Source of the DNA: a virus | Strand: one strand, 5' to 3' | IMG/VR virus record: IMGVR_UViG_3300017991_000051 | Location: 62,001 to 126,000 of that record | Length of the DNA: 64,000 nt | Part shown: positions 1 through 64,000 of the stretch, piece by piece | Numbering within the stretch: the first letter of the stretch is position 1 | Layout: the number at the start of each line of letters is the position of its first letter | The notes under the pieces: generated by a model | Seen by the model: the letters and a program-made list of their open reading frames with translations, nothing else | What the model was told of the DNA's origin: nothing | The model's database searches: none | Made by a program: the position numbers and the translations under genes

Positions 1-731
1 TCCTGCGCGTCCGCGTACGTGGCCAGCAGCTTAAGCGCCGCCTCCACATCTATCTTCGCGCGCGCGGCTTCGATCGTCTCGTACTCGCCCTGCAGGATGT
101 CCCAACCGTCCTTCAACTCCTTGAGCTGCTGACGCATCTCATCCAGTCGGACGGCAACAGCGATCTCCGGAAACCTGTTCATTTCCTGCTGTAGCAGTAC
201 GCGCAGAGGCTCCGCGCGCTCGACGCCAGGGATCAGGGCCAGAAAGCTCTTCATCCTGTCCGCCTTCTGCTGGAACAGTAATTGTGACAGTTTATCCTGC
301 GATATGAAGATGTGATCTTCGATGATGCGCGGCGTTAACCCCGTAAGGTCGTCCAAAGCCGCCGTCACCTTCTTGACGCCCGTAATGGGCTTATCCTCCC
401 CGATCGTGAGCTTGGCCGTCGAGCGGCCGGTCTCCCGGTTCATCGGGTCCCCCTCCACGCGCTTGGCCGTGAAGGTACGTGACACTTCGCCTACCACGTC
501 GCCCTGCGCAAACGCGCAGGCGACGACGGTCTTATCCGCTTCGAAGTTGATGTTCTCATCGATAGTGTCCTGCGCCATCTTCCCCGTCAGCGCAGTAAAC
601 GCACCATGCAACGCATTGGACTTTCCAACACCGTTGTTGCCAACGATCCCGTTGGTACCCGGCGAGAAGTCGATCCGTCGCTTCCGGTGCTGACACCAGT
701 CAGTCAGTTCCAGCCAGTTCAGCCTGAACAT
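1..731 (-). CDS. SbcC/Rad50/gp46-like recombination ATPase (N-terminal part, gene runs off the window)
   Basis: About 243 N-terminal residues are encoded, with the reading frame open to the window edge. A Walker A motif, GNNGVGKSN, lies at about residues 30-38 behind a short beta-rich N terminus, followed by a stretch that fits the ABC-type ATPase head and then the start of a probable coiled coil (helical, Glu/Gln/Arg-rich). This is the arrangement of SbcC/Rad50/T4 gp46, which works with an SbcD/Mre11/gp47 nuclease on DNA ends during recombination-dependent replication. The SbcD-like partner lies about 2.4 kb upstream in the same transcription direction. The start ATG overlaps the preceding stop codon (TAATG) and has an AAGGAG site. 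The signature, Walker B and Zn-hook parts lie outside the window. Confidence 0.88.
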   Translation of the reverse strand, partial: MFRLNWLELTDWCQHRKRRIDFSPGTNGIVGNNGVGKSNALHGAFTALTGKMAQDTIDENINFEADKTVVACAFAQGDVVGEVSRTFTAKRVEGDPMNRETGRSTAKLTIGEDKPITGVKKVTAALDDLTGLTPRIIEDHIFISQDKLSQLLFQQKADRMKSFLALIPGVERAEPLRVLLQQEMNRFPEIAVAVRLDEMRQQLKELKDGWDILQGEYETIEAARAKIDVEAALKLLATYADAQ

Positions 732-1243
732 TACTTCTCCTTAGATTTTGTAGCGTTGCTACCCGATTCAGCGAGTTCCAGTTCCATATCCTGTATGGTC
801 TGCGACACCCAGCTGCCGGTATTGACATATTTCGAATCATTCTTCGTGACCACGACGGCGCCCCCGCCATACGCATCGACACGCGGCTTCGAGCAGGTAT
901 TCGCCCACTCGAACCCGATAGCGATCGACAGGTCGAACTTCTTCAACGTCGCCTGTATCAACTCGACGCAAACATCGATGTTCGCACACTCGTCGTGATG
1001 GAACCACAACTCCGTCGGACTCTCACGTTCGACTTCGATTCCGTTCCACCATGAAACATTCGCTTGACGCTCTTTCAAGACCGCCGCAAACTCATCGTCT
1101 TCCAACTCACCGTCGGCAACCAACTGAGCGATATCGGTATCATCTTCGATACCATCACCCGCAGCGCGAAGTGCCTCCAGCCAATCACAGGCTTCTTCCG
1201 GCAGCTCCACGATGAAACTCGTCTCCGTATAGTAGTCAGCCAT
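731..1243 (-). CDS. Hypothetical protein, 170 aa
   Basis: Not recognised. It is an acidic, probably cytoplasmic protein with no membrane segment. The middle is rich in Asp/Glu, followed by a short segment of probable beta strands and a Lys/Glu tail. It overlaps the SbcC-like gene by one base (TAATG) and its own start overlaps the stop of the upstream gene in the same way, so all three are probably translationally coupled. Position in the SbcCD cluster suggests a replication or recombination accessory role, but nothing in the sequence proves it. Confidence 0.7.
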   Translation of the reverse strand: MADYYTETSFIVELPEEACDWLEALRAAGDGIEDDTDIAQLVADGELEDDEFAAVLKERQANVSWWNGIEVERESPTELWFHHDECANIDVCVELIQATLKKFDLSIAIGFEWANTCSKPRVDAYGGGAVVVTKNDSKYVNTGSWVSQTIQDMELELAESGSNATKSKEK

Positions 1244-2073
1244 TATTGCGCCTTACAGAAGTTCTCTAGAGTCGGGGACATGTCCTCGTTTCGGTTGGTG
1301 ATGATGTACGGAACGTTCAGGTTCTTGCAGAACGTGAAGCGGTCCATGACCTGCTGATCGTTCGCGCCCTTATCCTCCGCGACCATCAACGCCATCCCGT
1401 GACCCAACTCACCGCGGATCCGATTCGAATCGAATCGCTGGTGGCAAATCAGGTCACAGTACTGCCGATGTGATACAGACGATCGAACCGGATGCAGGTA
1501 CACTGGTGCCTTCGTACGGCCGCGCGTAGCATTGGCCAGAGCAACACCGGTGTTGACGCCAGCGCTTCCGCCCTCGTCATACTCGGAGAGGGGGCAGAAC
1601 ATGACGCTGTATCGCTTCAACAGCTTCACCGTCCGCAGGTAGTCCTCCTCCAGCAAACCATGCGTATACTTTCCGAGGACGCCCTGATCGACGAACGTAT
1701 TCGCGACCACGACGCTGATGCCGGCACGGTTCGCACAAATCACGCGGTCCTCAACCTCTTCCCAGTACTTGTCGTTCCGTTTCAGAGTATTGTTGTCCTT
1801 GTACGGTGCGCCGCTACCGTTCGCTACGTACAGCGGTTTGCCCAGTCCTGGACTTCCGTACGCGACGTACAACGTGATCTTACGCTTCTTATCCTTGGCC
1901 ACCAACTTCTCAAAGTCAGAAAACCTGTTCGGCTGTACCGGCCAGTCGATCGACTTACCGAGGGGGAACCAGCGTTCACCACCACGCTCCCACTTGTCAC
2001 GGCTTACCTTAATCTCGCCGGGCCCAAACCATCCGAGCCACATGCGCCACCACCATCTTTCAAAGCTGTTCAT
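1243..2073 (-). CDS. Hypothetical protein, 276 aa
   Basis: Not recognised. The ATG at 2073 is chosen because an AGGAGAGGAAG site sits just before it; the longer open frame to 2115 has no such site. The N terminus is very Trp-rich (FERWWWRMWLGWFG), followed by an alternating hydrophobic pattern that could be an alpha/beta fold, with Cys and His residues scattered through the last third. The gene starts 14 bases inside the upstream gene and ends on a TAATG overlap with the next. No catalytic motif was recognised. Confidence 0.65.
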   Translation of the reverse strand: MNSFERWWWRMWLGWFGPGEIKVSRDKWERGGERWFPLGKSIDWPVQPNRFSDFEKLVAKDKKRKITLYVAYGSPGLGKPLYVANGSGAPYKDNNTLKRNDKYWEEVEDRVICANRAGISVVVANTFVDQGVLGKYTHGLLEEDYLRTVKLLKRYSVMFCPLSEYDEGGSAGVNTGVALANATRGRTKAPVYLHPVRSSVSHRQYCDLICHQRFDSNRIRGELGHGMALMVAEDKGANDQQVMDRFTFCKNLNVPYIITNRNEDMSPTLENFCKAQ

Positions 2074-2317
2074 TCTTCCTCTCCTGTTGTTTCTTCCACT
2101 CACGCATACGATCATGCGCGATACCCACAGTTGCCATCGTCATTTTCTCCCGCAGGGTATCCCACGGGATATCCGTGAACACGAACATCCGATTGCGTTC
2201 CTGTTCCAGTTTGAATTCCGCCTTCTCGTCGGACGTGACCGCCTTGCACAGTTGCTCGAGCGTCTTATCGAACTTCGCGTCCCCTATATGAATACTGTAC
2301 CATTGTCTGTCAGCCAT
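2060..2317 (-). CDS. Hypothetical protein, 85 aa
   Basis: A small charged protein without membrane segments, ending in a Lys/Glu/Gln-rich helix. Its start lies in an 8-base overlap (ATGGCTGA) with the upstream nuclease-like gene, so it probably relies on coupled translation. No family was recognised. Confidence 0.6.
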   Translation of the reverse strand: MADRQWYSIHIGDAKFDKTLEQLCKAVTSDEKAEFKLEQERNRMFVFTDIPWDTLREKMTMATVGIAHDRMREWKKQQERKNEQL

Positions 2318-3176
2318 TTTTCTTCATGTCCTTTACGACCTTGTCAATCCTCTTCAACAGATCCCCGCGGTCGTCGTCCCGCGAGTACCATTTGAGCGCT
2401 GAGCCAACCAGCGCAACGACGTCACTCAAATCGTCGAGCTTGTCCCGGTCGACGAGGCGTGACCTTATATCGTTCTCACGCATCCCGATCAACGCCGGGA
2501 TGGGTATGTTGAGCGTAGCAGATACCGCCCGGAGGACTTCTGCGCCCCCGGGCCCCCCCGCTGCCTCGTCACCCGTCACCTTCGCAACCGCACGTGACAA
2601 CTCCCACCCAAGCGCGTTAACGCGATCCTGGATAGCGCAGTTGTCCTCCAAATCGACGCGGTCCCTGAGCTGGCGGACTTTCCGTGCCGTGAAAGCACCG
2701 GACATGAGTAACGCCTGCACATTGATCGTATCCCAACCGTCGCCGGCCAAGACCTTGGGGGTCTTCACCGTATACCAGCTGTCGGGACCGCGCACGAAAA
2801 GTCCTGCCTTCTCCGGTATATCCGCCTTCTTCAGCAGCCCCTTAGGCGCCGCGAAGTAGAACCGCGTACAGTACGGGAGGTACCGCATCCACTTATCCTT
2901 CCGGAAACTCGAGTTGAAGTCCGACCGCGATACCTTGATATCGTAGATCGTAGGTGCCGGACGTGTATACGACTTGTTGAGCGTAAGCACGTCAGGCACC
3001 GAGACCTCTCCCCGTGTCAGCCACCGACTATCTACTCCGGACTCCGCGAACACGATCTTGTCGTCGAACATGAACGTCGCCAAGTCCCTGAGCAGCGTAT
3101 GGTGTTGCCACTGCGGGCCCTCATACTCCGGCTTCTTTTCCTTCTTACGCGGCAAGGGTAACTCCCATCTTCTCAC
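2310..3176 (-). CDS. MmcB-like / PD-(D/E)XK nuclease-fold protein
   Basis: A 288-residue protein. Residues about 59-90 show a PD at 61-62 and a DIK at 79-81, the spacing of a PD-(D/E)XK nuclease core, followed by a segment ending YLPYCTRFYFAAP that closely resembles the MmcB family of DNA repair proteins. The rest is helical and charged. It lies between the SbcD-like and SbcC-like genes, overlapping the former by about 32 bases, which fits DNA end processing or repair. The annotated start is a GTG with poor ribosome binding; a TTG 21 bases further in, behind GGGAG, is an alternative. Nuclease activity is inferred from the fold motif only. Confidence 0.62.
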   Translation of the reverse strand: MRRWELPLPRKKEKKPEYEGPQWQHHTLLRDLATFMFDDKIVFAESGVDSRWLTRGEVSVPDVLTLNKSYTRPAPTIYDIKVSRSDFNSSFRKDKWMRYLPYCTRFYFAAPKGLLKKADIPEKAGLFVRGPDSWYTVKTPKVLAGDGWDTINVQALLMSGAFTARKVRQLRDRVDLEDNCAIQDRVNALGWELSRAVAKVTGDEAAGGPGGAEVLRAVSATLNIPIPALIGMRENDIRSRLVDRDKLDDLSDVVALVGSALKWYSRDDDRGDLLKRIDKVVKDMKKNG

Positions 3177-4242
3177 GCCATTCGGCGAGCACCTTATCCG
3201 TGTCCGGCCGTTTCAGCAGGTCCGTCAGGAACTGATGCTCTCTCGACGTCGGCGGATGATACTTCTGGATACAGCTCTCCATCGTCTGGTGCTCCGTCGT
3301 CGCCTGCGCCTTGCCGTCATCCCACACAATACGGGAGGAGACAGGCTTTGGCCACAGGTAGGCGCGGCCGGCGATGGCCGCCTCCAGACGTGGTACCACA
3401 TCCAGTACCTCCGCCAGGTACTCAACGACTACGACGGGCTGCTGGTTGTCCACGTCCGGCTCCAGCTTAGCCTCCGTGAGGATGCCAACCACTGCGTCCA
3501 GCTCCGATGCTTGATTGATCGTGTACTTGATGTACTGCCGGCTCTTCAGCGGGATCCGCTCCACGGAGAGTCCCGCGATATCATGATGTTTAACGTCCAA
3601 GAACGACTTCTCAGTCGGCTCATCGATCTTACACAAGTACATGGATCCACTATACCACCCACGTCCGCCCGGTATGCCGAAGGTCACGGGCTCGTGGAAG
3701 TCGCCGAGGAACAGATACTTGATCGTCGACGGCAGGCAACTGGCATCGAAATCCCAACGCCCCTCCATGGGGAACACCTCGCGCGCCAGCTGATGGCCTA
3801 CCAAGCCAACCGCCGTCGACGGGATGTTGAGATCGTTCTTGATCACCTCCGGGTTGGCTATACGATCGAACGCATAGAACTCGGGGCCGTCTGGGATGGG
3901 ATGGAACGTTTTACCGCTGACGTACTGTACGTATGAGTGCAGAGACACAGGCCACGGCGGTGTCGCCATGTCGTGCTGTCCCTGAATCGCGTACACGGGC
4001 AGCTCGTTCTCCTCCATAGTATCCATACTGGCGCGGAATACCTCGACGGACCGGGAGTCCGGGTGTTCGCTGTTGAACAGGTCGCCCATCATCATCAGCG
4101 CGCGGTTATGCTGCACGCAGTAGGCGATAATCTGGACGAGCGCACTATACGCATCGCCATGTATCTCAGGACGCCGCGCCCACGTCTGCGGACGTAGATG
4201 CTGGTCACCCGAGAAGACGCACCCTTCTATCTTCTTGCTCAT
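3145..4242 (-). CDS. SbcD/Mre11/gp47-like nuclease subunit
   Basis: A 365-residue calcineurin-like phosphoesterase. Visible metal-binding motifs in order are GDQH (residues 12-15), MGDLFN, GQHD (the usual GNHD with Asn replaced by Gln), GHQ and GDFHEP. Order and length fit SbcD/Mre11, the nuclease that pairs with an SbcC/Rad50 ATPase; the probable partner is at the left window edge. The gene overlaps its upstream neighbour by 38 bases and the nuclease-like gene downstream by 32 bases, so the cluster reads as one operon. The Asn-to-Gln change is in the motif that holds the acid His and could alter activity. Confidence 0.85.
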   Translation of the reverse strand: MSKKIEGCVFSGDQHLRPQTWARRPEIHGDAYSALVQIIAYCVQHNRALMMMGDLFNSEHPDSRSVEVFRASMDTMEENELPVYAIQGQHDMATPPWPVSLHSYVQYVSGKTFHPIPDGPEFYAFDRIANPEVIKNDLNIPSTAVGLVGHQLAREVFPMEGRWDFDASCLPSTIKYLFLGDFHEPVTFGIPGGRGWYSGSMYLCKIDEPTEKSFLDVKHHDIAGLSVERIPLKSRQYIKYTINQASELDAVVGILTEAKLEPDVDNQQPVVVVEYLAEVLDVVPRLEAAIAGRAYLWPKPVSSRIVWDDGKAQATTEHQTMESCIQKYHPPTSREHQFLTDLLKRPDTDKVLAEWREKMGVTLAA

Positions 4243-5128
4243 ATACCTTCCTCTTCTGGAACCTGATTGTATGTTGTTTCAGTTTGGTAAATCCGTGCTC
4301 GCGCGCAATAAGCCCCTCGAACGCCGTGTGCAGCCGCATCAGGCTGCTGGCGGGGAGCGTGTTGTACAACAGTGCCGGCGGGTAATCCATATACTCAGCC
4401 AGGATCTGCTGCAGCGCATCCTCCGTCGCCGGATAGTATTTCCAGCTTCCTGCAACGCCCAGTTTCTCGCGGGCGTCCCACAATTCGTCCTTGTCTTCCT
4501 TGAGCGCGACGATCACCGCGTTCGCCACCCATATGTGCGGCGCCGCGGTCAGCTGCCGCGGAAGCGAGAGGACTTTGTCGCACTTCCACGTATTCCATCG
4601 GGAATCGTATAGCCGTGTAAGGCACTCGCGTACCTCATCGATCTGCTCCTCACACGGTATCGGATCGTCCGCGAACGGCGTGGCTATGATCCTTAGTACC
4701 GCCAGCTGAGACCCGTACTGGAGTACGGATCTCAGCGTGCAGTATGTTTTCAACAGTCTTCGATACCAGCAGCCTGGACATAACCAGTACCGCTGGCAGG
4801 TGTGATGTACGACGTTACCGTTCTCAGCGCGTTCAGTGACGTTGGGGAGACTGCAGCCGAGCATCCTGCTCACCACATGCTCCGGCAGCATCTTGGATAT
4901 ACGGCCGACCGCCTTGCGGAAGTACGTCCGGCTTACCAATCGCTCCCGTGCCATCGTCGCAAAGTAGCCGTTGTGTATCTGCACCGCCTCCTCCAGCTCA
5001 GCCGTCGGATGCGTTACCAGCTGCTTTACCTGCGCATGCCCATAATGAATCCGGCCGTAAACCGCTCGATGCAGTTTCCGGTGGTATGGTTGCGCGTCCT
5101 TGACGCCGATGACGATAACGTTCGACAT
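4205..5128 (-). CDS. Hypothetical protein with a Cys motif recalling rolling-circle Rep proteins
   Basis: A 307-residue protein. In the middle it has HTCQRYWLCPGCWYRR, a His/Cys cluster like the zinc-binding segment of Rep_1-type plasmid replication proteins. I could not find a clear HUH motif or the catalytic Tyr context downstream, only a PHIW. It overlaps the SbcD-like gene by 38 bases. A DNA-binding or replication role is plausible from the motif and the neighbours, but the assignment is weak. Confidence 0.6.
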   Translation of the reverse strand: MSNVIVIGVKDAQPYHRKLHRAVYGRIHYGHAQVKQLVTHPTAELEEAVQIHNGYFATMARERLVSRTYFRKAVGRISKMLPEHVVSRMLGCSLPNVTERAENGNVVHHTCQRYWLCPGCWYRRLLKTYCTLRSVLQYGSQLAVLRIIATPFADDPIPCEEQIDEVRECLTRLYDSRWNTWKCDKVLSLPRQLTAAPHIWVANAVIVALKEDKDELWDAREKLGVAGSWKYYPATEDALQQILAEYMDYPPALLYNTLPASSLMRLHTAFEGLIAREHGFTKLKQHTIRFQKRKVYEQEDRRVRLLG

Positions 5129-5131
5129 TCG

Positions 5132-5392
5132 TTATGCTCGCAACCGCTCTCTCGCGGCCTGTACCATCACACGTGCATCCGCCAGCATGGACTTGGCAGC
5201 GACCACGCTGTACGTCACCACCTTTACGAGGATCGGAAACGTCGACATGGCTACGGCTGCCACCAAGATGGGGATGGCTATGAAATCAACGGCGTACTGC
5301 AGAAACCATCCGATGACGAGAGCCACGGATGCCATACGCAGTACCAGTACGCTAAGGCGTTCGTTATCAACTTGAGGGTTGCTTGTGTACAT
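5132..5392 (-). CDS. Small membrane protein, 86 aa
   Basis: The ATG at 5392 is preceded by AAGGAGGAGG, so this start is chosen over the longer open frame to 5425. The protein has two or three hydrophobic stretches between about residues 14 and 65 and a charged helical C terminus. It is the first of a run of tiny membrane proteins here. It could be a holin-type or other inner-membrane protein, but no family was recognised. Confidence 0.65.
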   Translation of the reverse strand: MYTSNPQVDNERLSVLVLRMASVALVIGWFLQYAVDFIAIPILVAAVAMSTFPILVKVVTYSVVAAKSMLADARVMVQAARERLRA

Positions 5393-5717
5393 TATCCTCC
5401 TCCTTCTTCTTATCAGATGTGTCATCGATCGCTGTCTGCTTGTGAAGCTGCTGGACGGTCTCGAGCAACAACGAGCCGAGATGGTGTGACATCTTCGGCA
5501 ACTGCACCTGCATACCAGTCGTGGTCACAAATGCGTCCCCATCCGGTTGACACCGCCAGACGCCGACTGGCAACGACGCTCCCGCCGAGGGCGGAAGGTC
5601 CCAGTCTACGATGATGGCAATGGAACGGATTTCCCTGTGCTGCTTGATTAACCGATCAGCCGACTCCTCCAGCTCACGAACGATGATTTGATCGAATCGC
5701 TCGGTCTTGTCGGTCAT
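5367..5717 (-). CDS. Hypothetical protein, 116 aa
   Basis: Starts at the ATG preceded by GGAGGAGG about 11 bases upstream. The product is soluble, with a Glu/Arg-rich helical N terminus, a central beta-like stretch (SIAIIVDWDLPP) and a Lys/Glu/Asp-rich tail. It overlaps both neighbours (26 and 44 bases). Not recognised. Confidence 0.6.
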   Translation of the reverse strand: MTDKTERFDQIIVRELEESADRLIKQHREIRSIAIIVDWDLPPSAGASLPVGVWRCQPDGDAFVTTTGMQVQLPKMSHHLGSLLLETVQQLHKQTAIDDTSDKKKEEDNVHKQPSS

Positions 5718-5910
5718 GGTGTGTGGTTCCTCCTCCACAGTCGTCACTACTAACACCGCTGAATACGATGTTGATAGCCACGATGATGATGACTGATCCG
5801 CATAACAGAAGCCCTCCCGTCGCTCGCGCGCTTGGCACGAAAAGAAGGACCAAGCCGATCAGCATCAGCATGGCGATAATGTAGTTCAGTTGCGGTGGCA
5901 AGTCAAACAT
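5674..5910 (-). CDS. Small membrane protein with two transmembrane helices
   Basis: A 78-residue protein with two clear hydrophobic helices (about residues 9-26 and 31-50) and a Cys/His/Asp-rich polar tail. Size and topology are compatible with a small holin, but no lysis enzyme is visible next to it, so the role is open. The end overlaps the next gene by 44 bases. Confidence 0.6.
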   Translation of the reverse strand: MFDLPPQLNYIIAMLMLIGLVLLFVPSARATGGLLLCGSVIIIVAINIVFSGVSSDDCGGGTTHHDRQDRAIRSNHRS

Positions 5911-5914
5911 TTTA

Positions 5915-6103
5915 TCATCTTTCTTCTGTAACGACCTTCGTGCCCGGGGACTCCACAGGACGCAGTCTCGGCGCGGGCGTAACCGGCCGGGTGTGCGGAT
6001 GCAAAGTACCCATCCGGTACGTCGGTCGGGGTAGTTGTGGTGTTGGTATGATCTTCTTCCGTTGAAGATAATGCGTAACGCTCCGATTAAGATGTACGCT
6101 CAT
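5915..6103 (-). CDS. Hypothetical protein, 62 aa, Pro/Arg-rich
   Basis: A small basic protein with many Pro and Thr residues and no membrane segment. An AAGGAGGG site stands six bases before the ATG, which is the main reason to accept it. Not recognised. Confidence 0.5.
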   Translation of the reverse strand: MSVHLNRSVTHYLQRKKIIPTPQLPRPTYRMGTLHPHTRPVTPAPRLRPVESPGTKVVTEER

Positions 6104-6132
6104 GACGTCCCTCCTTATGGTAAGAGGTTATC

Positions 6133-6267
6133 CTATGCAGCACCCAGAAGTCGAGCAAATCCGTTGAGAATTAACTTGATCAGGTAGGCGAATGCACGTA
6201 TTATGGGTTCGATGATGCCCTTCCACAGGGCACGTAGCCAGCATTGATAGAATTCTACGTCTGTCAT
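6133..6267 (-). CDS. Very small hydrophobic/amphipathic protein, 44 aa
   Basis: Starts MTDVEFYQCW and then forms one long hydrophobic, Ile/Leu/Ala-rich, weakly basic helix. The start lies only 17 bases from the divergent terminase start, and there is no good Shine-Dalgarno sequence, but a TATAAT box on this strand lies 9 bases upstream of the ATG. It may be translated from a leaderless or very short leader transcript. The longer open frame to 6366 runs into the terminase gene and was not used. Confidence 0.45.
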   Translation of the reverse strand: MTDVEFYQCWLRALWKGIIEPIIRAFAYLIKLILNGFARLLGAA

Positions 6268-6276
6268 TTTGGCTCT

Positions 6277-6282
6277 ATTATA
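6277..6282 (-). promoter_or_regulatory. Possible -10 box TATAAT in the divergent gap
   Basis: A perfect TATAAT on the minus strand in the 17-base gap between the 44-aa gene and the terminase gene. No good -35 box is visible (TTTCAA at 15-base spacing is the closest). Transcription from it would start almost at the ATG at 6267. Confidence 0.35.
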
Positions 6283-6284
6283 GC

Positions 6285-8138
6285 ATGAATGCCGATATTG
6301 AAAGCAAGAAATCGGCTGAAACACCGGAGGAGGTATTTCAAGCCGCGCGAGCGTTGCTACACGCAACGACTGTGTCCGATGGTGATTTTAACTCAACTCA
6401 TTACAACTCTCATGTTGATGCGTTGGCTACACTGTACGCGACAGGCAAGCTGGCATCGCTGGTCCCCATCCTCCCGCTGTTGCTGAAGCTCAAGGGCCAA
6501 CCATACAGTCTGCGCAACCACTTTCCAATGGAGCCGATGTTCTCTCTCAAGATGCCTCGTAGTTTCGTGTTCAAGTGCGGGCGGCAGGTATCAAAGAGTA
6601 CCACGCTCGGAGCACAAGGCTGTATCCAAGCCGCCGTCATCCCGTACTTTTCTTCGTTATACGTCGCGCCCCGCTTTGAGCAGACGCGACGCTTCTCCAA
6701 CAATTACGTAAAGCCTTTCCTCATCAACACACCGCTGGGCGACGCCATCCTCTCGAAGAAGGACGAGCAATCCGTGCTCCAGCGGTCGTTCAGAAACGGT
6801 TCGACACTCCACTTCTCATTCGCCTTCCTCGATCCCGACCGTGTCCGTGGTATCTCCGCCGACCAGTGCCGGTACGACGAGGTACAGGACTTGGACACGG
6901 ACTTCATCCCCATCATCAACGAAACGCTGTCCGCCAGTGAGTACGATATGCGGCAGTACACCGGCACGCCGAAGACCTTCGACAACACCCTGCAGGGGCT
7001 ATGGGAGCGATCGTCGCAGGCGGAGTGGATCATCCAATGCAGTTGCGGCTACTGGAACATCGCCACCGTCGAGTTCGATCTCCTGCGGATGATCCAGAAG
7101 AACGGCCTCAGCTGCGCAAAGTGCGATCGCTTGATCGACTCATCGACCGGTCACTGGGAACACCGGTTCCCGGAGAAGCGGTTCACCTACGCCGGCTACC
7201 ACGTCCCGCAGCCGGTGATGCCCATGCACTACCTCCCCAACCCGAAGACGGGGATGATGGACAAATGGGCCGACCTGTGGGCGGCGAAGAACACGCTGAC
7301 GAAAGCCGAGCTGTACAACGAAAAACTGGGTGAATCGTGCGATGTTCGGGTCAGCCTCGTCACGAAGACCGACCTGCAGAGCGCTTCGGTACTTAGGCAC
7401 GCCAATGAGTATAAGGCGGCGCTGAAGCTGCGGGACCAGTATACCACGTGCACAATGGGCGTCGACTGGGGCGGTGGCGGAGAGAAGGGCATCAGCCACA
7501 CGGCTATCGCCATCCTCGGCCACAGGCCCAATGGACAAATCGATGTCATCTACGGAGAGCGCCTTGTCAATATAACGGATCCGGCGGAGGAGGTCGCACT
7601 CATCCTCCACTACTACCGCGCGTTCCGCTGCTCCCTCCTCGCTCACGACTTCTGCGGGGCTGGCGCTATACGGGAAACGCTCCTGATTCAGGCCGGCTTC
7701 CCCATACGGCAGGTGTTTAACGCCGCCTACGTGCGGGCTACGGCCGCCGCCATGGTCACCTTCAAGCCACCTACCGGCTCGTCCGCGCGCTGGCAGTATA
7801 CGGTTGATAAGGCGCGGAGTCTCGTCCTCCTCTGCCAGCTGATCAAGCACGGCCATTATCGCTTCCCGCGCTTTGAAACATGGGAGAGTTTGGCCGATGA
7901 CTTCCTCGCGCTGGTGGAGGATAAGCACTCGATGGCTCGCGGCGCGGACATCTATCTCGTCACCTGCAAGGCGAACCGTTCAGACGACTTCGCACACGCC
8001 GTCAACTACGCGTCGCTGTGCCAGTGGCATGTCACGAGGAAATATCCGGACTTGGCGTCCAGGATTGGGATCCGGATTACTGCGGCGCAAGAAGCTGAGC
8101 TGAGTCCGGAAGATCTTGGTGCGACGGAAACGCTTTAA
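6285..8138 (+). CDS. terL: Terminase large subunit (GpA-like)
   Basis: A 617-residue DNA packaging motor. The ATPase half has a Walker A-like segment GRQVSKSTT (about residues 99-107) and a Walker B RYDEVQDL (about 196-203). A CxC...CxxC zinc-like segment follows (about residues 250-285), typical of the GpA branch of large terminases. The nuclease half begins at MGVDWGGGG (about residue 390), with further acidic positions in LAHDF and SDDFAHAV. Length fits the family. It is on the plus strand while the head and tail genes are on the minus strand far away, so packaging and structural genes are separated. No Shine-Dalgarno precedes the ATG. The 3' end overlaps the convergent primase-like gene by 62 bases. 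Confidence 0.9.
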   Translation: MNADIESKKSAETPEEVFQAARALLHATTVSDGDFNSTHYNSHVDALATLYATGKLASLVPILPLLLKLKGQPYSLRNHFPMEPMFSLKMPRSFVFKCGRQVSKSTTLGAQGCIQAAVIPYFSSLYVAPRFEQTRRFSNNYVKPFLINTPLGDAILSKKDEQSVLQRSFRNGSTLHFSFAFLDPDRVRGISADQCRYDEVQDLDTDFIPIINETLSASEYDMRQYTGTPKTFDNTLQGLWERSSQAEWIIQCSCGYWNIATVEFDLLRMIQKNGLSCAKCDRLIDSSTGHWEHRFPEKRFTYAGYHVPQPVMPMHYLPNPKTGMMDKWADLWAAKNTLTKAELYNEKLGESCDVRVSLVTKTDLQSASVLRHANEYKAALKLRDQYTTCTMGVDWGGGGEKGISHTAIAILGHRPNGQIDVIYGERLVNITDPAEEVALILHYYRAFRCSLLAHDFCGAGAIRETLLIQAGFPIRQVFNAAYVRATAAAMVTFKPPTGSSARWQYTVDKARSLVLLCQLIKHGHYRFPRFETWESLADDFLALVEDKHSMARGADIYLVTCKANRSDDFAHAVNYASLCQWHVTRKYPDLASRIGIRITAAQEAELSPEDLGATETL

Positions 8139-10728
8139 CGATCCACTGGTTCCACGCTGTCGGCCGGATATACACGTAGCGCTCCTGCACGCTCTGTAAC
8201 GCACCGGCGTTGTCGAACGCCTCCAAGAACACATCGTTATCCGGCAGCTCGTACCCCAAGCTTGTCAGCGTCTTCAGCAGGGTCTGCAGGCGCAGCCCCA
8301 CCGGCTCACCCTTCTTCTTCGCAAAGCGTATAATGGACCATCGTGACTTAGGAAACTGTCCGCGATGCTTCCCGATCAAGCGCATGAGGGTAAGAATCAG
8401 GCGGTACGACGCCGAGTAGTTGCTGTCGTCATCACCATAGGTAAGAAGCCCGTCAGCCTCCACCAGCACGCTGATATCGAATTCCTTATACGTATCAGCC
8501 GCCCACGCGCTAAGGCTGTTGAATACGGCCTTCAACGTGGATTGACGGACCGGCAGGTTATGGTCATGATACTGTAACCACTTCAGATAGTAGCTGATGA
8601 TGGAGTCACCGCCGTCGAAAGCGCTCCCGTTGTAGGTCAGCTTCTCCATCCCAGACATAAACACCCAGTTCTCGTACAAGGATCCGGTGGTCACGACCTG
8701 CTTCGACACGGGGATGATGACGTTCGCCTGCGTACCCGTCTTCAGCCACGAACGAATCGTCTTCACGTATGCGGGAGCCGCATCCACCACCACCGGTACC
8801 GGATGCTCCGCGGCCGCCGCCTCCGCGGCTTTAACGTCCCCCGTGCGCGTCAGCCGGAACGTTCTGAGGTTGAACTTCTCCACAAACCAACGTATGACGG
8901 GATGCCTATGCGCCGTCGGCGTCGCTACGCCCATGCTGATCATGGGCCAGTTCTTCAACGAGCTGAGAAGGTTGTGCGCGATGACGGCCAACACCGCCCA
9001 ATGAGCTGCCGTCACCCCGTCGTTAGACATGATACACTTCTTCGGCGCAAGCTTCTCGGCGTATGTCAGTCCCGAGCAGGGCAGATCCAGCGGCGCTGAA
9101 AACGCCTGCAGCTGCTCTACACTGCCCTCCCGCACGCGGAAGTTGGGGAACGACCACCACTCCTGCTTAGCGTTCCAGCCGATCGTTTCGTCGACGATGG
9201 TGATCGCCGGCTGGTAGATCAGCTTCCCGATGTCGTACAGCTTGTGCTGCCACGAGCGATGTATGTAGGATGTCCCAGCGCCGGCGTCCAATACCGTGTT
9301 CTCGACCCACTCGGCCGGCTTCTTCGTTATAGTCCGTACGTCCTCGTCGAACGGTACCTCCTTATCCCCCATCATGATCTTCCCCTGACAGCGTGTGGTA
9401 CCCGCCTTCGTATAGCGCAGGAGACGCTGGGGGATGATCTTCACCGACGAGATACGAAAGGCGTCCGACGTACCCTTGGACAGGTACAGCCCGTCATCCT
9501 TCTCCTCGATCGTCTTCCCCTCGAAATTGATGGTGCGTATAACTTGGCTGGCCGGCATCAGGTCGTGGAAGATCGTACGCTCGCGACTGTCGCAAAGTGC
9601 CAATAGCTGGTCCCTATACGCTTGGTTCAGGTCACTGGTGAGGAGCAGGCCCCGCGCCTCCGGATTGGTCTTGATGTAGTCCTTGAACACCTCAACGGCC
9701 GGCTTCGCGCTCTGTTCCATCATCGCCAGGAACTTCGCGGGTCCCGTACGCGCCAGCTTGGCCGTGATCTTCTTCGGGTCCTCTTCCGGATGCCACGTGG
9801 GTGCCGTCGCGATCATGGCATTCGACCGGCCTAACCGGAAGATATTCTGGAACATCTCCACACTCGGACGCCAGTCCCAGAAGATGATACGTGAGGCGTC
9901 GAGCACATTCCACGCGTAATCGGTGTTCGCACCCCACGCCACGACCGGAGGCGCGTCCGAACTACCGCGTACCACTCGGTAGTTGATGTGGATCTGGAGG
10001 GCCAGCAACGCGTCTCCCAACGCGTATACGGTGGGTGTCCCCGGCCGTATTCGGTCGAGAAACGCCAGCCCGTCGTCGTGATACTCGGTATCGCCACCGG
10101 GCCGGATGTTCAGTTCCTTGTAGTACTGCTTGCCGTGATTGGCCAGAAAATGATAGCCGCGGGCTCTCCCCGGCATGTCCTGAAACGGCACGACCAGCGC
10201 GTACCCTTTCATGCTCGTGATCGAGGACGTGGGCAGCAGCGCAACGTCTTCCTTATGCGCGCCCCCCAGCAGGCCCTCCGTCTTGACGGGGTGCCCAGTA
10301 TACGCCCCCCACGCCATCAACAGGTTTCTGACCGGCGCCTCAAGACCGTCAACACGGCCCTGTGCCGCCTCCCAGAAGCGTTTGTAGGCCTCACGTTCCG
10401 GCCACAACACGTTCACGTAGTAGTCGATAGTGGTCCGATCGGCCTGCAAAAACAGGTTCTGATCGCGCATTTCCTCTATGGCGGCCTCCACCGTCGGGAG
10501 CTGCTTGACCGTCTTGTACAGCTCGACTGGGGCGCCTACGACGCGGCAGTTCATGCAGTGATGCCAGCGCTTCTCGACCGGATCCGAACAAATGTGAAAT
10601 TCTTGCTGGTCACACGCCGGACACTTTGCTATATTTGGTGTTGAAGATGTCTTGACTTTTACGTCGATTGCGCGTAGAAAAGTATCATCGTTCACAAAGG
10701 TGTTAATTGACTTAGGAGGAACAGCCAT
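8077..10728 (-). CDS. Primase/helicase-like replication protein
   Basis: An 883-residue protein. An N-terminal zinc finger (CPAC at about 36-39, then HCMNC) is followed by a TOPRIM-like segment around YALGDALLALQI where the usual Glu is missing, as in phage primase-helicases with degenerate cores. The second half has a stretch beginning WPMISMGVATPTAHR in the position of a P-loop but lacking the GKT/S signature, followed by PVPVVVDAAP, which looks like a Walker B-type strand. The C terminus is helical and basic. It is probably a primase or primase-derived replication protein. The ATG overlaps a divergent ATG (both inside CCATGG), and its GAGGT site lies inside the neighbouring gene. The ATPase part may be inactive. 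Confidence 0.62.
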   Translation of the reverse strand: MAVPPKSINTFVNDDTFLRAIDVKVKTSSTPNIAKCPACDQQEFHICSDPVEKRWHHCMNCRVVGAPVELYKTVKQLPTVEAAIEEMRDQNLFLQADRTTIDYYVNVLWPEREAYKRFWEAAQGRVDGLEAPVRNLLMAWGAYTGHPVKTEGLLGGAHKEDVALLPTSSITSMKGYALVVPFQDMPGRARGYHFLANHGKQYYKELNIRPGGDTEYHDDGLAFLDRIRPGTPTVYALGDALLALQIHINYRVVRGSSDAPPVVAWGANTDYAWNVLDASRIIFWDWRPSVEMFQNIFRLGRSNAMIATAPTWHPEEDPKKITAKLARTGPAKFLAMMEQSAKPAVEVFKDYIKTNPEARGLLLTSDLNQAYRDQLLALCDSRERTIFHDLMPASQVIRTINFEGKTIEEKDDGLYLSKGTSDAFRISSVKIIPQRLLRYTKAGTTRCQGKIMMGDKEVPFDEDVRTITKKPAEWVENTVLDAGAGTSYIHRSWQHKLYDIGKLIYQPAITIVDETIGWNAKQEWWSFPNFRVREGSVEQLQAFSAPLDLPCSGLTYAEKLAPKKCIMSNDGVTAAHWAVLAVIAHNLLSSLKNWPMISMGVATPTAHRHPVIRWFVEKFNLRTFRLTRTGDVKAAEAAAAEHPVPVVVDAAPAYVKTIRSWLKTGTQANVIIPVSKQVVTTGSLYENWVFMSGMEKLTYNGSAFDGGDSIISYYLKWLQYHDHNLPVRQSTLKAVFNSLSAWAADTYKEFDISVLVEADGLLTYGDDDSNYSASYRLILTLMRLIGKHRGQFPKSRWSIIRFAKKKGEPVGLRLQTLLKTLTSLGYELPDNDVFLEAFDNAGALQSVQERYVYIRPTAWNQWIVKAFPSHQDLPDSAQLLAPQ
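10652..10680 (+). promoter_or_regulatory. Possible promoter, TTGACT-17-TAGAAA
   Basis: A TTGACT hexamer and a TAGAAA hexamer 17 bases apart on the plus strand, about 47 bases before the 416-aa gene. It would be embedded in the coding part of the divergent primase-like gene. The -10 half is weak. Confidence 0.35.
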
Positions 10729-11977
10729 GGATTACCTCGCTGATACCAGTCTACAGAAACTGCATATTCTTCGCAAGCAATTTCTGGATGGTGACTTACC
10801 AGCTTTCATTAAGAATGCGAATATAGCAGAGGAGAAGCCGGATGTCAACGCTCCTCTCGGCATTTTTGGTGATCCCGTCAAGCGGGAGTTTCCGTGTCAT
10901 ACGAAGGTCGCGACATGGCTTTCCTGTCTCTACTTCTGGGGCAGCAAACACAATGACGAACAGTGGGAGAGTTCCTACCCGCAGGAGAAGGCCGCCAATC
11001 GTCTCGAGAAGGCAGCCAAGTTCTGGGGCGTACTTCCCGCCGTCAAGCAGTTCATCGACGTGATGGAGAAGAAGAGTGAGGCACCGAACCGGCGTCTCAC
11101 GGATGACGACTACGCACTGGTAGTCAACTACGGGTCCGAACGGGTCCGACGCTTCCCCATCGTCAACGCCGCAACGGTGAAGAAGGCAGCCGCCAACCTC
11201 CGGCGCTACCGGGTCAGCTACCCATATGCATGGCGGAAGAAGGCCGCACGGAACATCCTCGAGAAGGCAATGGCGTTCGACGCAAGTGTCGGTGCCGATG
11301 ACCTCGACTATCTCCTGAAAGCCTCCGGCGCCTACATGGCGGAGCCACAGGATATCGCACTCCGCTTACGTATACGGGCCCACGTATTCCCCGATGAGAT
11401 CCGTGACAGGATGCGCAAGGCAGCGGATGCGGTAGAGGATGGGCAGTCACCGAAGATCGATGTACTGTGCAACCTCCTCGACGCCGCCGACCGGCAGTGC
11501 AAGAAGTACGCGCTGTACAACGACGGTATGCCGATGCCGGAAGAAGTATGCTACGCCGGCATGGCCGAGAAGGCCGCAGCCGCCGAGGTTCCCGTTGTCC
11601 AACTGACCACGGGCACGACCTTCACCCTCGACGCGATCAAGGACGCAGGCCTCGAGCCCTTTACGGCTCTGAAATCCGACTACGTGACTGAGCTGGCAGC
11701 CAACGATAAGGGCGATCTCGATATGGATAAGGTCGCCGCCATTCTTCCCACAATTCCGCGGGACGATGCGACGCTGTTGGAAAAAGCTTTCAAGGCCGTG
11801 GGCGTGACGCCGGCGGAGAAGGAAGCTGCACGTGATACCCAAAGGGATTTCTCCATGCGGGGTATCATCGAAGTGTTCGGCCAGCCCGACAACGACTTCA
11901 GCGGTGTCTTCAAGCTTCGCCATGGTGAGGACGTGCACGAGGATCTCCGTAAGAAACAAGAAGCCATGAACAGCTAA
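10727..11977 (+). CDS. Hypothetical protein, 416 aa
   Basis: The ATG at 10727 is used because AGGAGGA lies just before it; an in-frame start at 10652 would read through the divergent gene's 5' end and has no such site. The product is mostly helical, rich in Ala, Lys, Asp and Arg, without membrane segments or recognisable motifs. A high-helix, charged composition is common in phage DNA-binding or scaffold proteins, but no function is assigned. It and the following gene form a two-gene plus-strand unit. Confidence 0.75.
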   Translation: MDYLADTSLQKLHILRKQFLDGDLPAFIKNANIAEEKPDVNAPLGIFGDPVKREFPCHTKVATWLSCLYFWGSKHNDEQWESSYPQEKAANRLEKAAKFWGVLPAVKQFIDVMEKKSEAPNRRLTDDDYALVVNYGSERVRRFPIVNAATVKKAAANLRRYRVSYPYAWRKKAARNILEKAMAFDASVGADDLDYLLKASGAYMAEPQDIALRLRIRAHVFPDEIRDRMRKAADAVEDGQSPKIDVLCNLLDAADRQCKKYALYNDGMPMPEEVCYAGMAEKAAAAEVPVVQLTTGTTFTLDAIKDAGLEPFTALKSDYVTELAANDKGDLDMDKVAAILPTIPRDDATLLEKAFKAVGVTPAEKEAARDTQRDFSMRGIIEVFGQPDNDFSGVFKLRHGEDVHEDLRKKQEAMNS

Positions 11978-12008
11978 TCCGCGTGCCGGGGAGGAGGCAA
12001 GTTCCACC

Positions 12009-12734
12009 ATGCCATTCGCTAGTGACCTCAAGCGAAAGGAAGTCGCAGGCTGGTGGTCCAATCCCAACACATTCGGAACCGCGCTACTTGCGCTCGCCAT
12101 CGACGAGTTTGGTACCGAATGCTTCGGATGGGAACCTGAGACCATCAGGATGGAGGTACAGGATACCTACCATATCACCCTCCCGCAGGCTAATATGGAC
12201 AAGCTCATGGCGATGATCACCGCCCTGAGTACCAACCTCTTCTACGTCTCCGTCGAGTCCTTCACGCATATTGCCAACGCGCTAAATGATTCGGAAGCCG
12301 ACTTCTATACGTGGGATCCCGTCGACGCCGACGAGGCGGCATGGGCCATCACGGAGGTGGCGCTGTCCGACGCACCGCGGCCGCGGGAGTCCTTCGAAGA
12401 TCGCTTCTCCCACGATGTACGCCGTTACGTAGGCGTCATAGTCACCGATGAGGGTATCGTATCGCCGCCCGACGTACTCGGTATCGCGGAGATGGATCCC
12501 TCGGTGCAGAAGGCAGCGGACGTCACGTTCGCCGACGATCCGTCGATGTTCGCCGGCTTCTACCGGCTCAGCCAGGAGAAGGCGAACGACGTCACCCAGT
12601 ATGTGAGAAAGAGAACCGCTGCGCTGCTTAACCAGCTACAACGGCTCCCCCTCCAAAATCGCGATGAGAAGACGTGGAGTAAGTTCCTCGATCGGGCCCA
12701 GCACAGTAAAGCACTCTCCGGCATTGCCGGCTAA
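12009..12734 (+). CDS. Hypothetical protein, 241 aa
   Basis: Preceded by a strong GGAGGAGG. It is an acidic soluble protein with mixed secondary structure and no recognisable motif. It ends 33 bases before the convergent end of a minus-strand gene. Probably co-transcribed with the 416-aa gene upstream. Confidence 0.75.
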   Translation: MPFASDLKRKEVAGWWSNPNTFGTALLALAIDEFGTECFGWEPETIRMEVQDTYHITLPQANMDKLMAMITALSTNLFYVSVESFTHIANALNDSEADFYTWDPVDADEAAWAITEVALSDAPRPRESFEDRFSHDVRRYVGVIVTDEGIVSPPDVLGIAEMDPSVQKAADVTFADDPSMFAGFYRLSQEKANDVTQYVRKRTAALLNQLQRLPLQNRDEKTWSKFLDRAQHSKALSGIAG

Positions 12735-12767
12735 TCGCGCCTCTGCCTCTCATACTCCGGCTGTTGC

Positions 12768-13043
12768 TCATCGTTTCTTCCGTTTCTTATGCTTGGCCTT
12801 GTAACGACTTTCCCGGCTTTTCAACCGTTCGATCTCGTTACACGCTTCCGTCGTCGTCATGTACTTATGGTCGGGCACCCACGTCTTCTCGGACGCGATC
12901 CATACTCGGAACTCCATCCGGATCCGGCCGCTGCCGGGCGCATCCTCCATCCTCGAGTTGGCGAACCGCTTGCTCCACGCACCCGCAGGCATCGCGATCG
13001 CCAGCTCGTTGTACTCCTTCACCACGTCCGCTGAACGTCTCAT
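12768..13043 (-). CDS. Hypothetical protein, 91 aa, basic C terminus
   Basis: A charged soluble protein ending in a strongly basic Lys/Arg tail, which could bind nucleic acid. The start is coupled to the upstream gene by a 4-base ATGA overlap. Not recognised. Confidence 0.6.
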   Translation of the reverse strand: MRRSADVVKEYNELAIAMPAGAWSKRFANSRMEDAPGSGRIRMEFRVWIASEKTWVPDHKYMTTTEACNEIERLKSRESRYKAKHKKRKKR

Positions 13044-13255
13044 ACTATCCCCTTTATCAGCCGCTTACGTCCCCGGCTCGTAGCCTTGGGAAGCAGCCCC
13101 TTCTTCCGTGCCTTCGCAATCTGGTATGCGAGCGAGGCCGACGATATGCCGAGATCGCGCGCTAAGTCACGCTGGATGGCAATACCCTGCTCGGTGGAAT
13201 CAACCACACGCCGCAGCGTTGCCAACGACAGCGTCTTCGTCTGTTTCGACGTCAT
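13040..13255 (-). CDS. Small helix-turn-helix DNA-binding protein
   Basis: A 71-residue basic protein with a clear helix-turn-helix pattern at about residues 26-48 (RDLARDLGISSASLAYQIAK) and a basic tail. It is probably a small transcription regulator or DNA-binding accessory. It overlaps the upstream gene by 56 bases and the downstream gene by ATGA. Confidence 0.6.
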   Translation of the reverse strand: MTSKQTKTLSLATLRRVVDSTEQGIAIQRDLARDLGISSASLAYQIAKARKKGLLPKATSRGRKRLIKGIV

Positions 13256-13448
13256 CCGGATCCTCCTTCACAAAGTCGATGACCGCATGCTCCACGATGT
13301 CGTAACCACGGTCCACCAGTTTCTGTTCGAGTACGCGCAGGCGACCGAGATCGCTGATTCCAAAACAGTCTGCGTTTACCACCGCGTTGAATAGCTGACG
13401 ATACTCCTTCTGCAGCTCCTCATCCGTCCGATCCTTTATCCCCGACAT
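13200..13448 (-). CDS. Hypothetical protein, 82 aa
   Basis: The ATG at 13448 (MSGIKDRTDE) begins a helical, acidic 82-residue protein; the longer open frame upstream of it is only a shadow. The C terminus is acidic and then Ala/Cys-rich. It overlaps both neighbours (29 and 56 bases). Not recognised. Confidence 0.5.
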   Translation of the reverse strand: MSGIKDRTDEELQKEYRQLFNAVVNADCFGISDLGRLRVLEQKLVDRGYDIVEHAVIDFVKEDPDDVETDEDAVVGNAAACG

Positions 13449-14013
13449 GCTTTCCCTCCTTCCGCGGCCTGCTGATGAGCCGGCCATTTTGAAAATCATC
13501 TGCCGCCTTCTCGAATCCCGACAGTCGCGCGAGCGTCCTGAAATACAGTGCGCCAATCGACAACGATATGGTAAACACTGGCGGCGCTTCTGGAAGGGGC
13601 ACGTACCCTTCAGATGAAATATCCCACAGCTCCGGTACGTTTGCGGACGGCACCGTATCCACCGGCGCCAGGTCGGGCTTCTGCACGCCAACATATCGAT
13701 TGTCGACGATGGACATGAACAGCCACGGTATCTTCGCCGCAAGTCCGTCCACATGCGCTATCAGTGCCGATTCCAGCTCCTGTGCGTAGGCACGTATAGC
13801 TGCCACAAATGGTTCGATGCACGCCGTATAATGCTCCAACGGCATGCCCGTCGCACGAAGGAAGTCGCAGACCACGAGTACGAGTGCGCCGTGTGTGTTG
13901 ATCGTACCACACTGCAGCTCTTCCTTATATCCGACCAACCGCTGAATGAGACGGAGCGTCCGCTCATCCATGTCGATCACTTTCAGCAAATCCTTCAGTT
14001 CTATACGAGCCAT
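13420..14013 (-). CDS. Hypothetical protein, 197 aa
   Basis: A soluble mixed-fold protein with a helical, Asp/Arg-rich N terminus and a more hydrophobic middle. The ATG follows a GAGGGTGAT site. A perfect-looking hairpin and a recurrent intergenic element lie in its 75-base leader. No motif was recognised. Confidence 0.65.
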   Translation of the reverse strand: MARIELKDLLKVIDMDERTLRLIQRLVGYKEELQCGTINTHGALVLVVCDFLRATGMPLEHYTACIEPFVAAIRAYAQELESALIAHVDGLAAKIPWLFMSIVDNRYVGVQKPDLAPVDTVPSANVPELWDISSEGYVPLPEAPPVFTISLSIGALYFRTLARLSGFEKAADDFQNGRLISRPRKEGKHVGDKGSDG

Positions 14014-14030
14014 ATCACCCTCTACACAGG

Positions 14031-14062
14031 GGAAGCCGACAGCCCAAAGACTGCCGGCTTCC
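14031..14062 (-). other. Hairpin in the leader of the 197-aa gene
   Basis: A 12-base-pair stem (GGAAGCCGGCAG with CTGTCGGCTTCC on the minus strand, one G-U pair) with an 8-base loop. It has no U-run behind it on the minus strand, so a plain terminator is unlikely. It could mark the leader RNA or modulate expression. Confidence 0.5.
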
Positions 14063-14088
14063 AGATTTTGTATTGATGCTACAAACTC
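14062..14088 (-). repeat. Recurrent intergenic element (copy 1)
   Basis: Directly after a TAA stop, the minus strand reads TTTGTA, a 7-base gap, then TACAAAATCTGG, forming a small 6-base stem. Closely similar segments follow the stop codons at 27372 and 47811, suggesting a shared regulatory or RNA element. Confidence 0.4.
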
Positions 14089-14349
14089 TTAGATACCTGG
14101 AACGAGTCTGTAGATGATCGCGTACTTGGGCTTGTCGCCCTCCTTCGCGTCCTTCGGCAGGTCCAACGGGAACGGCGCGCGCCACACCTCGATTCCGGCG
14201 TTACCGAAACCGTGGTTGAAACGATCGTTCCATGCCAGCTTCTTCGCATCCAGCGAGTTCAACTCCCCAGGTTCTTCGCCCTCTACGGCGATGAACAGAT
14301 AGCCATCCGTTATCGACGGCTTCAGCGGTCCCTTCTTAATGATCTTCAT
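14089..14349 (-). CDS. Hypothetical protein, 86 aa
   Basis: A small soluble protein with a beta-strand-like hydrophobic pattern (DGYLFIAVEGEEPGE) and basic N terminus. Not recognised. It sits just downstream of the phosphoesterase gene. Confidence 0.6.
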   Translation of the reverse strand: MKIIKKGPLKPSITDGYLFIAVEGEEPGELNSLDAKKLAWNDRFNHGFGNAGIEVWRAPFPLDLPKDAKEGDKPKYAIIYRLVPGI

Positions 14350-14351
14350 CC

Positions 14352-14951
14352 TCAGTTCTCCTTTATCCAGCTTGTATCTTCCAGAAAGCTGCGGTTCGTC
14401 TCCCGCAGCTCAGCAACGGCTGTTCGCAACGTACCAGCGTCACGAAGCATGGGATCCTGCTTACACAGCATCTTGTTCTTCAGTACCGGCCACGGTACGG
14501 GCTGATAGTCCCATACGTCTATGCCGACATCGCAACTACAGGTATCCGGATATTCCGGGAGCCTGCCGTGGCAATGCCCGTAGAAATGCCACGAGCCGTG
14601 GCACTTCGCATTCCACGACCGTAACGGGTAATGGCAGAAGATGACCATCTGACTATCGATCGACGTCTGCCATATGTCGTGTACGGCCGTAAACTGGTCG
14701 AATACCGCACGGCTCATCTTGTCATGATTGCCGCGGACCAGTATCTTCTTCCCCCGGAGCGCCTGCAGGAAGTGGGCATGCCGCTTCCACGCAAAGTCTC
14801 CGACGATGACCACCGTATCCTTCGGGTCCACCCAGTCGTTCCAGTTGCTGATAAGCAATTCGTTCATACTCTCAAGGTCGATGAACGGACGATCGGCATG
14901 CCGAATGATGTTCTTGTGGTCGAGATGTAGATCCGCGGTCACCCAATACAT
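14352..14951 (-). CDS. Calcineurin-like metallophosphoesterase, 199 aa
   Basis: The metal-binding motifs are complete: TADLHLDH near the N terminus, VGDF, GNHD, CHYP and YGHCHG. This order marks a small single-domain metallophosphoesterase. Its substrate (nucleotide, nucleic acid or protein) cannot be told from sequence. The length is short, so it lacks the extra domains of SbcD. Confidence 0.8.
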   Translation of the reverse strand: MYWVTADLHLDHKNIIRHADRPFIDLESMNELLISNWNDWVDPKDTVVIVGDFAWKRHAHFLQALRGKKILVRGNHDKMSRAVFDQFTAVHDIWQTSIDSQMVIFCHYPLRSWNAKCHGSWHFYGHCHGRLPEYPDTCSCDVGIDVWDYQPVPWPVLKNKMLCKQDPMLRDAGTLRTAVAELRETNRSFLEDTSWIKEN

Positions 14952-15635
14952 TTATGCAGCCCCCTCCGACGCGTACAGGCGCTCGCAGAAGTCGCTGTCG
15001 CGCTCTTGAAGATAGTCCCATCCGGGCTCTTCCCCGTCAACAGCAATCTCGTCCACGAGGTAGTGCGCGTACGTCCACGGGTTCTCCTGCCGCTCCGACG
15101 ACACAGGGTTACTAACCTTCTTGTTCTCCCGTTTCAGGATCACACGTGCCTCTTCACTGGCCGTACAGTGTGCCCAGATCTCGATCACGTTCTTCTCCGG
15201 ATCGAGAATGTAGATCCACTCCATGAAGAGAGGGTCCGTAAAGGGATCGAAATGGTCAGCAGCGGAATCGCCATGTTGGTGCCACTTCGCCTCCGGATCC
15301 GGATGGCCCGTCTTCTTGATGTTCTCCTCGACCTCCTTCTCCTCAGCCGTTTTGGCAGCCGGCTTATTGGTGTCCGGCAGGTCGAATCCGCAAATAAGTC
15401 CGCTGATGCTGTGCGGCTGTCCCTCCTTCTTCCCGCAGTACGCGCAGATACCGCCGGACTCAAACTCCCGCCAGTCCCCGACCGACTTCAGGCCGTCAAG
15501 GACCTTGGCTATACCATCCTTCTGTACCGCGTCCCACACGGACTTTCCGAGTACTGTCGGATACGAATCCCAATGATTGTATACTCCAACGACGTTATCG
15601 CCGTCACGCCACGCAACGGATCCTCGCGTTCCCAT
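14952..15635 (-). CDS. Hypothetical protein, 227 aa, with a CxxC pair
   Basis: A soluble protein with ICAYCGKK about a third in and a second Cys later, possibly a small zinc site. The C-terminal half carries Trp/Asp/His-rich motifs. It resembles unknown phage proteins in general style. It overlaps the next upstream gene by 32 bases. Confidence 0.65.
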   Translation of the reverse strand: MGTRGSVAWRDGDNVVGVYNHWDSYPTVLGKSVWDAVQKDGIAKVLDGLKSVGDWREFESGGICAYCGKKEGQPHSISGLICGFDLPDTNKPAAKTAEEKEVEENIKKTGHPDPEAKWHQHGDSAADHFDPFTDPLFMEWIYILDPEKNVIEIWAHCTASEEARVILKRENKKVSNPVSSERQENPWTYAHYLVDEIAVDGEEPGWDYLQERDSDFCERLYASEGAA

Positions 15636-15852
15636 GACCTTCCTCCTTCACTTCCACAACTCTGTAATCGTCCTCTGAATACTCCGACTCCATGTAACCG
15701 TCCGCGACGGCAGCTTTCACGTCGTCCAGCAGCACCCGCACCTCGTGCTCGGCGTCTGCCTCGGTATCGAATAGTACGGGTAGGCCGTCCCCACCCGTCC
15801 ATACGTTGACCCACCCGTCAATCAGTGTATGCGTCTGTACCTCCCACGCCAT
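15604..15852 (-). CDS. Hypothetical protein, 82 aa
   Basis: A small acidic soluble protein. Trp and Val near the N terminus and Asp/Glu-rich helix in the middle suggest a compact alpha/beta fold. It starts one base inside the stop of the preceding gene. Not recognised. Confidence 0.55.
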   Translation of the reverse strand: MAWEVQTHTLIDGWVNVWTGGDGLPVLFDTEADAEHEVRVLLDDVKAAVADGYMESEYSEDDYRVVEVKEEGHGNARIRCVA

Positions 15853-16352
15853 TATTTCTTCTCCACCGGCGGCTTAGTAGTCGCCTGCTTCTTTGGCTTC
15901 GGGGGTGGTTCCTCAACTGTCGGCAGCTCGGGATGGCCACGACGCTCAGGGGCTAGGTCGATGATTTCGAACGCCAGTATATCGGCTACGATCGCGTTCC
16001 ACGTCGACTCCTTATAGGGCCCATCCATCAGGTCCCTACCGCCCGTGAAGTCCTCACCAGGCAGCGGCATCCGGCCGGATACCGCAGCACCGAGGTAACC
16101 GTGATCCCCATTATCCAGCTCAATCTCGTCCGGCTTGAGCGGCGGTCTCGCCACAATAGCGTACACGTGCGTAGACGTATACAGGTGTACCCGCAGGTAC
16201 TCTCCCCGCTCGTCGCCGGGATATGTGCTGAACAGCAGCGCCGCCTTCATGCCGCCGAACCGTGTTATGGGTCGAAGCCACTCCTTAAGCAGGCTGTACC
16301 GCGTGTTCAGCTTCTCCTCGATCTCCGATGTCAATCGCGTCACATTTTGCAT
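15852..16352 (-). CDS. Hypothetical protein, 166 aa, Pro/Lys-rich tail
   Basis: A mixed-fold protein whose last 30 residues are Pro/Lys/Thr-rich and probably disordered. The ATG follows an AAGGAG site. It overlaps the upstream gene by 68 bases. No function recognised. Confidence 0.6.
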   Translation of the reverse strand: MQNVTRLTSEIEEKLNTRYSLLKEWLRPITRFGGMKAALLFSTYPGDERGEYLRVHLYTSTHVYAIVARPPLKPDEIELDNGDHGYLGAAVSGRMPLPGEDFTGGRDLMDGPYKESTWNAIVADILAFEIIDLAPERRGHPELPTVEEPPPKPKKQATTKPPVEKK

Positions 16353-16962
16353 CCTTCGTCTCCTTGTTGTTGATTTGTTCGAACGCCGCCTTCAGCCCCT
16401 CGAGGTGACTGACGCAGCGGAAGTTGATGATCTTACCTACGTCTCCACATTCGTAATAGCAGTCACCGAAAAACTCGTAACCGTTATCATGGAGCCACAT
16501 ATGCCACTCGAACTGTGACGACAGCGCACTCTCGCCGAGTGCTAGGGCAAACTTATCCCAGCCGCTGGTACCCTCCGTTGCATCCTCCGCCTCGTCCCCG
16601 CACTCCCGCAGGTAGTCGCGCACGTAGTCGGCGGCCACGCGAGAATCCCACTCCGTGAACTCACGGCCGGTTTCCGACGCCTCGCACTTCCCCGCGAAGT
16701 AATCGAGGCTGCATTCCGTCGCTATCCACTCCAGTGTGATGGCCGTTCCGCCCCAGCGGTAGACAGCAGCACCCAAATCACCACTAACGAAAAGTGTATT
16801 GCGATACAGGATGTAATCGACCCTGTATATAGTCGTGCCCGGATGGGCCCACACTAACCGCTCCACGCCACCGATCTTCGCGCAGTGAATTGCCTCGTGG
16901 TTCCGGTACTCATTCCGGATCAGTTTCTTGAAGTGCTCATACTTCTCCTGCGTCACCGTCAT
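16285..16962 (-). CDS. Hypothetical protein, 225 aa
   Basis: A soluble, acidic protein with many aromatic residues (Trp, Tyr, Phe), several Cys and a charged tail. The start is coupled to the membrane protein upstream by a 4-base ATGA overlap. Not recognised. Confidence 0.6.
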   Translation of the reverse strand: MTVTQEKYEHFKKLIRNEYRNHEAIHCAKIGGVERLVWAHPGTTIYRVDYILYRNTLFVSGDLGAAVYRWGGTAITLEWIATECSLDYFAGKCEASETGREFTEWDSRVAADYVRDYLRECGDEAEDATEGTSGWDKFALALGESALSSQFEWHMWLHDNGYEFFGDCYYECGDVGKIINFRCVSHLEGLKAAFEQINNKETKDAKCDAIDIGDRGEAEHAVQPA

Positions 16963-17210
16963 CTACTCTTCCTCCATGGCTGTATCCAATAGTTCCAGAC
17001 TCCCTGACTCCACGAGTACAGGTACCATACGCTGAGCAGGAGCATGCCCCACTGCTTGTGCTTCCCGAACGTGTAGAACCAGACGGGCTGACTGAACAGG
17101 CCGAGGATGTAACCCCAGCGGCTCCAGCGCTCCTTCCGGCTCACGAACCAGATGGCCGCGCACCCGAAGGTGACGACACCGACTTGACAAATAATATCAT
17201 CGATAGCCAT
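16959..17210 (-). CDS. Small Trp-rich membrane protein, 83 aa
   Basis: Hydrophobic stretches near residues 6-22, 33-46 and 54-70 suggest two or three membrane helices with aromatic-rich borders (Trp/Tyr), and a basic C terminus. Topology and function are uncertain. A weak GAG site precedes it. Confidence 0.55.
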   Translation of the reverse strand: MAIDDIICQVGVVTFGCAAIWFVSRKERWSRWGYILGLFSQPVWFYTFGKHKQWGMLLLSVWYLYSWSQGVWNYWIQPWRKSR

Positions 17211-17214
17211 AATC

Positions 17215-17388
17215 TCAGTCCAGATTGAACCGGCTCAGTTCGTTACGGAGGGTTCGCGCCTCCTTGCGTGTTATGTGAAATGAATACCGGCTCCCTATGC
17301 GCAGGATCAGGCGTCGGTCGCGTACGTCCAACAGCCTATCGCTCGCAGGATCCGAATATACGTGTATACCGCGCATACGCGTACGCAT
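17215..17388 (-). CDS. Hypothetical protein, 57 aa
   Basis: A 57-residue, strongly basic, Arg-rich reading frame with a GGAGG site 6 bases before its ATG. It begins MRTRMRGIHVYSDPAS and ends NELSRFNLD. The composition is compatible with a small nucleic-acid-binding protein. It starts directly below the 390-base non-coding region, so it is the likely first gene of a transcript beginning there. Confidence 0.5.
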   Translation of the reverse strand: MRTRMRGIHVYSDPASDRLLDVRDRRLILRIGSRYSFHITRKEARTLRNELSRFNLD

Positions 17389-17636
17389 GTAGGGCCTCCT
17401 TTCTTCTCCAATAGCTAAACGAAAAGGGATCGTTGCCCGCCCTGGTAAGGGGCGGGCGATACCTACGATTTCGCGTATTATCGCCTAATGTGAAAAAGAC
17501 TCCCGACGAAAAATGTGTAGAGGGTAGTTCATCAAGGATTGAATGTACTCCACACAGGCATTCGGGAGAAAAATGTGTGCACGTGACTGCCGCCCACCCG
17601 GGACACCGGAGTAAACGGCAGCACGCACACGGGGGA

Positions 17637-17660
17637 AACGGCGGCTTTCGCCGTTCTTTT
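17637..17660 (+). terminator. Possible rho-independent terminator, plus strand
   Basis: AACGGCG, a 5-base loop, CGCCGTT and then CTTTT on the plus strand. There is no coding gene for it to end on this strand, so if real it would end a non-coding transcript from the hairpin block. Confidence 0.35.
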
Positions 17661-17748
17661 CCGGAACGCACGACAGAGCCGTGCGTCCCAGAAACAAGAA
17701 AAGAAGAATAAGAATGAGTGCAGCTGAACGCTAATCCGTCTGCATCTT

Positions 17749-17777
17749 ATTATGCCGCAATTCACCCCTTTTTTTAA
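17749..17777 (-). promoter_or_regulatory. Possible promoter, TTAAAA-17-CATAAT
   Basis: On the minus strand, TTAAAA (17772-17777) and CATAAT (17749-17754) are 17 bases apart, right behind the stop of the 107-aa gene. It shares CGGCATAATA with the site at 18722. It would transcribe the hairpin block and then the 57-aa gene. Confidence 0.45.
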
Positions 17778-17778
17778 C

Positions 17779-18102
17779 CTACTTCCGCTCCTCCGGTTGA
17801 CCGCAGAACAGGCACTGATCTTCCGTCTCGTACTGCGGATCAATCGCGCCCTTTGGTCTCTCTATTGTGGTCCCGTCGAGTAGCTCGACCATTCCATCCA
17901 TACTGAAGTAGTGGCACGTATGGTCCGGACTGTCCGGACACCACCACCCGAAATCCTTCTTGCAGATGTTGCAGTACACGGAATCGCCGTGCTGGAAGAT
18001 CTCATGTGGGCAGCTTTCGATCAGTCGTGACTGAATGATCTGCGCCAGCTCCAGCAACTCCGTCACGTCACTGAACAACTTCCTTCTTTCTTCCTTCTTC
18101 AT
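17779..18102 (-). CDS. Cys/His-containing hypothetical protein, 107 aa
   Basis: After a helical, Lys/Glu-rich N terminus it shows YCNICKKDFGWWC...HTCHY and near the end CLFCGQ, a pattern of paired Cys/His that looks like a zinc-binding domain. No family was identified. Overlaps the upstream gene by 35 bases. Confidence 0.6.
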   Translation of the reverse strand: MKKEERRKLFSDVTELLELAQIIQSRLIESCPHEIFQHGDSVYCNICKKDFGWWCPDSPDHTCHYFSMDGMVELLDGTTIERPKGAIDPQYETEDQCLFCGQPEERK

Positions 18103-18388
18103 ACATCCTCCTCAGCATTTGGTCGCGTGCGTTGTTGAATAGGGAGGAGCTACAGCCCTCCCCGATCGCAAGTATCTTCATACGGCGCTTCCGTTCTTCG
18201 TCGGTCGTGCCCCGTAACAGCCCGCACCAGTAACGCCCGTCGTCGAACTGTAGCGCTGGACAGCGTTCGATCTGGTAGTCGAACATCGACTGCACCAGCG
18301 CGCACGGAGCCTTCTGGCAGCAGTAGCCGCAACCGATACACGGCTTCGGCGCCACATCCGTCTCCGGTTTTCGTTTGAACCAGCTCAT
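18068..18388 (-). CDS. Cys-cluster protein (YkgJ-like)
   Basis: Residues 17-29 read CIGCGYCCQKAPC, the CxxCxxCC type of cluster seen in YkgJ-family zinc or iron-binding proteins, with more Cys after it (ERCPAL, YWCGLL). The remainder is helical and basic. The function of this family is poorly known. The gene starts in an ATGA overlap with the preceding one. Confidence 0.55.
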   Translation of the reverse strand: MSWFKRKPETDVAPKPCIGCGYCCQKAPCALVQSMFDYQIERCPALQFDDGRYWCGLLRGTTDEERKRRMKILAIGEGCSSSLFNNARDQMLRRMYEEGRKKEVVQ

Positions 18389-18645
18389 GGCATGACCCCC
18401 GGTATTGCGTCGAGCCCGTGGCTACGATGCTCCAGTATAGCTTTTACGACGATTGCATTCATCTCCTCTGTGTCGATACCCAGCTCGCTGGCCGCAGCGT
18501 ATGCCGCGAGCATGATGCAATCCGTACTGGTGTTGCGGCACATATGCCGAGCAAAGGTTAGGACCCACTCCACTGGTATGTCGTCCACCGCGCGGTACTT
18601 CGACTTCTTCGTCACCGGCGCCTTCTTCGCTACTGCTGTTGTCAT
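18385..18645 (-). CDS. Hypothetical protein, 86 aa
   Basis: A small soluble protein with a basic N terminus (AVAKKAPVTKKSK) and a helical remainder. GGAGGAGG lies before the ATG. A promoter-like site and a hairpin with a U-rich tail lie in its roughly 100-base leader. Not recognised. Confidence 0.6.
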   Translation of the reverse strand: MTTAVAKKAPVTKKSKYRAVDDIPVEWVLTFARHMCRNTSTDCIMLAAYAAASELGIDTEEMNAIVVKAILEHRSHGLDAIPGVMP

Positions 18646-18679
18646 GTGAAACCTCCTCCGTAAAGCACATACAAAGAAA

Positions 18680-18703
18680 CACGCAGCGCCGGAGCGCTGC
18701 GTG
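18680..18703 (-). terminator. Strong hairpin with U-rich tail (terminator or attenuator)
   Basis: On the minus strand CACGCAGCGC, a 4-base loop and GCGCTGCGTG are followed by TTTCTTTG. It could end the upstream transcript. Because a promoter-like site (18722-18749) lies just ahead of it and the coding gene just behind, it could equally attenuate the gene at 18385-18645. Confidence 0.6.
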
Positions 18704-18721
18704 CTAACATCATTCCATTGT

Positions 18722-18749
18722 ATTATGCCGTAAATTGCCGCCGGTTTAA
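18722..18749 (-). promoter_or_regulatory. Possible promoter, TTAAAC-16-CATAAT
   Basis: On the minus strand TTAAAC (18744-18749) and CATAAT (18722-18727) at 16-base spacing; the -35 overlaps the stop of the upstream gene. CGGCATAATA is shared with the site at 17749. Confidence 0.42.
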
Positions 18750-19015
18750 CTTGGCAGTTTCGCCGCCTCTTCCTTCGCCGTCTTCAGGAACAGCTCCATA
18801 CTCTCACTCGAGTACGGCTTACCCACGTCGGGGTCGTTGATGCGCGCTTGATTCGCCGCCTTGATCAACGCCTCCACGAGCCATTCGGAATCCTTGTCCA
18901 GTCCGATGATGCCCCGCGCGCGATTCAGCGCCTCTCTCCGATTGATCAGCTCCGAACCGTTCTCGTCCGAAGTGATCTCCACCATGTTACCTTTCGCCGC
19001 GATCTTACGTATCAT
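18746..19015 (-). CDS. Hypothetical protein, 89 aa
   Basis: The ATG at 19015 follows AAGGAGGAGATA, whereas the longer open frame overlaps the upstream gene and was rejected. The product is helical, Lys/Glu-rich and soluble, with no motif recognised. Confidence 0.6.
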   Translation of the reverse strand: MIRKIAAKGNMVEITSDENGSELINRREALNRARGIIGLDKDSEWLVEALIKAANQARINDPDVGKPYSSESMELFLKTAKEEAAKLPS

Positions 19016-19026
19016 TATCTCCTCCT

Positions 19027-19869
19027 TTAGCTGGAACTTTCCACTCCCTCGATCAACAGCGTGTAGTGATCCACGCCGTCGCGCGTGTAGTAGATGTATG
19101 TTTTGTACTCGTCGCTGATATTGCCCGAGTCCACCTCCGAACCATCCAAGTCGCACGTAAATGTATTATCTACCAGTGAAGTAGTCAAGTCCATTTGTTC
19201 CCCGCTGGGAACGCCCGTGAGCCGCCATGTCCGGCGGCAGAGTGGGACGTCACCCTGTACACCCACCTCCGCGAAGTCGGAACCTACCGGAAACTCCGGA
19301 TCGTTGCTCTCCGTAACGGTGAGGGACGCGTAGGCGTCGGGAGGACATTCAACGGCCTCCTCGCTGCCCTCAGGCTCCTCATCTTCCTCCTCAGCCGGCG
19401 CCGGCGTCGGCGGGAAGTAGCCGCCCCGGTCCACGGCCGACAACTGCAGCTCACAGATGCCGACGAGGGTCCGGATCAGCTCGTCGCGGTCGGCGACGAT
19501 ACCGTCCCACGTTTCCTCCAGAAGGATCTCGCTGCGGGACAGGAGATCGACCTCCGCGAGGCGGAAGAACTGCGGACTATCCGACTCCCGCGGGGCTCCG
19601 GACGGGTACTCCTCGAGATCGGTGGGGGAGGCCACGGCCTCGAAGGTGTCCTCCTGATTACCCTCATCGTCCGTGCCGCTACGTAGGTATACGAAGATGT
19701 TGGGATCCACGTTATAGTAGTCGGTGACGGTGACACGGAGACGCCATGCTTGTTGGCGTCCTGGGACGTCGTAGACGCCTAGCTCCTTAGTTAATTCCAG
19801 CCCAAATCTGCAATCTGCTGGCGTAGAACTAGACGAGCTGGACATTTCAAAGTTGGATGTTTCGGCCAT
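19027..19869 (-). CDS. Probable virion protein, Ser-rich termini, 280 aa
   Basis: A beta-rich acidic protein. It has a poly-Ser stretch near the N terminus (MSSSSSSTPAD), an acidic Pro/Glu linker in the middle and a C terminus that ends VESSS. Ser-rich termini also occur in several other probable virion proteins here (25634, 27372, 60117). The position beside tail-related genes and the domain style suggest a structural or decoration protein, which is an inference. An AAGGAGG site precedes it. Confidence 0.55.
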   Translation of the reverse strand: MAETSNFEMSSSSSSTPADCRFGLELTKELGVYDVPGRQQAWRLRVTVTDYYNVDPNIFVYLRSGTDDEGNQEDTFEAVASPTDLEEYPSGAPRESDSPQFFRLAEVDLLSRSEILLEETWDGIVADRDELIRTLVGICELQLSAVDRGGYFPPTPAPAEEEDEEPEGSEEAVECPPDAYASLTVTESNDPEFPVGSDFAEVGVQGDVPLCRRTWRLTGVPSGEQMDLTTSLVDNTFTCDLDGSEVDSGNISDEYKTYIYYTRDGVDHYTLLIEGVESSS

Positions 19870-19883
19870 TTCTCAGGTCCTCC

Positions 19884-21881
19884 TTAACGCCCCGGATGCT
19901 TCTGTGACGCGCCTCTCCGGACGTAATCGCTTATTCTGACACCATTGTAGAACTGTTGTATCATAATATCGTTCTGATAGCAAGCTTCTCCCAACATGAC
20001 GTCCCCGCCGTTGTGGCTGATCCGCGGATCCGGCCAGTGCAGGCGCTTGACGGCGGAGGTGCGCATGGCCCACCATCCCCCTGTCAGGAAGTCCGTCTTC
20101 GGCATGCCGCGGCGCGTCCGTTGCGGCTTACCCTTGTACCACTTGGCCTCCTTGATCCACGTGAGCTGCCCGGGTGTCAGATGGTAGAAGTATTTCTTGC
20201 CCACCATCTTCGCCCCCGGGTTGGCTGTCACGAACTTGTCGAGGCCGGCCAGCCAGTTACCGGAGACTGCGTGGCTATCGTCATCGAACCAGATCACCCA
20301 CCGGCTATCAAGTCCTGGTTTGTAGAACATCTTGCGCATGAGCGGATACTTGTAGATGTTCGCCGTCTCCTCGTACAGCCGCACATTCCCCTTCGAAACG
20401 ATGTAGTGGTCGAGGAGCCTGCGCACCCGGGCGCTGACCGCGTTGAGGCCCAGCCGCAACTCGAACAGGGAGGGGTCGACCGTCTGGTAGATGCTCTGCA
20501 GGCAACGTTGCGAGAGGGCGGGGAAGTCCCCATACAGCAGCACACAGATTGTCACCGGCGTACGCAGGCCCTTCAGCGGCCGATCGAACGGTGCGGCACC
20601 GGGAGCCATATTCAATGCGACAGGAGGAAGCCTGCGCTCCGGGAGCTGCGGGCGCTTCCGCATCTTCTTCATGATGGTCCGCGGAGGCTTCGGCGGCTTC
20701 GGAGGTGCGGGGTTCGTGGGTGTCGTTCTCCGCTTCGGGACCTCCTTGATGAAACGCCGGCGGTTGATATGGCCCCGACCGCGACGTGCGCGCCGCACAA
20801 CACGTGACAGCTTAGGCTTCGGGCCCGGCGGGAGCATGATCGGCCGGCGAACCTTCGGGAGCGCCTCCGTGAACATAGGCGGCCGCAACCCCTTCGGCAC
20901 CGGATCGATCGGTATCTTCTCGCCGTTGAGGTACCGACGGACCCCCGCCACCACCTGATCGGGCGTAATCAGTCGCAGGCACTCCGGCAGGTGCTTACCC
21001 GACGGACCCACCACAAGGCGCTTACAGTTCTTCGCCGGGTTCTTCCGCTCGCCGACGCCGGAGCGCCAACAGCCCTGCCGCTTGCAACAGTCGAGTGTGC
21101 CACCGATCGTATGTATGAATGTATGGTCGACGAAGTCCTTAGGCACCGGGTTCTTCAGTATATTCGTCGCCCACGTAGCGCGCGTGTAGGCCTCCCACCA
21201 CCACGCCTCCCTCCCCCCGGCGACGACCACGCAAGGCTTGTTGAAGGCCGCAGCCATATGCATCGTGCACGTAACGGGGCATATGACGCCCTCAGCGTGG
21301 TACACAAGGCACAGGAGGTCCCGCAGGCGTGTCTTCCCCACCAAGTTCTTGACCCCAGCCAGTTTGGGGTGCATGTGGCTCGCGGAGCCCACCTGTACGG
21401 GGAGGATACCATCCTCCTCGCGCAAGGTATCGACTGTCTGCTGCCAGTACTTCGGATCCCATATCTTCGCCGTGAAGTCCGCCTTCCCACCGGCGACGAC
21501 GATCCAGTACGGACGCTTGACGCGCCGGTTCTCCGGATCCTTCTCCTCGTCCGTCAGGTACACGTCCGGCCGCATATCCGTCGGCTTGATCTTGATACCC
21601 AACCGTTCACTCATGTCGCGGGCGAAGCCGGTACAGAAGTGGCCGGCCCGCTGGTTGGAGCTGTTGATCGACGTACTGTAGCCGACGCGATGGTGTACGC
21701 GGTCCTTATTCCTATCCGCGTTGTGGACCAGCGGATTGTTCCGCCAGATATCCGGACATTTTGTCCGGATGCATGTCCGGAACTCGTTCGGGTACTGTTT
21801 GTGCAGGTCACGGATCGCACAGGTGAACATCAGGGAGTCGCCCGGCGCCTGCACGTTCTCGAGTATCAATTGCTTACTCAT
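19884..21881 (-). CDS. Two-domain glycosyltransferase (GT9-like plus GT2-like)
   Basis: Start at 21881 (MSKQLILENVQAPGDSL) overlaps the upstream stop by 8 bases; the longer frame has no support. The first about 350 residues resemble the heptosyltransferase family (GT9): nucleotide-sugar-type fold with LVGKTRLRDLLCLVYHAEG and CPVTCTMHMAAAFNKP. A basic Pro/Arg-rich linker follows. The last about 200 residues look like a GT2 glycosyltransferase: TICVLLYGDFPALSQRCLQS and WVIWFDDDSHAVSGNW, the DxD-type site. It would transfer sugars to host surface glycan, or to Ser/Thr-rich phage proteins. It sits between two probable virion-protein genes. Confidence 0.7.
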   Translation of the reverse strand: MSKQLILENVQAPGDSLMFTCAIRDLHKQYPNEFRTCIRTKCPDIWRNNPLVHNADRNKDRVHHRVGYSTSINSSNQRAGHFCTGFARDMSERLGIKIKPTDMRPDVYLTDEEKDPENRRVKRPYWIVVAGGKADFTAKIWDPKYWQQTVDTLREEDGILPVQVGSASHMHPKLAGVKNLVGKTRLRDLLCLVYHAEGVICPVTCTMHMAAAFNKPCVVVAGGREAWWWEAYTRATWATNILKNPVPKDFVDHTFIHTIGGTLDCCKRQGCWRSGVGERKNPAKNCKRLVVGPSGKHLPECLRLITPDQVVAGVRRYLNGEKIPIDPVPKGLRPPMFTEALPKVRRPIMLPPGPKPKLSRVVRRARRGRGHINRRRFIKEVPKRRTTPTNPAPPKPPKPPRTIMKKMRKRPQLPERRLPPVALNMAPGAAPFDRPLKGLRTPVTICVLLYGDFPALSQRCLQSIYQTVDPSLFELRLGLNAVSARVRRLLDHYIVSKGNVRLYEETANIYKYPLMRKMFYKPGLDSRWVIWFDDDSHAVSGNWLAGLDKFVTANPGAKMVGKKYFYHLTPGQLTWIKEAKWYKGKPQRTRRGMPKTDFLTGGWWAMRTSAVKRLHWPDPRISHNGGDVMLGEACYQNDIMIQQFYNGVRISDYVRRGASQKHPGR

Positions 21882-24800
21882 AATAGACGAAATTGGGCCG
21901 TAGAATGATCTCAGTGTGCTCGAAGACGTATAGGTAGGGTCGCATCTGGTAGTACGCTTGGTGCATCTCGTGTTCCATGTGTGCGTTCGCATCCGTATAC
22001 GTATCGGTCCGTGAAAAAGGTCCTAGCCAGTTGTCATGCCATGACACCCCGCCGGGCGATAACTTCATCTGTGCGTAGTCGTACGAGTTAGTAATGTACC
22101 GTTGTCCGCCTGCATCGATGAACGTGTTTCGCCGATGGCGAAACATCGTGTTGTCGAACGACGCATGCAATGGCTTGAACGTGGTGTTCGTCACGTACAT
22201 TGTGAGAATATCATCAATGTAACGGACGCGACCGCCAGTTAGAGGGACCGGCAGCACGAATACGAAGTTTGTCTCCCCAACATCAAAGCCAAGCTCTTCA
22301 CCGATACTCTTCGGGTACAGCGGAAATGACGTGTACTTGCCGGGTCGATAATCAACGAACGTATAGATGTCAACATCTGAATCCGTACCGACGGTTGACC
22401 GAACTACCTCCACATTGCCGGTCATAGCCCAGTACCCTACACGCGGACGCCGGTCGCGTACGAATCCGGACGGCCAGTCACCCGCCGGCCACCAGCCGCC
22501 GCGGCTCATACCGGTATGCATCCAGCTCGTCCGTATGATTCCCTGATCAGATGACGCTGGTGGATCCTTCAGGACCTTCGGAATCAAGTCCCCTGTCGCT
22601 GGGTCAGGAATACCGAATAGCTTGGAGTTGCGTACTCCACGCCCTTCGACGATGCCGGCCCCGTACCACTCCACCTTACGCCCAAGCGGCTGGTTCTGAT
22701 CGTAGTAGCCACCAACGCTCCAGTACGGACGCCTGTTACGGCGTCGGAAGACGGTGCCCTCCGTAAGATCACGTGACGACGATCCGACAGGGCCTCCCTG
22801 GTACGTATTGCCAGCCTTATGTTCCCACTTCCACCACGAGTTGGTAAAGCTCCAGAAATCGTAGAAGGTTGCATTGCCTAGGTGGGACGGTGCCTTGTAA
22901 TCAGACAGCCAGCGCCCTTCTGACGACTCGGCCGTTCGAATACAGGTCATCTTGTTCAGCAGCCTATACATACCATCGAAAAAGGTCTGGTTTATCGCAT
23001 ACGATACCGGCGGGAACGGAGGAGTCCAATTGAAATCCTGATACATGGCAAACCGGTTCGTGACCGAGAACAGGATGCGCGTGCCACCAGCACCCTTACT
23101 CTGATCCACCGTCAGGACGTCGTTCGTCTGCACGAGTCGCGGGTTGATGGCGATGCGCCCGTCGTTCGTTACCGAATGTCCGATACTGGCCACGTAGTAG
23201 GTGTCAGTCACCGACGCGAGGGGCGTAACCCATACTTCCTCCGCCGTCCACACGCTCGTCGTCTTCCGCGTGGACGGTGACTCCTCTACAGCCAGCATGG
23301 GTATCCACGTGTTGGTTCCCGGCGCCGTCGCCGTGTACACCAGCGTTGTGTACGCGATATCATCACCGCCGCCCTTCAACGCCCCGAGGTCGTCAACGTA
23401 TATCGTACGGCTGCGGATATCGAAAGGCATCGGCGGTATCGTCGTCGTATTCGGGGAGGGTGCCACCACATCGACCTCGACGCCCGGCCAGTTCGTAAGC
23501 GTGTCCCACGTAAGAAAATCCAGCCTGTACGGTGCGCTATCCCAGTCACCAAACTGACCCTCTCCCCACTGGATGGTCTGTCCGCGTCGAACGTAGTACA
23601 GCTCCATCGCGTAGTCGCTTGGCCGCAAGACGCCCCCCGGATAGTAGTAGCCGGAGGGCCCGCAGCTGGGGCGCCCAATCTTGTACTCCTCTACGCGTGT
23701 GGGGAACCCCATGCGATGCAGCCTCTTGATCGCTTCCGTGTAGTCGGAGCCGAGCAGGGTCTCCCAATCGTCCCGTATCTGTTCGGCGATATCGAAATCG
23801 TTGACGAGCACCCACGTATCCTTCGCATTGTAATCCAAGCTGTCGTCTCGCCGCATCTGCACGAAGAACGCATTACTCGCTGCGTTCCGGTAGTAGCGCG
23901 GCTGCGTACTGCTCATTGTGAGCGGATCCTGCGGCGTAAACGATTGCCCGTTGATGGCCGCGATCCACTGCTGCCCGGTCACGACCGTAACCACCCCGTT
24001 CGTCTCCTCGAACCAGAATACGTCGCTGAAGCCGTACGGTACCAGCGTCTGCTCATAGATCGGCTGCATCGCGTACTCCCCCAAGAACAGATCAACGTCC
24101 CGCTCCGGATGGATGTTGATCCCCCCCTTCGACACCTGTGAGGTCCAGATATTGACGTTCTCCGCATACACGAATTCTTCGTAAGGCTGTCCAAACTCCC
24201 AACCCTCACCGAGAAGGACATCGAAAGGCCCGACGTGCTGTACGTACCCCCACCCGCTGCGTCCGGGGTAAACCGTGTTATCGATCTCGACGATCTGCCA
24301 TCCGAGGTTCGTGCCCGCGCCCGTCAAGCTGTATATCTTCTCGGGCGTCCACGTCGGCACCTCCTTGACGATCTCGTACGCGCCCGCGCCGGACGGTATG
24401 TAGCGATCGCCGTTAGTCATCTCCACCCATTGCGGCGTACCCCCGATGTCGGTCCACACATAGCTTTCCTCCGTATCGTACCACGTGTCGAACGTACCGT
24501 CGGGGTCGGCATACGTCGTGTCTAGGTAGTACTCCATCATGATCGCTATCGTCGGCAGGAGGGTGCCCAGCAACTCTGTGGGGGGCATCCCGCGGAATGG
24601 TGTGGGCGTACCGTACCGTGGATCGGCGATCAGCTTCTTGTAAGTGTTCGTCCACACCACATAGTCATCCCGTGCGTATACACGGGTGGTTATGTTACTG
24701 GCCAGTATCGACATAGGCCCCCGGCCCTCATAGACCGCAGGGATCTGCTCCGTCGTGTAGTTCGTGTAGGTGACTGCGACATCGACGTTCGTAAACTGCT

Positions 24801-25626
24801 TTGCGGTGTAATCGTAGATCCGGAATGGCATTGTCGTGCTAACCGTCGTCACGACCTGAGTGTACATGTTCCACGGCGCCTGCACGGTACCGGAGCCCAT
24901 CTCGTACCAGAATTTAGCCACGCGCTGCGTATACATTGTCGCAGTCGGCTGGAACGCTTTCATCTGGTCGGTATCAGTGTAGTAATCCTCAGGGTAGGTA
25001 TTGTCGCCGCGGTAAAAACGGGGGTGGAATACGTTGCTCGCCAGCCCCTGTTCGACAGAGGCGTAGTAGGGGAACATAGACGGCCCCTCGATGTCGTACA
25101 GCCAGTTGGTGACGTACTCACCGCCCGTACGCACCAGCTCGCGGCGGATAACTGACGTAACCATACCGTCCGGGTTGCCCGGCGTTGGGTTCGGTATAAC
25201 GGCCACGACCTCGTTGGTCGTCCACGTCCAGTTTGTGTAGACGGTCTCCACCCCAATTACGGATACGACCACCGTATTGGTTATGGGATAATACAGATTT
25301 TCAGAATAGTACGTCGGGTTGCGTACCACCAGATTGAGCTGGTCCCAGTTCGTTACACCGACCGGCCAGTTGTAGAACGTCTCGTAACGGGGGAGGTTAC
25401 CGTCAACTGTTCGGTAGATGGGGAAAGCAATGCCGGAAGAGAATTCCGTCTCCGCCGCACGTTCGTAAGCGGCGAAGAAGAGGTTGCTCATGTATACGGC
25501 GTAGTTATCCTGCGGCACGCCCGTCAGGTCCTCCAACGGCCAGTCTGGGCTCCAGCCGCCTGCGTACACGAAAACCGACACGAGCAGGCACAACAGGATT
25601 GCGATGATAATTCGTCGAACGATCAT
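21874..25626 (-). CDS. 1250-aa protein with Sec signal peptide, function unknown
   Basis: The N terminus (basic MIVRR, a 16-residue hydrophobic core, then VYA before GGWSPDW) is a standard signal peptide with a fitting cleavage site. The mature part is very rich in Trp, Tyr, Asn and Thr, with many motifs like VYTNWTW and beta-strand-type alternation, and no Cys-rich domain. It appears to be a long beta-structured surface or fibre-like protein. The style resembles secreted proteins of some Verrucomicrobiota more than usual phage tail fibres, which is only an impression. No homologue is named. It may be attached to the virion or exported. Confidence 0.7.
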   Translation of the reverse strand: MIVRRIIIAILLCLLVSVFVYAGGWSPDWPLEDLTGVPQDNYAVYMSNLFFAAYERAAETEFSSGIAFPIYRTVDGNLPRYETFYNWPVGVTNWDQLNLVVRNPTYYSENLYYPITNTVVVSVIGVETVYTNWTWTTNEVVAVIPNPTPGNPDGMVTSVIRRELVRTGGEYVTNWLYDIEGPSMFPYYASVEQGLASNVFHPRFYRGDNTYPEDYYTDTDQMKAFQPTATMYTQRVAKFWYEMGSGTVQAPWNMYTQVVTTVSTTMPFRIYDYTAKQFTNVDVAVTYTNYTTEQIPAVYEGRGPMSILASNITTRVYARDDYVVWTNTYKKLIADPRYGTPTPFRGMPPTELLGTLLPTIAIMMEYYLDTTYADPDGTFDTWYDTEESYVWTDIGGTPQWVEMTNGDRYIPSGAGAYEIVKEVPTWTPEKIYSLTGAGTNLGWQIVEIDNTVYPGRSGWGYVQHVGPFDVLLGEGWEFGQPYEEFVYAENVNIWTSQVSKGGINIHPERDVDLFLGEYAMQPIYEQTLVPYGFSDVFWFEETNGVVTVVTGQQWIAAINGQSFTPQDPLTMSSTQPRYYRNAASNAFFVQMRRDDSLDYNAKDTWVLVNDFDIAEQIRDDWETLLGSDYTEAIKRLHRMGFPTRVEEYKIGRPSCGPSGYYYPGGVLRPSDYAMELYYVRRGQTIQWGEGQFGDWDSAPYRLDFLTWDTLTNWPGVEVDVVAPSPNTTTIPPMPFDIRSRTIYVDDLGALKGGGDDIAYTTLVYTATAPGTNTWIPMLAVEESPSTRKTTSVWTAEEVWVTPLASVTDTYYVASIGHSVTNDGRIAINPRLVQTNDVLTVDQSKGAGGTRILFSVTNRFAMYQDFNWTPPFPPVSYAINQTFFDGMYRLLNKMTCIRTAESSEGRWLSDYKAPSHLGNATFYDFWSFTNSWWKWEHKAGNTYQGGPVGSSSRDLTEGTVFRRRNRRPYWSVGGYYDQNQPLGRKVEWYGAGIVEGRGVRNSKLFGIPDPATGDLIPKVLKDPPASSDQGIIRTSWMHTGMSRGGWWPAGDWPSGFVRDRRPRVGYWAMTGNVEVVRSTVGTDSDVDIYTFVDYRPGKYTSFPLYPKSIGEELGFDVGETNFVFVLPVPLTGGRVRYIDDILTMYVTNTTFKPLHASFDNTMFRHRRNTFIDAGGQRYITNSYDYAQMKLSPGGVSWHDNWLGPFSRTDTYTDANAHMEHEMHQAYYQMRPYLYVFEHTEIILRPNFVYYE

Positions 25627-25633
25627 ACCACAA

Positions 25634-27319
25634 CTACGGTACTGTAATCGTCGGCCGAACGGCGTACAGGTAAACCTCGTCGTCGAGTGCCGTCAACACC
25701 GTCCCGTCCCATGACAGCTTCAGGAACAGTACCTCCTCCGCACTGAGTTCAATTTCCTCGCTCCGAATCATGAAATACGTATTCGTCGGGATAGCCGTGA
25801 CGTCCGCCGGCCCCGTAGACCAATCGAACGCCAGCTCCGATGTCGCAACCTCCGACAGCAACTTCGTCAGCCCCGTCGTGGGCCTCGACATGCGCGAGAG
25901 CGTCATCGTGAAGCCACCAACGATATCCAGAATCGTTGCGGCTGTCAAGGTCGGACTCCCGCTCAGCACCAGCTCGAACCGGAGCATGGACCGCCGTCCC
26001 GCCGGCGTCGAGAAGTCACGTGCCGACGCACGGTAGATGACGTCGTTGGCACCGGCTGCACTGGAAGAGGAGGATGAGCTACCGGACGCGAAGAACCGAA
26101 GGTACCGCATGGCCGTCTCCGAGAACGTACCGGATTCGATGTTGCTCCCCACCTCCAACGGTGTAAGGTCCGGCAACGCACCGATCTCCAGATCGATATG
26201 ATTCGATAACGCCATCAGCGTCGTACCATGTATCACCTTCGTGAACCACACCTCGATCCGCACCGGCCAGTCCGGATAAGGTGCCTCGGACGAGGGAGAG
26301 GACTCGGCGCTTGCCGAACTCTCACACGGGTAGTTGACGGACCACGGGGCCTTCCCGTAGTTGTCGTCCATCCACCAGATACCGTCATTGTTCACGATCA
26401 CGAGGTCGCCAACTTCTCCCACGCCGTCAACTTCCACGTACACCTGATCGATCGGCATCGGCGGCCACAACGGTGCGAGGCTCTCATCCGCGGGGATATT
26501 GTACCCGAACTTGGCTCCCTCTGGGATATCCATACCGTCGAAGGCTGGGCTGTCCGCCGGCAACCAGCCGATCGCGTCCGTGTTCGGGCTCACGATCGTA
26601 TGTGTGATACCTGGGTAAGGCCCCTCGGGCTCCATCTCCCCCCACATGAAGGCAAACTTCGTAGGCACGCAGTTGACGCCGCCTGCCGGCTGATCCGCCA
26701 GCACCACATGATAATGTCCGTGGCTCTCCAGTAACGCCCGCTGGTCGGGGTTCACAATCACGTGGTATCCGTCGTCCTGCAGGCTCGACAGGCATACCCT
26801 GACGGGCGCTACCGTCCGCAGGGACGTCATCTGCCCCGCGTAGAACGGCGACAGGTACTGGATACCGTCAATGTAATCGCCGGCGATCACGTCCGCGAAT
26901 TCGTCGCCGAATACGGCCTCGCCCTGGATGATGACCGTGCCGGTCGTGTAATAGATCCCGCCGGAGATAAACCCAGAGGCGGTATCGCTCTTCTGCAACA
27001 CGAGTCCGCCGACGTACGCCTTCGACGTCAGCTGGTACAGCGTACTGTTCGGCGCGCTCGACAGTTCTGCCAGCGCCGGATACCACAAGCCATTCGAGGC
27101 GAGATAGACGGGAGACGCCAAGTCCGTGCCCACGAGGATACGCTGTTCCGTCAGGATCAGGGACTTGCCCGTCGTCAGGTTATCAACGAGGTTCTTCAGG
27201 TAGAGAAGGTTGTTCCACAGGTCGTCCGGCGGTCGGTTCGCGACCGCGCTCTCAACGTTCTCCCCGTTCCGTATCTGGCGATAGCTCGTCCGCCATGTCA
27301 GTGTTTCACTGCCTGCCAT
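25634..27319 (-). CDS. Probable virion/tail protein, Ser-rich linkers, 561 aa
   Basis: The ATG at 27319 has GGAGG seven bases upstream and begins MAGSETLTWRTSYRQIRNGENV. The N terminus is helical; the rest is beta-rich. Two long Ser-rich segments (ESSASAESSPSSEAPYP and ASGSSSSSSSAAGAND) look like flexible linkers or glycosylation targets. Neighbour genes are baseplate and fibre-like, so a tail or fibre-attachment role is likely. Confidence 0.6.
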   Translation of the reverse strand: MAGSETLTWRTSYRQIRNGENVESAVANRPPDDLWNNLLYLKNLVDNLTTGKSLILTEQRILVGTDLASPVYLASNGLWYPALAELSSAPNSTLYQLTSKAYVGGLVLQKSDTASGFISGGIYYTTGTVIIQGEAVFGDEFADVIAGDYIDGIQYLSPFYAGQMTSLRTVAPVRVCLSSLQDDGYHVIVNPDQRALLESHGHYHVVLADQPAGGVNCVPTKFAFMWGEMEPEGPYPGITHTIVSPNTDAIGWLPADSPAFDGMDIPEGAKFGYNIPADESLAPLWPPMPIDQVYVEVDGVGEVGDLVIVNNDGIWWMDDNYGKAPWSVNYPCESSASAESSPSSEAPYPDWPVRIEVWFTKVIHGTTLMALSNHIDLEIGALPDLTPLEVGSNIESGTFSETAMRYLRFFASGSSSSSSSAAGANDVIYRASARDFSTPAGRRSMLRFELVLSGSPTLTAATILDIVGGFTMTLSRMSRPTTGLTKLLSEVATSELAFDWSTGPADVTAIPTNTYFMIRSEEIELSAEEVLFLKLSWDGTVLTALDDEVYLYAVRPTITVP

Positions 27320-27342
27320 GATATTTCCTCCATATGCAGCCG

Positions 27343-27371
27343 TAAGATTCTGTAACGCAATACAAACTCTA
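27343..27371 (-). repeat. Recurrent intergenic element (copy 2)
   Basis: After a TAA stop on the minus strand: TTTGTA, 6 bases, TACAGAATCTTACGG. The two halves can pair over six bases (one G-U). It lies in the leader of the 561-aa gene. Confidence 0.4.
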
Positions 27372-27875
27372 TTAGCTGCTGGACAGCATCGACTCCCCGA
27401 ATGTATGGGGCCATACGATGCTGATCTCTTCATTCACCAACTTCAGTTTAGCCGTAAAGTCCGCGGGGGCGTAGCTCCTGCTGAACACGATATCCTGCGT
27501 CGGGTCGTCCGGATCCGGAGCCGCTACCAACGCCACCCCGTATACCACGCTCTGTGCTGCCGCGGAGAACGCATGGCCGCCGCGTCCGATGGTGTACCCG
27601 CCGCTCAAGGCCACAAACTGAACCCTGTTCGTCGAGAACTTCGTCGGGTCCGAGGACTCCAACGTAGGATCCGCCGTAAGCGGTACCCGAATGTAGTCAC
27701 GATCGGACAGTCCGGTATCCAACGCCGCGTAGTAGGAACGCCCTTCCGATGGATCCGGCGTTACTACGGGTGCCGGCAGCCCCCCGTTCCGGAACTCCAT
27801 GTACATGGTGTTGATCTCGTAGTCTTCCCCTGCAAGGAGTTTACCCAGCAAATCGATTCCGTCGTAGATGATCAT
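27372..27875 (-). CDS. Probable small virion protein, 167 aa
   Basis: Starts after AGGAGGAATAG. It is a beta-rich, acidic protein ending in MLSSS. Position between the baseplate-type genes suggests a tail component. No family was recognised. Confidence 0.55.
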   Translation of the reverse strand: MIIYDGIDLLGKLLAGEDYEINTMYMEFRNGGLPAPVVTPDPSEGRSYYAALDTGLSDRDYIRVPLTADPTLESSDPTKFSTNRVQFVALSGGYTIGRGGHAFSAAAQSVVYGVALVAAPDPDDPTQDIVFSRSYAPADFTAKLKLVNEEISIVWPHTFGESMLSSS

Positions 27876-27893
27876 TGTATCCTATTCCTCCTG

Positions 27894-30557
27894 TTAACCA
27901 ACGACCGCGCCCTCAATGGCGTCGACCGCAACTTGTTCTGTCAATGAGACACCGATAGTCTCCTCGAAGTCAGGCCCCGCACCGAGTCTCACTTCCTCGG
28001 TCAGAGGTGTTGTGATCAGGTTATCATCAACGATGATCTCCGTGAAGACGATATACGTCATGGGCGCGGGAAGCGCTTTCCGCAACTCTTCCATCATCTC
28101 CATGCCCAATGCGTTGTCACCCTCCAGACCAGCCTTCATGGTGACAATCAGAAGATTATAGCTGAGAATGCTTCGGAGTACAAACAACATCGGGTTGATC
28201 TTCTCCGGCAGATTGGCAGCCGTTGGGTCCCAACGAGCATCCGGATTCGCATGGTCGCTCCAGTCCAACAAGCGTTTGAAGGACGATCGCTGGTCCAGAT
28301 AGTTGGCGAGGGTGTACCACTGATCGAGGCCACGCTCGTGCACGTAGTCCCAGAACAGCTCGACGTCCCCCGGATAACCCCCAACCTCGAAGCGTACGAC
28401 CGCACGGCCTTCCTCCTCCCCCACGTACTCCACGTCCACGAGCTTGTTGGGGAAGTAGAGTGATCCGCTGTAGCCCTCGCCGCCCAACAGGCCTGGGCTC
28501 AGGCTGATACCGTCGATACCCACAGGCTGCAACAGGTGTCCGGGGATGGGCACCAACGGCGGCCGGTTTTCAATGATGGCCGTGAACTTAACATTGCTGA
28601 GGATCCAGCACGGCGTTGGATAGGTAACAAACTTCTGAACCTCCCACGGAGTAGTCCCCGGCGGTGTCACCAAGCTGCCAGGCGCTGGGTAACCGAACTC
28701 CGCCTGGAACTCCGCTTCCGTGAACGGACCACCCTTGAATATGGGGTAGGTTCCGGGCGTCGATTCCGGCTCCCACTCCTGCGTTTCCGCGTTGAAGCGA
28801 GGTTCCGTCCGAATCTGATCCACGGCCATGGGGTCAACCGCGCACCATTTGGTTTCCGGCAGACCGTTGACGCGGAAGAAGATCTGGCCCCTGTCACCGA
28901 ACTCGTCCACCGTGAACTCAAAATGATAGGCGGCATTGACCTCACTGTTCGCCCCGAAAGCACGCCAGCGGATGCCGTCATTCAGCTCGCTGACTGCCGC
29001 GCCGGTATGCCGCGGGTTGTTCCCCCCGATCTCGTCTGGATAGGCCTGCGTTGCGCCAGCCACGTTGCTGAAGTTAGTCCGGAACAGGACTTGCTCCTCC
29101 ACCCTCCCCGGCTCGAAGTGGACGATCTCGAAGACGATATTGTCCTCGTTACCCCGCCAGTCCCCGACGATAATGAGATCGAACTCTATCTTCAACCCGA
29201 GACTCAGTGTGACATGCTGCTCCTCGAACGAAGCTGGTATGTCGTCCTCACCAACGAGTGTGTAGGATCCAACCCCGATGAGCCCCTTCGCACCCGTGTT
29301 ACCGTAGCACGCATACGACAGATCCAACGGGTTGGAGATGCTGAATAGGTAGTTACGCGGGTTATCGTAATCGAATGTCCCGTCCGCGAAGTAGTCGCTC
29401 CATGGCCGGCCATCAAGGTAAAGCGGTTTGATGGTATTTCTCAACTGGTACTCTGTGGTGACCGATGGCCTATAGTTCGGATCAACACCCTTCGTGGGCC
29501 CGTCCTCGGTACGTGTTATGTACGGTTTGGAGTTGATATCCGGATATGCCGACGGCTGCAGATTACCGTCGCCATCCACGAAGTATTCGGTGATCCCGTC
29601 CGGCACGTTCTTCGGGTCGATGACGTCGAAGGTATCGACCAGCCGATCATCGCGGTTGACCGTATCGCCTACGGCAACTATCGGCGTCGAGTTGAGATGA
29701 TAGGTGTACACGTTCTGATCCGTCACAATCTGCAGTTTACGGCCCTCGAGGATCGCCTCCACGGTCTCCGTCCCGCGTGCGACAGGAACATCCATTACGG
29801 CGGCGATCGTGCGCTGGAGACCATTCTGGAACGATGTGCGGGTATGCATGTCCCAGATGGCGTTGACGTAGTCGCGGTAGGGCTCACTCGAATCCGCCTT
29901 CGTCCCCAACACGTACCCGAAGTGGTTCCATATGTACTCGTAGTCCACGCTGCAAGAGAAAGCCCAGAGCAATGCCTCGTAGTCCTGCTCACCGTCGGAG
30001 TTGATAATGGAGCGGACGGCGATCCGCTCATCGTTGAATACGTCGATTGTGAAGAATATGATCCCCTGCTCAACATCCACGCCGAAGTCCACACCCTCCA
30101 CGAGCACCAAGCTCGGGTTCGTCAGCCGGTTGCAGATCAACTTGATATGCTTCACATCCGTCGGGAGCGGGAACGCATAGTTGTTATCATCGATCAGGGA
30201 GTCACCGTACTGGAATATCTGGTTGTACGGCGGGTTGAGTGCCTCCTCCCCGTACAGTGCGCGCCGCGGCCCGTACTGGAGGGGCACCGCCGCCATGTCG
30301 CTGGTAACGCCTTGCTGCAGGTAGAGAGGCTTCCACAGCTCCGTATGATATACCGGCACCGTGAATCGGGAGACGACGTCACGCATCTCGTTCGCATCCT
30401 GCGTGGCCTGCTCGAAGAGCATCGCCCGCCCTTGGAACAACCCGTCGACAACCGCTCGATCGTTGAATCGTTCGGACCAGAACGACCCGAGTGTGGCCGT
30501 CATCTGCGCCGGCTGATCCAGATCACCGCGAGGAAATACTGGAAGCACTGTACTCAT
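27894..30557 (-). CDS. Probable baseplate/tail protein, 887 aa
   Basis: A large soluble protein of probable mixed alpha/beta type. Its N terminus has SFWSERFNDRAVVDGLFQGR and later RTIAAVMDVPVARGTETVEA, resembling large baseplate-linked proteins of myophages. It follows the J-like baseplate gene directly. No enzyme motif is visible. Tail or fibre-connector function is inferred from context. Confidence 0.6.
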   Translation of the reverse strand: MSTVLPVFPRGDLDQPAQMTATLGSFWSERFNDRAVVDGLFQGRAMLFEQATQDANEMRDVVSRFTVPVYHTELWKPLYLQQGVTSDMAAVPLQYGPRRALYGEEALNPPYNQIFQYGDSLIDDNNYAFPLPTDVKHIKLICNRLTNPSLVLVEGVDFGVDVEQGIIFFTIDVFNDERIAVRSIINSDGEQDYEALLWAFSCSVDYEYIWNHFGYVLGTKADSSEPYRDYVNAIWDMHTRTSFQNGLQRTIAAVMDVPVARGTETVEAILEGRKLQIVTDQNVYTYHLNSTPIVAVGDTVNRDDRLVDTFDVIDPKNVPDGITEYFVDGDGNLQPSAYPDINSKPYITRTEDGPTKGVDPNYRPSVTTEYQLRNTIKPLYLDGRPWSDYFADGTFDYDNPRNYLFSISNPLDLSYACYGNTGAKGLIGVGSYTLVGEDDIPASFEEQHVTLSLGLKIEFDLIIVGDWRGNEDNIVFEIVHFEPGRVEEQVLFRTNFSNVAGATQAYPDEIGGNNPRHTGAAVSELNDGIRWRAFGANSEVNAAYHFEFTVDEFGDRGQIFFRVNGLPETKWCAVDPMAVDQIRTEPRFNAETQEWEPESTPGTYPIFKGGPFTEAEFQAEFGYPAPGSLVTPPGTTPWEVQKFVTYPTPCWILSNVKFTAIIENRPPLVPIPGHLLQPVGIDGISLSPGLLGGEGYSGSLYFPNKLVDVEYVGEEEGRAVVRFEVGGYPGDVELFWDYVHERGLDQWYTLANYLDQRSSFKRLLDWSDHANPDARWDPTAANLPEKINPMLFVLRSILSYNLLIVTMKAGLEGDNALGMEMMEELRKALPAPMTYIVFTEIIVDDNLITTPLTEEVRLGAGPDFEETIGVSLTEQVAVDAIEGAVVG

Positions 30558-30570
30558 AAGTCACTCTTCC

Positions 30571-32364
30571 TTATACGTTTATAGTCGAAACCGGTGTCAG
30601 CGTCAGAAAGATGTCGTCGGTCGAGAGATAGTACGCAACCGTCCGTCGCGACACGCTGAGCGATGGATCATCCGTAATCACCAGCTCGGACTGGCTCTCC
30701 AAACTCTCCGTGGTGCCGTCCGGCTTGAGTACCGAGCCCCGCATCGTCAGCGGCAGTACAGCGTACCCGTTGTTGCCCAGCAGATCCGCCACCGCGTCCA
30801 CGATGGTTGCCGCCGGCAACGACGGTGCCGTAAACCTCACCGCGTTCACCGCGTTGGCAATAGCGGTCTTGACCGACGTCTCAGTCGGTGCCGTCTGTGT
30901 CGCTGGGTACGCCACCTCGACATCGATCGATACGAAACACGGGATCGCCGCGCGCACCAAGTAGTCGGCGGCCGGCGATCGACGCGACCGCGAGTTCACA
31001 AAGTTCTGGATGTCGACGATGCTAGGAATGTAGCTCATGTAGAGGTCATAGAAGCGGTAGCCGTTCGTCAGGTAGGTGTCGATCGTAACATCGCCCTCAC
31101 TGACCGGAATAGCGGTCAGGACGCCGTCAATGTACACGCTGACGGTATCGAGGCCGCGCACTGCCGCAAGTATACGCTCACGATGATCAGGCTGAGACTC
31201 CGCATCCTGCACGTTGACCGTCGCGCTCCCTTGGTAGGCGCTGAACGTCGCTTCCGACGGCTCGTTGATCGTCGGCTCGAACTCCGCGTCCGGCGGGCTA
31301 TAGATTCCCCGCTCGCCCGTCTCCAGCAGCGTCAGGTTGATCGTGGTCTCCGACGCGGGATCCATCGGCGCCGCGCGTTCGAAGCGGTAGAACGCCGGCA
31401 ACACCGTCGGCGAGATTGAGAACTGGGTGGTCACATCCATCGAACTGTAGGGAATTGTCGCCTCCGCATCCCGCACGGACATCGGCAGCGCGGCCACGGA
31501 TATCTTCGTCGTGTAGGGGGCGGCCGCCGTCCGCACGTAGATATCACCCTTTCCGCCGCAGCTGATCCCGAATATGTTGTTCCGGTCACGACGCATCTCC
31601 TCATCCCCGAAACCGATGATGCTCAGGTCGATAATGGACGCGAAATTCGTGCGAAGCATGGACTCGATGGATACGCGGTCGGCCGTTGCCTGCGCGGCAA
31701 TACCATCATCTAGACGGGATACCAAGTCCGCGTTGCTCTCCTCGACCGTACCCGCCTGGAAGTCGGAAACGGCGTAGGCCTCGACGAAGCCTGTTGGCTC
31801 CGGGGAGGCGGTGAATATGGCTCCTTGGTCGACGCGGCTTCCGCTGTCCACCTGCTCCACGACCGTGATGGTGAACCAGTAGTTACCATCCGGACGTTGC
31901 TGGATCGCCCGCTCGTTATCGGCAGTGATCAGGCTGGCATTGATCAACCCCACGTAATCTTGGTTGGGCACGAACGTACGGTCGTTGTTTGTAAACACCG
32001 TCGTCGCCGGCACTTGCGTGGTCGCCAGCGAGGATATAACGATCGCCATCTCGCCTGTCGCAGCGGTTGCGGCCGTGCGGGTGATAAAGTAGTTGCTCAT
32101 CAAGGAGTCAACGATATCTTCGTCGGCCAGTGTCGGATCATCATTGATCTCCTGCAGCGACATACTTCGGCGCATGGCGTCGACTTCGTCACGGTTCATC
32201 GTGTCGAACAGCGCGTTCGGGTACATCAACAGCTGTTGGAGAATACCACCTTTGCCAAGGTCCAGCTCCGGAAACAGTTCGGACAGCAACGTCGTGAGCA
32301 GTTGTTCCCGCTCCTCAACGGTAGCTTGATCCAGTTCGCTCAAATCAGTTGTATTGATGGTCAT
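30571..32364 (-). CDS. Baseplate J-like (gp47-like) protein
   Basis: 597 residues from the ATG at 32364, which is preceded by GGAGGGATAAG. The protein has the long helical N terminus (many Glu/Leu/Asp) and following beta domains typical of the baseplate J / Mu gp47 family, with repeated segments of the type SGSRVDQGAIFTA. In myophages this protein forms the baseplate wedge. It lies directly after the gp25-like gene, matching the conserved order. Confidence 0.78.
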   Translation of the reverse strand: MTINTTDLSELDQATVEEREQLLTTLLSELFPELDLGKGGILQQLLMYPNALFDTMNRDEVDAMRRSMSLQEINDDPTLADEDIVDSLMSNYFITRTAATAATGEMAIVISSLATTQVPATTVFTNNDRTFVPNQDYVGLINASLITADNERAIQQRPDGNYWFTITVVEQVDSGSRVDQGAIFTASPEPTGFVEAYAVSDFQAGTVEESNADLVSRLDDGIAAQATADRVSIESMLRTNFASIIDLSIIGFGDEEMRRDRNNIFGISCGGKGDIYVRTAAAPYTTKISVAALPMSVRDAEATIPYSSMDVTTQFSISPTVLPAFYRFERAAPMDPASETTINLTLLETGERGIYSPPDAEFEPTINEPSEATFSAYQGSATVNVQDAESQPDHRERILAAVRGLDTVSVYIDGVLTAIPVSEGDVTIDTYLTNGYRFYDLYMSYIPSIVDIQNFVNSRSRRSPAADYLVRAAIPCFVSIDVEVAYPATQTAPTETSVKTAIANAVNAVRFTAPSLPAATIVDAVADLLGNNGYAVLPLTMRGSVLKPDGTTESLESQSELVITDDPSLSVSRRTVAYYLSTDDIFLTLTPVSTINV

Positions 32365-32365
32365 C

Positions 32366-32791
32366 TTATCCCTCCACATTCTTTGTCGGCAGGACGATCG
32401 TACGCGACGTACCGTCCCGAGTTGTCAGCAGTACTTCCAATCGCAGACCCGGAGGGTCCAGTGTGAAATTGCTCAGTACGGCGGATACGAGGACCTCATC
32501 GTCCGGCTCGTCGCCCGTCAGCTGCGTTGCCATATACTGCAGCACGGCGTCCGCCGCTTCGTTGAAATAGGTCGTTACGTCCATCTCCGTGCGGACGATA
32601 CCATTCTTCAGTACAGTAATGAATTCCGTACCAAAATCAAGCTCGTATTCCTGCGTACCCACCTCCATGAGGAAGGCGAGTGCGAACTTCTGAGACACCT
32701 TCAGAGGCCCGGTAACCGCATACGTTATGTTCCCAAAGCCGGAGAGTGCCACGTTGCCCTCGAACAGCCCTATGTCGTATGTTGTGCTCAT
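32366..32791 (-). CDS. gp25-like baseplate wedge protein
   Basis: A 141-residue protein with FALAFLMEVGTQEYELDFGTEF, matching the core pattern of the gp25/lysozyme-like baseplate wedge family, where a helix is followed by the conserved Gly and FGT turn. It is immediately upstream of the J-like gene, as in many contractile-tail systems. Confidence 0.68.
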   Translation of the reverse strand: MSTTYDIGLFEGNVALSGFGNITYAVTGPLKVSQKFALAFLMEVGTQEYELDFGTEFITVLKNGIVRTEMDVTTYFNEAADAVLQYMATQLTGDEPDDEVLVSAVLSNFTLDPPGLRLEVLLTTRDGTSRTIVLPTKNVEG

Positions 32792-33240
32792 CTTGATAGA
32801 TCCAGTTGCATCAGTTCAATGTCCGCATCCGCCAGCGATTTCCGCCGGGAGAGCGCGGCTCCAATGTGCCTTATTCTCGAGCTGTACCGAAGGATCATCG
32901 CCTGCTGCATGGACGACAGGGCATCGCTCTGCCGTTTGGCACGCATAGCCACCCCCGCAGCCTCCTTCTTGTCTACAGCATCCTTGTATACCTTCCCCAC
33001 CGCCTCACGATCGAACAGCGGATAGATCGCATCGAAGTCCAGTATGTCCGGATCGTCCGTCTTCGTCACCGCGGGAATGGTGTCATCCTCGGCATCCGAT
33101 GGCGGCGCACTGTTATCCACGCCGCCGGTGGAGAATTTCTCCCAGATCCCGCCGGATTTGTTGAGCAGCTGCCCCTCGATGTAGCGGGCCATGACCCGCA
33201 GATCCGTGAGGCGCTTTAGCAGTGTGGCGTCGTTGCTCAT
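32788..33240 (-). CDS. Hypothetical helical protein, 150 aa
   Basis: A helical, charged protein with an acidic middle (PPSDAEDDTIPAV). Starts and ends in ATGA overlaps. It lies between the sigma-factor gene and the gp25-like gene, so a baseplate role is possible. Not recognised. Confidence 0.55.
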   Translation of the reverse strand: MSNDATLLKRLTDLRVMARYIEGQLLNKSGGIWEKFSTGGVDNSAPPSDAEDDTIPAVTKTDDPDILDFDAIYPLFDREAVGKVYKDAVDKKEAAGVAMRAKRQSDALSSMQQAMILRYSSRIRHIGAALSRRKSLADADIELMQLDLSR

Positions 33241-33968
33241 AGTATCTCGTACTCCATACCCTCGGACACGCGGGCGGATAGCCGGCGCGCACGCTGCGTG
33301 ATAGCCGGTATGCTTATGCCCAGCTTGGTTGCCATCTGCGTCTTGCTTATCCGCGGCTGCCCGTGCATTCCGAGCGACCAGTCCAAGATCTTCTTATCGA
33401 TCGGATCCAGCTCGGCGTACAGGGCGTCTAACCACAACCGCTCCGACTCGTTGCCGCGCGTTGCCGGCACGTCACGGACACCGATGTCGCTCTCGAAAGC
33501 CTGCTCCGTCACCGTCGGTATCGCATACCGGCGGCGGATACTGTTGATCCGTCGTACTGATAGCCCTGACTTGTCCGCCAACTCCGGCGGCGTCGGCTCC
33601 CGGCCCAGCTCGTGTACAAGGTCGTGCTCTATCCGCTGCAGGGAGCGAAGGTCCAGTGCCGCCTGCTCAGGGATCGGGATCGCATGCTGCTGCTTCGGCC
33701 CGAACCGCTGGATGCGTTTCAACTCGTTGAACACGAATGTGTTAAGCTTGGCCCGCTTCGGATCATAACGGGGTAACGCTTTGATGACATGCAGTTGCGC
33801 CGTCGTCCTCATGTTCGGATCATCGGCGTACCCGTAGGTCCTCAGCGCGCTGTCAATAGTCGGACGCAGCGACGAGACCAGTGGCGTCAGCGTCCCAGGG
33901 TTTGGAGATGCCTTCCACTGCTTGTACAGCTGTGTCGGATCCGGTTGATTATCAGGATTGGGTTTCAT
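33237..33968 (-). CDS. Sigma-70-family RNA polymerase sigma factor
   Basis: 243 residues from the ATG at 33968; the longer frame lies in the upstream gene and was not used. A region 2-like helical segment (PTIDSALRTYGYADD... LNTFVFNELKRIQRF) is followed by a region 3-like LVHELGREPTPPELADKSGL and a region 4-like helix-turn-helix ISKTQMATKLGISIPAITQR. It would direct host RNA polymerase to phage promoters, perhaps the late genes. Placement inside the baseplate gene row is unusual. It overlaps the hub gene by 17 bases, so it is translated from the late operon. Confidence 0.8.
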   Translation of the reverse strand: MKPNPDNQPDPTQLYKQWKASPNPGTLTPLVSSLRPTIDSALRTYGYADDPNMRTTAQLHVIKALPRYDPKRAKLNTFVFNELKRIQRFGPKQQHAIPIPEQAALDLRSLQRIEHDLVHELGREPTPPELADKSGLSVRRINSIRRRYAIPTVTEQAFESDIGVRDVPATRGNESERLWLDALYAELDPIDKKILDWSLGMHGQPRISKTQMATKLGISIPAITQRARRLSARVSEGMEYEIL

Positions 33969-35580
33969 CTGTATCCACGTTCTCAATCGTTGGCGCCGCA
34001 AGCAAATCGGATGACGCGAGCAGTGTCGTATACAGTGGATTGCTCGCCACTCCTCCCTTGCTGTCCTCCGCACTCCGGAGATGCGTCAGTCGGTATGATG
34101 TCATCGCCAGCGAGCGCTGAATGTTTATGTCTATAGTAACACCAGTTACGTGTCCACACACGACTTTTCTTGCCGTCGTCATATCCGGGATCTCGATGCC
34201 GATATTGGTACCGACGCCGACGTCGAACCGGAGCGGGCCTTGTAATGTCCCAGTATTGTAACGGTACTGACGATCTAATAGTACCATTTGCGCAAAATTC
34301 CTCCCTAACGCAGCAACGCTATCACTTTCACGTTCGCGCTGCGTAGCAACGCTCTCGAGTACACGTCTCTCCTCTGCCGTCGGTACCCTACCACGACTAC
34401 GAATTGAAACATCGGTATAGGTTCCAGCATCATTCTTTATGGGGCTTCGTAGCCATTGAGGCAACGGCATGGCATCGACCATACCTACCTCATCTGTCTC
34501 AACAAAGTATGCAGATTTCAGAACGGTAGCCTTAACATCAGGCCTTGAGTCCATTGTATCCTCGTCGTAAAGAACAAGGCCTATGATGCGTTTACGGACT
34601 TGATCGCTCATTCGCAAGTAAACATACTCGTCGCTACTCAGAACGTTGCTAACGTTGTCAAGCACGGGCGCCCATGGCACAAATGCCGCATAGTCAACCG
34701 TGGGTACTATGGCATATAGAAACTGTCCTGCCAGCTTGACATATGAATCCCACAAAACACCGCCTGCAAATACCATGACGAACGCATTGACAAACGCCTT
34801 AGCTACGCCGCCCGCAACCGATCCGGACATTTCGAACGCAAGTTTCAACGATGCGGATATCTTTGAGAAAACTGATTTGGCCGCCTCGTTGGATAATTCC
34901 GTTTTGCCAATCTCGCCAGACGCCAGCTGGTTTGACATCGTACTTATCATGCTGCCTAAGTCTGAAGTCGCAATCTCCTCTACTTCAGCGTAGTACCCGT
35001 CCAAACTAAACGTCGGTTTGTCATTCCCTACTAAGCTTCGTTGCGTAATAGGGTTCTCAACATCCCATAAGGCCAACGGGGTCCTAGAATCCGACAATGC
35101 AGATGTCGCACGTAACGTGTCCAACCAGTGAACAACCATCACCATCACCCCGACTTGGTTAGGCGCGCGCGATGTCGAGATGCCGGATGTGTATCCGTCA
35201 AACACTTTGTAGCGGGTACCGTTGATGCGAATGTACACCTGTACCGCGCGGCGAACCTTCAACTCGGCAGTGGACGTACCGGCACCCACCTTCTTGCTCG
35301 TCACCTCACGGCCCACGGCAAGCGTTATAGATCCCCTCGGCACTTGGTTGATGTCGAAGTTCAGGTTCATACCGATGATGTCTATAGTGCCCAAGCCGTC
35401 AAGTACGGCCCACGCCTCGACCTCATAGTACGAGTAGTCACCGGTACCGCGTATAGGCGCCGTAGTACCGATATCGAGCTGGCTCGGCGTCGATCCGCGC
35501 AGGTCTATCTCCGCCGGATTGCGTTCCTCGATCTCGATAACGCCTTCCGGTGTATCCCCTATTCTGACTACCTCACTCAT
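33952..35580 (-). CDS. Probable baseplate hub protein, 542 aa
   Basis: A long protein with beta-domain ends and a central helical, Ala/Ser-rich segment (KAFVNAFVMVFAGGVLW). The N terminus resembles late-control/hub proteins that carry the spike. It sits between the tail-end proteins near the tape measure gene and the gp25-like gene, as hub proteins do. Assigned by order and general style. Confidence 0.6.
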   Translation of the reverse strand: MSEVVRIGDTPEGVIEIEERNPAEIDLRGSTPSQLDIGTTAPIRGTGDYSYYEVEAWAVLDGLGTIDIIGMNLNFDINQVPRGSITLAVGREVTSKKVGAGTSTAELKVRRAVQVYIRINGTRYKVFDGYTSGISTSRAPNQVGVMVMVVHWLDTLRATSALSDSRTPLALWDVENPITQRSLVGNDKPTFSLDGYYAEVEEIATSDLGSMISTMSNQLASGEIGKTELSNEAAKSVFSKISASLKLAFEMSGSVAGGVAKAFVNAFVMVFAGGVLWDSYVKLAGQFLYAIVPTVDYAAFVPWAPVLDNVSNVLSSDEYVYLRMSDQVRKRIIGLVLYDEDTMDSRPDVKATVLKSAYFVETDEVGMVDAMPLPQWLRSPIKNDAGTYTDVSIRSRGRVPTAEERRVLESVATQRERESDSVAALGRNFAQMVLLDRQYRYNTGTLQGPLRFDVGVGTNIGIEIPDMTTARKVVCGHVTGVTIDINIQRSLAMTSYRLTHLRSAEDSKGGVASNPLYTTLLASSDLLAAPTIENVDTDETQS

Positions 35581-36341
35581 TACTCAACTCTCAACGCATC
35601 CAGTGCGTAAATGAACGCGAGCAGCCACCCGCTCAGCTGGTACGGCAACGCGTAGTGCTTCCTTGCCAGATTGTAGAACGTAAGCTGCGGCTCCTGCTTA
35701 GGAGACGATCCGAATATGGTTGTCTGCGTAGTTCGCGGAAGTGTCCGGAGGGACGCCAGTACCGCACCGATATCCGGCTGCGGCCGCGACTTGTAATCGA
35801 TGAACCACTCGGTGCCGGCGGCCGGCGACGTATCCGCGAACGCGATCGCCAAGTCCGTACGGGGGAGCTTCTTCACCTCGTCCCAATCGTACTCGACAAT
35901 CCACCCGTCATTCTGGTTCTCGATGAGGACCCGATCGGCCGCGGACATGAGCACGCGCCACCGCGTATTGACACGACCGGACATTCCTTCGTCATCCCAC
36001 GTACCCGTGACGCTTATGTCGGATGGGCCGGTTACGATAGGGCCGTATATTCCCTCGGAGAGGATATTGATGTTGTTCGTATCGTAGGTGATGCGCGGAT
36101 CCAGCGCCGTAACATACGCCTCGTACTCCGTCGAGTGCAGGACCGCCATGTACTGCGCGGCCCTGTAGACGACGCCTTCATAGTCCGGCGCGCCCCCAAA
36201 TAGTGTATCCCACAGTACACGCAACGGCGCCGACAGTGTCAACGTCTCGTATTCCGGAATGTACACGTCCCCTGGGATGTCCGTCTGCTCGTTATGCGGA
36301 CCGTTCTGGTTTATCAGTACTGTACGTGCATGGTTTATCAT
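35580..36341 (-). CDS. Probable tail/baseplate protein, 253 aa
   Basis: A beta-rich, aromatic-rich protein without an enzyme motif. It is one of the tail-end genes between the tape measure and the hub. The stop overlaps the next start by one base. Role inferred from position only. Confidence 0.55.
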   Translation of the reverse strand: MINHARTVLINQNGPHNEQTDIPGDVYIPEYETLTLSAPLRVLWDTLFGGAPDYEGVVYRAAQYMAVLHSTEYEAYVTALDPRITYDTNNINILSEGIYGPIVTGPSDISVTGTWDDEGMSGRVNTRWRVLMSAADRVLIENQNDGWIVEYDWDEVKKLPRTDLAIAFADTSPAAGTEWFIDYKSRPQPDIGAVLASLRTLPRTTQTTIFGSSPKQEPQLTFYNLARKHYALPYQLSGWLLAFIYALDALRVE

Positions 36342-36351
36342 CGTCCGCTCC

Positions 36352-36813
36352 TTACCACATCTCCGGCATCGTCGACAGTATCAGTGTGAAACCGATAACG
36401 CCGCGCGCCGGATCCTGAAATGTCGACCGGATACTGCGCAGGAATCCGCTTATCTTCTCCTGCCCCAGCGTAACCGTCAGCGGATCAGACCGTCGCGACA
36501 CGCTGTTATCCTTGTAGTAGTTCAGTATCGCCTTGATGCCCGTCTGTCCGATTACGACTGGGTCGCACAGCCGGTAGAAGGCAACACCGCTGATCTCTAC
36601 CGTACCCATACGCTCGCCGAAGGAGTACACGTAGATCATCTTCCGGAGCGACTGCATGAACTGCACATTAGCGTCCTGCCCGAAACCCACGGAGGTTATC
36701 GCAAGCGTGGATGACCGTGTGAGTCCTGGCACGTTGATCACCGCCGGCGTTGACGCGCCGGGTATTGTGTACACCCGACTTCCTGTCCCCGGTGCTGTTC
36801 CAAAAATAGCCAT
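36352..36813 (-). CDS. Probable small tail protein, 153 aa
   Basis: A small beta-rich protein beginning MAIFGTAPGTGSRVYTIPGA, following the tape measure gene. Proteins of this size in this position are often tail tube-initiator or baseplate hub components. Not recognised. Confidence 0.55.
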   Translation of the reverse strand: MAIFGTAPGTGSRVYTIPGASTPAVINVPGLTRSSTLAITSVGFGQDANVQFMQSLRKMIYVYSFGERMGTVEISGVAFYRLCDPVVIGQTGIKAILNYYKDNSVSRRSDPLTVTLGQEKISGFLRSIRSTFQDPARGVIGFTLILSTMPEMW

Positions 36814-36822
36814 TTTTCTCTC

Positions 36823-39378
36823 CTACACTGCCTCGCCGCCACCGTTTTCTTGGCGCGTACCGTGCTCTACCGATTCACCGTTTCCGGTATTCTCACCAGT
36901 ATTTTTTTCCTCTTTCTCCGTACGAACGATGACGGTTACGCTATGGGCAACATCGCCGCCGACCTCTCCCTTCGACTTTCCGACATCGACATTTACAGTA
37001 ACATTCCGGGCGGTAATATCGGCGTTCTCGGCGTCGACCTTGGTCATCTTCTCCTCGCGAGACTTCTCATCAACCGTTTCCTTCAACGCCTTTTCGATTT
37101 CCCCTAGCTCTTCCTTACGCTTCTGAACCTGCGCCTTCTCGGATTCCGTCAGCTCCTCGCCGCGCTCCATCTTCGCCCGCAACTCTGGCGTCATACCCGA
37201 CAGTATTTCTTCGATGCGCTGACGGGCTTGACGGCCCCGCTTGAGGACCCGACGCCGACGCGCAGCGGAAATGTTCGGATCCTTCAGCTCGACCATCGCC
37301 TGCGCCATGATCTGCCCTTCCTTGAAGATCGTTTCAAACTCGGTTCCGAACTTCTCCATCTGTTCCTTGGTCGGCGCACCCAACCACTTACCGAGTGTCT
37401 CCTTGAAGCTGCGCTTCCGGACTTTGCCGGTCTTTGGATCTATATCCGGTGTCATGAAGTCCGTGATCATATTCCGGAGAATAGTGTCCGTCCCCAATGC
37501 TTCCTTCATCAGATCCGAAGCACGCATCATCGCATCCACTTGTATCGTTCTGCTGCGTGCAACCGCACGCGCACGCCTACCGCCAAGAATCTCGTAAAAG
37601 CCGCCCTCTTGTTCAAGCACGCTGTAAGTTGTAGTATATATGTCGGCAGCTGCTTCGCGCAGTTGTTTGTCGCCAGCAGTAACGCCACCTCCCGCGGCAC
37701 GTGCCATCGCAGTAGCCATAGCTTTATGTGCCGCTTCTACGTCAGTTAGGTCGCTGATACCTTGAAGCGCTTTAAGCGCGGCTGCTGCCATCCGCTGACC
37801 CCGCGGGCCGCGAAACTCTCCACCCATCCTACGGCCGATAACGCCGCGCAGTCTCGGAACAATTTTCTTATTGAACAGTTCCTGCTCTTGAACGTCCAGT
37901 ATCTGTTCGGACATATAGCGACTATACATCTCTTGGCCGCCGCGTGTTAGTTTCGTCATTGCTGTAAATGCTTCTTGTCGTCCGACACCTATTGTACCTA
38001 ACAGCCCCGCCGTACCCGCCATTCCCTCCGGCCCGAAAGCACGAAGAACGCCGGCTGGATCCCTTCCAGTCTCTACATCGCGCATCAGTTGCCGTAGTTC
38101 GCGCGATCCGCCCATTCGGCGCACCATTTCGCTCGGGCTCATACCCTCAACATTTATGCCCTGCATACGCGCACGCTCACGTATAACATTCATAACCCCG
38201 CCGGTGGCGATACCTACTCGTGACGCAGCGCCCAATAACATACGCTGGTTCATCATCCCCTGCAGTTCGGTGGCATTCCTCATACCAAAATACTGTTGTC
38301 CGCCTCGAGCCTCCACGTGTCCCAGACCAACTTGCGTCGCTCTAATCGCTAAATCGGCGCCCATTGACGGTACTAAACCTAAATGACGCGCCGCTTGCGC
38401 ACCATACTGCATCGTACCGAGCAAAAACTCTGTGGCAATCCCAGCACCCAGTTGGAGACCGCGGACCCGGTTCATGAGCGACGTCAACTGACCTGCCCCC
38501 ATCTGCGTCACGCCGCCCTGCGTAGCCTGATCCAGATCGTTTAGAAGCTGGGGTATCCCCTTATCACGGCCGAAGAGGGCCTTCATCGGCTCTATGAGGT
38601 CCTTATAGCCCTTTATGCGCCTCTCAATGCGCCTGACGGTACTCCTGAAGGTATCGACGTTCTCCAGCCCCTCCATACGGCCGGGGAGTAGCCCTCGCAT
38701 ACCAAGCCCCTGTACGAGGCCGCCGACATCGGACGCCAACATGGTTGAGCCCGGACCTGTAAACGTCTCCGCCAACTCTCCCGATACACGTCGCGATAGA
38801 TGACCCCAGTGTGCGAGCGGACCCGCGCCGGCCATACCGCGCAGGCCTAAGAAGACGCCCTGACCTATCGTCTGCTGCGCCCGGCCAGGAATATTCTGAA
38901 GTGCCCGCTGCCAGTTTTCGGGCATCAACTGCTCGAACATGGCAAGCGGACCGCCGAGAAATTCGCTGATCTGTTTGGCTTCATCGCGTTGACGCTCGGC
39001 CACCGACTTTGGAATCTCCCCCGGCCCGTATTGCGTGCGGTACTGCGTCTCCAACGCCTTCCGTATGGTTGCCTCATCGTAACGCCGGCGTACGTTCTCC
39101 GCAGCCCCAGGAACACGCTGCATCCCCATCGCCAAGCGCATCTGCTGCTGGAACGTCTGCCCCATGTAGGCCTCCATTGGACTCGTCGGGCCGAATACGA
39201 AGTTCGGCGGGAGTCCCATTTTCTCCAGTGCCGGACGCACCGCAAAGTGCTCGAGCATGGCCGAGGCCCACGCCGGAACACCGGGAATGGTGGGCATCGC
39301 ACCCATCTGAGGTGTATACGCCCCTCGGATAGGTATATAACTGCCCGGATGTGGGTAACTCATTCCGCCGTTTGGCAT
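36823..39378 (-). CDS. Tape measure protein
   Basis: 851 residues, nearly all helix-prone (Ala, Arg, Glu, Met, Gly-rich), with an N terminus of Pro/Gly/Met-rich segments and a Lys/Glu-rich coiled C terminus (about residues 700-840). It lies right after the two small chaperone-like genes and before hub genes, the standard place for a tape measure. Such proteins set tail length; from the residue count the tail would be about 130 nm if the usual 0.15 nm per residue holds. Confidence 0.78.
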   Translation of the reverse strand: MPNGGMSYPHPGSYIPIRGAYTPQMGAMPTIPGVPAWASAMLEHFAVRPALEKMGLPPNFVFGPTSPMEAYMGQTFQQQMRLAMGMQRVPGAAENVRRRYDEATIRKALETQYRTQYGPGEIPKSVAERQRDEAKQISEFLGGPLAMFEQLMPENWQRALQNIPGRAQQTIGQGVFLGLRGMAGAGPLAHWGHLSRRVSGELAETFTGPGSTMLASDVGGLVQGLGMRGLLPGRMEGLENVDTFRSTVRRIERRIKGYKDLIEPMKALFGRDKGIPQLLNDLDQATQGGVTQMGAGQLTSLMNRVRGLQLGAGIATEFLLGTMQYGAQAARHLGLVPSMGADLAIRATQVGLGHVEARGGQQYFGMRNATELQGMMNQRMLLGAASRVGIATGGVMNVIRERARMQGINVEGMSPSEMVRRMGGSRELRQLMRDVETGRDPAGVLRAFGPEGMAGTAGLLGTIGVGRQEAFTAMTKLTRGGQEMYSRYMSEQILDVQEQELFNKKIVPRLRGVIGRRMGGEFRGPRGQRMAAAALKALQGISDLTDVEAAHKAMATAMARAAGGGVTAGDKQLREAAADIYTTTYSVLEQEGGFYEILGGRRARAVARSRTIQVDAMMRASDLMKEALGTDTILRNMITDFMTPDIDPKTGKVRKRSFKETLGKWLGAPTKEQMEKFGTEFETIFKEGQIMAQAMVELKDPNISAARRRRVLKRGRQARQRIEEILSGMTPELRAKMERGEELTESEKAQVQKRKEELGEIEKALKETVDEKSREEKMTKVDAENADITARNVTVNVDVGKSKGEVGGDVAHSVTVIVRTEKEEKNTGENTGNGESVEHGTRQENGGGEAV

Positions 39379-39390
39379 CGTCTCTGTCCT

Positions 39391-39894
39391 CTATCGTTTA
39401 CGCCGATTCGTACGCCTTAACCGGATCTCCCGCAGCAGCTCCTCACGCTTCTTGACCTCCGAGGCCTCCATCTTCTTCTGCTGCTCCCGTTCCAGCTTCT
39501 GCCGTTTCCTCGACTCTGCGTCCCGCTTAGCCCTCGCCTTCGCTTCCGGTGAGCTTGGATCACCGAACTTGGACACGTACTCTTCGCGCATACGCTGCAG
39601 TTCCGACTTGTAGTACTCCTTCTCATCCCATACGAGGTACGGGAACAGCGTCTTGCCGATCGTCAACAAGTGCCCGTTCGACGTATTGAAGTGAGACTGA
39701 TAAACTTCCTGTCCACCATCTACGTCCGGCCATACCGTCGTCGCCGCCTGCTGCAACTGCTTCCGCTTGAACAGCGCAAGTTTCAGCTCACGCTCCATGT
39801 CGTGAAGCATCAACCGCTCACGCACCAGCCAGCGGCTGTCGAAACTGTCAGCATCCTTATAGTTGAGCCGGCCGGTCGCCGACGCTCGAATCAT
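39391..39894 (-). CDS. Second tail assembly chaperone-like protein
   Basis: 167 residues from the ATG at 39894, whose A is shared with the previous stop (TAATG). It is helical and basic at the C terminus (Arg/Lys/Glu-rich). Two small proteins upstream of the tape measure are the usual tail assembly chaperones, and in many phages the second is made by a -1 frameshift. This frame is -1 to the preceding gene and stays open a little upstream of the ATG, but no canonical slippery heptamer is present; the closest is a run of five T about 25 bases before. Independent coupled translation is the simpler reading. Confidence 0.62.
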   Translation of the reverse strand: MIRASATGRLNYKDADSFDSRWLVRERLMLHDMERELKLALFKRKQLQQAATTVWPDVDGGQEVYQSHFNTSNGHLLTIGKTLFPYLVWDEKEYYKSELQRMREEYVSKFGDPSSPEAKARAKRDAESRKRQKLEREQQKKMEASEVKKREELLREIRLRRTNRRKR

Positions 39895-40721
39895 TAAGTA
39901 GTTTCGCCGGCCGGCTTCCAAAAATCCGCTTCTTCACTGTGCCGCAACAGCTCCACCGTCAACGACTCAAAACGTCGATGTGCGGCCATCAACGCCCCGA
40001 GGAAGCCCTCGTCCATCTCCCCCGTAATCCTATCGTGCGCCGTAAGGATCGGACGGGTGCCGTCCTCAGCCGGATACGCATCGGCGGTAATCAACGGGTA
40101 GGTCATGCTCTTCGGCGCCGTGTTCTCATCCAGTTGCCTGTCCAATCGCTCGAGACTACACACGAACATGAACCGCTGCATACGCGCGATATACGCCGGA
40201 CTCCCGAATGCCGGAGCCTCCGGGATCAACCCGTTCGAGATATCGTCGCCCAGCTGATTGAAAATCTCATCGTTCTCCTTCGTCAACCGCGTCCGGAACT
40301 TGACGGTGACACGACCACCGAGCAACTCAAATTCGCTGGAGAAACGCTCTTCTCCCAGCATATGCCGTAACCAACGCGTCTTCTCCTCATCCGTGGGGAT
40401 GATCGCCGCATTCGCGTAGATGTCGCAACCGCAGGCCGGACAGTGCGTAACCGGCTCCTTCGCCTCGTCGCCCGGCTTGTCGTCCTCTGGCTCACTATCC
40501 AGACTGACCGTCTTACCAACTTCAGGCCCCACCTCTTCCGGGGATACCTTGTTATCCGGCGCTTCCGCCCCCGGAGTAGCCACCTGAAGCCCGGGAATGG
40601 TCCGTGAACGGTCCTTTTCCGGCTCCTGATCTATCGCATCCGGTGTAAAGGGTTCTGCTGCCGGCGGCGACGGAAAATCGTCACCGGTGCTCTTCGTCGT
40701 CAGATCTGATTTCACTTCCAT
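39894..40721 (-). CDS. Tail assembly chaperone-like protein
   Basis: 275 residues. The first 90 are acidic, Pro-rich and probably disordered; then CPACGCD (a Cys motif) and FELLGGRVTVKFRTRLTKEND, which leads into a helical domain. Position before the second small gene and the tape measure gene fits the first tail assembly chaperone. The Cys motif may bind zinc, which is not usual for this role. Assigned by order. Confidence 0.6.
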   Translation of the reverse strand: MEVKSDLTTKSTGDDFPSPPAAEPFTPDAIDQEPEKDRSRTIPGLQVATPGAEAPDNKVSPEEVGPEVGKTVSLDSEPEDDKPGDEAKEPVTHCPACGCDIYANAAIIPTDEEKTRWLRHMLGEERFSSEFELLGGRVTVKFRTRLTKENDEIFNQLGDDISNGLIPEAPAFGSPAYIARMQRFMFVCSLERLDRQLDENTAPKSMTYPLITADAYPAEDGTRPILTAHDRITGEMDEGFLGALMAAHRRFESLTVELLRHSEEADFWKPAGETT

Positions 40722-40735
40722 CGTCCTTCCTCCTC

Positions 40736-43513
40736 CTATGGTGTGGCGCTCGGCGCCGTTGAACCGTACTGCTTTGATATTAGATAATTTGTGCTCAAAA
40801 AGCGATACCGAAGTGACGTCTCAGTGTCATCGGCGTGCTTGTTGCGCACATCGTCATAGACCGGTACGTCGTCCTCCGTGTCCGCCCGGTCACGCGCTTT
40901 CGCGTCATCTTGACTCCAGAGTACCGTATCGCACTCCATATACTGCTGAGATTGCAACCACATCCGCTGTCCGGGGTGTGGCCGTGTGTATCGTACAGCG
41001 GCGTCTACAGCCACGCCCGGGATCTCAACCGTCGGCTCGTACCATACAAGGCCAATATCCTTCTGACGGTATACCTGCTGCCACCGCGTCTCCGAGATCT
41101 GGAAGTCGTCACCGAGTCCGTACTGGTCCTGATCCCGGCATGTGAAGCCCGCCACGGAGATGAACGTGGCATTCCCCTTGATACCCTGCTCGTAGATGTC
41201 CGTATAGTAGAAGTTCAGCATGCCCGGCAGGGTGTCCGGATCCCCCGGGTCGCCGGTCAGCCACTGGTTGTATTCCGTACTCCACGCACTTATCATACCC
41301 GCCAGCGTATTGCTCGGGTACGGGACAACGCCGTATACGACACCGATCGAACCTGATACGAACAGCCCGCTGGCCGCCTCCGTGGACGTGAGGCATACAT
41401 AGCGCGATTGGATCATGCACAGATGCGTACTGCTGAGGACCGTATTCTCCTTGTCGAAGCGGTTGACGATGGATCCAGAGAGGGTACTGCCGTCGCCCAC
41501 CTTCTGCCCGATGACGTCCGTGAAGCCCTGCTCCGAGTACCGGATGTACTGCTCGCCGGAGACGACAACCCCGCGGCTGGCCTCCTGTTCAATATGACCA
41601 CCGACGTCCTGGCCGCCTCCTTGCGTGTAGCTGATGGCCTTCGTATACACGTCGCGTCCGTACACCATCACCGGCGCATTCGGGGCCTTGATGACCATGC
41701 CGTAGGTATCCACGTCCTCACCCACCAGCGGATTACCCTGAGCATCACGGAACTTGAAGGTGCCTCCGAAGCCGTACACCGAGCGATTCTCGATAAACGT
41801 ACCGCCCACGACACCGCCGTTACCGGATAGCATGTGCAGGTTCCGCTCCGCTTTGACGCGCACGTCCGCATTCGCCGCCGTGATGTCCACGGAGCTACCG
41901 GCGCGCGCTATGAGGTCGTCAGGAGCCCACATGACGACGTTACGGCCCGGTTTGACCCATACATCGCCGGGCCCTGACAGGAAGATATTGCCCCCGCCCA
42001 TGTGGATGCTGCTGCCGTAACCGTCTTCGATGATAATCGATCCGTCTGGGAGCTGGCTGATGATGCTGCGTGAGTAGTAGTACCGGCTGCTTCCCGTCCG
42101 GTGGTCAATCTGCAGGTCCGCAAACTGCGGGAGCGGGAACCGGAAGGTGTCGGAGAGGGATTCGTCGGGCTGATACGCACCCGCCGGCGCGTCCTCATTC
42201 GCGAAGAATCCCTCTTCTGGGAGGTACCAATCGTTCTCGTGCGCTACGATCGGCTTCACACCGTACCAGTTGAACAGGTAGGCGTTGAAGTCGTACAGCT
42301 CCGCCAGCCACGCGTCGGGCTGCACGCTGCCGTCGATTTGCGACCACGCCCACGAGTTCTTCGTGTGCAGCGTAGCCGCCTCCTCCTCGTCCGTACCCCA
42401 GTAGCCTGACGGCTTGTAGTTGGTGGCCCCATCCCCCAATTCGTCAGACCCCTCCGGCGGCTCCAGTTGCTTTGGAACTGGAATGAAAATGTACTTCTCG
42501 TGGACGAGGCCGCGCGCGGACCGGACGGTGTACATGCCGTCCGTGTGCTTCTGAATGTCGAGAACCCCCGTGTAGTTCGTCCTGTTCAGGTACTGTTCAG
42601 TAAACGGGTCATCCGCCGTACCGCCCCACGCCTCCCCGTCGATCCTCGGGATGATAACCATCTTCCGCTCGGCGTCGCCGAGATACCCGCGAACACGCAT
42701 GAGCCGGGGGAGTATGAGCTGCCCCTGCCGCCGTGGCTCATACCACAGCTGCTTCTGACCCGGCTTGTACTGGCCTCCGTCAGTGATCTCCTCCATACTC
42801 GCCTGATCGGGTGCGAGCATACCCATGGCCTCCCACGGATACGGTGTGAACAAGTCGACATCATTGACCTCCCCCTCGTCGTTCTTGATCCACCGTTCTC
42901 CGCCGGAGTGCCAAAATTCGTAGTTGTAAGCCGCAAGCCGCGTCAGGTTGTCGAGGTAGAAGAACCACAGGCCGGCGATATCGGACGCCCGCATCCACGC
43001 GAAGAAGCGGCTCATACCGTAACCGACGCCCAGCTCGTTGATCAGTCCCGCGTCCGATCCGGGGACGGAATCCATTGGCTGGTTGACATTCCAGTCCTTG
43101 TACTGGTTGGCGAAGGTGACGGCTGGGTAGTGGTGGACGATGTCGTTCACGGAGTCCGCACCGGTGAACGGTGCGATCCAGTCGCAGACACGCCGCGCGT
43201 TGCTGCCGACGACGTCGGTCACGCCGCAGAGGATGTACCCAGGCGGCTCCAGTTTGTAGTTCTTCGCGCCGCCTGTTTGGTCGTAAGTGGTCCGAAGGGG
43301 TATGTACACCAGCACGAACGTGCCAGGCTCGTAGACGGCGAAATTGGAGGGTCCAAGGGGGTTGTATGAGCCGATGCTGGCACCGGCTATACATGAGATG
43401 GGGGCCTCCGCGCCCAGCCGGACATTGTACCAACGCGGTCCGGCCAACACGTCGACCACCTGCCCTATCGCCAAGTGTACAGGCGTTGGGCGAATGGTAG
43501 AAGGATCGGCCAT
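40736..43513 (-). CDS. Tail spike / hub-spike protein (gp5/VgrG-like)
   Basis: 925 residues. An N-terminal beta domain (about residues 10-110) resembles an OB-fold. The middle contains an array such as DGSIIIEDGYGSSIHMGGGNIFLSG and VVMWAPDDLIARAG followed by VDITAANADVRVKA, the repeat style of the triple-stranded spike in gp5/VgrG proteins. The C-terminal third is beta-rich and could bind substrate or host. It lies next to the tail tube gene. The T4-type lysozyme domain is not visible. Confidence 0.7.
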   Translation of the reverse strand: MADPSTIRPTPVHLAIGQVVDVLAGPRWYNVRLGAEAPISCIAGASIGSYNPLGPSNFAVYEPGTFVLVYIPLRTTYDQTGGAKNYKLEPPGYILCGVTDVVGSNARRVCDWIAPFTGADSVNDIVHHYPAVTFANQYKDWNVNQPMDSVPGSDAGLINELGVGYGMSRFFAWMRASDIAGLWFFYLDNLTRLAAYNYEFWHSGGERWIKNDEGEVNDVDLFTPYPWEAMGMLAPDQASMEEITDGGQYKPGQKQLWYEPRRQGQLILPRLMRVRGYLGDAERKMVIIPRIDGEAWGGTADDPFTEQYLNRTNYTGVLDIQKHTDGMYTVRSARGLVHEKYIFIPVPKQLEPPEGSDELGDGATNYKPSGYWGTDEEEAATLHTKNSWAWSQIDGSVQPDAWLAELYDFNAYLFNWYGVKPIVAHENDWYLPEEGFFANEDAPAGAYQPDESLSDTFRFPLPQFADLQIDHRTGSSRYYYSRSIISQLPDGSIIIEDGYGSSIHMGGGNIFLSGPGDVWVKPGRNVVMWAPDDLIARAGSSVDITAANADVRVKAERNLHMLSGNGGVVGGTFIENRSVYGFGGTFKFRDAQGNPLVGEDVDTYGMVIKAPNAPVMVYGRDVYTKAISYTQGGGQDVGGHIEQEASRGVVVSGEQYIRYSEQGFTDVIGQKVGDGSTLSGSIVNRFDKENTVLSSTHLCMIQSRYVCLTSTEAASGLFVSGSIGVVYGVVPYPSNTLAGMISAWSTEYNQWLTGDPGDPDTLPGMLNFYYTDIYEQGIKGNATFISVAGFTCRDQDQYGLGDDFQISETRWQQVYRQKDIGLVWYEPTVEIPGVAVDAAVRYTRPHPGQRMWLQSQQYMECDTVLWSQDDAKARDRADTEDDVPVYDDVRNKHADDTETSLRYRFLSTNYLISKQYGSTAPSATP

Positions 43514-43554
43514 AGGTCGCCTTCCCTGCTCCTCATACTATTACTGTTGCGCGC

Positions 43555-43616
43555 GTGTAACGGCGGGGGCGTCCGTGAGGTGCGCCCCCGCCAACTTACA
43601 CGTCGATTTATCGACG
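43555..43616 (-). other. Strong double hairpin after the tail tube gene
   Basis: GTGTAA, one base, GGCGGGGGCG, an 11-base loop, CGCCCCCGCC, three bases, TTACAC at 43555-43601 makes a 16-pair stem. A second CGTCGA/TCGACG hairpin follows at 43601-43616. No U-run lies behind it on the minus strand, so it may protect the 3' end or partly attenuate transcription into the spike gene rather than terminate it. Confidence 0.55.
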
Positions 43617-43619
43617 GCT

Positions 43620-44054
43620 TTAGACGGTCAGATACAGATACGTTCCGCCCACACCCTCGTTGATGATCATATCATCGGATGTGACTGCAACGTTCACCGT
43701 GGCCGTCACGACATCGTGCAGGGTGTACTGCGCGCTGCCGCTGCCTGGATCACACAAGCCATTCTCACCACTGAATGACAATGTACCCGGGTTACACACG
43801 GTGTACTCTGCCAAGGAGCCTACGGACACGCCTGGGCCGGCGATCTTGCCGATACCCCACGTGCCGTTAGTATGGCCCGCGATGAAGAAACACTTGCCGG
43901 TCCCCAAATCCCAGATTCGGCTGAGTGCCTGCTCATAACCGATACTGATGTTCCGAACGATAGCCCCACCGGTGATACCGGAGAAGTTAACGGTCGTCCC
44001 CTCAGGCTGGAAGCCGCCGCCATATGCTAGATTGCGACCAAATATATCAGCCAT
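43620..44054 (-). CDS. Probable tail tube protein
   Basis: A 144-residue, Gly/Thr-rich beta protein directly behind the tail sheath gene, where the tail tube protein is expected, and of the right size. The start is preceded by AAGGAG. No enzyme motif. The double hairpin behind it and its strong RBS fit high expression. Confidence 0.65.
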   Translation of the reverse strand: MADIFGRNLAYGGGFQPEGTTVNFSGITGGAIVRNISIGYEQALSRIWDLGTGKCFFIAGHTNGTWGIGKIAGPGVSVGSLAEYTVCNPGTLSFSGENGLCDPGSGSAQYTLHDVVTATVNVAVTSDDMIINEGVGGTYLYLTV

Positions 44055-44074
44055 TATTCATCTCCTTCTGCTAC

Positions 44075-46876
44075 TTATACCACCAAGTGGACTTCCACGT
44101 TGTTCAGTGGCTCCGGCAGATCCAGATCCAACACGATCACCACACGGTCATGCAGTGTCGGATGTCGCTGGATGCTGACGATGTCTCCGCTAATCAGCTG
44201 ACCACCCACGGTCGGCAGATTAGAATTGTTCACCAAGTAATCGATCGCATCGGTGATTTCAGCGCGCAGCTGGTTCATGGTCTGCTCCGTCACATTGGAG
44301 ATACCAATGTACGGTGCCACCTGCGCGAGGATCACGTAGCTGATCGAATCCAAGTTGGCGCTGATCATTTCCTCCCTGCTGTTGAGATCGGTCATGTCCG
44401 TTGTAAGGTCGTGTCGGACATAGATCTCGCCAGCTGGGGATTCGGTGACGATGCATGTACCGGAAGCGGCCATTGTATCCAGCTCGTCTTCCGTGAACAT
44501 CTCGGTCGTCCGCTCGACGGAGTCGACGCCGGCGACTGCAACGTTGGTCAGGCTCCTCTGAGGGGCCGTACCGGACCGCAAACCCGCGAGGGCCGCTGCC
44601 AGGTAGAAGCCAGACACCAGATCGGTGCCGCTCTCGAAGTAGTCAGGCCAGACGTTGGACACACGCCGGTTCGAGAAGTGTGCGCTGCCGGCTGCAACCG
44701 CGGCCGCCATCTCGGCGTCGCTGAGGTCGCGCCAGATCTCGATCTTGGCTGCGACACTGATCGGGGACGATGGACCGGTCAGGAGCCGGACGCTGTCCTC
44801 CGACAGTACGGCATCGATCGTGTACTCGCTGTACGTCACGTTCCCGAAACCGTCGGTGGAGTACTGTGCCCGGACCTTGTCGCCGGCAATCACACCCGCC
44901 GTGATGATATCGACGTCGGTCGTGATCTCCACCAGCGTGTACTGCAGTCCGCTTGTGCCCGGATCGTCGGTGATCGTCGCGAGGACGGGGTCGCCGCTCG
45001 AATCCGCGGTCACGATCCCGCTCTCTTCCGCCAGCTCCGTGGATGTCCACATACGCCGCCAGCGACCGAACTCTGCGGCGCTCATGGCGTCACAGTGAGC
45101 TGCCACCGCGTCGTGGATAGCGGTCGTGAAGGTCATCGGCACGAGGCCGTGCACGTCGTTACGCTGCGTCAGCTTGCCCAGCGCGGCGTTGTAGCCCGCC
45201 AGATCGTCGGTTGGCACGCAGATGTACTTGACGTCCGTCCCGTTCGAATTCAGGAGGGCCATGTACACACCGTACGCAACCGGGTTGTCGACCGACAGCG
45301 TACCGAGCGCTGCTGCGAGGGCGCTGGTGAGGCTGATGGTGCCGACGGCAGTGCAACAGCCTTGCAGGAGAGCCCTGTAATAGACCCATGCATCCCCGCC
45401 CTTTACTGGGAGAGGCAGCATGACACCGTCGTCGTCCACCCACGTCGAATCGTAGGAGAGGATGCCGTCCGCCAGGCAGATCTCTGTGGCGGAGGTCGTC
45501 CAGTTGACGATAGGTGCGAAGCCGGTCCGGTCTTCCGGCACCTCGATATCCTTCTGGATATACAGAGTAACGGAGAGGTCGGGCACCGTCGCACATACGC
45601 CGGCGTCGTTCAGGCCGATAAGGTCGTCAGGCAGGTTGTGACCGAGCACCAGCGTCCGGATAGCACCGGCTGCTGGAGCCGTAACCGGAATGTAGTACCT
45701 GTCGCCCCTGTAGAGACCTTGGCCGGCCCCGATAAGCGATGTGAATCGGATCGTGACCCCGTAGGAGCCGATCGCAACATTCGTGTCCAGTGCGGCCACG
45801 GAATGCGGTCCGCTGGAGTCGATACCGGTTGTCGTCGAGATGGTGACCTGCGGGGTGCTCGCACCGCCGAACATACCACCTGTGGTAACCTCGATGACGT
45901 ACGTGGTGTCGGAGGGCCCACTGTAGGTACCGCCGGACACAGGATCCACGTCCACGGCGCCGAAGTTGACCGTCAGTTCCCACTTCATACCGTCGACGAA
46001 GATGTCCGCGCCTGCACGGGTCCACGTCACGCTGAGGCTCTTGTTACCGAACGGCGTCGCAACGCCCCAGTCGTTTGGTGTCAGTTCCGCCGTATCATCG
46101 GTACCGCTGGCGCTCGTCACACGGATAATCGCATCCGCCGGCGCGCCGCCGACAATGACTTCCAGCGTATACTCATCGGATTGAACACCGTCAATGTATC
46201 CCTGCTCCGGATGGTCTGGGGGAGTCGCCGCATCCGTGATGTCCACGGAATTGCCGGCAAAGCCGATCTTGTCGATGACGATGGAGGGGTTGATAGACGA
46301 AGATTCGTCGAGAGGTGCGGATTCGTTGTTCGGATCCTCTACGGCATCCCCAACAACACCGGGGATCTCGTCGGCCATGAAACCGGCCACGTAGGTCCAC
46401 AGTGTCACGGTCTCGGCGCCGATGACGGCTTCCACCTTGGCGATATCGCCGACGGTCACGTCACGGTTGCGGAGGGCCGCAGCGCGCGCGTACGCGCCGG
46501 AGGTCACCCAGTTGGTGTTCGCAGCCCGAATGGCGTTCTTGACTTGAGGATCACCCACCACGTCGGGCAGGTTGCAGAAAGTAGCTTGGATTTCATCGCC
46601 GGTACTGGCTGGGTTGTGGAAGTACTGGAGCAGCGCGTCATCAATAAACACCCGGGTCCAGTCCTGATCCACCACCGCGCCCGCCGAACGATTCGGCCAG
46701 CTGTAACATGTTTCGGAGTTCGGATCGTACTCTCCGAGTGCTCCCTGTGCAGCAGTCGTCACCAGCTCATAATTCGGCCCTATGATACACGCCCGCAGCG
46801 GTTCCGTAATCGCCGTAGGCAACAGGGTGAACTCCTGGTAGACAAGTGCTTGTGGTACTACGTATGATGTAGGCAT
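44075..46876 (-). CDS. Tail sheath protein
   Basis: A 933-residue protein. The N-terminal PTSYVVPQALVYQEF and C-terminal segment (LISGDIVSIQRHPTLHDRVVIVLD... LPEPLNNVEVHL) are the characteristic ends of contractile tail sheath proteins, with several beta domains and long inserts in between. It is larger than the usual 400-700 residues. The RBS GGAGGAAAACG precedes the ATG. It is followed by the tube gene. Confidence 0.85.
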   Translation of the reverse strand: MPTSYVVPQALVYQEFTLLPTAITEPLRACIIGPNYELVTTAAQGALGEYDPNSETCYSWPNRSAGAVVDQDWTRVFIDDALLQYFHNPASTGDEIQATFCNLPDVVGDPQVKNAIRAANTNWVTSGAYARAAALRNRDVTVGDIAKVEAVIGAETVTLWTYVAGFMADEIPGVVGDAVEDPNNESAPLDESSSINPSIVIDKIGFAGNSVDITDAATPPDHPEQGYIDGVQSDEYTLEVIVGGAPADAIIRVTSASGTDDTAELTPNDWGVATPFGNKSLSVTWTRAGADIFVDGMKWELTVNFGAVDVDPVSGGTYSGPSDTTYVIEVTTGGMFGGASTPQVTISTTTGIDSSGPHSVAALDTNVAIGSYGVTIRFTSLIGAGQGLYRGDRYYIPVTAPAAGAIRTLVLGHNLPDDLIGLNDAGVCATVPDLSVTLYIQKDIEVPEDRTGFAPIVNWTTSATEICLADGILSYDSTWVDDDGVMLPLPVKGGDAWVYYRALLQGCCTAVGTISLTSALAAALGTLSVDNPVAYGVYMALLNSNGTDVKYICVPTDDLAGYNAALGKLTQRNDVHGLVPMTFTTAIHDAVAAHCDAMSAAEFGRWRRMWTSTELAEESGIVTADSSGDPVLATITDDPGTSGLQYTLVEITTDVDIITAGVIAGDKVRAQYSTDGFGNVTYSEYTIDAVLSEDSVRLLTGPSSPISVAAKIEIWRDLSDAEMAAAVAAGSAHFSNRRVSNVWPDYFESGTDLVSGFYLAAALAGLRSGTAPQRSLTNVAVAGVDSVERTTEMFTEDELDTMAASGTCIVTESPAGEIYVRHDLTTDMTDLNSREEMISANLDSISYVILAQVAPYIGISNVTEQTMNQLRAEITDAIDYLVNNSNLPTVGGQLISGDIVSIQRHPTLHDRVVIVLDLDLPEPLNNVEVHLVV

Positions 46877-46899
46877 CGTTTTCCTCCGTCAGATTTCCC

Positions 46900-47592
46900 T
46901 TATGCGGTTAGTGTTATACCCTTCAACTTCAGTGCTTCCGGAGTCAGTTGCCATACGTGATTGAACGCATAGGTCACAACTACCGGCACGACCCAATGTT
47001 CTCTTGATTCCTCGAGCTTCCCGATGCCCCCTAACTCCATGACCTCGAACCTGTTCAGGTTTGTATCCTTACGGATCAGCGGAGCGAACTCCACCAGCTC
47101 AAAGAAAACTTCTGTTCCGACCGTTTCGGCTTCCGCCCCGGTCCCGCCGATACAGAACACTGTATGGCTTCCTGCTATTATTACCTCATAACGGTATCCA
47201 TTGTCAACAGCATTATCGGTCACAATGTTCGATTTGTCAATGCTCGAACGTGTGCCCAGCATATGCTTGTCCCCGATACCCAGCTTGATGCGTCCGTACC
47301 GGTTACGTTTGACGTATATCCCAGGCCGGCGTTGTATCGCCTGCGTGGGTGATTTAGGCCACTTTGTCACGGATTCAATGGCGATCCGCGAGGCCTCCGT
47401 CTCGCTGTTCCAGATGTAGTCCTTCAGACTCGCATCAACGATCTGCGCCGGATCGGAGAAGTGCCGGCGGATCACCCACAGTAAAACACCCGTCATGACC
47501 AGCGGAGGGTGCCCGATGGTACACAGTGCGCTGAACTCGCTATCCACCCACTGCGGGTCAATTACGCCTGTTATTGGGGATGCCAAGCTCAT
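46900..47592 (-). CDS. Probable tail completion / terminator protein, 230 aa
   Basis: A beta-rich protein of 230 residues located just upstream of the sheath gene, a place typical for the tail terminator or neck protein. N-terminal segment has MSLASPITGVIDPQWVDSEFSA. Assignment is from position and size. Confidence 0.55.
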   Translation of the reverse strand: MSLASPITGVIDPQWVDSEFSALCTIGHPPLVMTGVLLWVIRRHFSDPAQIVDASLKDYIWNSETEASRIAIESVTKWPKSPTQAIQRRPGIYVKRNRYGRIKLGIGDKHMLGTRSSIDKSNIVTDNAVDNGYRYEVIIAGSHTVFCIGGTGAEAETVGTEVFFELVEFAPLIRKDTNLNRFEVMELGGIGKLEESREHWVVPVVVTYAFNHVWQLTPEALKLKGITLTA

Positions 47593-47773
47593 GTAGTACG
47601 TCCTCCCACTCCGGCTCGTAGTTCAATGAAATCAGCGGCAACATCCTCGTCCCCTGTGTCCGCTCACGCCTACGCTCCCTCCTGCGGGAGGGTGGAGGCG
47701 CCGGCTCGGGCGAAGCCGGCGCACTCACGGGCGGTGACGGGCTGGCACCGGGGTTGAAAGTCTTGCGCGCCAT
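47558..47773 (-). CDS. Hypothetical protein, 71 aa
   Basis: A small Pro/Ser/Arg-rich protein, mostly disordered. Preceded by GGAGAG. It overlaps the next gene by 35 bases. Not recognised. Confidence 0.5.
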   Translation of the reverse strand: MARKTFNPGASPSPPVSAPASPEPAPPPSRRRERRRERTQGTRMLPLISLNYEPEWEDVLHELGIPNNRRN

Positions 47774-47780
47774 TTACTCT

Positions 47781-47810
47781 CCAAAGATTGTCTAGCAATG
47801 ATACAAAATC
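47781..47810 (-). repeat. Recurrent intergenic element (copy 3)
   Basis: After the TAA stop at 47811: GATTTTGTATCATTGCTAG, then ACAATCTTTGG on the minus strand. It is similar to the elements at 14062 and 27343 and ends in the leader of the 71-aa gene. Confidence 0.38.
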
Positions 47811-48644
47811 TTAGAACCTGTCCACCTTCACGATCGCATCGAAAATGAGGTGGTCCCACTCCTCGAGCGCCTTCGGGATCAGCGCAGCGTTGTCCATCGC
47901 CCACCCCTTCTTCCGCTCGAACTGGATCCGGAGATGTTTCTTCAGCGGAAGATTGGTCACGAAGTACTCGTGCATCTTATTCGCCGCACCCGACAACAGG
48001 ATGCTTAGTATGAACCGCCCCCACTTCAGCACCGTCCACCACTTCGTGGACCCGACGGTGTTGTTCTTGCAGCGTTCACCGGTTCCGATCGAGCACAGCT
48101 CCAGCTCCGACAGCGACACCCCCAGCTTGGCGATGGAACCAACGGTGGCGACCATGGCCGGATTGTTCGCGAACGGTCCACCGTCCGCCAGGCCCTTCCA
48201 CGGCAGGAAGTAGCCTTCGGCGGCCACGGCCATGCGCACGACCTCCCACAACCACAGCTCGCCGTCCTCCGAGTCGCCGGAGAAGAAGACCTTGAGGGTC
48301 TCTCGATTCAAATCCGCCGCGGTAATGAAAAGCGGCACCTTCACGTCCTTCAACTTCCCCGGGAAGAGGGACTTCAGCGCCGCATTCAGCTCCTTGTCGG
48401 AGTAGCGGGGCGTGAACGGGTTGAACCGCTTCCACGTATAGCCGGCAAATATCTTCGGCGCCTTCTCGAGGAAGAAGTCCATGAACTGCGCTTGATCGAT
48501 CTTCGTGGCGATGGACGCGCCGACGATGGCTCCCACCGACGTGCCGGCCACGAAGTCGAACTTATCCAAATCCTTGACTTGGCTCAGGATCGACGCCTGC
48601 CCCACACCGAACACCCCGCCCCCGTCTAGTGCTAAACCTTTCAT
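47811..48644 (-). CDS. Patatin-like phospholipase
   Basis: 277 residues with the full catalytic signature of patatins: DGGG (residues 7-10, oxyanion hole), GTSVG with Ser36 as nucleophile, and LADGGPFANNP with Asp154. These make a Ser-Asp dyad that hydrolyses membrane lipids. The ATG at 48644 has GGAG upstream. The protein has no signal peptide, so it would act from the cytoplasm on the inner membrane. It could take part in lysis, membrane remodelling or interference with host signalling; the phage role is not known. It lies next to an HNH nuclease. Confidence 0.82.
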   Translation of the reverse strand: MKGLALDGGGVFGVGQASILSQVKDLDKFDFVAGTSVGAIVGASIATKIDQAQFMDFFLEKAPKIFAGYTWKRFNPFTPRYSDKELNAALKSLFPGKLKDVKVPLFITAADLNRETLKVFFSGDSEDGELWLWEVVRMAVAAEGYFLPWKGLADGGPFANNPAMVATVGSIAKLGVSLSELELCSIGTGERCKNNTVGSTKWWTVLKWGRFILSILLSGAANKMHEYFVTNLPLKKHLRIQFERKKGWAMDNAALIPKALEEWDHLIFDAIVKVDRF

Positions 48645-48960
48645 CACTACGCTCCACTGTCTTTCGCTGTTCGCATAACTCCCTGACGTTCTCCACGTAC
48701 CGCGTGGCGAAGCTACGGTTATGACCGACGATCAGATGGCACCGCCGGCACAACGTTATGAAGTTGTCCGGATCCAACGCCAGCGACTCGTCCGCCCACA
48801 ACGGAACGATGTGATGCGCCTGCAGCTTCTTTATCGCACCACACCAGCAACAGTAAGGCTCCTTCTCGATGTGCTGCCTGCATGCCTTACGCACCCTCCA
48901 CGTCCTCGTGGGGTACTTCACCACGTAGGACCAGTTCCGTGTCTCCAACGTTGTAAACAC
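48562..48960 (-). CDS. HNH endonuclease
   Basis: 132 residues. CxxC (37/38-40), LQAHHIVP (His49-His50), DNFITLC with Asn66, and CRRCH (71-75) give a complete HNH motif with zinc-binding Cys pairs. Overlaps the patatin gene by 83 bases. It could be a homing-type nuclease or a DNA-processing enzyme; nothing nearby identifies it as terminase-linked. Confidence 0.82.
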   Translation of the reverse strand: MFTTLETRNWSYVVKYPTRTWRVRKACRQHIEKEPYCCWCGAIKKLQAHHIVPLWADESLALDPDNFITLCRRCHLIVGHNRSFATRYVENVRELCEQRKTVERSDERFSTRRGRGVRCGAGVDPEPSQGFG

Positions 48961-49277
48961 TATGCCTTCTTCTTCAGGCGGTAATGCGGAACATTCTTCA
49001 GTCGACCATTAACCATGATCCTGAACTGCTTCATCTCCGCCATACCGCTGTTCACCATCGTCTGCACGTAGCGATTCACTACCGAATGACTCTTCTGCAT
49101 CACAGCCACCAGCTCGCGCATGGGATGCCAATCAGGTGGCACTTCATCCAAGTCCGGCATAGTCGCCTCCGCCGCCGCGCTCACCCACGCCTCGATGTCA
49201 TCTTGTGACATCTTCACGTTTAGAGTTTCACGGTGCGGGCTTTTTGACGCTTTAGATCTGCGAGATGCGCCTGCCAT
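48960..49277 (-). CDS. Hypothetical protein, 105 aa, helical
   Basis: Starts behind a GGAGG that lies inside the phosphoesterase gene. It has a basic N terminus and a helix-rich remainder with a possible helix-turn-helix (VMQKSHSVVNRYVQTMVNSG) and a basic C terminus. May bind DNA. Overlaps the upstream gene by 58 bases. Confidence 0.55.
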   Translation of the reverse strand: MAGASRRSKASKSPHRETLNVKMSQDDIEAWVSAAAEATMPDLDEVPPDWHPMRELVAVMQKSHSVVNRYVQTMVNSGMAEMKQFRIMVNGRLKNVPHYRLKKKA

Positions 49278-50044
49278 ACGTAACCTCCATCCGGATTGAC
49301 ATCGAAGTGTACAAACCCGTAGTTAACACGTCCAGAACACTTACGTGCACCGAACTTGGTTCCCATCGCCTGCAACGCCGGCGTCGTCATAGCCAGCACG
49401 TCGTCTTCGCCACAGAACACGTGATAGTGTACGTGGCTGCGTATGATGACGTCGCCTTTCGGCTGCTCCTTGTGGTCCGACCACAGGCAGTTCCACAGGC
49501 GATCGCGCGCCAGTGCCGTGTAACGGCCGTGCGGAATCTGCGACGACCCGATATGGTGTTTCACATCGAATACGCAACCGTTCACGTCCACCCACTCGTG
49601 ACTCCCGATCTTCACCGACTTGACGCCCTTCACGTCGCGCAACCGATCGGCGATGATGTCTTCAAAGTCTTCCTTGTCGCCCGTATGATACGGGGTGCCG
49701 TAGGTGAGCACATAGTGCTTTGCCTTGAGCTGCTTAAGCACGTCCAGCGCCATGTCCACCTGCGTAATCCTGTTCGTTGTAATCAGCTCTGTACCGCCCG
49801 ATCGCTCGCCGCGACCATCAATCATATCCGCATTGAAGATCACGACATCGAAAGGCCCCGTTGCATTGGTCTCCTTCTCGAACCAGTTCCACGACTCGCG
49901 CTCGAGATCCGCCGCCTTATCCCGCCACGTACCACGCTGCTTCGTGTACGTCATCTGATATTGCGGTGAGGTTAGACCAACCAAGTGGCCACAATGTGAG
50001 TCGGAGAAGATACCGACCCGTTTCGTTTTACGGCTACCACCCAT
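49220..50044 (-). CDS. Calcineurin-like metallophosphoesterase, degenerate, 274 aa
   Basis: Metal-binding pieces are FSDSHCGH, NADMIDG (instead of GD), GTPYHTG (instead of GNHD) and SHVHYH. The pattern resembles metallophosphoesterases, but two canonical positions differ, so activity is uncertain. GAAGGAGGG precedes the start. It is the first gene behind the promoter at 50101-50129. Confidence 0.7.
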   Translation of the reverse strand: MGGSRKTKRVGIFSDSHCGHLVGLTSPQYQMTYTKQRGTWRDKAADLERESWNWFEKETNATGPFDVVIFNADMIDGRGERSGGTELITTNRITQVDMALDVLKQLKAKHYVLTYGTPYHTGDKEDFEDIIADRLRDVKGVKSVKIGSHEWVDVNGCVFDVKHHIGSSQIPHGRYTALARDRLWNCLWSDHKEQPKGDVIIRSHVHYHVFCGEDDVLAMTTPALQAMGTKFGARKCSGRVNYGFVHFDVNPDGGYVWQAHLADLKRQKARTVKL

Positions 50045-50277
50045 CGTGATGCCCTCCTTCTATTCCATCCAGCAGAACTATTCCGCCGATGGTGCTGCTG
50101 ATTAAACAACAAAATAACTAAGCCGTCAAGCAACAAATTAAGGAAAAAAATAACTTATCAAATAGGCAAACGGCACGCCATATGACTAGCCAAAATAAAA
50201 GGCAAAACGCTATTACGCTGCTCCATACAAGCAGTGAGATGGCGCCGTGTAGTGCCCGTCGCCAATTCGCCCGTTTC
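50045..50277 (-). other. 233-base AT-rich intergenic region
   Basis: It is clearly more AT-rich than its surroundings between about 50100 and 50220 and contains no convincing coding frame. It carries a strong promoter (50101-50129), a leader and the RBS of the phosphoesterase gene, separating two transcription units. Confidence 0.65.
50101..50129 (-). promoter_or_regulatory. Sigma-70-type promoter, TTGACG-17-TTTAAT
   Basis: On the minus strand TTGACG (50124-50129) and TTTAAT (50101-50106) are 17 bases apart; each matches the consensus at five of six positions. It would start transcripts for the phosphoesterase, HNH and patatin genes and probably the tail genes behind them. Confidence 0.7.
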
Positions 50278-50655
50278 CTAGAACTCTGCATTGAGTGTCA
50301 GGGTGGCTGCACCGTTCGTACTGTTCACGAACCGAAGGGTGTCGCCGTCCCGGAAGTATACCCGCCCAGGTATGTACCATGTGACATGCGTCATGTTGGT
50401 CTCCGGTACGTTCAGCAACACGTTCGTCACGTCGTTGCGGACGTACGATACCGTAAACTCATTGGTCACCGGCTCCGGGAAGCTCAACAGTACAGACGTC
50501 AGATAGTACGGACGAACCGATGTACCTGTCACTGGGATCTCCAGCGTGCCGGAGATCGCTCGAGCCGTATTGAAAATGAAGGTGTCGCCGGCGATCGCTG
50601 CAACAGCGATCAGCAGCCCCACCAATACCAGCCGTATGATCTTTTGTCGCTTCAT
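50278..50655 (-). CDS. Small protein with Sec signal peptide, 125 aa
   Basis: N terminus MKRQKIIR, a hydrophobic core and AIA before GDTFIFN form a typical signal peptide. The mature part is about 100 residues, beta-rich (Thr, Val, Asn), without Cys. AAGGAG precedes it. No family recognised; it belongs to a set of four small and two very large products with export-type N termini here. Confidence 0.6.
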   Translation of the reverse strand: MKRQKIIRLVLVGLLIAVAAIAGDTFIFNTARAISGTLEIPVTGTSVRPYYLTSVLLSFPEPVTNEFTVSYVRNDVTNVLLNVPETNMTHVTWYIPGRVYFRDGDTLRFVNSTNGAATLTLNAEF

Positions 50656-50669
50656 GTTCGTATACTCCT

Positions 50670-51050
50670 TTACGGGAGGCGGCTCTTGCCAACCTTGATA
50701 GCAGCGCGCCTCCAGCGTACCATCTCCTGAATGCCGTTGGTCGAACCAAGCGCCTCAAGCGCGTTCTTCCACTGGGTCCGCGTGGCCTTGACCTCCAAAA
50801 ACTCAAGGAGTTCGCCGTCCACGTTTATTGGTACACGGTCGCCGGCCGCGTCGCGCAGCATCACCGCGAACTCGAAGGTGTTCTCGTTCAGATCTATGAA
50901 GATCCCGCGCTTCTTCTCGAGGCGTATGCTTTCGGGCGTCCGCGATACGGTCTGCTCCGTCGTGTACGATTCCTGCTGGTCGGCTCCCATAACTATGAAT
51001 GTCGCCACCAACAGTGCCAGGACTACGCCTGCTGTAATATACTTCTTCAT
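50670..51050 (-). CDS. Small protein with Sec signal peptide, 126 aa
   Basis: Begins MKKYITAGVV and a hydrophobic core, with a possible cleavage site at about residues 22-23 (VMGA, then DQQ). The mature part is a mixture of charged helix and beta segments. No homologue recognised. Confidence 0.58.
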   Translation of the reverse strand: MKKYITAGVVLALLVATFIVMGADQQESYTTEQTVSRTPESIRLEKKRGIFIDLNENTFEFAVMLRDAAGDRVPINVDGELLEFLEVKATRTQWKNALEALGSTNGIQEMVRWRRAAIKVGKSRLP

Positions 51051-51075
51051 CTTACCGTCTCCTTTTTCTCAAATA

Positions 51076-51402
51076 TTACTCCTGCTCCGTTTCCTCGAAC
51101 GCCGCATCGGCCTCCGCCTTAGCCGCATCGATGGCGGCGTTGACGGCGTCTACCCGCTTATGCTCGGCCAACGCTGTACGCCAGTACTCCAGAACGGCAG
51201 CGGTCGACGCGTCCTTAAACCGTGCTTGGTAGTCGCCGCCAGCGTTGTCCGGATCGATCTTCTCGTCTAGGAGTTCCTTGACCGCGTCAACTTCAAGGCT
51301 CTTGATCGTAATCTTAATCGTAAGATCGATGTCTGCCGCCCACGCAACAACAGCAATACCAACGACACCGACCAGAACCAATATCATCAGATGTTTCTTC
51401 AT
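51076..51402 (-). CDS. Small protein with Sec signal peptide, 108 aa
   Basis: MKKHLMILVLVGVV... AWA before ADIDLTIKIT is a good signal peptide with a clear cleavage site. The mature part starts with a short beta segment (DLTIKITIKS) and continues as a charged helix. Similar beta-start segments occur in some small phage proteins, but this one is exported. Confidence 0.6.
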   Translation of the reverse strand: MKKHLMILVLVGVVGIAVVAWAADIDLTIKITIKSLEVDAVKELLDEKIDPDNAGGDYQARFKDASTAAVLEYWRTALAEHKRVDAVNAAIDAAKAEADAAFEETEQE

Positions 51403-51422
51403 CTTACCGTCTCCTTGTCGTA

Positions 51423-51809
51423 TTATAGTTGATCGTATAGTGCTTTCGCCACACGAAGATGCGCGCGCTTAAGCGTCAGAAGAAATCCGACGTCATTCGT
51501 AGCCGCCGCGTAACCCTCTTGATTCAAACCCCACTTAAGGTTCGAGAGCGTGGGCGTCACCGCGTAGAACTCCTGATCCCCAGGGAGCTTGGTCATCTTG
51601 ACCACCGTCCCGTCAGCCTTCTGGAGCTGGACGACATACTCTTGGCTCCAGTCGTTAATGTCGTAGACGAGCTTTGTGTCGTCAGCGAACACCATCTTCG
51701 CCGGTGTTTGGTCGTAAGTTTGCGGCGTGTTGTAGTCGATGGACGTACCAAGGGAAATCCCCGCGATAAGCCCCGTTACCGTCATTATAATTGCATATCT
51801 GATCTTCAT
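51423..51809 (-). CDS. Small protein with N-terminal signal-like helix, 128 aa
   Basis: MKIRYAIIMTVTGLIAGISLG is a basic start and hydrophobic core; cleavage is less clear than in its neighbours, so it could also be a membrane anchor. The rest is soluble, beta-like. No family recognised. Confidence 0.55.
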   Translation of the reverse strand: MKIRYAIIMTVTGLIAGISLGTSIDYNTPQTYDQTPAKMVFADDTKLVYDINDWSQEYVVQLQKADGTVVKMTKLPGDQEFYAVTPTLSNLKWGLNQEGYAAATNDVGFLLTLKRAHLRVAKALYDQL

Positions 51810-51830
51810 TCTTAACCTTCTCCTTCTTCT

Positions 51831-54800
51831 TTACGGGCTTACCATTAACGTTCCCGTAGCGTTTGTATAAAGCAATCCCGATGCTCCGGCAGCACTAGGA
51901 AGCGGCAGTTGGAATATAACATTATGCACGGTAGCTGTCCCGTTTACAGTTAGACGGGTTGGTGCGTTCGTTGTTCCGACACCAGTATTCCCCTGCGCCT
52001 GTGACGCTGACTCGTCCCAGTTCAAGGCGATGTGGCCAAAGCCGCTCCCCGTGTTTGTACCGGGAGCCATGTGAATGTGTGCCCCTGCTGTGTAAACTGT
52101 AGCCGTCGGGCAAGCATCTGCGGCCTCGAACACGAAGTTGCTTTGAACCTCATCGTGATACCCGTCGGTGGCGATCACACGGAAGGCGTTCGGCATATTG
52201 TTCCTGTGGCCGTGAAGCGACATAGTAACGCCGAGGTTCTGACTCTCCTTGCCGCCATAGAGTATGAGGCTGTTCTGCGAGTTATTTCCGTCCGGTCGAA
52301 TGCCATAGCCCTTTAGGTATATCGACCCAACAAGCAACGACTGGTATATCCACGCATCACCATCCTTATCACAATTCATCCTAGTCGAACCAGAACCCGT
52401 CGTAACCTTCAATAAAACCTCGTTCACCGCTGGGTCCGCATTGTGGATATGCAGCATACAACTCGGATTATTGGTTCCGATACCCACCCAGTTCGTCGGT
52501 GATGTGCCGTACGCGTTCGTATAGTACAGATGTCCTAATGAGTTCTGCCCCCACGTCGAGTTAGCTGAAAGATACCGTAGATTCACACACTCGAGGTCGT
52601 TTGTCGGGTCGGCCGTCAAAAGATGGTTGTCGTTCGTCCACACCATGAACTCATCGAACCACACCGACTCATAGCGGAAGTTGGCGGTGTTGGTTCCGTG
52701 CGCCGTATAATCAGCGTTGTGGTTGTCCGACAGGACAAGCGCACCCACGAAACCGCCGCCCTGAGATCTGCGGCCACCCATGATCTGATAAGAAGCGTCA
52801 ACGTCATTCCCCTGACCGCCGATGATCGTGGCATAGTCTGAGTTTGCCGCCATGTCATTATCATCTCCACCACCAATGACAGAGTCAGTGCAGCCGTTAC
52901 CCACGCTGTGGTTACGACCGCCGCCTATCACGAGGTAGTCGGCTGTTGAGCCGATCTGGATAGACTGACCTGAGCCGATGAAGTTGTAGTCGGAGTTGAT
53001 ACCGCTCGACCAGCTTCGTCCGTGGTAGTTGTTGTCACTACCGTCAGCCGATCCGTACCGTCCACTGATCCGGCAGAACTTCACCTTTGAGGTCGTTTCG
53101 TTTCTGTAACCACGAATCCATGACCACTTGGAAGCGTTGACGACGTTGGAATGCCCGAAGACATCACACTCTTCCGCTGCGTTGCTAACAGCATTACTCT
53201 GACCACCTATCCGAGAGAAAATAACATCAGAAGCTACCGAGTGACCGCGCCCCAAGATCATGTTATTGGTTGCCGAGTTACCAGCATCGAGAACCTCTTG
53301 AAGTGTCCCAGCGCCACCGCCGCCGCCAGCAACCGCCATCGACTGGGTTACGGTGCCGTCCGCGGAGACATACAGAAGGTTTGTAGCGAGGTCACTTATC
53401 TTAGCCCCGCTCTCAAACACGAGCGAGTTGGACGCTATGTTGTATAGCGTATTTGACATGAAGTTGAAACCTGATGCAGCTGTAATCTGGAGCATAGTTG
53501 TGCCGTCGTACATGAACTTCCAGTAGCCACCACTCGCGGCAGTCTTCTCGATACCGGTGTCACCGTGCGTGATTGTCGTACCAGCAACGCCGTCAAACCA
53601 GAGCTGACTCCCAGCCTGCATTGTGCCGTCACCTTTCCACGCCAAGCCCCGGAAGCCACCGCCGTATGAATGGTAGTAGAGGCCGCCGTTCCAGACGTTC
53701 ATGGCCAGCGTCACGGTAATGCCGCTCCAATCAATAGCCGGCACACTTGCACTTCCGACATACAGATCGCCACCCCGGACGCGAAGGTCCCCTTGGTTGG
53801 TCGAGATACTGCTCAATCCGCCTGCTACGGTAAACGGCGCCGTAAGCGTAACATTCGGCTGAAGGTTCGTGATGCCGCCGCCCCCGCCTGAGATCATGCT
53901 GTTTGTGTTCGCCCCGTCCGCCGACACGTAGAAGATATCCGTCCCCCTCGAGAAAATGCGAGAGTTATCGTCACACACCAGCATCAGGTTAGTCGACACG
54001 TTTGTAATACCGTAGCTCGACATATTGATGTTCGTCACCGCGACCTCTACACCTACCAACGGGTTCGTGCTCACGCCGTTAGAGGACGTGTAGTAGATCT
54101 GCGTACCATCCACGGACAGCCGCGAACCGTCTACGAATTCAATCGATTCCGTGGCCACGTTCGTGATGCTGTACCCGCCAGCGTTAATATTCGTACTGGC
54201 AGGACGGTTGGCCCAGTAGTCGAAATAGGTCTTTTCCGTGATACTCCGCGTATACAGCCGGAGGTCCCCAGACACCCTGTCCTGATAGACGATGTAAAGC
54301 ACGTCGTCAATCAGTACCGAATCAAACTCGTTGTCGCAGTCGAGAGGGAGTCGCACGTACGTCATGGCGCTCACCTTGTAATCGCCACCCGCGAGTCGCG
54401 GCATCGTAAGCAGCACGAGGTCGGTGTCGGACACGGTGCCGGCACCGGTCCCGTCGTTCGGCTGGTAGAGAACGAGGACGTCGCCGTTAGTACGTACGTT
54501 TACGGAGATCGTAGCAGAGTCGGAAGGATCGGAGTCCTTGGGGCCCTTATAGGGGCTGGGAGCGAGCCCAGCGTCGTTCTGAGCGATCATGAACGACTCC
54601 CATGCCGTGTTCGTACCCTCACCAGGATACTGGAAGGCGAAGCCGAGGTTAGCGTTATCGGCCGTAATACCGTTACGGAACCAGAAGCCCTCGAAGACCG
54701 CGACCATCTGGTCGTTGTTAGTGTTACGCCCCAGCCTGACGGCGCTGAAGCCGAACGGGGCCTGATACGGCGAAACGCCGTTGTAGACGATCACGTTAGT

Positions 54801-55754
54801 AGTCGCCGGCCGCCCTCCGCTGACAGGCTGTTTCTCGTACATGATGCCGGTATTCCGCTTCTGATAGGCGACGTGGATGTTACTGTTCTCATCGATCAGC
54901 ATATCGATCGCATGCGAGTCACGACCGTCGTTCTCGCCATACACTTCAGGGGTCCCCCACGCGCCGCCGGAGCGCACATTGCGCCTGTTGTAGGTGGCTC
55001 CGCTGTTGTATCCGTTATCCTCACCCACGTGGTATAGAACGAACACGTCATCGTTGGTCTGCACCTGAATGATCTGCGGCCGTGTACCGTGCCGGGGGTT
55101 CCCGTCATCCACCTGCTCTTTCGCCAGCCACGCACCACTCTTCCGCGTATACTGAATAGAGGTATCGCCCTTAACACCATCGAGGTTCCACGCGATGTGG
55201 GGCTGATTGTTGGTATCGATATCGATGTCGACGGTCTTCCCCTTGTAATCATATGCCTTCGTCTGCCCAGTATCCTCGAGGCTCCACGAGGATAGGTTGT
55301 AGACGCCGTACCGGATCGTACTCGCGTCGGAGTAGGCAAGCACGAGCCAGCCGTTGGTGTCGACAGCAACCGCCGGGGAGTAACCGGCATCGCCCACAGG
55401 CGTATCATTCGTCACGTAGACTGTCTCGAGCCCGATGTCGCGATCGTTGATAACGCCGGAGAAGTCCTTCAGCTCAACGGAGTAGCGATTGCTGGCAGCA
55501 ACCCACACGGGATCCGTCTCGAGTCCAGGAAGGCCGGCGATCGTCACGTAATCGACCTTGGCAGTGGACCACACGGGATCCACCTCGACGCTGATACCGC
55601 CCCCGCCAGCGCCCGCGGTGTCGATCGGTCGCCCATTAACGTAGATGAAGCCGCCGCCGGTGGAAGGCTGCATTGTCGCAGACACAGCGCCTGCGAGCGC
55701 GAACAGGATCAAACTACCGACAATCAGCGGCAGTGCTTTGAATGGCCGTATCAT
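51831..55754 (-). CDS. Giant fibre/adhesin-like protein with Sec signal peptide, 1307 aa
   Basis: Signal peptide at the N terminus (basic MIRPFK, hydrophobic core, VSA before TMQPS). Residues about 100-520 look like repeated beta-propeller blades (segments such as PAVAVDTNGWLVLAYSDAS and IDENSNIHVAYQKR). A middle part has repeats of the type FVDGSRLSVDGTQIYYTS. Residues about 848-1018 contain strings of VIGGG and IGGQ units like the left-handed beta-roll of YadA-type adhesin heads. The C terminus is fibre-like (GNTGVGTTN). It shares modules with the next gene upstream. No membrane anchor is visible at the C terminus. Adhesion or receptor binding is likely; export is predicted from the N terminus only. 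Confidence 0.72.
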   Translation of the reverse strand: MIRPFKALPLIVGSLILFALAGAVSATMQPSTGGGFIYVNGRPIDTAGAGGGGISVEVDPVWSTAKVDYVTIAGLPGLETDPVWVAASNRYSVELKDFSGVINDRDIGLETVYVTNDTPVGDAGYSPAVAVDTNGWLVLAYSDASTIRYGVYNLSSWSLEDTGQTKAYDYKGKTVDIDIDTNNQPHIAWNLDGVKGDTSIQYTRKSGAWLAKEQVDDGNPRHGTRPQIIQVQTNDDVFVLYHVGEDNGYNSGATYNRRNVRSGGAWGTPEVYGENDGRDSHAIDMLIDENSNIHVAYQKRNTGIMYEKQPVSGGRPATTNVIVYNGVSPYQAPFGFSAVRLGRNTNNDQMVAVFEGFWFRNGITADNANLGFAFQYPGEGTNTAWESFMIAQNDAGLAPSPYKGPKDSDPSDSATISVNVRTNGDVLVLYQPNDGTGAGTVSDTDLVLLTMPRLAGGDYKVSAMTYVRLPLDCDNEFDSVLIDDVLYIVYQDRVSGDLRLYTRSITEKTYFDYWANRPASTNINAGGYSITNVATESIEFVDGSRLSVDGTQIYYTSSNGVSTNPLVGVEVAVTNINMSSYGITNVSTNLMLVCDDNSRIFSRGTDIFYVSADGANTNSMISGGGGGITNLQPNVTLTAPFTVAGGLSSISTNQGDLRVRGGDLYVGSASVPAIDWSGITVTLAMNVWNGGLYYHSYGGGFRGLAWKGDGTMQAGSQLWFDGVAGTTITHGDTGIEKTAASGGYWKFMYDGTTMLQITAASGFNFMSNTLYNIASNSLVFESGAKISDLATNLLYVSADGTVTQSMAVAGGGGGAGTLQEVLDAGNSATNNMILGRGHSVASDVIFSRIGGQSNAVSNAAEECDVFGHSNVVNASKWSWIRGYRNETTSKVKFCRISGRYGSADGSDNNYHGRSWSSGINSDYNFIGSGQSIQIGSTADYLVIGGGRNHSVGNGCTDSVIGGGDDNDMAANSDYATIIGGQGNDVDASYQIMGGRRSQGGGFVGALVLSDNHNADYTAHGTNTANFRYESVWFDEFMVWTNDNHLLTADPTNDLECVNLRYLSANSTWGQNSLGHLYYTNAYGTSPTNWVGIGTNNPSCMLHIHNADPAVNEVLLKVTTGSGSTRMNCDKDGDAWIYQSLLVGSIYLKGYGIRPDGNNSQNSLILYGGKESQNLGVTMSLHGHRNNMPNAFRVIATDGYHDEVQSNFVFEAADACPTATVYTAGAHIHMAPGTNTGSGFGHIALNWDESASQAQGNTGVGTTNAPTRLTVNGTATVHNVIFQLPLPSAAGASGLLYTNATGTLMVSP

Positions 55755-55769
55755 GGTCTTGCTCCGTAG

Positions 55770-58700
55770 CTACTTAACTTTTTCAACGATCAGCGACAGA
55801 TCAGTAAACTCCAACTGTCGTGCGCCGGCAAACGTATTGTATAATCGAATGTCAAGAACGTCACCATCTGCTAGGTCAACAATGCGTTGCCCAGAAATGC
55901 ACTGAGCCTCACCGGTATCAATAAACTGTCGCCCACCTATACGTCCGAGCTTCACACCGTCCTTATACGCATACACCTCGATGACGGTGGTCGCATCCGT
56001 ATCCAAGCTGCCCGACAGTGTCAACCTGTTCTGACCGGCGCTCGTAGCGCTCACAGTGATATTCGACGTGCTGACAGTATACCCGTCGGAGAAGCCCGCT
56101 GACAAGTTCGTTATGATGATCGTAGACGTCGCCCCAACGTTCTGCGTGCTCACGTACGTCGTACCCAGCTCACATATGTCGAAGACGTTGGTCAGCGTCT
56201 GGTAATTGACCGCCTGCTTGCCGCTCGACGCGTCCTCAACCTCCGTGGGGGACCCGACCAAGTAGAAGCCGTTGGTCATTCTCACGAGGAACTCTGAATC
56301 CTGCACCGATGTCATGAAGTTCCCGCCGTCGCCGTTCCAGTAGAAACCACGGTCGTGCTTGTTCAGAACCTCAACGCCCCTGCCGCCGACGAACACGTTA
56401 TCCCCGCGGTTGGTAAGTCCACGGCCAACCATGAACGACTCGGTACCGTTGTCGTAGATACGACTTCCGAACGCCGCGCTCCTGTCCGCCGTTCCGGTCA
56501 TAGTAATGGTATTTCCGCTCGCGAACGAGTCGGTGGCCTGCATTGAAATGGTATCACCACCGGCAGCACTGTTGTCACCACCGCTCGTGAACGTGACGAA
56601 GCGACCCCATATAACGTTCCGGCTGGAATCAACGCTCTGATTGGACCCAACCACAAGCCCCTGATTCGCACCGCTGTTCGCCGTGAGGGTGTTCCCAGCC
56701 ATCACCATCGCAAAGGCGCTCGCGTGTATGGAGCCGCCAGCCGACCGCAGCAGGATTACGCTGTTGGAGCTGGCGATATTGCCGCCGTCTAAGCACGATT
56801 GCAGGTTGCTGACCGACCCACCAGCGCTGGTAAGGAATCCTGCGTCGTTGTTGTAGGTCGACAGGTTGGTGGATGTCCCAGCCGTACCGACCACGATATA
56901 CGCATTGGTCTCGCCGTTTGTCGCAACCATGCTGATATTCGTACCATCGGACGTGATCCTCGAGCCGTCCGTGAACTCCAAGGACGAGGGCGCGATGTTG
57001 ATGATGCTCTTGCCCTTCACATCGATCACGTCGTTGCTCCACGAGAGCATGACCGTCGAGCCATCAGTATCACGCAACTCACGGTCCTCCCAGTCGATAG
57101 CAATCGCCGGCGTGGAGTCAGACAGATGACGGCTATCCCACTCAATCGATTCATTGAAGCTGTCATCGTACGCGGTGGTGAGGTTCCAATCCATGACGAT
57201 CGATGGGCCCGATACTTGGTAGAGGTACCGGTTGTTCCAGTCGAAAGAGGCAACGCCATTGGCGTCGAAGCTCTGCTGCTCATCCCAGTCCGTCACGATC
57301 GTCGTACCGTCCGCATCGTAACACTCGCGGTTCTGCCAATCGAGTGCGTCGTTGCCCGCTGTATCGTAGGCCACCTGCGTATCCCAATCCAGCACGATGG
57401 AGGTGCCGTCCGCATCCATTGCCTGCCGGTTCTGGTAATCGATTGCCGCATTCTCCGAGCTGTCAATAAGCTCACGCACTTCCCACCAGATCGAAGTATT
57501 GCCGGACGTATCGTAAGCGGCCGCATTGAACCAATCTACAATCTCGACCCCGACGCTGTCATACAGCTTCATCGCCTTCGGGTCCATCCGGTTGGTCAGG
57601 TTCAGCCCCTCGATGTAATAGGAGCCCTCTCCCACGTACACGTGCCGGAAGGGCCTGTCAACGGATCCCGCATCCAGCGTGTTGCTGGTTGCAGGTAGCA
57701 GATGTTTGTTGAGCTGTACGGCGCTGTTCGAATACGAGAACACCTTAGTTAAACCATCCTCGGCGTAGAACGTACGCTCATCCCATTCGAAACAGTTGAA
57801 GCCGCCTGCGTCATATGCCGTCCTGTTCGGCCAATCGATGGCCAAGTTGCCGGACGCATCGTTCAGGTAGCCATCATCCCACTCAACCATCTCGTTCGTG
57901 TAGCCGTCGAAGAGACCCATATTCTCGTAGTCGATGGTGTAACCGCCGGAGTCCTTGAATGCGCGCCGGTTGATGACGTGAATGCTGTAGTCCTCATCAT
58001 CGTCGTAGATGATTCCATTCTGCCAGTCGTAGGCCTTACCGACCGCGACCCCGAGACGGTAGAGTATCTTGTTTTCCCAGTCCAGTGACTGTTCGGTAAC
58101 GACGGATGTGTAAAGCTTCCGGTTGGACGCATCCACGTTCAGCGGCGTATCGAGAACGAAGTTGGTGCCGCCGACGGAGATGCTGCCGTTAGTAAGCCGT
58201 AGATCTGTGAAGACCTGGAAGAGATTATTCGACCACGCGAAGATCTTGGTTGTGCCGTTTTCCGCGTAACCTTCCCGGCCGTCCCAATTCAGCGACGTAT
58301 CTTGACCAGCGTCATTCAACGCCATGATATCCCAATCGAGGACAATGCTCCCGTTGTCATCCAGCAGGTTCTGCAAACCCCAGTCTATGATGGTGGTTGT
58401 CCCGTCCGTTTCGTACATCCTACGCAAGCCGTAATCGATGGACAGCGCAGGGGTAGTATCTGACAACTGCCTTTGTGACCAGTCCAAGGACACGTCCTGA
58501 TCCCCGTCGTTCAGGACCATCGTAAGCCAGTCAAGCACGATGTCACCGCCAGCATCAAACGCGGTTCCAAGGTTCCAGTCCAACGTGGCGACGCCGCCCG
58601 CCGTATATAACGTCATCGCCTTCGGATCCATCCGGTTCGTCAGGTTCAGGCCTTCGATGTAATAGGAACCGGGCCCAACATACACGTGCTTCACTGGGTT

Positions 58701-60104
58701 ATCGATGGAGCCGATGTTCACGACGTTACTGGCCCACGGGATCAGGTTGGAGTGCAGTGTGATCGACGTATCGTTCGTCCACGACAGCATCGGAGCCCCG
58801 TTGGTCCCGATCAGCGTCTTGTTCGGTAGATCCAGCCCCTCGACGTACAGCACGCGATAAATAGAGTTGGAGTCCGCATAAGTAACCTGCAGGTCCGGGT
58901 CCACGCGTCGCGGGTTGTACATGGAATACCCGACATCCATGGTACAGCTTGCTTGGAAGCCGGTGATGACACCCGTTATCTCACAATCCCTTATCACGAG
59001 ATCGCTGTTAATATTCTCCGGGATGGCGAGGCCTAAGATATGGCCGTTCAGCGTGCACTCGATCAACGTCAGGGACCCGTTATCAGATAGTGAGAAACAG
59101 TCAGTCGCTCCGTTGATCGTCATGTACGCAAAGGTGTTCGTATAGTTGATTGTCAACTCGGCCGGCGCCGGGAGGTTGACAGTTGTCGCATCCCGACCGG
59201 CGCCTACGACGGTCACGTCAGCACCGATGGAAGGCGTAAGTGTTCCGTATATGCCAGGCCCGACGGCCACAATATCGTTGGCTACAGCCGCGTTCAGAGC
59301 GCTGGTGAGGTTAGTTCCATACCCAGCCTTGAAGTCGCCAGTATGGGCATAGATCTTGATGCCGTGAGCGTTGTTGGTGATGAGAGACATAATGCTCTCG
59401 CCGCCGAGAAAGAGGTTGTTGAAGTAACCGGCGTTGAACGGCCGGTCACGGCGCCCGACGCTGAGCGTATTGCTCGTAGCGGGGAAGAAGTTCATCCCCG
59501 TCAGGAAGACACCGGACGTCGATATCGTCATGTACTCCGAAACGTTCGCATTGAACAGGCGTATCTCGCTGTCGACATTCGTACTCGTACCCAAGTACAG
59601 GTCGCCGTGGTCCGTATGATCAGCAGAGTACAGGAATATATATGCTCCCGCGTTCTGTGCCGCACCCACCGGCGGAAACTTGAGATCGAGGCGGCCACCC
59701 ACCGGACCCCATATGACGCTGTCCGCGTCCGTGAAGTACAGTTCATTAACGTTGGTGATGCCCTGTGAGTTAATGTCAACGGGCGCAAGTGCCGGATAGA
59801 AAGCCCACTGGGCAACAGCGTTCGTCAAACCGTTGGTAACGGACTGCCAGTTGGCAGCGTCGGTCGGGTTCACCGGATCGCCAAGGTTGAGGATCCGGAA
59901 GTTGGCCATATTCACGTTCTGGATCGCCGGCTTCGTCGACCATTCGGTGGCCACGCCGCCGGCCTTGACCTTGTTGAAGTTCCGATTGAGTTTGTTCCGA
60001 ACCTGCGTCATCGTATCATTCGGACGGATCGGTTCGAAATTGACCGCCCATACGGCGGTGGCCAACAGGGCGGCAATGGCAGCAACACTGATAAACTTCT
60101 TCAT
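55770..60104 (-). CDS. Giant repetitive fibre/adhesin-like protein with Sec signal peptide, 1444 aa
   Basis: Signal peptide MKKFISVAAIAALL... AVWA before VNFEP. Then a beta-helix-like region (about residues 255-390, with TVVGAGRDAT), and three arrays (27 units in my count) of a 16-17 residue repeat of the form LYDxxGxxxIDWxxR, at about 58230-58610, 57730-58110 and 57025-57567. Each array ends with an x-x-W/Y-SN motif. Residues about 1135-1245 look like YadA-type head repeats and the last about 110 residues a beta-sandwich (GYTVSTSNITVSA, LSLIVEKVK). It lies just downstream of the head/neck genes. Attachment to the virion or cell surface is not determined. Confidence 0.72.
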   Translation of the reverse strand: MKKFISVAAIAALLATAVWAVNFEPIRPNDTMTQVRNKLNRNFNKVKAGGVATEWSTKPAIQNVNMANFRILNLGDPVNPTDAANWQSVTNGLTNAVAQWAFYPALAPVDINSQGITNVNELYFTDADSVIWGPVGGRLDLKFPPVGAAQNAGAYIFLYSADHTDHGDLYLGTSTNVDSEIRLFNANVSEYMTISTSGVFLTGMNFFPATSNTLSVGRRDRPFNAGYFNNLFLGGESIMSLITNNAHGIKIYAHTGDFKAGYGTNLTSALNAAVANDIVAVGPGIYGTLTPSIGADVTVVGAGRDATTVNLPAPAELTINYTNTFAYMTINGATDCFSLSDNGSLTLIECTLNGHILGLAIPENINSDLVIRDCEITGVITGFQASCTMDVGYSMYNPRRVDPDLQVTYADSNSIYRVLYVEGLDLPNKTLIGTNGAPMLSWTNDTSITLHSNLIPWASNVVNIGSIDNPVKHVYVGPGSYYIEGLNLTNRMDPKAMTLYTAGGVATLDWNLGTAFDAGGDIVLDWLTMVLNDGDQDVSLDWSQRQLSDTTPALSIDYGLRRMYETDGTTTIIDWGLQNLLDDNGSIVLDWDIMALNDAGQDTSLNWDGREGYAENGTTKIFAWSNNLFQVFTDLRLTNGSISVGGTNFVLDTPLNVDASNRKLYTSVVTEQSLDWENKILYRLGVAVGKAYDWQNGIIYDDDEDYSIHVINRRAFKDSGGYTIDYENMGLFDGYTNEMVEWDDGYLNDASGNLAIDWPNRTAYDAGGFNCFEWDERTFYAEDGLTKVFSYSNSAVQLNKHLLPATSNTLDAGSVDRPFRHVYVGEGSYYIEGLNLTNRMDPKAMKLYDSVGVEIVDWFNAAAYDTSGNTSIWWEVRELIDSSENAAIDYQNRQAMDADGTSIVLDWDTQVAYDTAGNDALDWQNRECYDADGTTIVTDWDEQQSFDANGVASFDWNNRYLYQVSGPSIVMDWNLTTAYDDSFNESIEWDSRHLSDSTPAIAIDWEDRELRDTDGSTVMLSWSNDVIDVKGKSIINIAPSSLEFTDGSRITSDGTNISMVATNGETNAYIVVGTAGTSTNLSTYNNDAGFLTSAGGSVSNLQSCLDGGNIASSNSVILLRSAGGSIHASAFAMVMAGNTLTANSGANQGLVVGSNQSVDSSRNVIWGRFVTFTSGGDNSAAGGDTISMQATDSFASGNTITMTGTADRSAAFGSRIYDNGTESFMVGRGLTNRGDNVFVGGRGVEVLNKHDRGFYWNGDGGNFMTSVQDSEFLVRMTNGFYLVGSPTEVEDASSGKQAVNYQTLTNVFDICELGTTYVSTQNVGATSTIIITNLSAGFSDGYTVSTSNITVSATSAGQNRLTLSGSLDTDATTVIEVYAYKDGVKLGRIGGRQFIDTGEAQCISGQRIVDLADGDVLDIRLYNTFAGARQLEFTDLSLIVEKVK
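57570..57644. repeat. 75-base direct repeat in the giant fibre gene (copy A)
   Basis: Nearly identical to 58614-58688 (a limited number of base differences). It codes for the segment around NLTNRMDPKAM that starts an array of the LYD...DW repeats, and shows the protein grew by duplication. Confidence 0.7.
58614..58688. repeat. 75-base direct repeat in the giant fibre gene (copy B)
   Basis: Second copy of the 57570-57644 repeat, coding the same NLTNRMDPKAM-containing segment at the head of another array. Confidence 0.7.
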
Positions 60105-60116
60105 TCCTATCTCCCC

Positions 60117-60932
60117 CTAGCTGGAGCTTGATTCATGATCTTCAGGTCTCTCTAAACTGTACACTATATCCGTTGTAGGAGCAAGCCTCAGTTCCACGGG
60201 ATCGAAGATGAACGGGATGTCCCGGAAGTTGATTTCCTTCACCCGCTGCACGATGTACCGCTGATCCGAATCATACTTGATCCACACGTCCCCCGTGTCC
60301 AGCCAAGGACAGTTCAAGGCCCTCACAGGCCGCACACGGTCCTCGATGACCCCCTGACCCTCCGGCTGCGTCGTCGTCCGCCTGTTGACCCCCTGCGTGC
60401 TGTCAGCGACCCAGTAAACGAGGGGATCGAAGTAGCCGGCGACGAAGCCGGTGCCGAAGCAGTCCGGGCAGTGCGCGTTCTTCACCTCGCCGGTATCGTA
60501 GTCGAGGCAGGTGGGACATTGTGTACCCCACCGCTTCCTCTTATAGAGGTAGCCGCACATACCGGCGTACTTCTGAAGCCGGAGGGTCTCCTTCCGGATG
60601 ATCTCACGGTAGATGGGTAGGTCATGGTCCGACAAGTTGCCGACCATCTGCTTGTCCTCCGAATCGTAATTCACGCCATCGGCGGTCATACGTATCCGGT
60701 AGTACAGCCGCGGTGCCTTCCCGTACAGACGCCAGTTGGGGTCCTCAGCGATGTACTGGTCGGTTACCGTCGTAACGGTCTCCCAGGCACCGGCTGTGGT
60801 GCGGGAGACCATTACGCGGAAGGTGAGAGGACCTGTCGATCTGAACATGGGATGGAGATCCCATGCCAACAGCGCGCCGCCACGCATGCGGTAGTATACT
60901 TCAAACCTATTGAATACAGGAATGTCTGCCAT
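60117..60932 (-). CDS. Probable head-neck protein with Cys pairs, 271 aa
   Basis: Start at 60932 (MADIPVFNRFEVYY), below a hairpin element. Contains CGYLYKR, TQCPTCLDY and AHCPDCFGTGFVAGYF, a zinc-ribbon-like pattern of a type found in phage neck or head proteins, and ends HESSSS. Location beside the neck/head genes supports a connector role. Assignment by motif and position. Confidence 0.6.
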   Translation of the reverse strand: MADIPVFNRFEVYYRMRGGALLAWDLHPMFRSTGPLTFRVMVSRTTAGAWETVTTVTDQYIAEDPNWRLYGKAPRLYYRIRMTADGVNYDSEDKQMVGNLSDHDLPIYREIIRKETLRLQKYAGMCGYLYKRKRWGTQCPTCLDYDTGEVKNAHCPDCFGTGFVAGYFDPLVYWVADSTQGVNRRTTTQPEGQGVIEDRVRPVRALNCPWLDTGDVWIKYDSDQRYIVQRVKEINFRDIPFIFDPVELRLAPTTDIVYSLERPEDHESSSS

Positions 60933-60950
60933 CGTACCCGCCCGTAAATT

Positions 60951-60966
60951 GTGTAGCACGCTACAC
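60951..60966 (-). other. Perfect hairpin ahead of the neck gene
   Basis: GTGTAGC, two bases, GCTACAC. On the minus strand it is followed by AATTTACGG and then the RBS region and ATG of the gene at 60932. The AATTTACGG part resembles the flanks of the promoter-like site at 18722. Confidence 0.42.
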
Positions 60967-60976
60967 GGTTCGTCGC

Positions 60977-61873
60977 TTACCAGCGCGTCGAGTACGTGTA
61001 GCCGGAGCCCATTGTACCAAAACCGCCCTCGATGTTCATCTCGATTTTGCGCTCCTTCACGAACTGGCGCCAGTCGGCCAGCAACTGATTCGCCAGCTCA
61101 ACGTATATCTTCGCCTTGTCCCTGTCACTGACCGTTACTCCGCCCGCCACGTAGTTCAGGTGATCCCGGGCGTACCCGCGCGCCGCGATCTCCATGAGGT
61201 AGCCGGCGGTTGCCCGCAGCCAGTGAAAACGCCATGGGAATGTTCTCGGCGAGTACGTCGTCTTCGGTTGGTACTTCTCATTGAACTCGTCAATAGGAAG
61301 CCGCATACACGCCACGATCTGAGAGTCGTTGAATTCGAAATCGTCCAGCAGGAAGTTCTGCTCTGGGCACGAATCGCGCAGGATGAGCCGCACCTCCGGA
61401 ATCGTGATCGGGCCCGTGGAGGTCACGTTGAGCGACGGGTTGAACACTGCCCAGTACGGCGTATTCCATATCAGATCATCAGCTGCGTTGAATACCTGTA
61501 CCTGCGCAACGAAGATGCCGGCGAAACGGGTCTGCGTCGGCGTCAGCTTGGCTAGAACGATACCCTGCGCCGCGTCGGTAATCTCGCAGGTAACGTTGAA
61601 GATGGGGAGGGAGCTGACCTCGCGGTCCTTGATAATGAACTTGACCGTAAAGGAGCCGGTGGAAAGATCCACAGCGGCTCCATTACGATCCATCACGTAG
61701 AGCTTGAAATTGGTCTTCTGACATTGGTATGTCTGAACAACGGGCCGATCGCCGAAACACTTGCTCCGGCCCATGTCGACGGTTTCGTGCGCAAGGTCAT
61801 CGGACCCGCGGTTACCCGCAAACTGATCCTGGCTCCCTGTTGGGGATATCGATCCCTGATCGCATGCCGTCAT
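60977..61873 (-). CDS. Probable head/neck or baseplate-type protein, 298 aa
   Basis: The first about 150 residues (KTNFKLYVMDRNGAAVDLS, SFTVKFIIKDREV, QVFNAADDLIWNTPYW) resemble the N-terminal domain of BppU-type phage proteins. The second half is helical with an Arg/Trp-rich stretch. Position between head and neck genes. Role not certain. Confidence 0.58.
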   Translation of the reverse strand: MTACDQGSISPTGSQDQFAGNRGSDDLAHETVDMGRSKCFGDRPVVQTYQCQKTNFKLYVMDRNGAAVDLSTGSFTVKFIIKDREVSSLPIFNVTCEITDAAQGIVLAKLTPTQTRFAGIFVAQVQVFNAADDLIWNTPYWAVFNPSLNVTSTGPITIPEVRLILRDSCPEQNFLLDDFEFNDSQIVACMRLPIDEFNEKYQPKTTYSPRTFPWRFHWLRATAGYLMEIAARGYARDHLNYVAGGVTVSDRDKAKIYVELANQLLADWRQFVKERKIEMNIEGGFGTMGSGYTYSTRW

Positions 61874-61897
61874 GATTCATAACCCCGTGACACGACC

Positions 61898-62431
61898 CTA
61901 AACGGTGTGCTCCTCGAGTATGTCAATCTGCCCGCCGTTGATGAAGTTGACCGTGACCTTGTACTTGGTGTTAGGAATGTTTCGCAGGGTGATCAACGTA
62001 TCAGTCAAAACACTCTGTTCGTGCATCAGGCACCAGCGACCATCGATCTCGGTCGTATCCAGCGGACCGCCCCACGCCCATACGCGGATATCCGCATGGC
62101 ACCGCTCATCCATTTCGCCCAGCAAACCGTCAACCAGTCCCTGGAAGGATGCCGCGCAAACGCCGGGATCGCCGGCGTCCTCAGGCGGTGTGTAGTAGAC
62201 ATACAGTTCAAGGTGCCCGTTATACGCCCGGGCAGCAACCTCATGCTTCGGAGTATCACCGGAGATCGCGGTCATCTGCTCGGAGTAGTGTAACTTCGAG
62301 CTGTCGATGTCCAACCTGATCTCGGGGATGCTACCAGCATCCGGGGTTGCATCCGCGGCCACAAGGCCCTGCCGATAAACGACCCGCTCGGTCAGGTAGG
62401 TCATGTCAAAAGTTGTGTTCCTACCAGCCAC
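61898..62431 (-). CDS. Probable neck or head completion protein, 177 aa
   Basis: A beta-rich acidic protein starting MAGRNTTFDMTYLTERVVYRQG. It lies in the head-to-neck gene row. No enzyme motif. Assignment from position. Confidence 0.55.
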   Translation of the reverse strand: MAGRNTTFDMTYLTERVVYRQGLVAADATPDAGSIPEIRLDIDSSKLHYSEQMTAISGDTPKHEVAARAYNGHLELYVYYTPPEDAGDPGVCAASFQGLVDGLLGEMDERCHADIRVWAWGGPLDTTEIDGRWCLMHEQSVLTDTLITLRNIPNTKYKVTVNFINGGQIDILEEHTV

Positions 62432-62457
62432 AAAACACCTCCGAATCGGTTCCTACC

Positions 62458-62775
62458 TTACTGAGCAAACACGCCAGCGACCTCAGGATCCTGCAGCAAC
62501 GCGGCTACCTGATCCTGTGTGCCAAACGTCATACTCTCCAAGCTGGCAGCTGCAGCCTTGACGAGGTCGGCTTGCGAACCCGCTTCGGGAGCTGCTTCAT
62601 TGGACTGATGCATCCGCGTCATGACGGCAATCTTCAGGAGGTCCTGAAGTTCGTCTTCACTCTGCACCTGCACGCCCAGCTCGGCCAGTTTGCTCATGAA
62701 AGCAGGCAGATACACCTTCTCGGTGATCACAGCAAGTTTCTGTTCCATCGCCTTGTTGGTATCTTCCGCTGACAT
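62458..62775 (-). CDS. Small helical protein behind the capsid gene, 105 aa
   Basis: The ATG at 62775 (MSAEDTNKAMEQKL) follows AGGAGAAATC; the longer frame includes the terminator hairpin and was rejected. Helical, Gln/Ala/Glu-rich. May be a head decoration or assembly factor. Not recognised. Confidence 0.55.
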   Translation of the reverse strand: MSAEDTNKAMEQKLAVITEKVYLPAFMSKLAELGVQVQSEDELQDLLKIAVMTRMHQSNEAAPEAGSQADLVKAAAASLESMTFGTQDQVAALLQDPEVAGVFAQ

Positions 62776-62800
62776 GTTGATTTCTCCTCTCTTATGGTCG

Positions 62801-62840
62801 AAAACCCACCGGGCGCCCGGCTCGGACGAGCCGGACACCC
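62801..62840 (-). terminator. Terminator-like hairpin after the capsid gene
   Basis: On the minus strand GGGTGTCCGGCTC, a 4-base loop and GAGCCGGGCGCCC form a 13-pair stem (two G-U pairs), followed by GGTGGGTTTTCG. The U-run is short and several bases away, so it probably gives partial termination and makes the capsid transcript the most abundant. Confidence 0.55.
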
Positions 62841-62879
62841 AAGGGCTGTGTTCAATTCCGTTTCACGGATGGCACTGAC

Positions 62880-63848
62880 TTAGTAGCGCCACACGTCGAG
62901 ATCCTCGACCGTACCCGTGAAGTCGGCACGCGCCACGCCGGCGACGTTACCGATTGCACTACCCAGCTCTTCGTAAGCGAAGAAGTTGAGCATGTAGGCC
63001 TTTTTCTCGATGTGCATGGTCGTGTCCTCGAGGATGAAGAACTTCCCGAGGAACTTCGGTTCCGCGAACATGTACATGCTGCCGTCACCCACCAGATCGC
63101 GCTTGATCGTGATGATCCAGCGGACGGCGAGGAAGGTGCGTTCCGCAAAGCCGTTTCGGACGATTTCCTCGGAGAGGTCACCACCGACTTCGTCACGGCC
63201 CCACTTCTGCAGGTCCTTCACGAACACGTTGTTGATCAGGGCCGTCGAGACTTCGAGATGGCTCGGGGTCTGAGGCATGATCTTCAGCGCGTCGTTGACT
63301 GTTTCACGGGTCACGCCACCACCGAACGTGCGCCACTGGATGGTGCCCGTCTCGGGAACGACCTGATTCAGGCCCACGAGGGCCGCGATGCAGGCGCGGA
63401 TGGCTTTGCCGTCTTCTTCTGCCAGCATATCCTTGATCGCGTTGTCGGACAGGACCTGACGAATGTCCATGTCCCATGTACGCAGCCGGCCCACGTCGGT
63501 CGTGAAGTTCGGCGTAACAATACGGTCGAACATAACACGGTACCGGGGACCTTGGATGTACCGGTTCATCGGAAGGGTGGCGTACGGAATGCTGATAGCC
63601 GCCGGGCTGTCAGGTTCCTTATCCACGACCTTCACGTTCTTCTCCGTGTCGACCTGGCGATCCAGCTCATCATTGCTGATGGGCACCGGAGGAAGAATTT
63701 TGCGCCAGAAACCGTCTTCACGCATCTTCACGCGGGTGAAGTCGTTGACGGCCTGTTGGGCGTCCTTCTGAAGGGCACTGTCATCCGACGTGATCTTCTC
63801 GAAGAAAGCCTGGTTGATTGCCTTGGTTGAGTATTCTTGCTCACTCAT
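62880..63848 (-). CDS. Probable major capsid protein
   Basis: 322 residues from the ATG at 63848, which has AAGAGGTAAAG upstream. Size, position at the head of the structural genes, the strong hairpin behind it and the general style (helical N terminus with QKDAQQAVNDFTR, beta-rich body with WDMDIRQVLSD and IVRNGFAERTFLAVRW) fit an HK97-fold capsid protein. No single motif proves it, so the call rests on order and size. Confidence 0.62.
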   Translation of the reverse strand: MSEQEYSTKAINQAFFEKITSDDSALQKDAQQAVNDFTRVKMREDGFWRKILPPVPISNDELDRQVDTEKNVKVVDKEPDSPAAISIPYATLPMNRYIQGPRYRVMFDRIVTPNFTTDVGRLRTWDMDIRQVLSDNAIKDMLAEEDGKAIRACIAALVGLNQVVPETGTIQWRTFGGGVTRETVNDALKIMPQTPSHLEVSTALINNVFVKDLQKWGRDEVGGDLSEEIVRNGFAERTFLAVRWIITIKRDLVGDGSMYMFAEPKFLGKFFILEDTTMHIEKKAYMLNFFAYEELGSAIGNVAGVARADFTGTVEDLDVWRY

Positions 63849-63864
63849 GACTTTACCTCTTGTT

Positions 63865-63915
63865 GGTTGTTCACAACCTTGTTTGGTTCCAGCGGCCATT
63901 ACGACCGCCGGAACC
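63865..63915 (-). other. Paired hairpins in the capsid leader
   Basis: GGTTGT/ACAACC at 63865-63878 and GGTTCC-GCGG/CCGC-GGAACC (mismatch inside) at 63885-63915, directly upstream of the capsid RBS. They may stabilise the capsid mRNA or mark a processing site. Confidence 0.45.
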
Positions 63916-63938
63916 GGCACGTTATTGGCCACAATTAG

Positions 63939-64000
63939 TCACTGCTTACCGGAGGGCACTCCAGTGGCGGCAGCCACACGGGCCAGAACCGAATCACTGT
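63939..64000 (-). CDS. C-terminal end of an upstream gene (partial)
   Basis: The last 19 residues (SDSVLARVAAATGVPSGKQ) of a reading frame that enters from beyond the window, ending 90 bases before the capsid start. The position suggests a head protein such as a scaffold, protease or portal-associated protein, but this is only from order. Confidence 0.5.
   Translation of the reverse strand, partial: SDSVLARVAAATGVPSGKQ

What the first reader, a model, noticed from the sequence alone, without database searches (positions are those of the whole stretch)
17389..17778. 390-base non-coding block with nested hairpins
It lies in an otherwise gene-dense phage stretch and holds at least five stem-loops, several nested (17500-17568 and 17575-17630), a plus-strand hairpin followed by CTTTT and a minus-strand U-run behind the 17500-17568 stem. 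Such a block may be a structured RNA, an attenuator, or a replication origin or packaging site. It has no convincing coding frame.
Basis: partly seen in the sequence, partly recalled or inferred. Interest (0 to 1): 0.7.

Follow-up and report, generated by a model that had tools for sequence, protein, structure and literature searches.

The report
Likely small-RNA gene in large phage
A 390-base gap in a large virus of bacteria is not empty: it carries a promoter motif that the virus record holds only four times, several strong RNA hairpins and two likely stop signals, so it most likely makes a short non-coding RNA of about 175-250 bases that may also gate the genes behind it; such RNAs are known in other phages, but this one has no detectable relatives.

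Summary
Window 17389-17778 is non-coding and is the most strongly folding 390-base stretch of the 169,252-bp phage record (rank 1 of 651 windows; minus strand z -8.2). The relevant strand is minus, the direction of the genes on both sides. At its minus-strand 5' end lies TTAAAN-(16/17)-GGCATAAT-type promoter. This motif occurs exactly four times in the record, always intergenic and on the minus strand (shuffled gaps: 0.006 expected). One other copy precedes a tRNA-Met; two precede terminator-like hairpins. Downstream in the block come a pyrimidine-rich leader, two compact hairpins, a -41 kcal/mol hairpin followed by UUUUU, a nested hairpin followed by UUUUU, a fifth hairpin, a ribosome-binding site and the next small gene. 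Best reading: a phage small-RNA gene (~175 or ~250 nt) doubling as a promoter-terminator leader for the genes behind it. Transcription is not shown. The block sits in a segment that the three relatives compared by synteny lack; neither sequence nor a structure model finds it in 50 relatives, so covariation cannot be tested. No Rfam family matches; no skew extremum supports an origin. New member of a known kind (phage non-coding RNAs).

The parts
17749..17777 (-). Promoter candidate: TTAAAA - 17 nt - CATAAT, extended GGCATAAT (17756-17749); start predicted near 17743
   Evidence: motif TTAAAN-(16/17)-CATAAT with GG before the second element occurs 4 times in 169 kb, all minus strand, all intergenic; one copy lies directly upstream of a tRNA-Met
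17695..17743 (-). Predicted 5' leader of the RNA, weakly structured, pyrimidine-rich 3' half
   Evidence: 17700-17742 folds no better than shuffles (z -0.3); start inferred from the promoter
17658..17694 (-). Hairpin H1, 17 pairs, nearly perfect
   Evidence: (z -5.4)
17636..17656 (-). Hairpin H2, 8 pairs; read on the plus strand it is followed by CTTTT
   Evidence: (z -3.2)
17569..17630 (-). Hairpin H3 (17630-17577, -40.7 kcal/mol) and U5 run (17573-17569): terminator candidate T1, RNA of about 175 nt
   Evidence: z -6.1, 0 of 200 shuffles
17493..17568 (-). Nested hairpin H4 (outer 17568-17500, inner 17556-17514 with its own U5 at 17513-17509) and U5 at 17497-17493: terminator candidate T2, RNA of about 250 nt
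   Evidence: (z -3.1); shared ACACATTTTTC element 60 nt apart
17435..17457 (-). Hairpin H5 between T2 and the next gene
   Evidence: region around it not exceptional (z -1.4)
17395..17402 (-). Ribosome-binding site AAAGGAGG of the ORF that starts at 17388
17215..17388 (-). Downstream ORF, 57 aa, no relatives found; would be read only by transcription through T1 and T2 or from an unrecognised promoter
18722..18749 (-). Second copy of the same promoter motif in the next gap upstream, followed by a 12-pair hairpin + TTTCTTT (18705-18678)

Best explanation
The block is a non-coding RNA gene of the phage, transcribed leftwards (minus strand) from its own promoter at 17777-17749. Transcription starts near 17743, makes a short pyrimidine-rich leader and then compact hairpins H1-H3, and stops at T1 (near 17569; ~175 nt) or, on read-through, at T2 (near 17493; ~250 nt). 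Transcripts arriving from the gene cluster upstream also end at T1/T2. Because the terminators lie between the promoter and the ribosome-binding site of the next gene, the unit also acts as a promoter-terminator leader: genes from 17388 on are reached only by the fraction of polymerases that read through. Shown: non-coding status, exceptional structure, promoter motif shared with the upstream region of a tRNA gene. Inferred: transcription, start and end points, termination, and any function of the RNA in trans.
For: Promoter motif: all five GGCATAAT sites on the two strands are intergenic although gaps are 10% of the record; all four on the minus strand have TTAAA at the right spacing (500 shuffles of the gaps give 0.006 such pairs on average). 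One copy precedes tRNA-Met, so it probably promotes a stable RNA; another lies directly before a -33.9 kcal/mol hairpin + T7, and that gap is also among the most structured windows. Structure: z -8.2, top of 651 windows, H1-H3 alone z -8.3. Two U5 runs follow hairpins on the sense strand. No coding frame.
Against: No transcript data. T1 is imperfect: the predicted H3 stem ends 3 nt before the U run, and neither terminator scan listed it. The -35 element is not the usual TTGACA, and no sigma-70 region 2 or 4 was found in the phage, so what reads the motif is unknown. The motif is absent from 50 relatives and its matches elsewhere in IMG/VR lie inside open frames. No homologue of block or structure, hence no covariation. 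No antisense target above chance.
Confidence: 0.6

Rival explanations
1. Operon boundary only: T1 and T2 are a strong tandem terminator that ends the transcript of the upstream genes, H1 and H2 are stability or processing hairpins in its 3' end, and no discrete functional RNA is made.
For: Terminator-like hairpins close many gaps of this phage, including a nested hairpin repeated about seven times. Promoter matches can be fortuitous. Genes on both sides run the same way.
Against: The promoter lies upstream of the hairpins, is one of four with the same two elements and spacing, and another copy precedes a tRNA; a plain boundary needs neither it nor H1/H2.
Confidence: 0.2
2. Antitermination-gated leader, working like lambda pR'-tR': a constitutive promoter makes a short terminated RNA until a phage factor, or H1/H2 acting like HK022 put RNA, lets polymerase pass T1 and T2 into the genes behind.
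For: Promoter, then hairpins, then terminators, then RBS is seen here and, in shorter form, in two other gaps with the same promoter. put RNA consists of two adjacent stem-loops of about 70 nt downstream of a promoter (PMC9378689); H1+H2 span 59 nt.
Against: No Phage_antitermQ homologue. H1/H2 resemble put only in layout; no sequence test was made. The other two promoter-terminator gaps lack an H1/H2 pair.
Confidence: 0.15
3. DNA element: replication origin or packaging site whose hairpins act in DNA.
For: Both strands can fold; the ends of the genome are unknown, so the packaging site is unknown too.
Against: No GC-skew extremum at the block, no strand change of genes, no iteron-like repeats; folding is better on the transcribed strand, and U-runs follow hairpins on that strand.
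Confidence: 0.05

Closest known systems
Intergenic sRNA1 and sRNA2 of virulent Pseudomonas phage PAK_P3 (PMC4933390)
   Same: Small RNAs from intergenic gaps of a virulent phage, one of them between tRNA genes; function unknown
   Different: Those were seen by RNA-seq and are about 100 nt; this one is predicted, longer, and its promoter motif recurs before a tRNA gene elsewhere in the genome
lncRNA1 and lncRNA2 regions of Kayvirus vB_SauM-515A1 (PMC7698491)
   Same: Non-coding regions of 525-570 bp in a large phage, close to tRNA genes; lncRNA2 has its own promoter
   Different: Highly transcribed in the data; the block here is not next to a tRNA and no sequence relation to any phage in the collection was found
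Lambda pR'-tR' short RNA and antitermination control (general knowledge)
   Same: Promoter, short terminated RNA, then genes
   Different: No PF06530 Q-family protein found; two or three terminator hairpins here; genes behind are small unknowns
HK022 put RNA (PMC9378689)
   Same: Two adjacent stem-loops in a leader upstream of terminators
   Different: Layout only; no sequence test was made

Membership tests
Phage-encoded small non-coding RNA | Non-coding stretch between genes | tested here: met
Phage-encoded small non-coding RNA | Own promoter | tested here: met
   By motif only:
Phage-encoded small non-coding RNA | Defined 3' end (terminator) | tested here: inconclusive
   Hairpin + U5 twice; T1 stem ends 3 nt before the U run; no 3'-end data
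Phage-encoded small non-coding RNA | Discrete transcript during infection | not testable with these tools
   No RNA data
Phage-encoded small non-coding RNA | Structure kept by covariation in relatives | tested here: inconclusive
   No homologue in 50 relatives by DNA or by covariance model R1
Any Rfam 15 family | Score at or above the family's gathering score | tested here: not met
Lambda Q-type antitermination leader | Promoter followed by terminator ahead of the genes | tested here: met
   (by sequence only)
Lambda Q-type antitermination leader | Q-family antiterminator in the phage | tested here: not met
   PF06530 finds nothing while control genomes ring; other Q families not tested, record may be incomplete
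Bidirectional replication origin | GC-skew extremum at the site | tested here: not met
phiKZ late promoter (nvRNAP) | TATG with the G as start site, no -10/-35 | tested here: not met
   Sites have two spaced elements; TATG near the predicted start in 1 of 4 (motif from PMC4666361)

The most novel reading that the evidence does not exclude
A dedicated promoter class (TTAAAN-(16/17)-GGCATAAT-type), used only for stable or promptly terminated RNAs, drives a small set of non-coding RNAs in this polymerase-encoding phage: the block RNA, two hairpin RNAs and a tRNA. The terminators behind the promoters are opened by a phage factor of a new kind.
Probability: 0.12. Interest if true: 0.65.

Novelty: new member of a known kind. 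Interest (0 to 1): 0.42.

Why it matters
Few small RNAs of virulent phages are known and most lack a function. Here a promoter motif found from sequence alone links a structured orphan block to a tRNA gene and to two further hairpin units, giving four places where transcription can be tested at once in a group of large phages that encodes at least part of a multisubunit RNA polymerase.

Tried and rejected
Replication origin: no skew extremum. Known RNA family: none (weak MIR898 and Thr_leader matches far below cut-off). Hidden gene: negative coding scores. Homologues: blastn and tblastn in phages, peptide-pattern scans of IMG/VR with three proteins next to the block and with w25634-27319, 50 relatives reached through the major head protein, a covariance model of H1-H3 built from the block's single sequence: nothing beyond the block itself. 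Small matches to the 3' end of the block in some relatives are about what chance gives. The promoter in other viruses: 12 contigs, all inside open frames of 103-2412 codons and only one match per contig. Antisense targets: one 13-mer, as expected by chance. phiKZ-type late promoter: not matching. Sigma factor or Q protein in the phage: none found.

Full report
What the window is. The window is positions 62,001-126,000 of a 169,252-bp IMG/VR virus record. It is a tailed phage with a probable contractile tail (sheath-domain match at 44075-46876, just below Pfam's cut-off), a major head protein (62880-63848), its own DNA polymerase and helicases, the C-terminal half of an RNA polymerase beta' subunit (contig 137789-139660, PF04998, 1.6e-17), a tmRNA and at least eight tRNAs. 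Nearly all genes are on the minus strand. Relatives with 41-77% identical head proteins are numerous in IMG/VR; in the GenBank phage collection the nearest found are Salmonella phage Arash and Vibrio phages D69/D148/D181 at about 30%.

The observation. 17389-17778 lies between two minus-strand genes, has no coding frame, and folds far better than shuffled sequence, best on the minus strand (z -8.2; plus strand -6.1). It is first of 57 gaps and first of 651 windows of 390 nt over the whole record. Read as the minus-strand RNA the order is: weakly structured leader; H1 17694-17658; H2 17656-17636; H3 17630-17577 followed by U5; H4 17568-17500, nested, with U5 inside and U5 behind; H5 17457-17435; ribosome-binding site 17402-17395; start codon 17388. 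The H3 and inner H4 stems end in the same ACACATTTTTC sequence, 60 nt apart.

The promoter. The consensus scan lists TTAAAA-17-CATAAT at 17777-17749. Searching its extended second element, GGCATAAT, over the record gives five sites, all intergenic although gaps make up 10%. The four on the minus strand all have TTAAAN at a 16/17-nt spacer (the fifth is the plus-strand arm of a palindrome at one of them). I chose the motif from the block, so the block itself is not independent evidence; the other three are. Shuffling the gaps 500 times gives 0.006 such pairs on average. One of the three sits just upstream of tRNA-Met. The second, in the next gap upstream (18749-18722), is followed by a 12-pair hairpin and TTTCTTT. 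The third (contig 10,755) is followed at once by a -33.9 kcal/mol hairpin and T7. So the motif appears to mark starts of stable or promptly terminated RNAs. The tmRNA instead has a TTGCGC-17-TATACT promoter-like sequence. What recognises the motif is unknown: the phage has no detectable sigma region 2 or 4 (the record may be incomplete), and the motif does not match the phiKZ late promoter (PMC4666361).

Relatives. In the 216-kb relative G002 the genes on either side of this segment are conserved in order but only about 0.6 kb apart, against 4.7 kb here; in G003 and G009 they are about 1.4 and 0.6 kb apart. The block thus lies in an accessory segment of small unknown genes. Neither its protein neighbour nor its DNA nor a covariance model of H1-H3 (it finds the block itself with 164.6 bits) has a convincing match in 50 relatives. 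The model rests on one sequence, so it would miss distant forms. Covariation therefore could not be tested; the absence does not speak against an RNA, since flanking genes are missing too.

Mechanism. The simplest reading of a promoter, compact hairpins and two U-tailed hairpins ahead of a ribosome-binding site is a small RNA gene with tandem terminators, which also limits transcription into the genes behind and ends transcripts coming from upstream. Whether read-through is regulated, as in lambda pR'-tR' (general knowledge) or by a put-like RNA (PMC9378689), is open; no PF06530 Q-family protein was found.

Comparison. Phage small RNAs of unknown function are known: sRNA1/sRNA2 of PAK_P3 and T4 band C and D RNAs (PMC4933390), lncRNA1/2 of a Kayvirus (PMC7698491). 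The block probably works like these but matches no Rfam family and no phage in the collection searched. I rate it a new member of a known kind, moderately interesting because of the shared promoter class.

Noticed in passing
Contig 37.1-43.5 kb (L003/L004), outside the window: A nested hairpin of about 57 nt (core CCAACGGTTGAGCTAAGGCGCGCGG...CCGCGTCGCCTTCAGCTCCTTGTTGG) occurs about seven times in successive gaps between small genes, some copies followed by T runs: a possible dispersed terminator family.
   Followed up: partly
L002:8958-9318 (contig, minus strand), outside the window: Phage-encoded tmRNA, Rfam 131.5 bits, tag ADNEALPMAA, with a sigma-70-like promoter sequence.
   Followed up: partly
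Contig 137789-139660 (L006): RNA polymerase beta' C-terminal half; a full set of polymerase subunits was not identified.
   Followed up: partly
window 10727-12734: Two plus-strand genes inside an otherwise minus-strand genome; both have relatives in other phages of the group, the second in the opposite orientation in G002.
   Followed up: no
G003 contig 2693-2944 and 156618-157200: The relative G003 has its own strongly folding or internally repeated gaps, with no evident sequence relation to the block; one holds its tRNA-Met.
   Followed up: partly

What the first reader, a model, noticed from the sequence alone, without database searches (positions are those of the whole stretch)
50278..60104. 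Run of six consecutive genes whose products begin with Sec-type signal peptides
Six adjacent genes (50278, 50670, 51076, 51423, 51831, 55770) each start with a basic end, a hydrophobic core and, in five of them, a good cleavage site (AIA, VMG/A, AWA, VSA, VWA). Two encode giant fibre-like proteins. Virion proteins of tailed phages are normally assembled in the cytoplasm and lack signal peptides, so a contiguous block inside the head-tail genes suggests a set of exported products: possibly an exported adhesion system, host surface modification, or superinfection exclusion. The export itself is a prediction from the N termini.
Basis: partly seen in the sequence, partly recalled or inferred. Interest (0 to 1): 0.85.

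Follow-up and report, generated by a model that had tools for sequence, protein, structure and literature searches.

The report
Phage fibre genes with export signals
A large uncultured phage and two relatives carry, in a slot that is nearly empty in 40 other related phages, a block of genes whose products (giant fibre-like proteins and small companions) bear export signals, so the infected cell probably sends phage-made fibres out through its envelope, which virion proteins of tailed phages normally do not do.

Summary
The six genes are exactly where stated, each has a ribosome-binding site, and each starts with a Sec-type signal peptide (five strong; 51423-51809 has a weak cleavage site). A rule-based predictor of 176 genes in this 169-kb phage (false-positive rate 0.2-0.5%); a run of six never occurred in 200,000 label shuffles.

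The block is not core head-tail material. It is part of a 12.5-kb accessory island between a neck-type gene and the tail-sheath gene. In 40 related records this slot is 0.5-2.4 kb and holds no signal-peptide gene. In the clan-mates G003 and G002 the neck side of the slot also holds signal-peptide giants, with little or no sequence similarity to those here. A third such giant (21874-25626) sits where eight relatives keep a conserved distal-tail module that this phage lacks entirely. Repeats in one giant match chromosomal, signal-peptide-bearing, fibre-like proteins of Verrucomicrobiota.

Best reading: a late-transcribed, Sec-exported fibre module acting outside the cytoplasmic membrane. What it does there (surface coat or adhesin, or fibres that join the virion after lysis) is inference. 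Export is predicted, not shown; host and function are unproven.

The parts
47593..60116 (-). Accessory island between the conserved gene 46900-47592 (sheath side) and the neck-type gene 60117-60959
   Evidence: slot is 543-2438 bases, median 1427, in 40 relatives against 13.2 kb here
55770..60104 (-). SP-bearing giant fibre-like protein, 1444 aa; 16-17-residue D-W repeats in three blocks
   Evidence: no Pfam family, no homolog in INPHARED phages
51831..55754 (-). SP-bearing giant fibre-like protein, 1307 aa; shares a 59-aa module (46%) with the 1444-aa protein; residues 905-1033 carry GGG-N repeats found in cellular fibre-like proteins
51423..51809 (-). SP-like small protein, 128 aa, weak cleavage site; paralog of 50670-51050
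51076..51402 (-). SP-bearing small acidic protein, 108 aa
   Evidence: only sub-threshold family hits
50670..51050 (-). SP-bearing small protein, 126 aa; 27% identical over 99 aa to 51423-51809
50278..50655 (-). SP-bearing small Thr-Asn-rich protein, 125 aa; possible counterpart of the small SP protein in G003
   Evidence: similarity not significant by BLASTP
49220..50044 (-). Metallophosphatase-like protein without SP, island cargo, 58% identical in G003 at the same slot
   Evidence: type of enzyme judged from sequence, no Pfam hit
48960..49277 (-). Small HTH-like protein without SP, homolog in G003 (31%)
48562..48960 (-). HNH endonuclease
47811..48647 (-). Patatin-like phospholipase without SP, 34% identical in G002 at the same slot
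60117..60959 (-). Neck-type gene, upstream border of the island
   Evidence: conserved next to the slot in the relatives
44075..46876 (-). Tail sheath protein, downstream side of the slot
21874..25626 (-). Third SP-bearing giant, 1250 aa, at the place of the distal-tail module of the relatives
   Evidence: start lacks a strong ribosome-binding motif

Best explanation
The block is the export part of an accessory island in a large contractile-tailed phage. Six genes, in line with and 12 nt behind a neck gene, are probably transcribed late. Their products carry Sec/signal-peptidase-I signals, are secreted through the host's Sec system and cleaved. The two giants fold outside the cytoplasm into elongated fibres resembling those that some Verrucomicrobiota secrete themselves; the small proteins act as periplasmic or surface partners. 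The fibres coat the infected cell and what it leaves at lysis, acting in adhesion or receptor masking rather than in the head-tail particle. Shown: gene order, start sites, SP-like N termini, accessory status, recurrence in two relatives, shared repeats with cellular SP-bearing fibre-like proteins. Inferred: late expression, actual export and cleavage, crossing of an outer membrane, and the surface function.
For: Six of six N termini with ribosome-binding motifs; run not expected by chance; exactly six SP genes in this slot, two in G003, one in G002, none in 40 relatives; SP kept in three phages whose giants share no significant overall similarity; 12-25 nt spacing behind the neck gene, no convincing promoter or terminator between; repeats of the 1307-aa giant in SP-bearing chromosomal proteins of 7 of 388 Verrucomicrobiota genomes, one with Peptidase_S74; Thr-Asn skew confined to the SP set, 17.0 against 1.9 per 1000 aa; no tyrosine integrase, so a lysogenic role is less likely.
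Against: No experiment and no SignalP run. No visible anchor, and no known route through an outer membrane. One of six lacks a good cleavage site. The missing distal-tail module points to a virion role instead. Host unknown. Only three records with the island, two of them truncated within it.
Confidence: 0.5

Rival explanations
1. The SP giants are the phage's own adhesion fibres: exported and cleaved, then joined to the tails outside the cytoplasm, after lysis or in a leaking envelope.
For: G000 lacks the five distal-tail proteins that follow the homolog of 25634-27433 in all eight relatives covering that region, and an SP giant sits in exactly that place; fibre-like repeats; late operon position.
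Against: No precedent known to me for Sec-exported tail fibres in a tailed phage. The 887-aa protein 27894-30557 has a 360-aa insertion that could supply receptor binding without export. G002 and G003 do not cover the tail region, so the link rests on one genome.
Confidence: 0.2
2. The N-terminal segments are hydrophobic anchors or assembly peptides of ordinary virion proteins; nothing is exported.
For: The genes lie among virion genes; 51423-51809 lacks a good cleavage site.
Against: Six proteins of different sequence all have the basic end, core and mostly the AXA site; the relatives' distal-tail proteins do not have them; the SP set alone has the Thr-Asn skew.
Confidence: 0.1
3. The small SP proteins are periplasmic superinfection-exclusion or lysis-control proteins and the giants are separate cargo.
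For: Small periplasmic phage proteins are a known kind (T4 spackle, from general knowledge); two of the four are paralogs.
Against: Late operon position instead of early; all six share one transcription direction and spacing with the giants; G003 likewise pairs a small SP protein with an SP giant; no family match.
Confidence: 0.12
4. The block is an assembly artefact or a passing capture of host genes.
For: Metagenomic record; one giant's repeats resemble cellular proteins.
Against: Phage genes on both sides, a 95-bp repeat shared by the record's ends, even composition, and two independent records with the same kind of genes at the same junction.
Confidence: 0.04

Closest known systems
PblA/PblB of Streptococcus mitis prophage SM1 (PMC2920869)
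   Same: Phage-encoded proteins that end up on the bacterial surface and act as adhesins; their tail-related nature is from general knowledge
   Different: Their surface display depends on phage holin and lysin (PMC2920869), in a Gram-positive lysogen; here each product has its own signal peptide and no tyrosine integrase was found
Chromosomal SP-bearing YQGRL / GGG-N-repeat proteins with Peptidase_S74 (Verrucomicrobiota genomes)
   Same: Signal peptide, size, repeat type and the Thr-Asn over Asn-Thr skew
   Different: Cellular; the phage giants lack YQGRL and Peptidase_S74
Tail fibres of contractile-tailed phages
   Same: Repeat-rich, elongated-looking, near tail genes
   Different: Virion fibres normally lack signal peptides; the distal-tail proteins of relatives in this very group lack them too
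Phage morons and superinfection-exclusion envelope proteins (general knowledge)
   Same: Accessory genes in a variable slot among virion genes
   Different: Those are usually one or two small genes with their own promoter; this is a six-gene run including two giants, without a convincing promoter of its own

Membership tests
Sec/SPI-exported proteins | Basic end, hydrophobic core, small residues at -3 and -1 | tested here: met
   five of six fully, the sixth without a good site
Sec/SPI-exported proteins | Actual export and cleavage | not testable with these tools
   needs fusions or N-terminal peptides
Accessory (moron-like) phage cargo | Absent from most relatives at a constant site | tested here: met
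   40 relatives without it at the same slot
Accessory (moron-like) phage cargo | Own promoter and terminator | tested here: inconclusive
   promoter-like sites 13 found against 9.5 expected, terminator-like 9 against 11.3; none placed convincingly at the block's start
PblA/PblB-type phage adhesins | Surface display through holin and lysin | not tested
   here signal peptides are predicted instead; PMC2920869 for the mechanism
PblA/PblB-type phage adhesins | Carried by an integrating prophage | tested here: not met
   no PF00589 integrase in G000 or nine relatives; serine recombinases not searched
SP-bearing S74 fibre-like proteins of bacteria | Peptidase_S74 C terminus | tested here: not met
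   no Pfam family in either giant; present in the cellular L194 protein
SP-bearing S74 fibre-like proteins of bacteria | GGG-N head-like repeats after a signal peptide | tested here: met
   1307-aa giant, residues 905-1033, E down to 3e-11 in G177
Virion tail fibres | Present in the particle | not testable with these tools
   needs virion proteomics

The most novel reading that the evidence does not exclude
A tailed phage lineage has given up its cytoplasmic distal fibres and makes its adhesion fibres as Sec-secreted proteins that are finished outside the cytoplasmic membrane and meet the virion at or after lysis: a tailed virus with a periplasmic or extracellular assembly step.
Probability: 0.15. 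Interest if true: 0.9.

Novelty: new variant of a known kind. Interest (0 to 1): 0.62.

Why it matters
Tailed phages are thought to build their particles in the cytoplasm and to send out at most a few small envelope proteins. A dedicated operon that exports giant fibres late in infection would mean that a phage builds something on or around its host, with consequences for adhesion, aggregation and receptor access in uncultured bacteria. It also offers a clean comparison: the same genomic slot with the island in three phages and without it in 40 related records.

Tried and rejected
Homologs of the giants in INPHARED phages: none. Homologs of the 1444-aa giant in viral contigs or in 388 Verrucomicrobiota genomes: none. 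Family names for the small proteins: only sub-threshold hits. Similarity of 50278 to the G003 small protein: alignable by MAFFT, not significant by BLASTP, so kept as 'possible'. Metallophosphatase as a marker of the island: it also occurs in about 20 other phage contigs, without such a block nearby, though gene calling on those short loci was poor. Thr-Asn skew as a general mark of a host secretome: weak in ordinary secreted proteins of the sampled genomes, so not claimed as proof of host. Reverse transcriptase of a diversity-generating element: none found. Two AlphaFold jobs without alignment gave pLDDT 36 and 50, so no fold search was run. Early superinfection exclusion: disfavoured by the operon position. 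The strict predictor settings missed four of seven textbook signal peptides, so counts in relatives were repeated with looser settings.

Full report
What was checked. The window is positions 62001-126000 of a 169,252-base virus record whose ends share a 95-bp repeat. It is a contractile-tailed phage: major capsid protein at 62880-63932, tail sheath at 44075-46876. Each start is preceded by a Shine-Dalgarno-like motif; 50670-51050 and 51076-51402 have the same leader, AAGGAGACGGTAAG. Five have a full signal peptide with a good cleavage site; 51423-51809 has the basic end and core but a weak site.

Is it more than chance? With a rule-based predictor (false-positive rate 0.2% on internal segments, 0.46% on shuffled N termini; five of six calls right on 50 kb of E. 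coli K-12), 9 of 176 genes of this phage are called, six of them consecutive. In 200,000 shuffles of the labels the longest run was 5, twice. SignalP itself was not available.

Where the block lies. Relatives were found through the capsid protein and the neck-type protein at 60117-60959. In 40 records with both borders in view, the distance from neck gene to sheath gene is 543-2438 bases (median 1427), and a mechanical scan of all starts with a ribosome-binding motif finds no signal-peptide gene in it. The same scan in this phage finds exactly the six, over 13.2 kb. Some of the 40 are near-identical to each other. Gene calling is less reliable on short loci: in L222 it missed an SP gene beside the sheath that it had found in the full record G009, so the mechanical slot scan is the number to trust. 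The gene 46900-47592 is conserved at the border, so the island is about 47593-60116.

The two relatives that share it. G003 (capsid 77% identical) has, after its neck gene, a metallophosphatase-like gene (58% identical to 49220-50044), an HTH-like gene (31%), a small SP protein and an SP giant that runs off the contig. G002 (capsid 61%) has a patatin (34% identical to 47811-48647), an SP giant of 902 aa, one other ORF and a weaker SP protein of 224 aa, then the contig ends. The giants of the three phages have no significant overall similarity, yet all keep the signal peptide. Just after it, the 1444-aa giant (DTMTQVRNKLNRNFNKV) and the G002 giant (RTDSFRKAREKVNYNFTVL) share a short pattern that I recall from tail-fibre proteins; that is memory, not a test. 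A tree of capsid, neck and a third protein puts G000, G003, G002 and L127 on one side of a well-supported split (0.998). L127 has no island in the slot (0.86 kb) but carries a Thr-Asn-rich SP protein of 221 aa right beside its capsid gene.

A missing tail module. In all eight relatives that cover the region, distal-tail proteins (WLNxNxxRxYP family and neighbours, five genes in L127) follow the homolog of 25634-27433. None has a match anywhere in G000. In that exact place G000 has the SP giant 21874-25626, whose start, however, has no strong ribosome-binding motif. G002 and G003 do not reach this region, so it is unknown whether they too lack the module.

What the giants are. The 1444-aa protein has 16-17-residue D-W repeats in three blocks. 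It shares a 59-aa module (46%) with the 1307-aa protein. Residues 905-1033 of the latter match repeats in 7 of 388 Verrucomicrobiota genomes. The cellular proteins are large; several visibly start with a signal peptide followed by 'YQG'; some sit among ordinary chromosomal genes; one ends in Peptidase_S74, a chaperone domain of phage fibres. Thr-Asn is found 17.0 times per 1000 aa in the SP set against 1.9 elsewhere in the phage (Asn-Thr 6.2 and 1.8); in the matched cellular proteins 10.7 against 5.4 for Asn-Thr. SP-bearing, Thr-Asn-rich proteins also turn up in the otherwise unrelated phage contigs L109 and L124, so the phenomenon may be wider.

How it most likely works. The six genes are spaced 14-25 nt apart, in line with the neck gene and 12 nt behind it, with no convincing promoter or terminator between. 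Late transcription with the virion genes follows (inference). The products would be exported by the host's Sec system (predicted), and the giants would form fibres outside. No anchor is visible, and crossing of an outer membrane is unexplained. I commit to an extracellular fibre module that dresses the infected cell and its remains (0.5), with virion fibres finished outside the cytoplasm as the main rival (0.2).

Comparison. The nearest precedent I know is PblA/PblB of phage SM1, whose display on the cell surface depends on holin and lysin (PMC2920869). Searches of an open-access library found no report of a signal-peptide-bearing fibre operon in a tailed phage; this is a limited search, not proof of absence.

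Limits. No experiment, no SignalP, failed structure models, unknown host, and only three records with the island, two of them truncated.

Noticed in passing
window 21874-25626 and 25634-27433: The distal-tail protein module that follows the 25634 homolog in eight relatives has no match anywhere in this phage; an SP-bearing giant holds its place.
   Followed up: partly
SP-bearing proteins of G000, G002, G003, L127, L109, L124: The dipeptide Thr-Asn is strongly enriched over Asn-Thr in SP-bearing proteins only; the reason is unknown.
   Followed up: partly
window 27894-30557: The 887-aa tail protein has a 360-aa insertion (residues 321-680) that its homologs in the relatives lack; it could be a receptor-binding domain.
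   Followed up: no
window 48960-50044: The metallophosphatase-like gene recurs in about 20 phage contigs of other kinds.
   Followed up: partly
G001 4021-19720 (L014): The relative G001 encodes several SP-bearing proteins near one contig end that look cohesin- or dockerin-like by eye.
   Followed up: no
G009 82459-83214 (L075): An SP-bearing 251-aa protein lies directly beside the sheath gene, on the side away from the slot.
   Followed up: no
L127, L128, L129: Contigs of this phage group sit in bacterial bins labelled Methylococcales, Zixibacteria and Akkermansia; binning of phage contigs is unreliable, so the host stays open.
   Followed up: partly
window 19884-21992: A glycosyltransferase family 9 gene follows the third SP giant, with a homolog in G001.
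   Followed up: no
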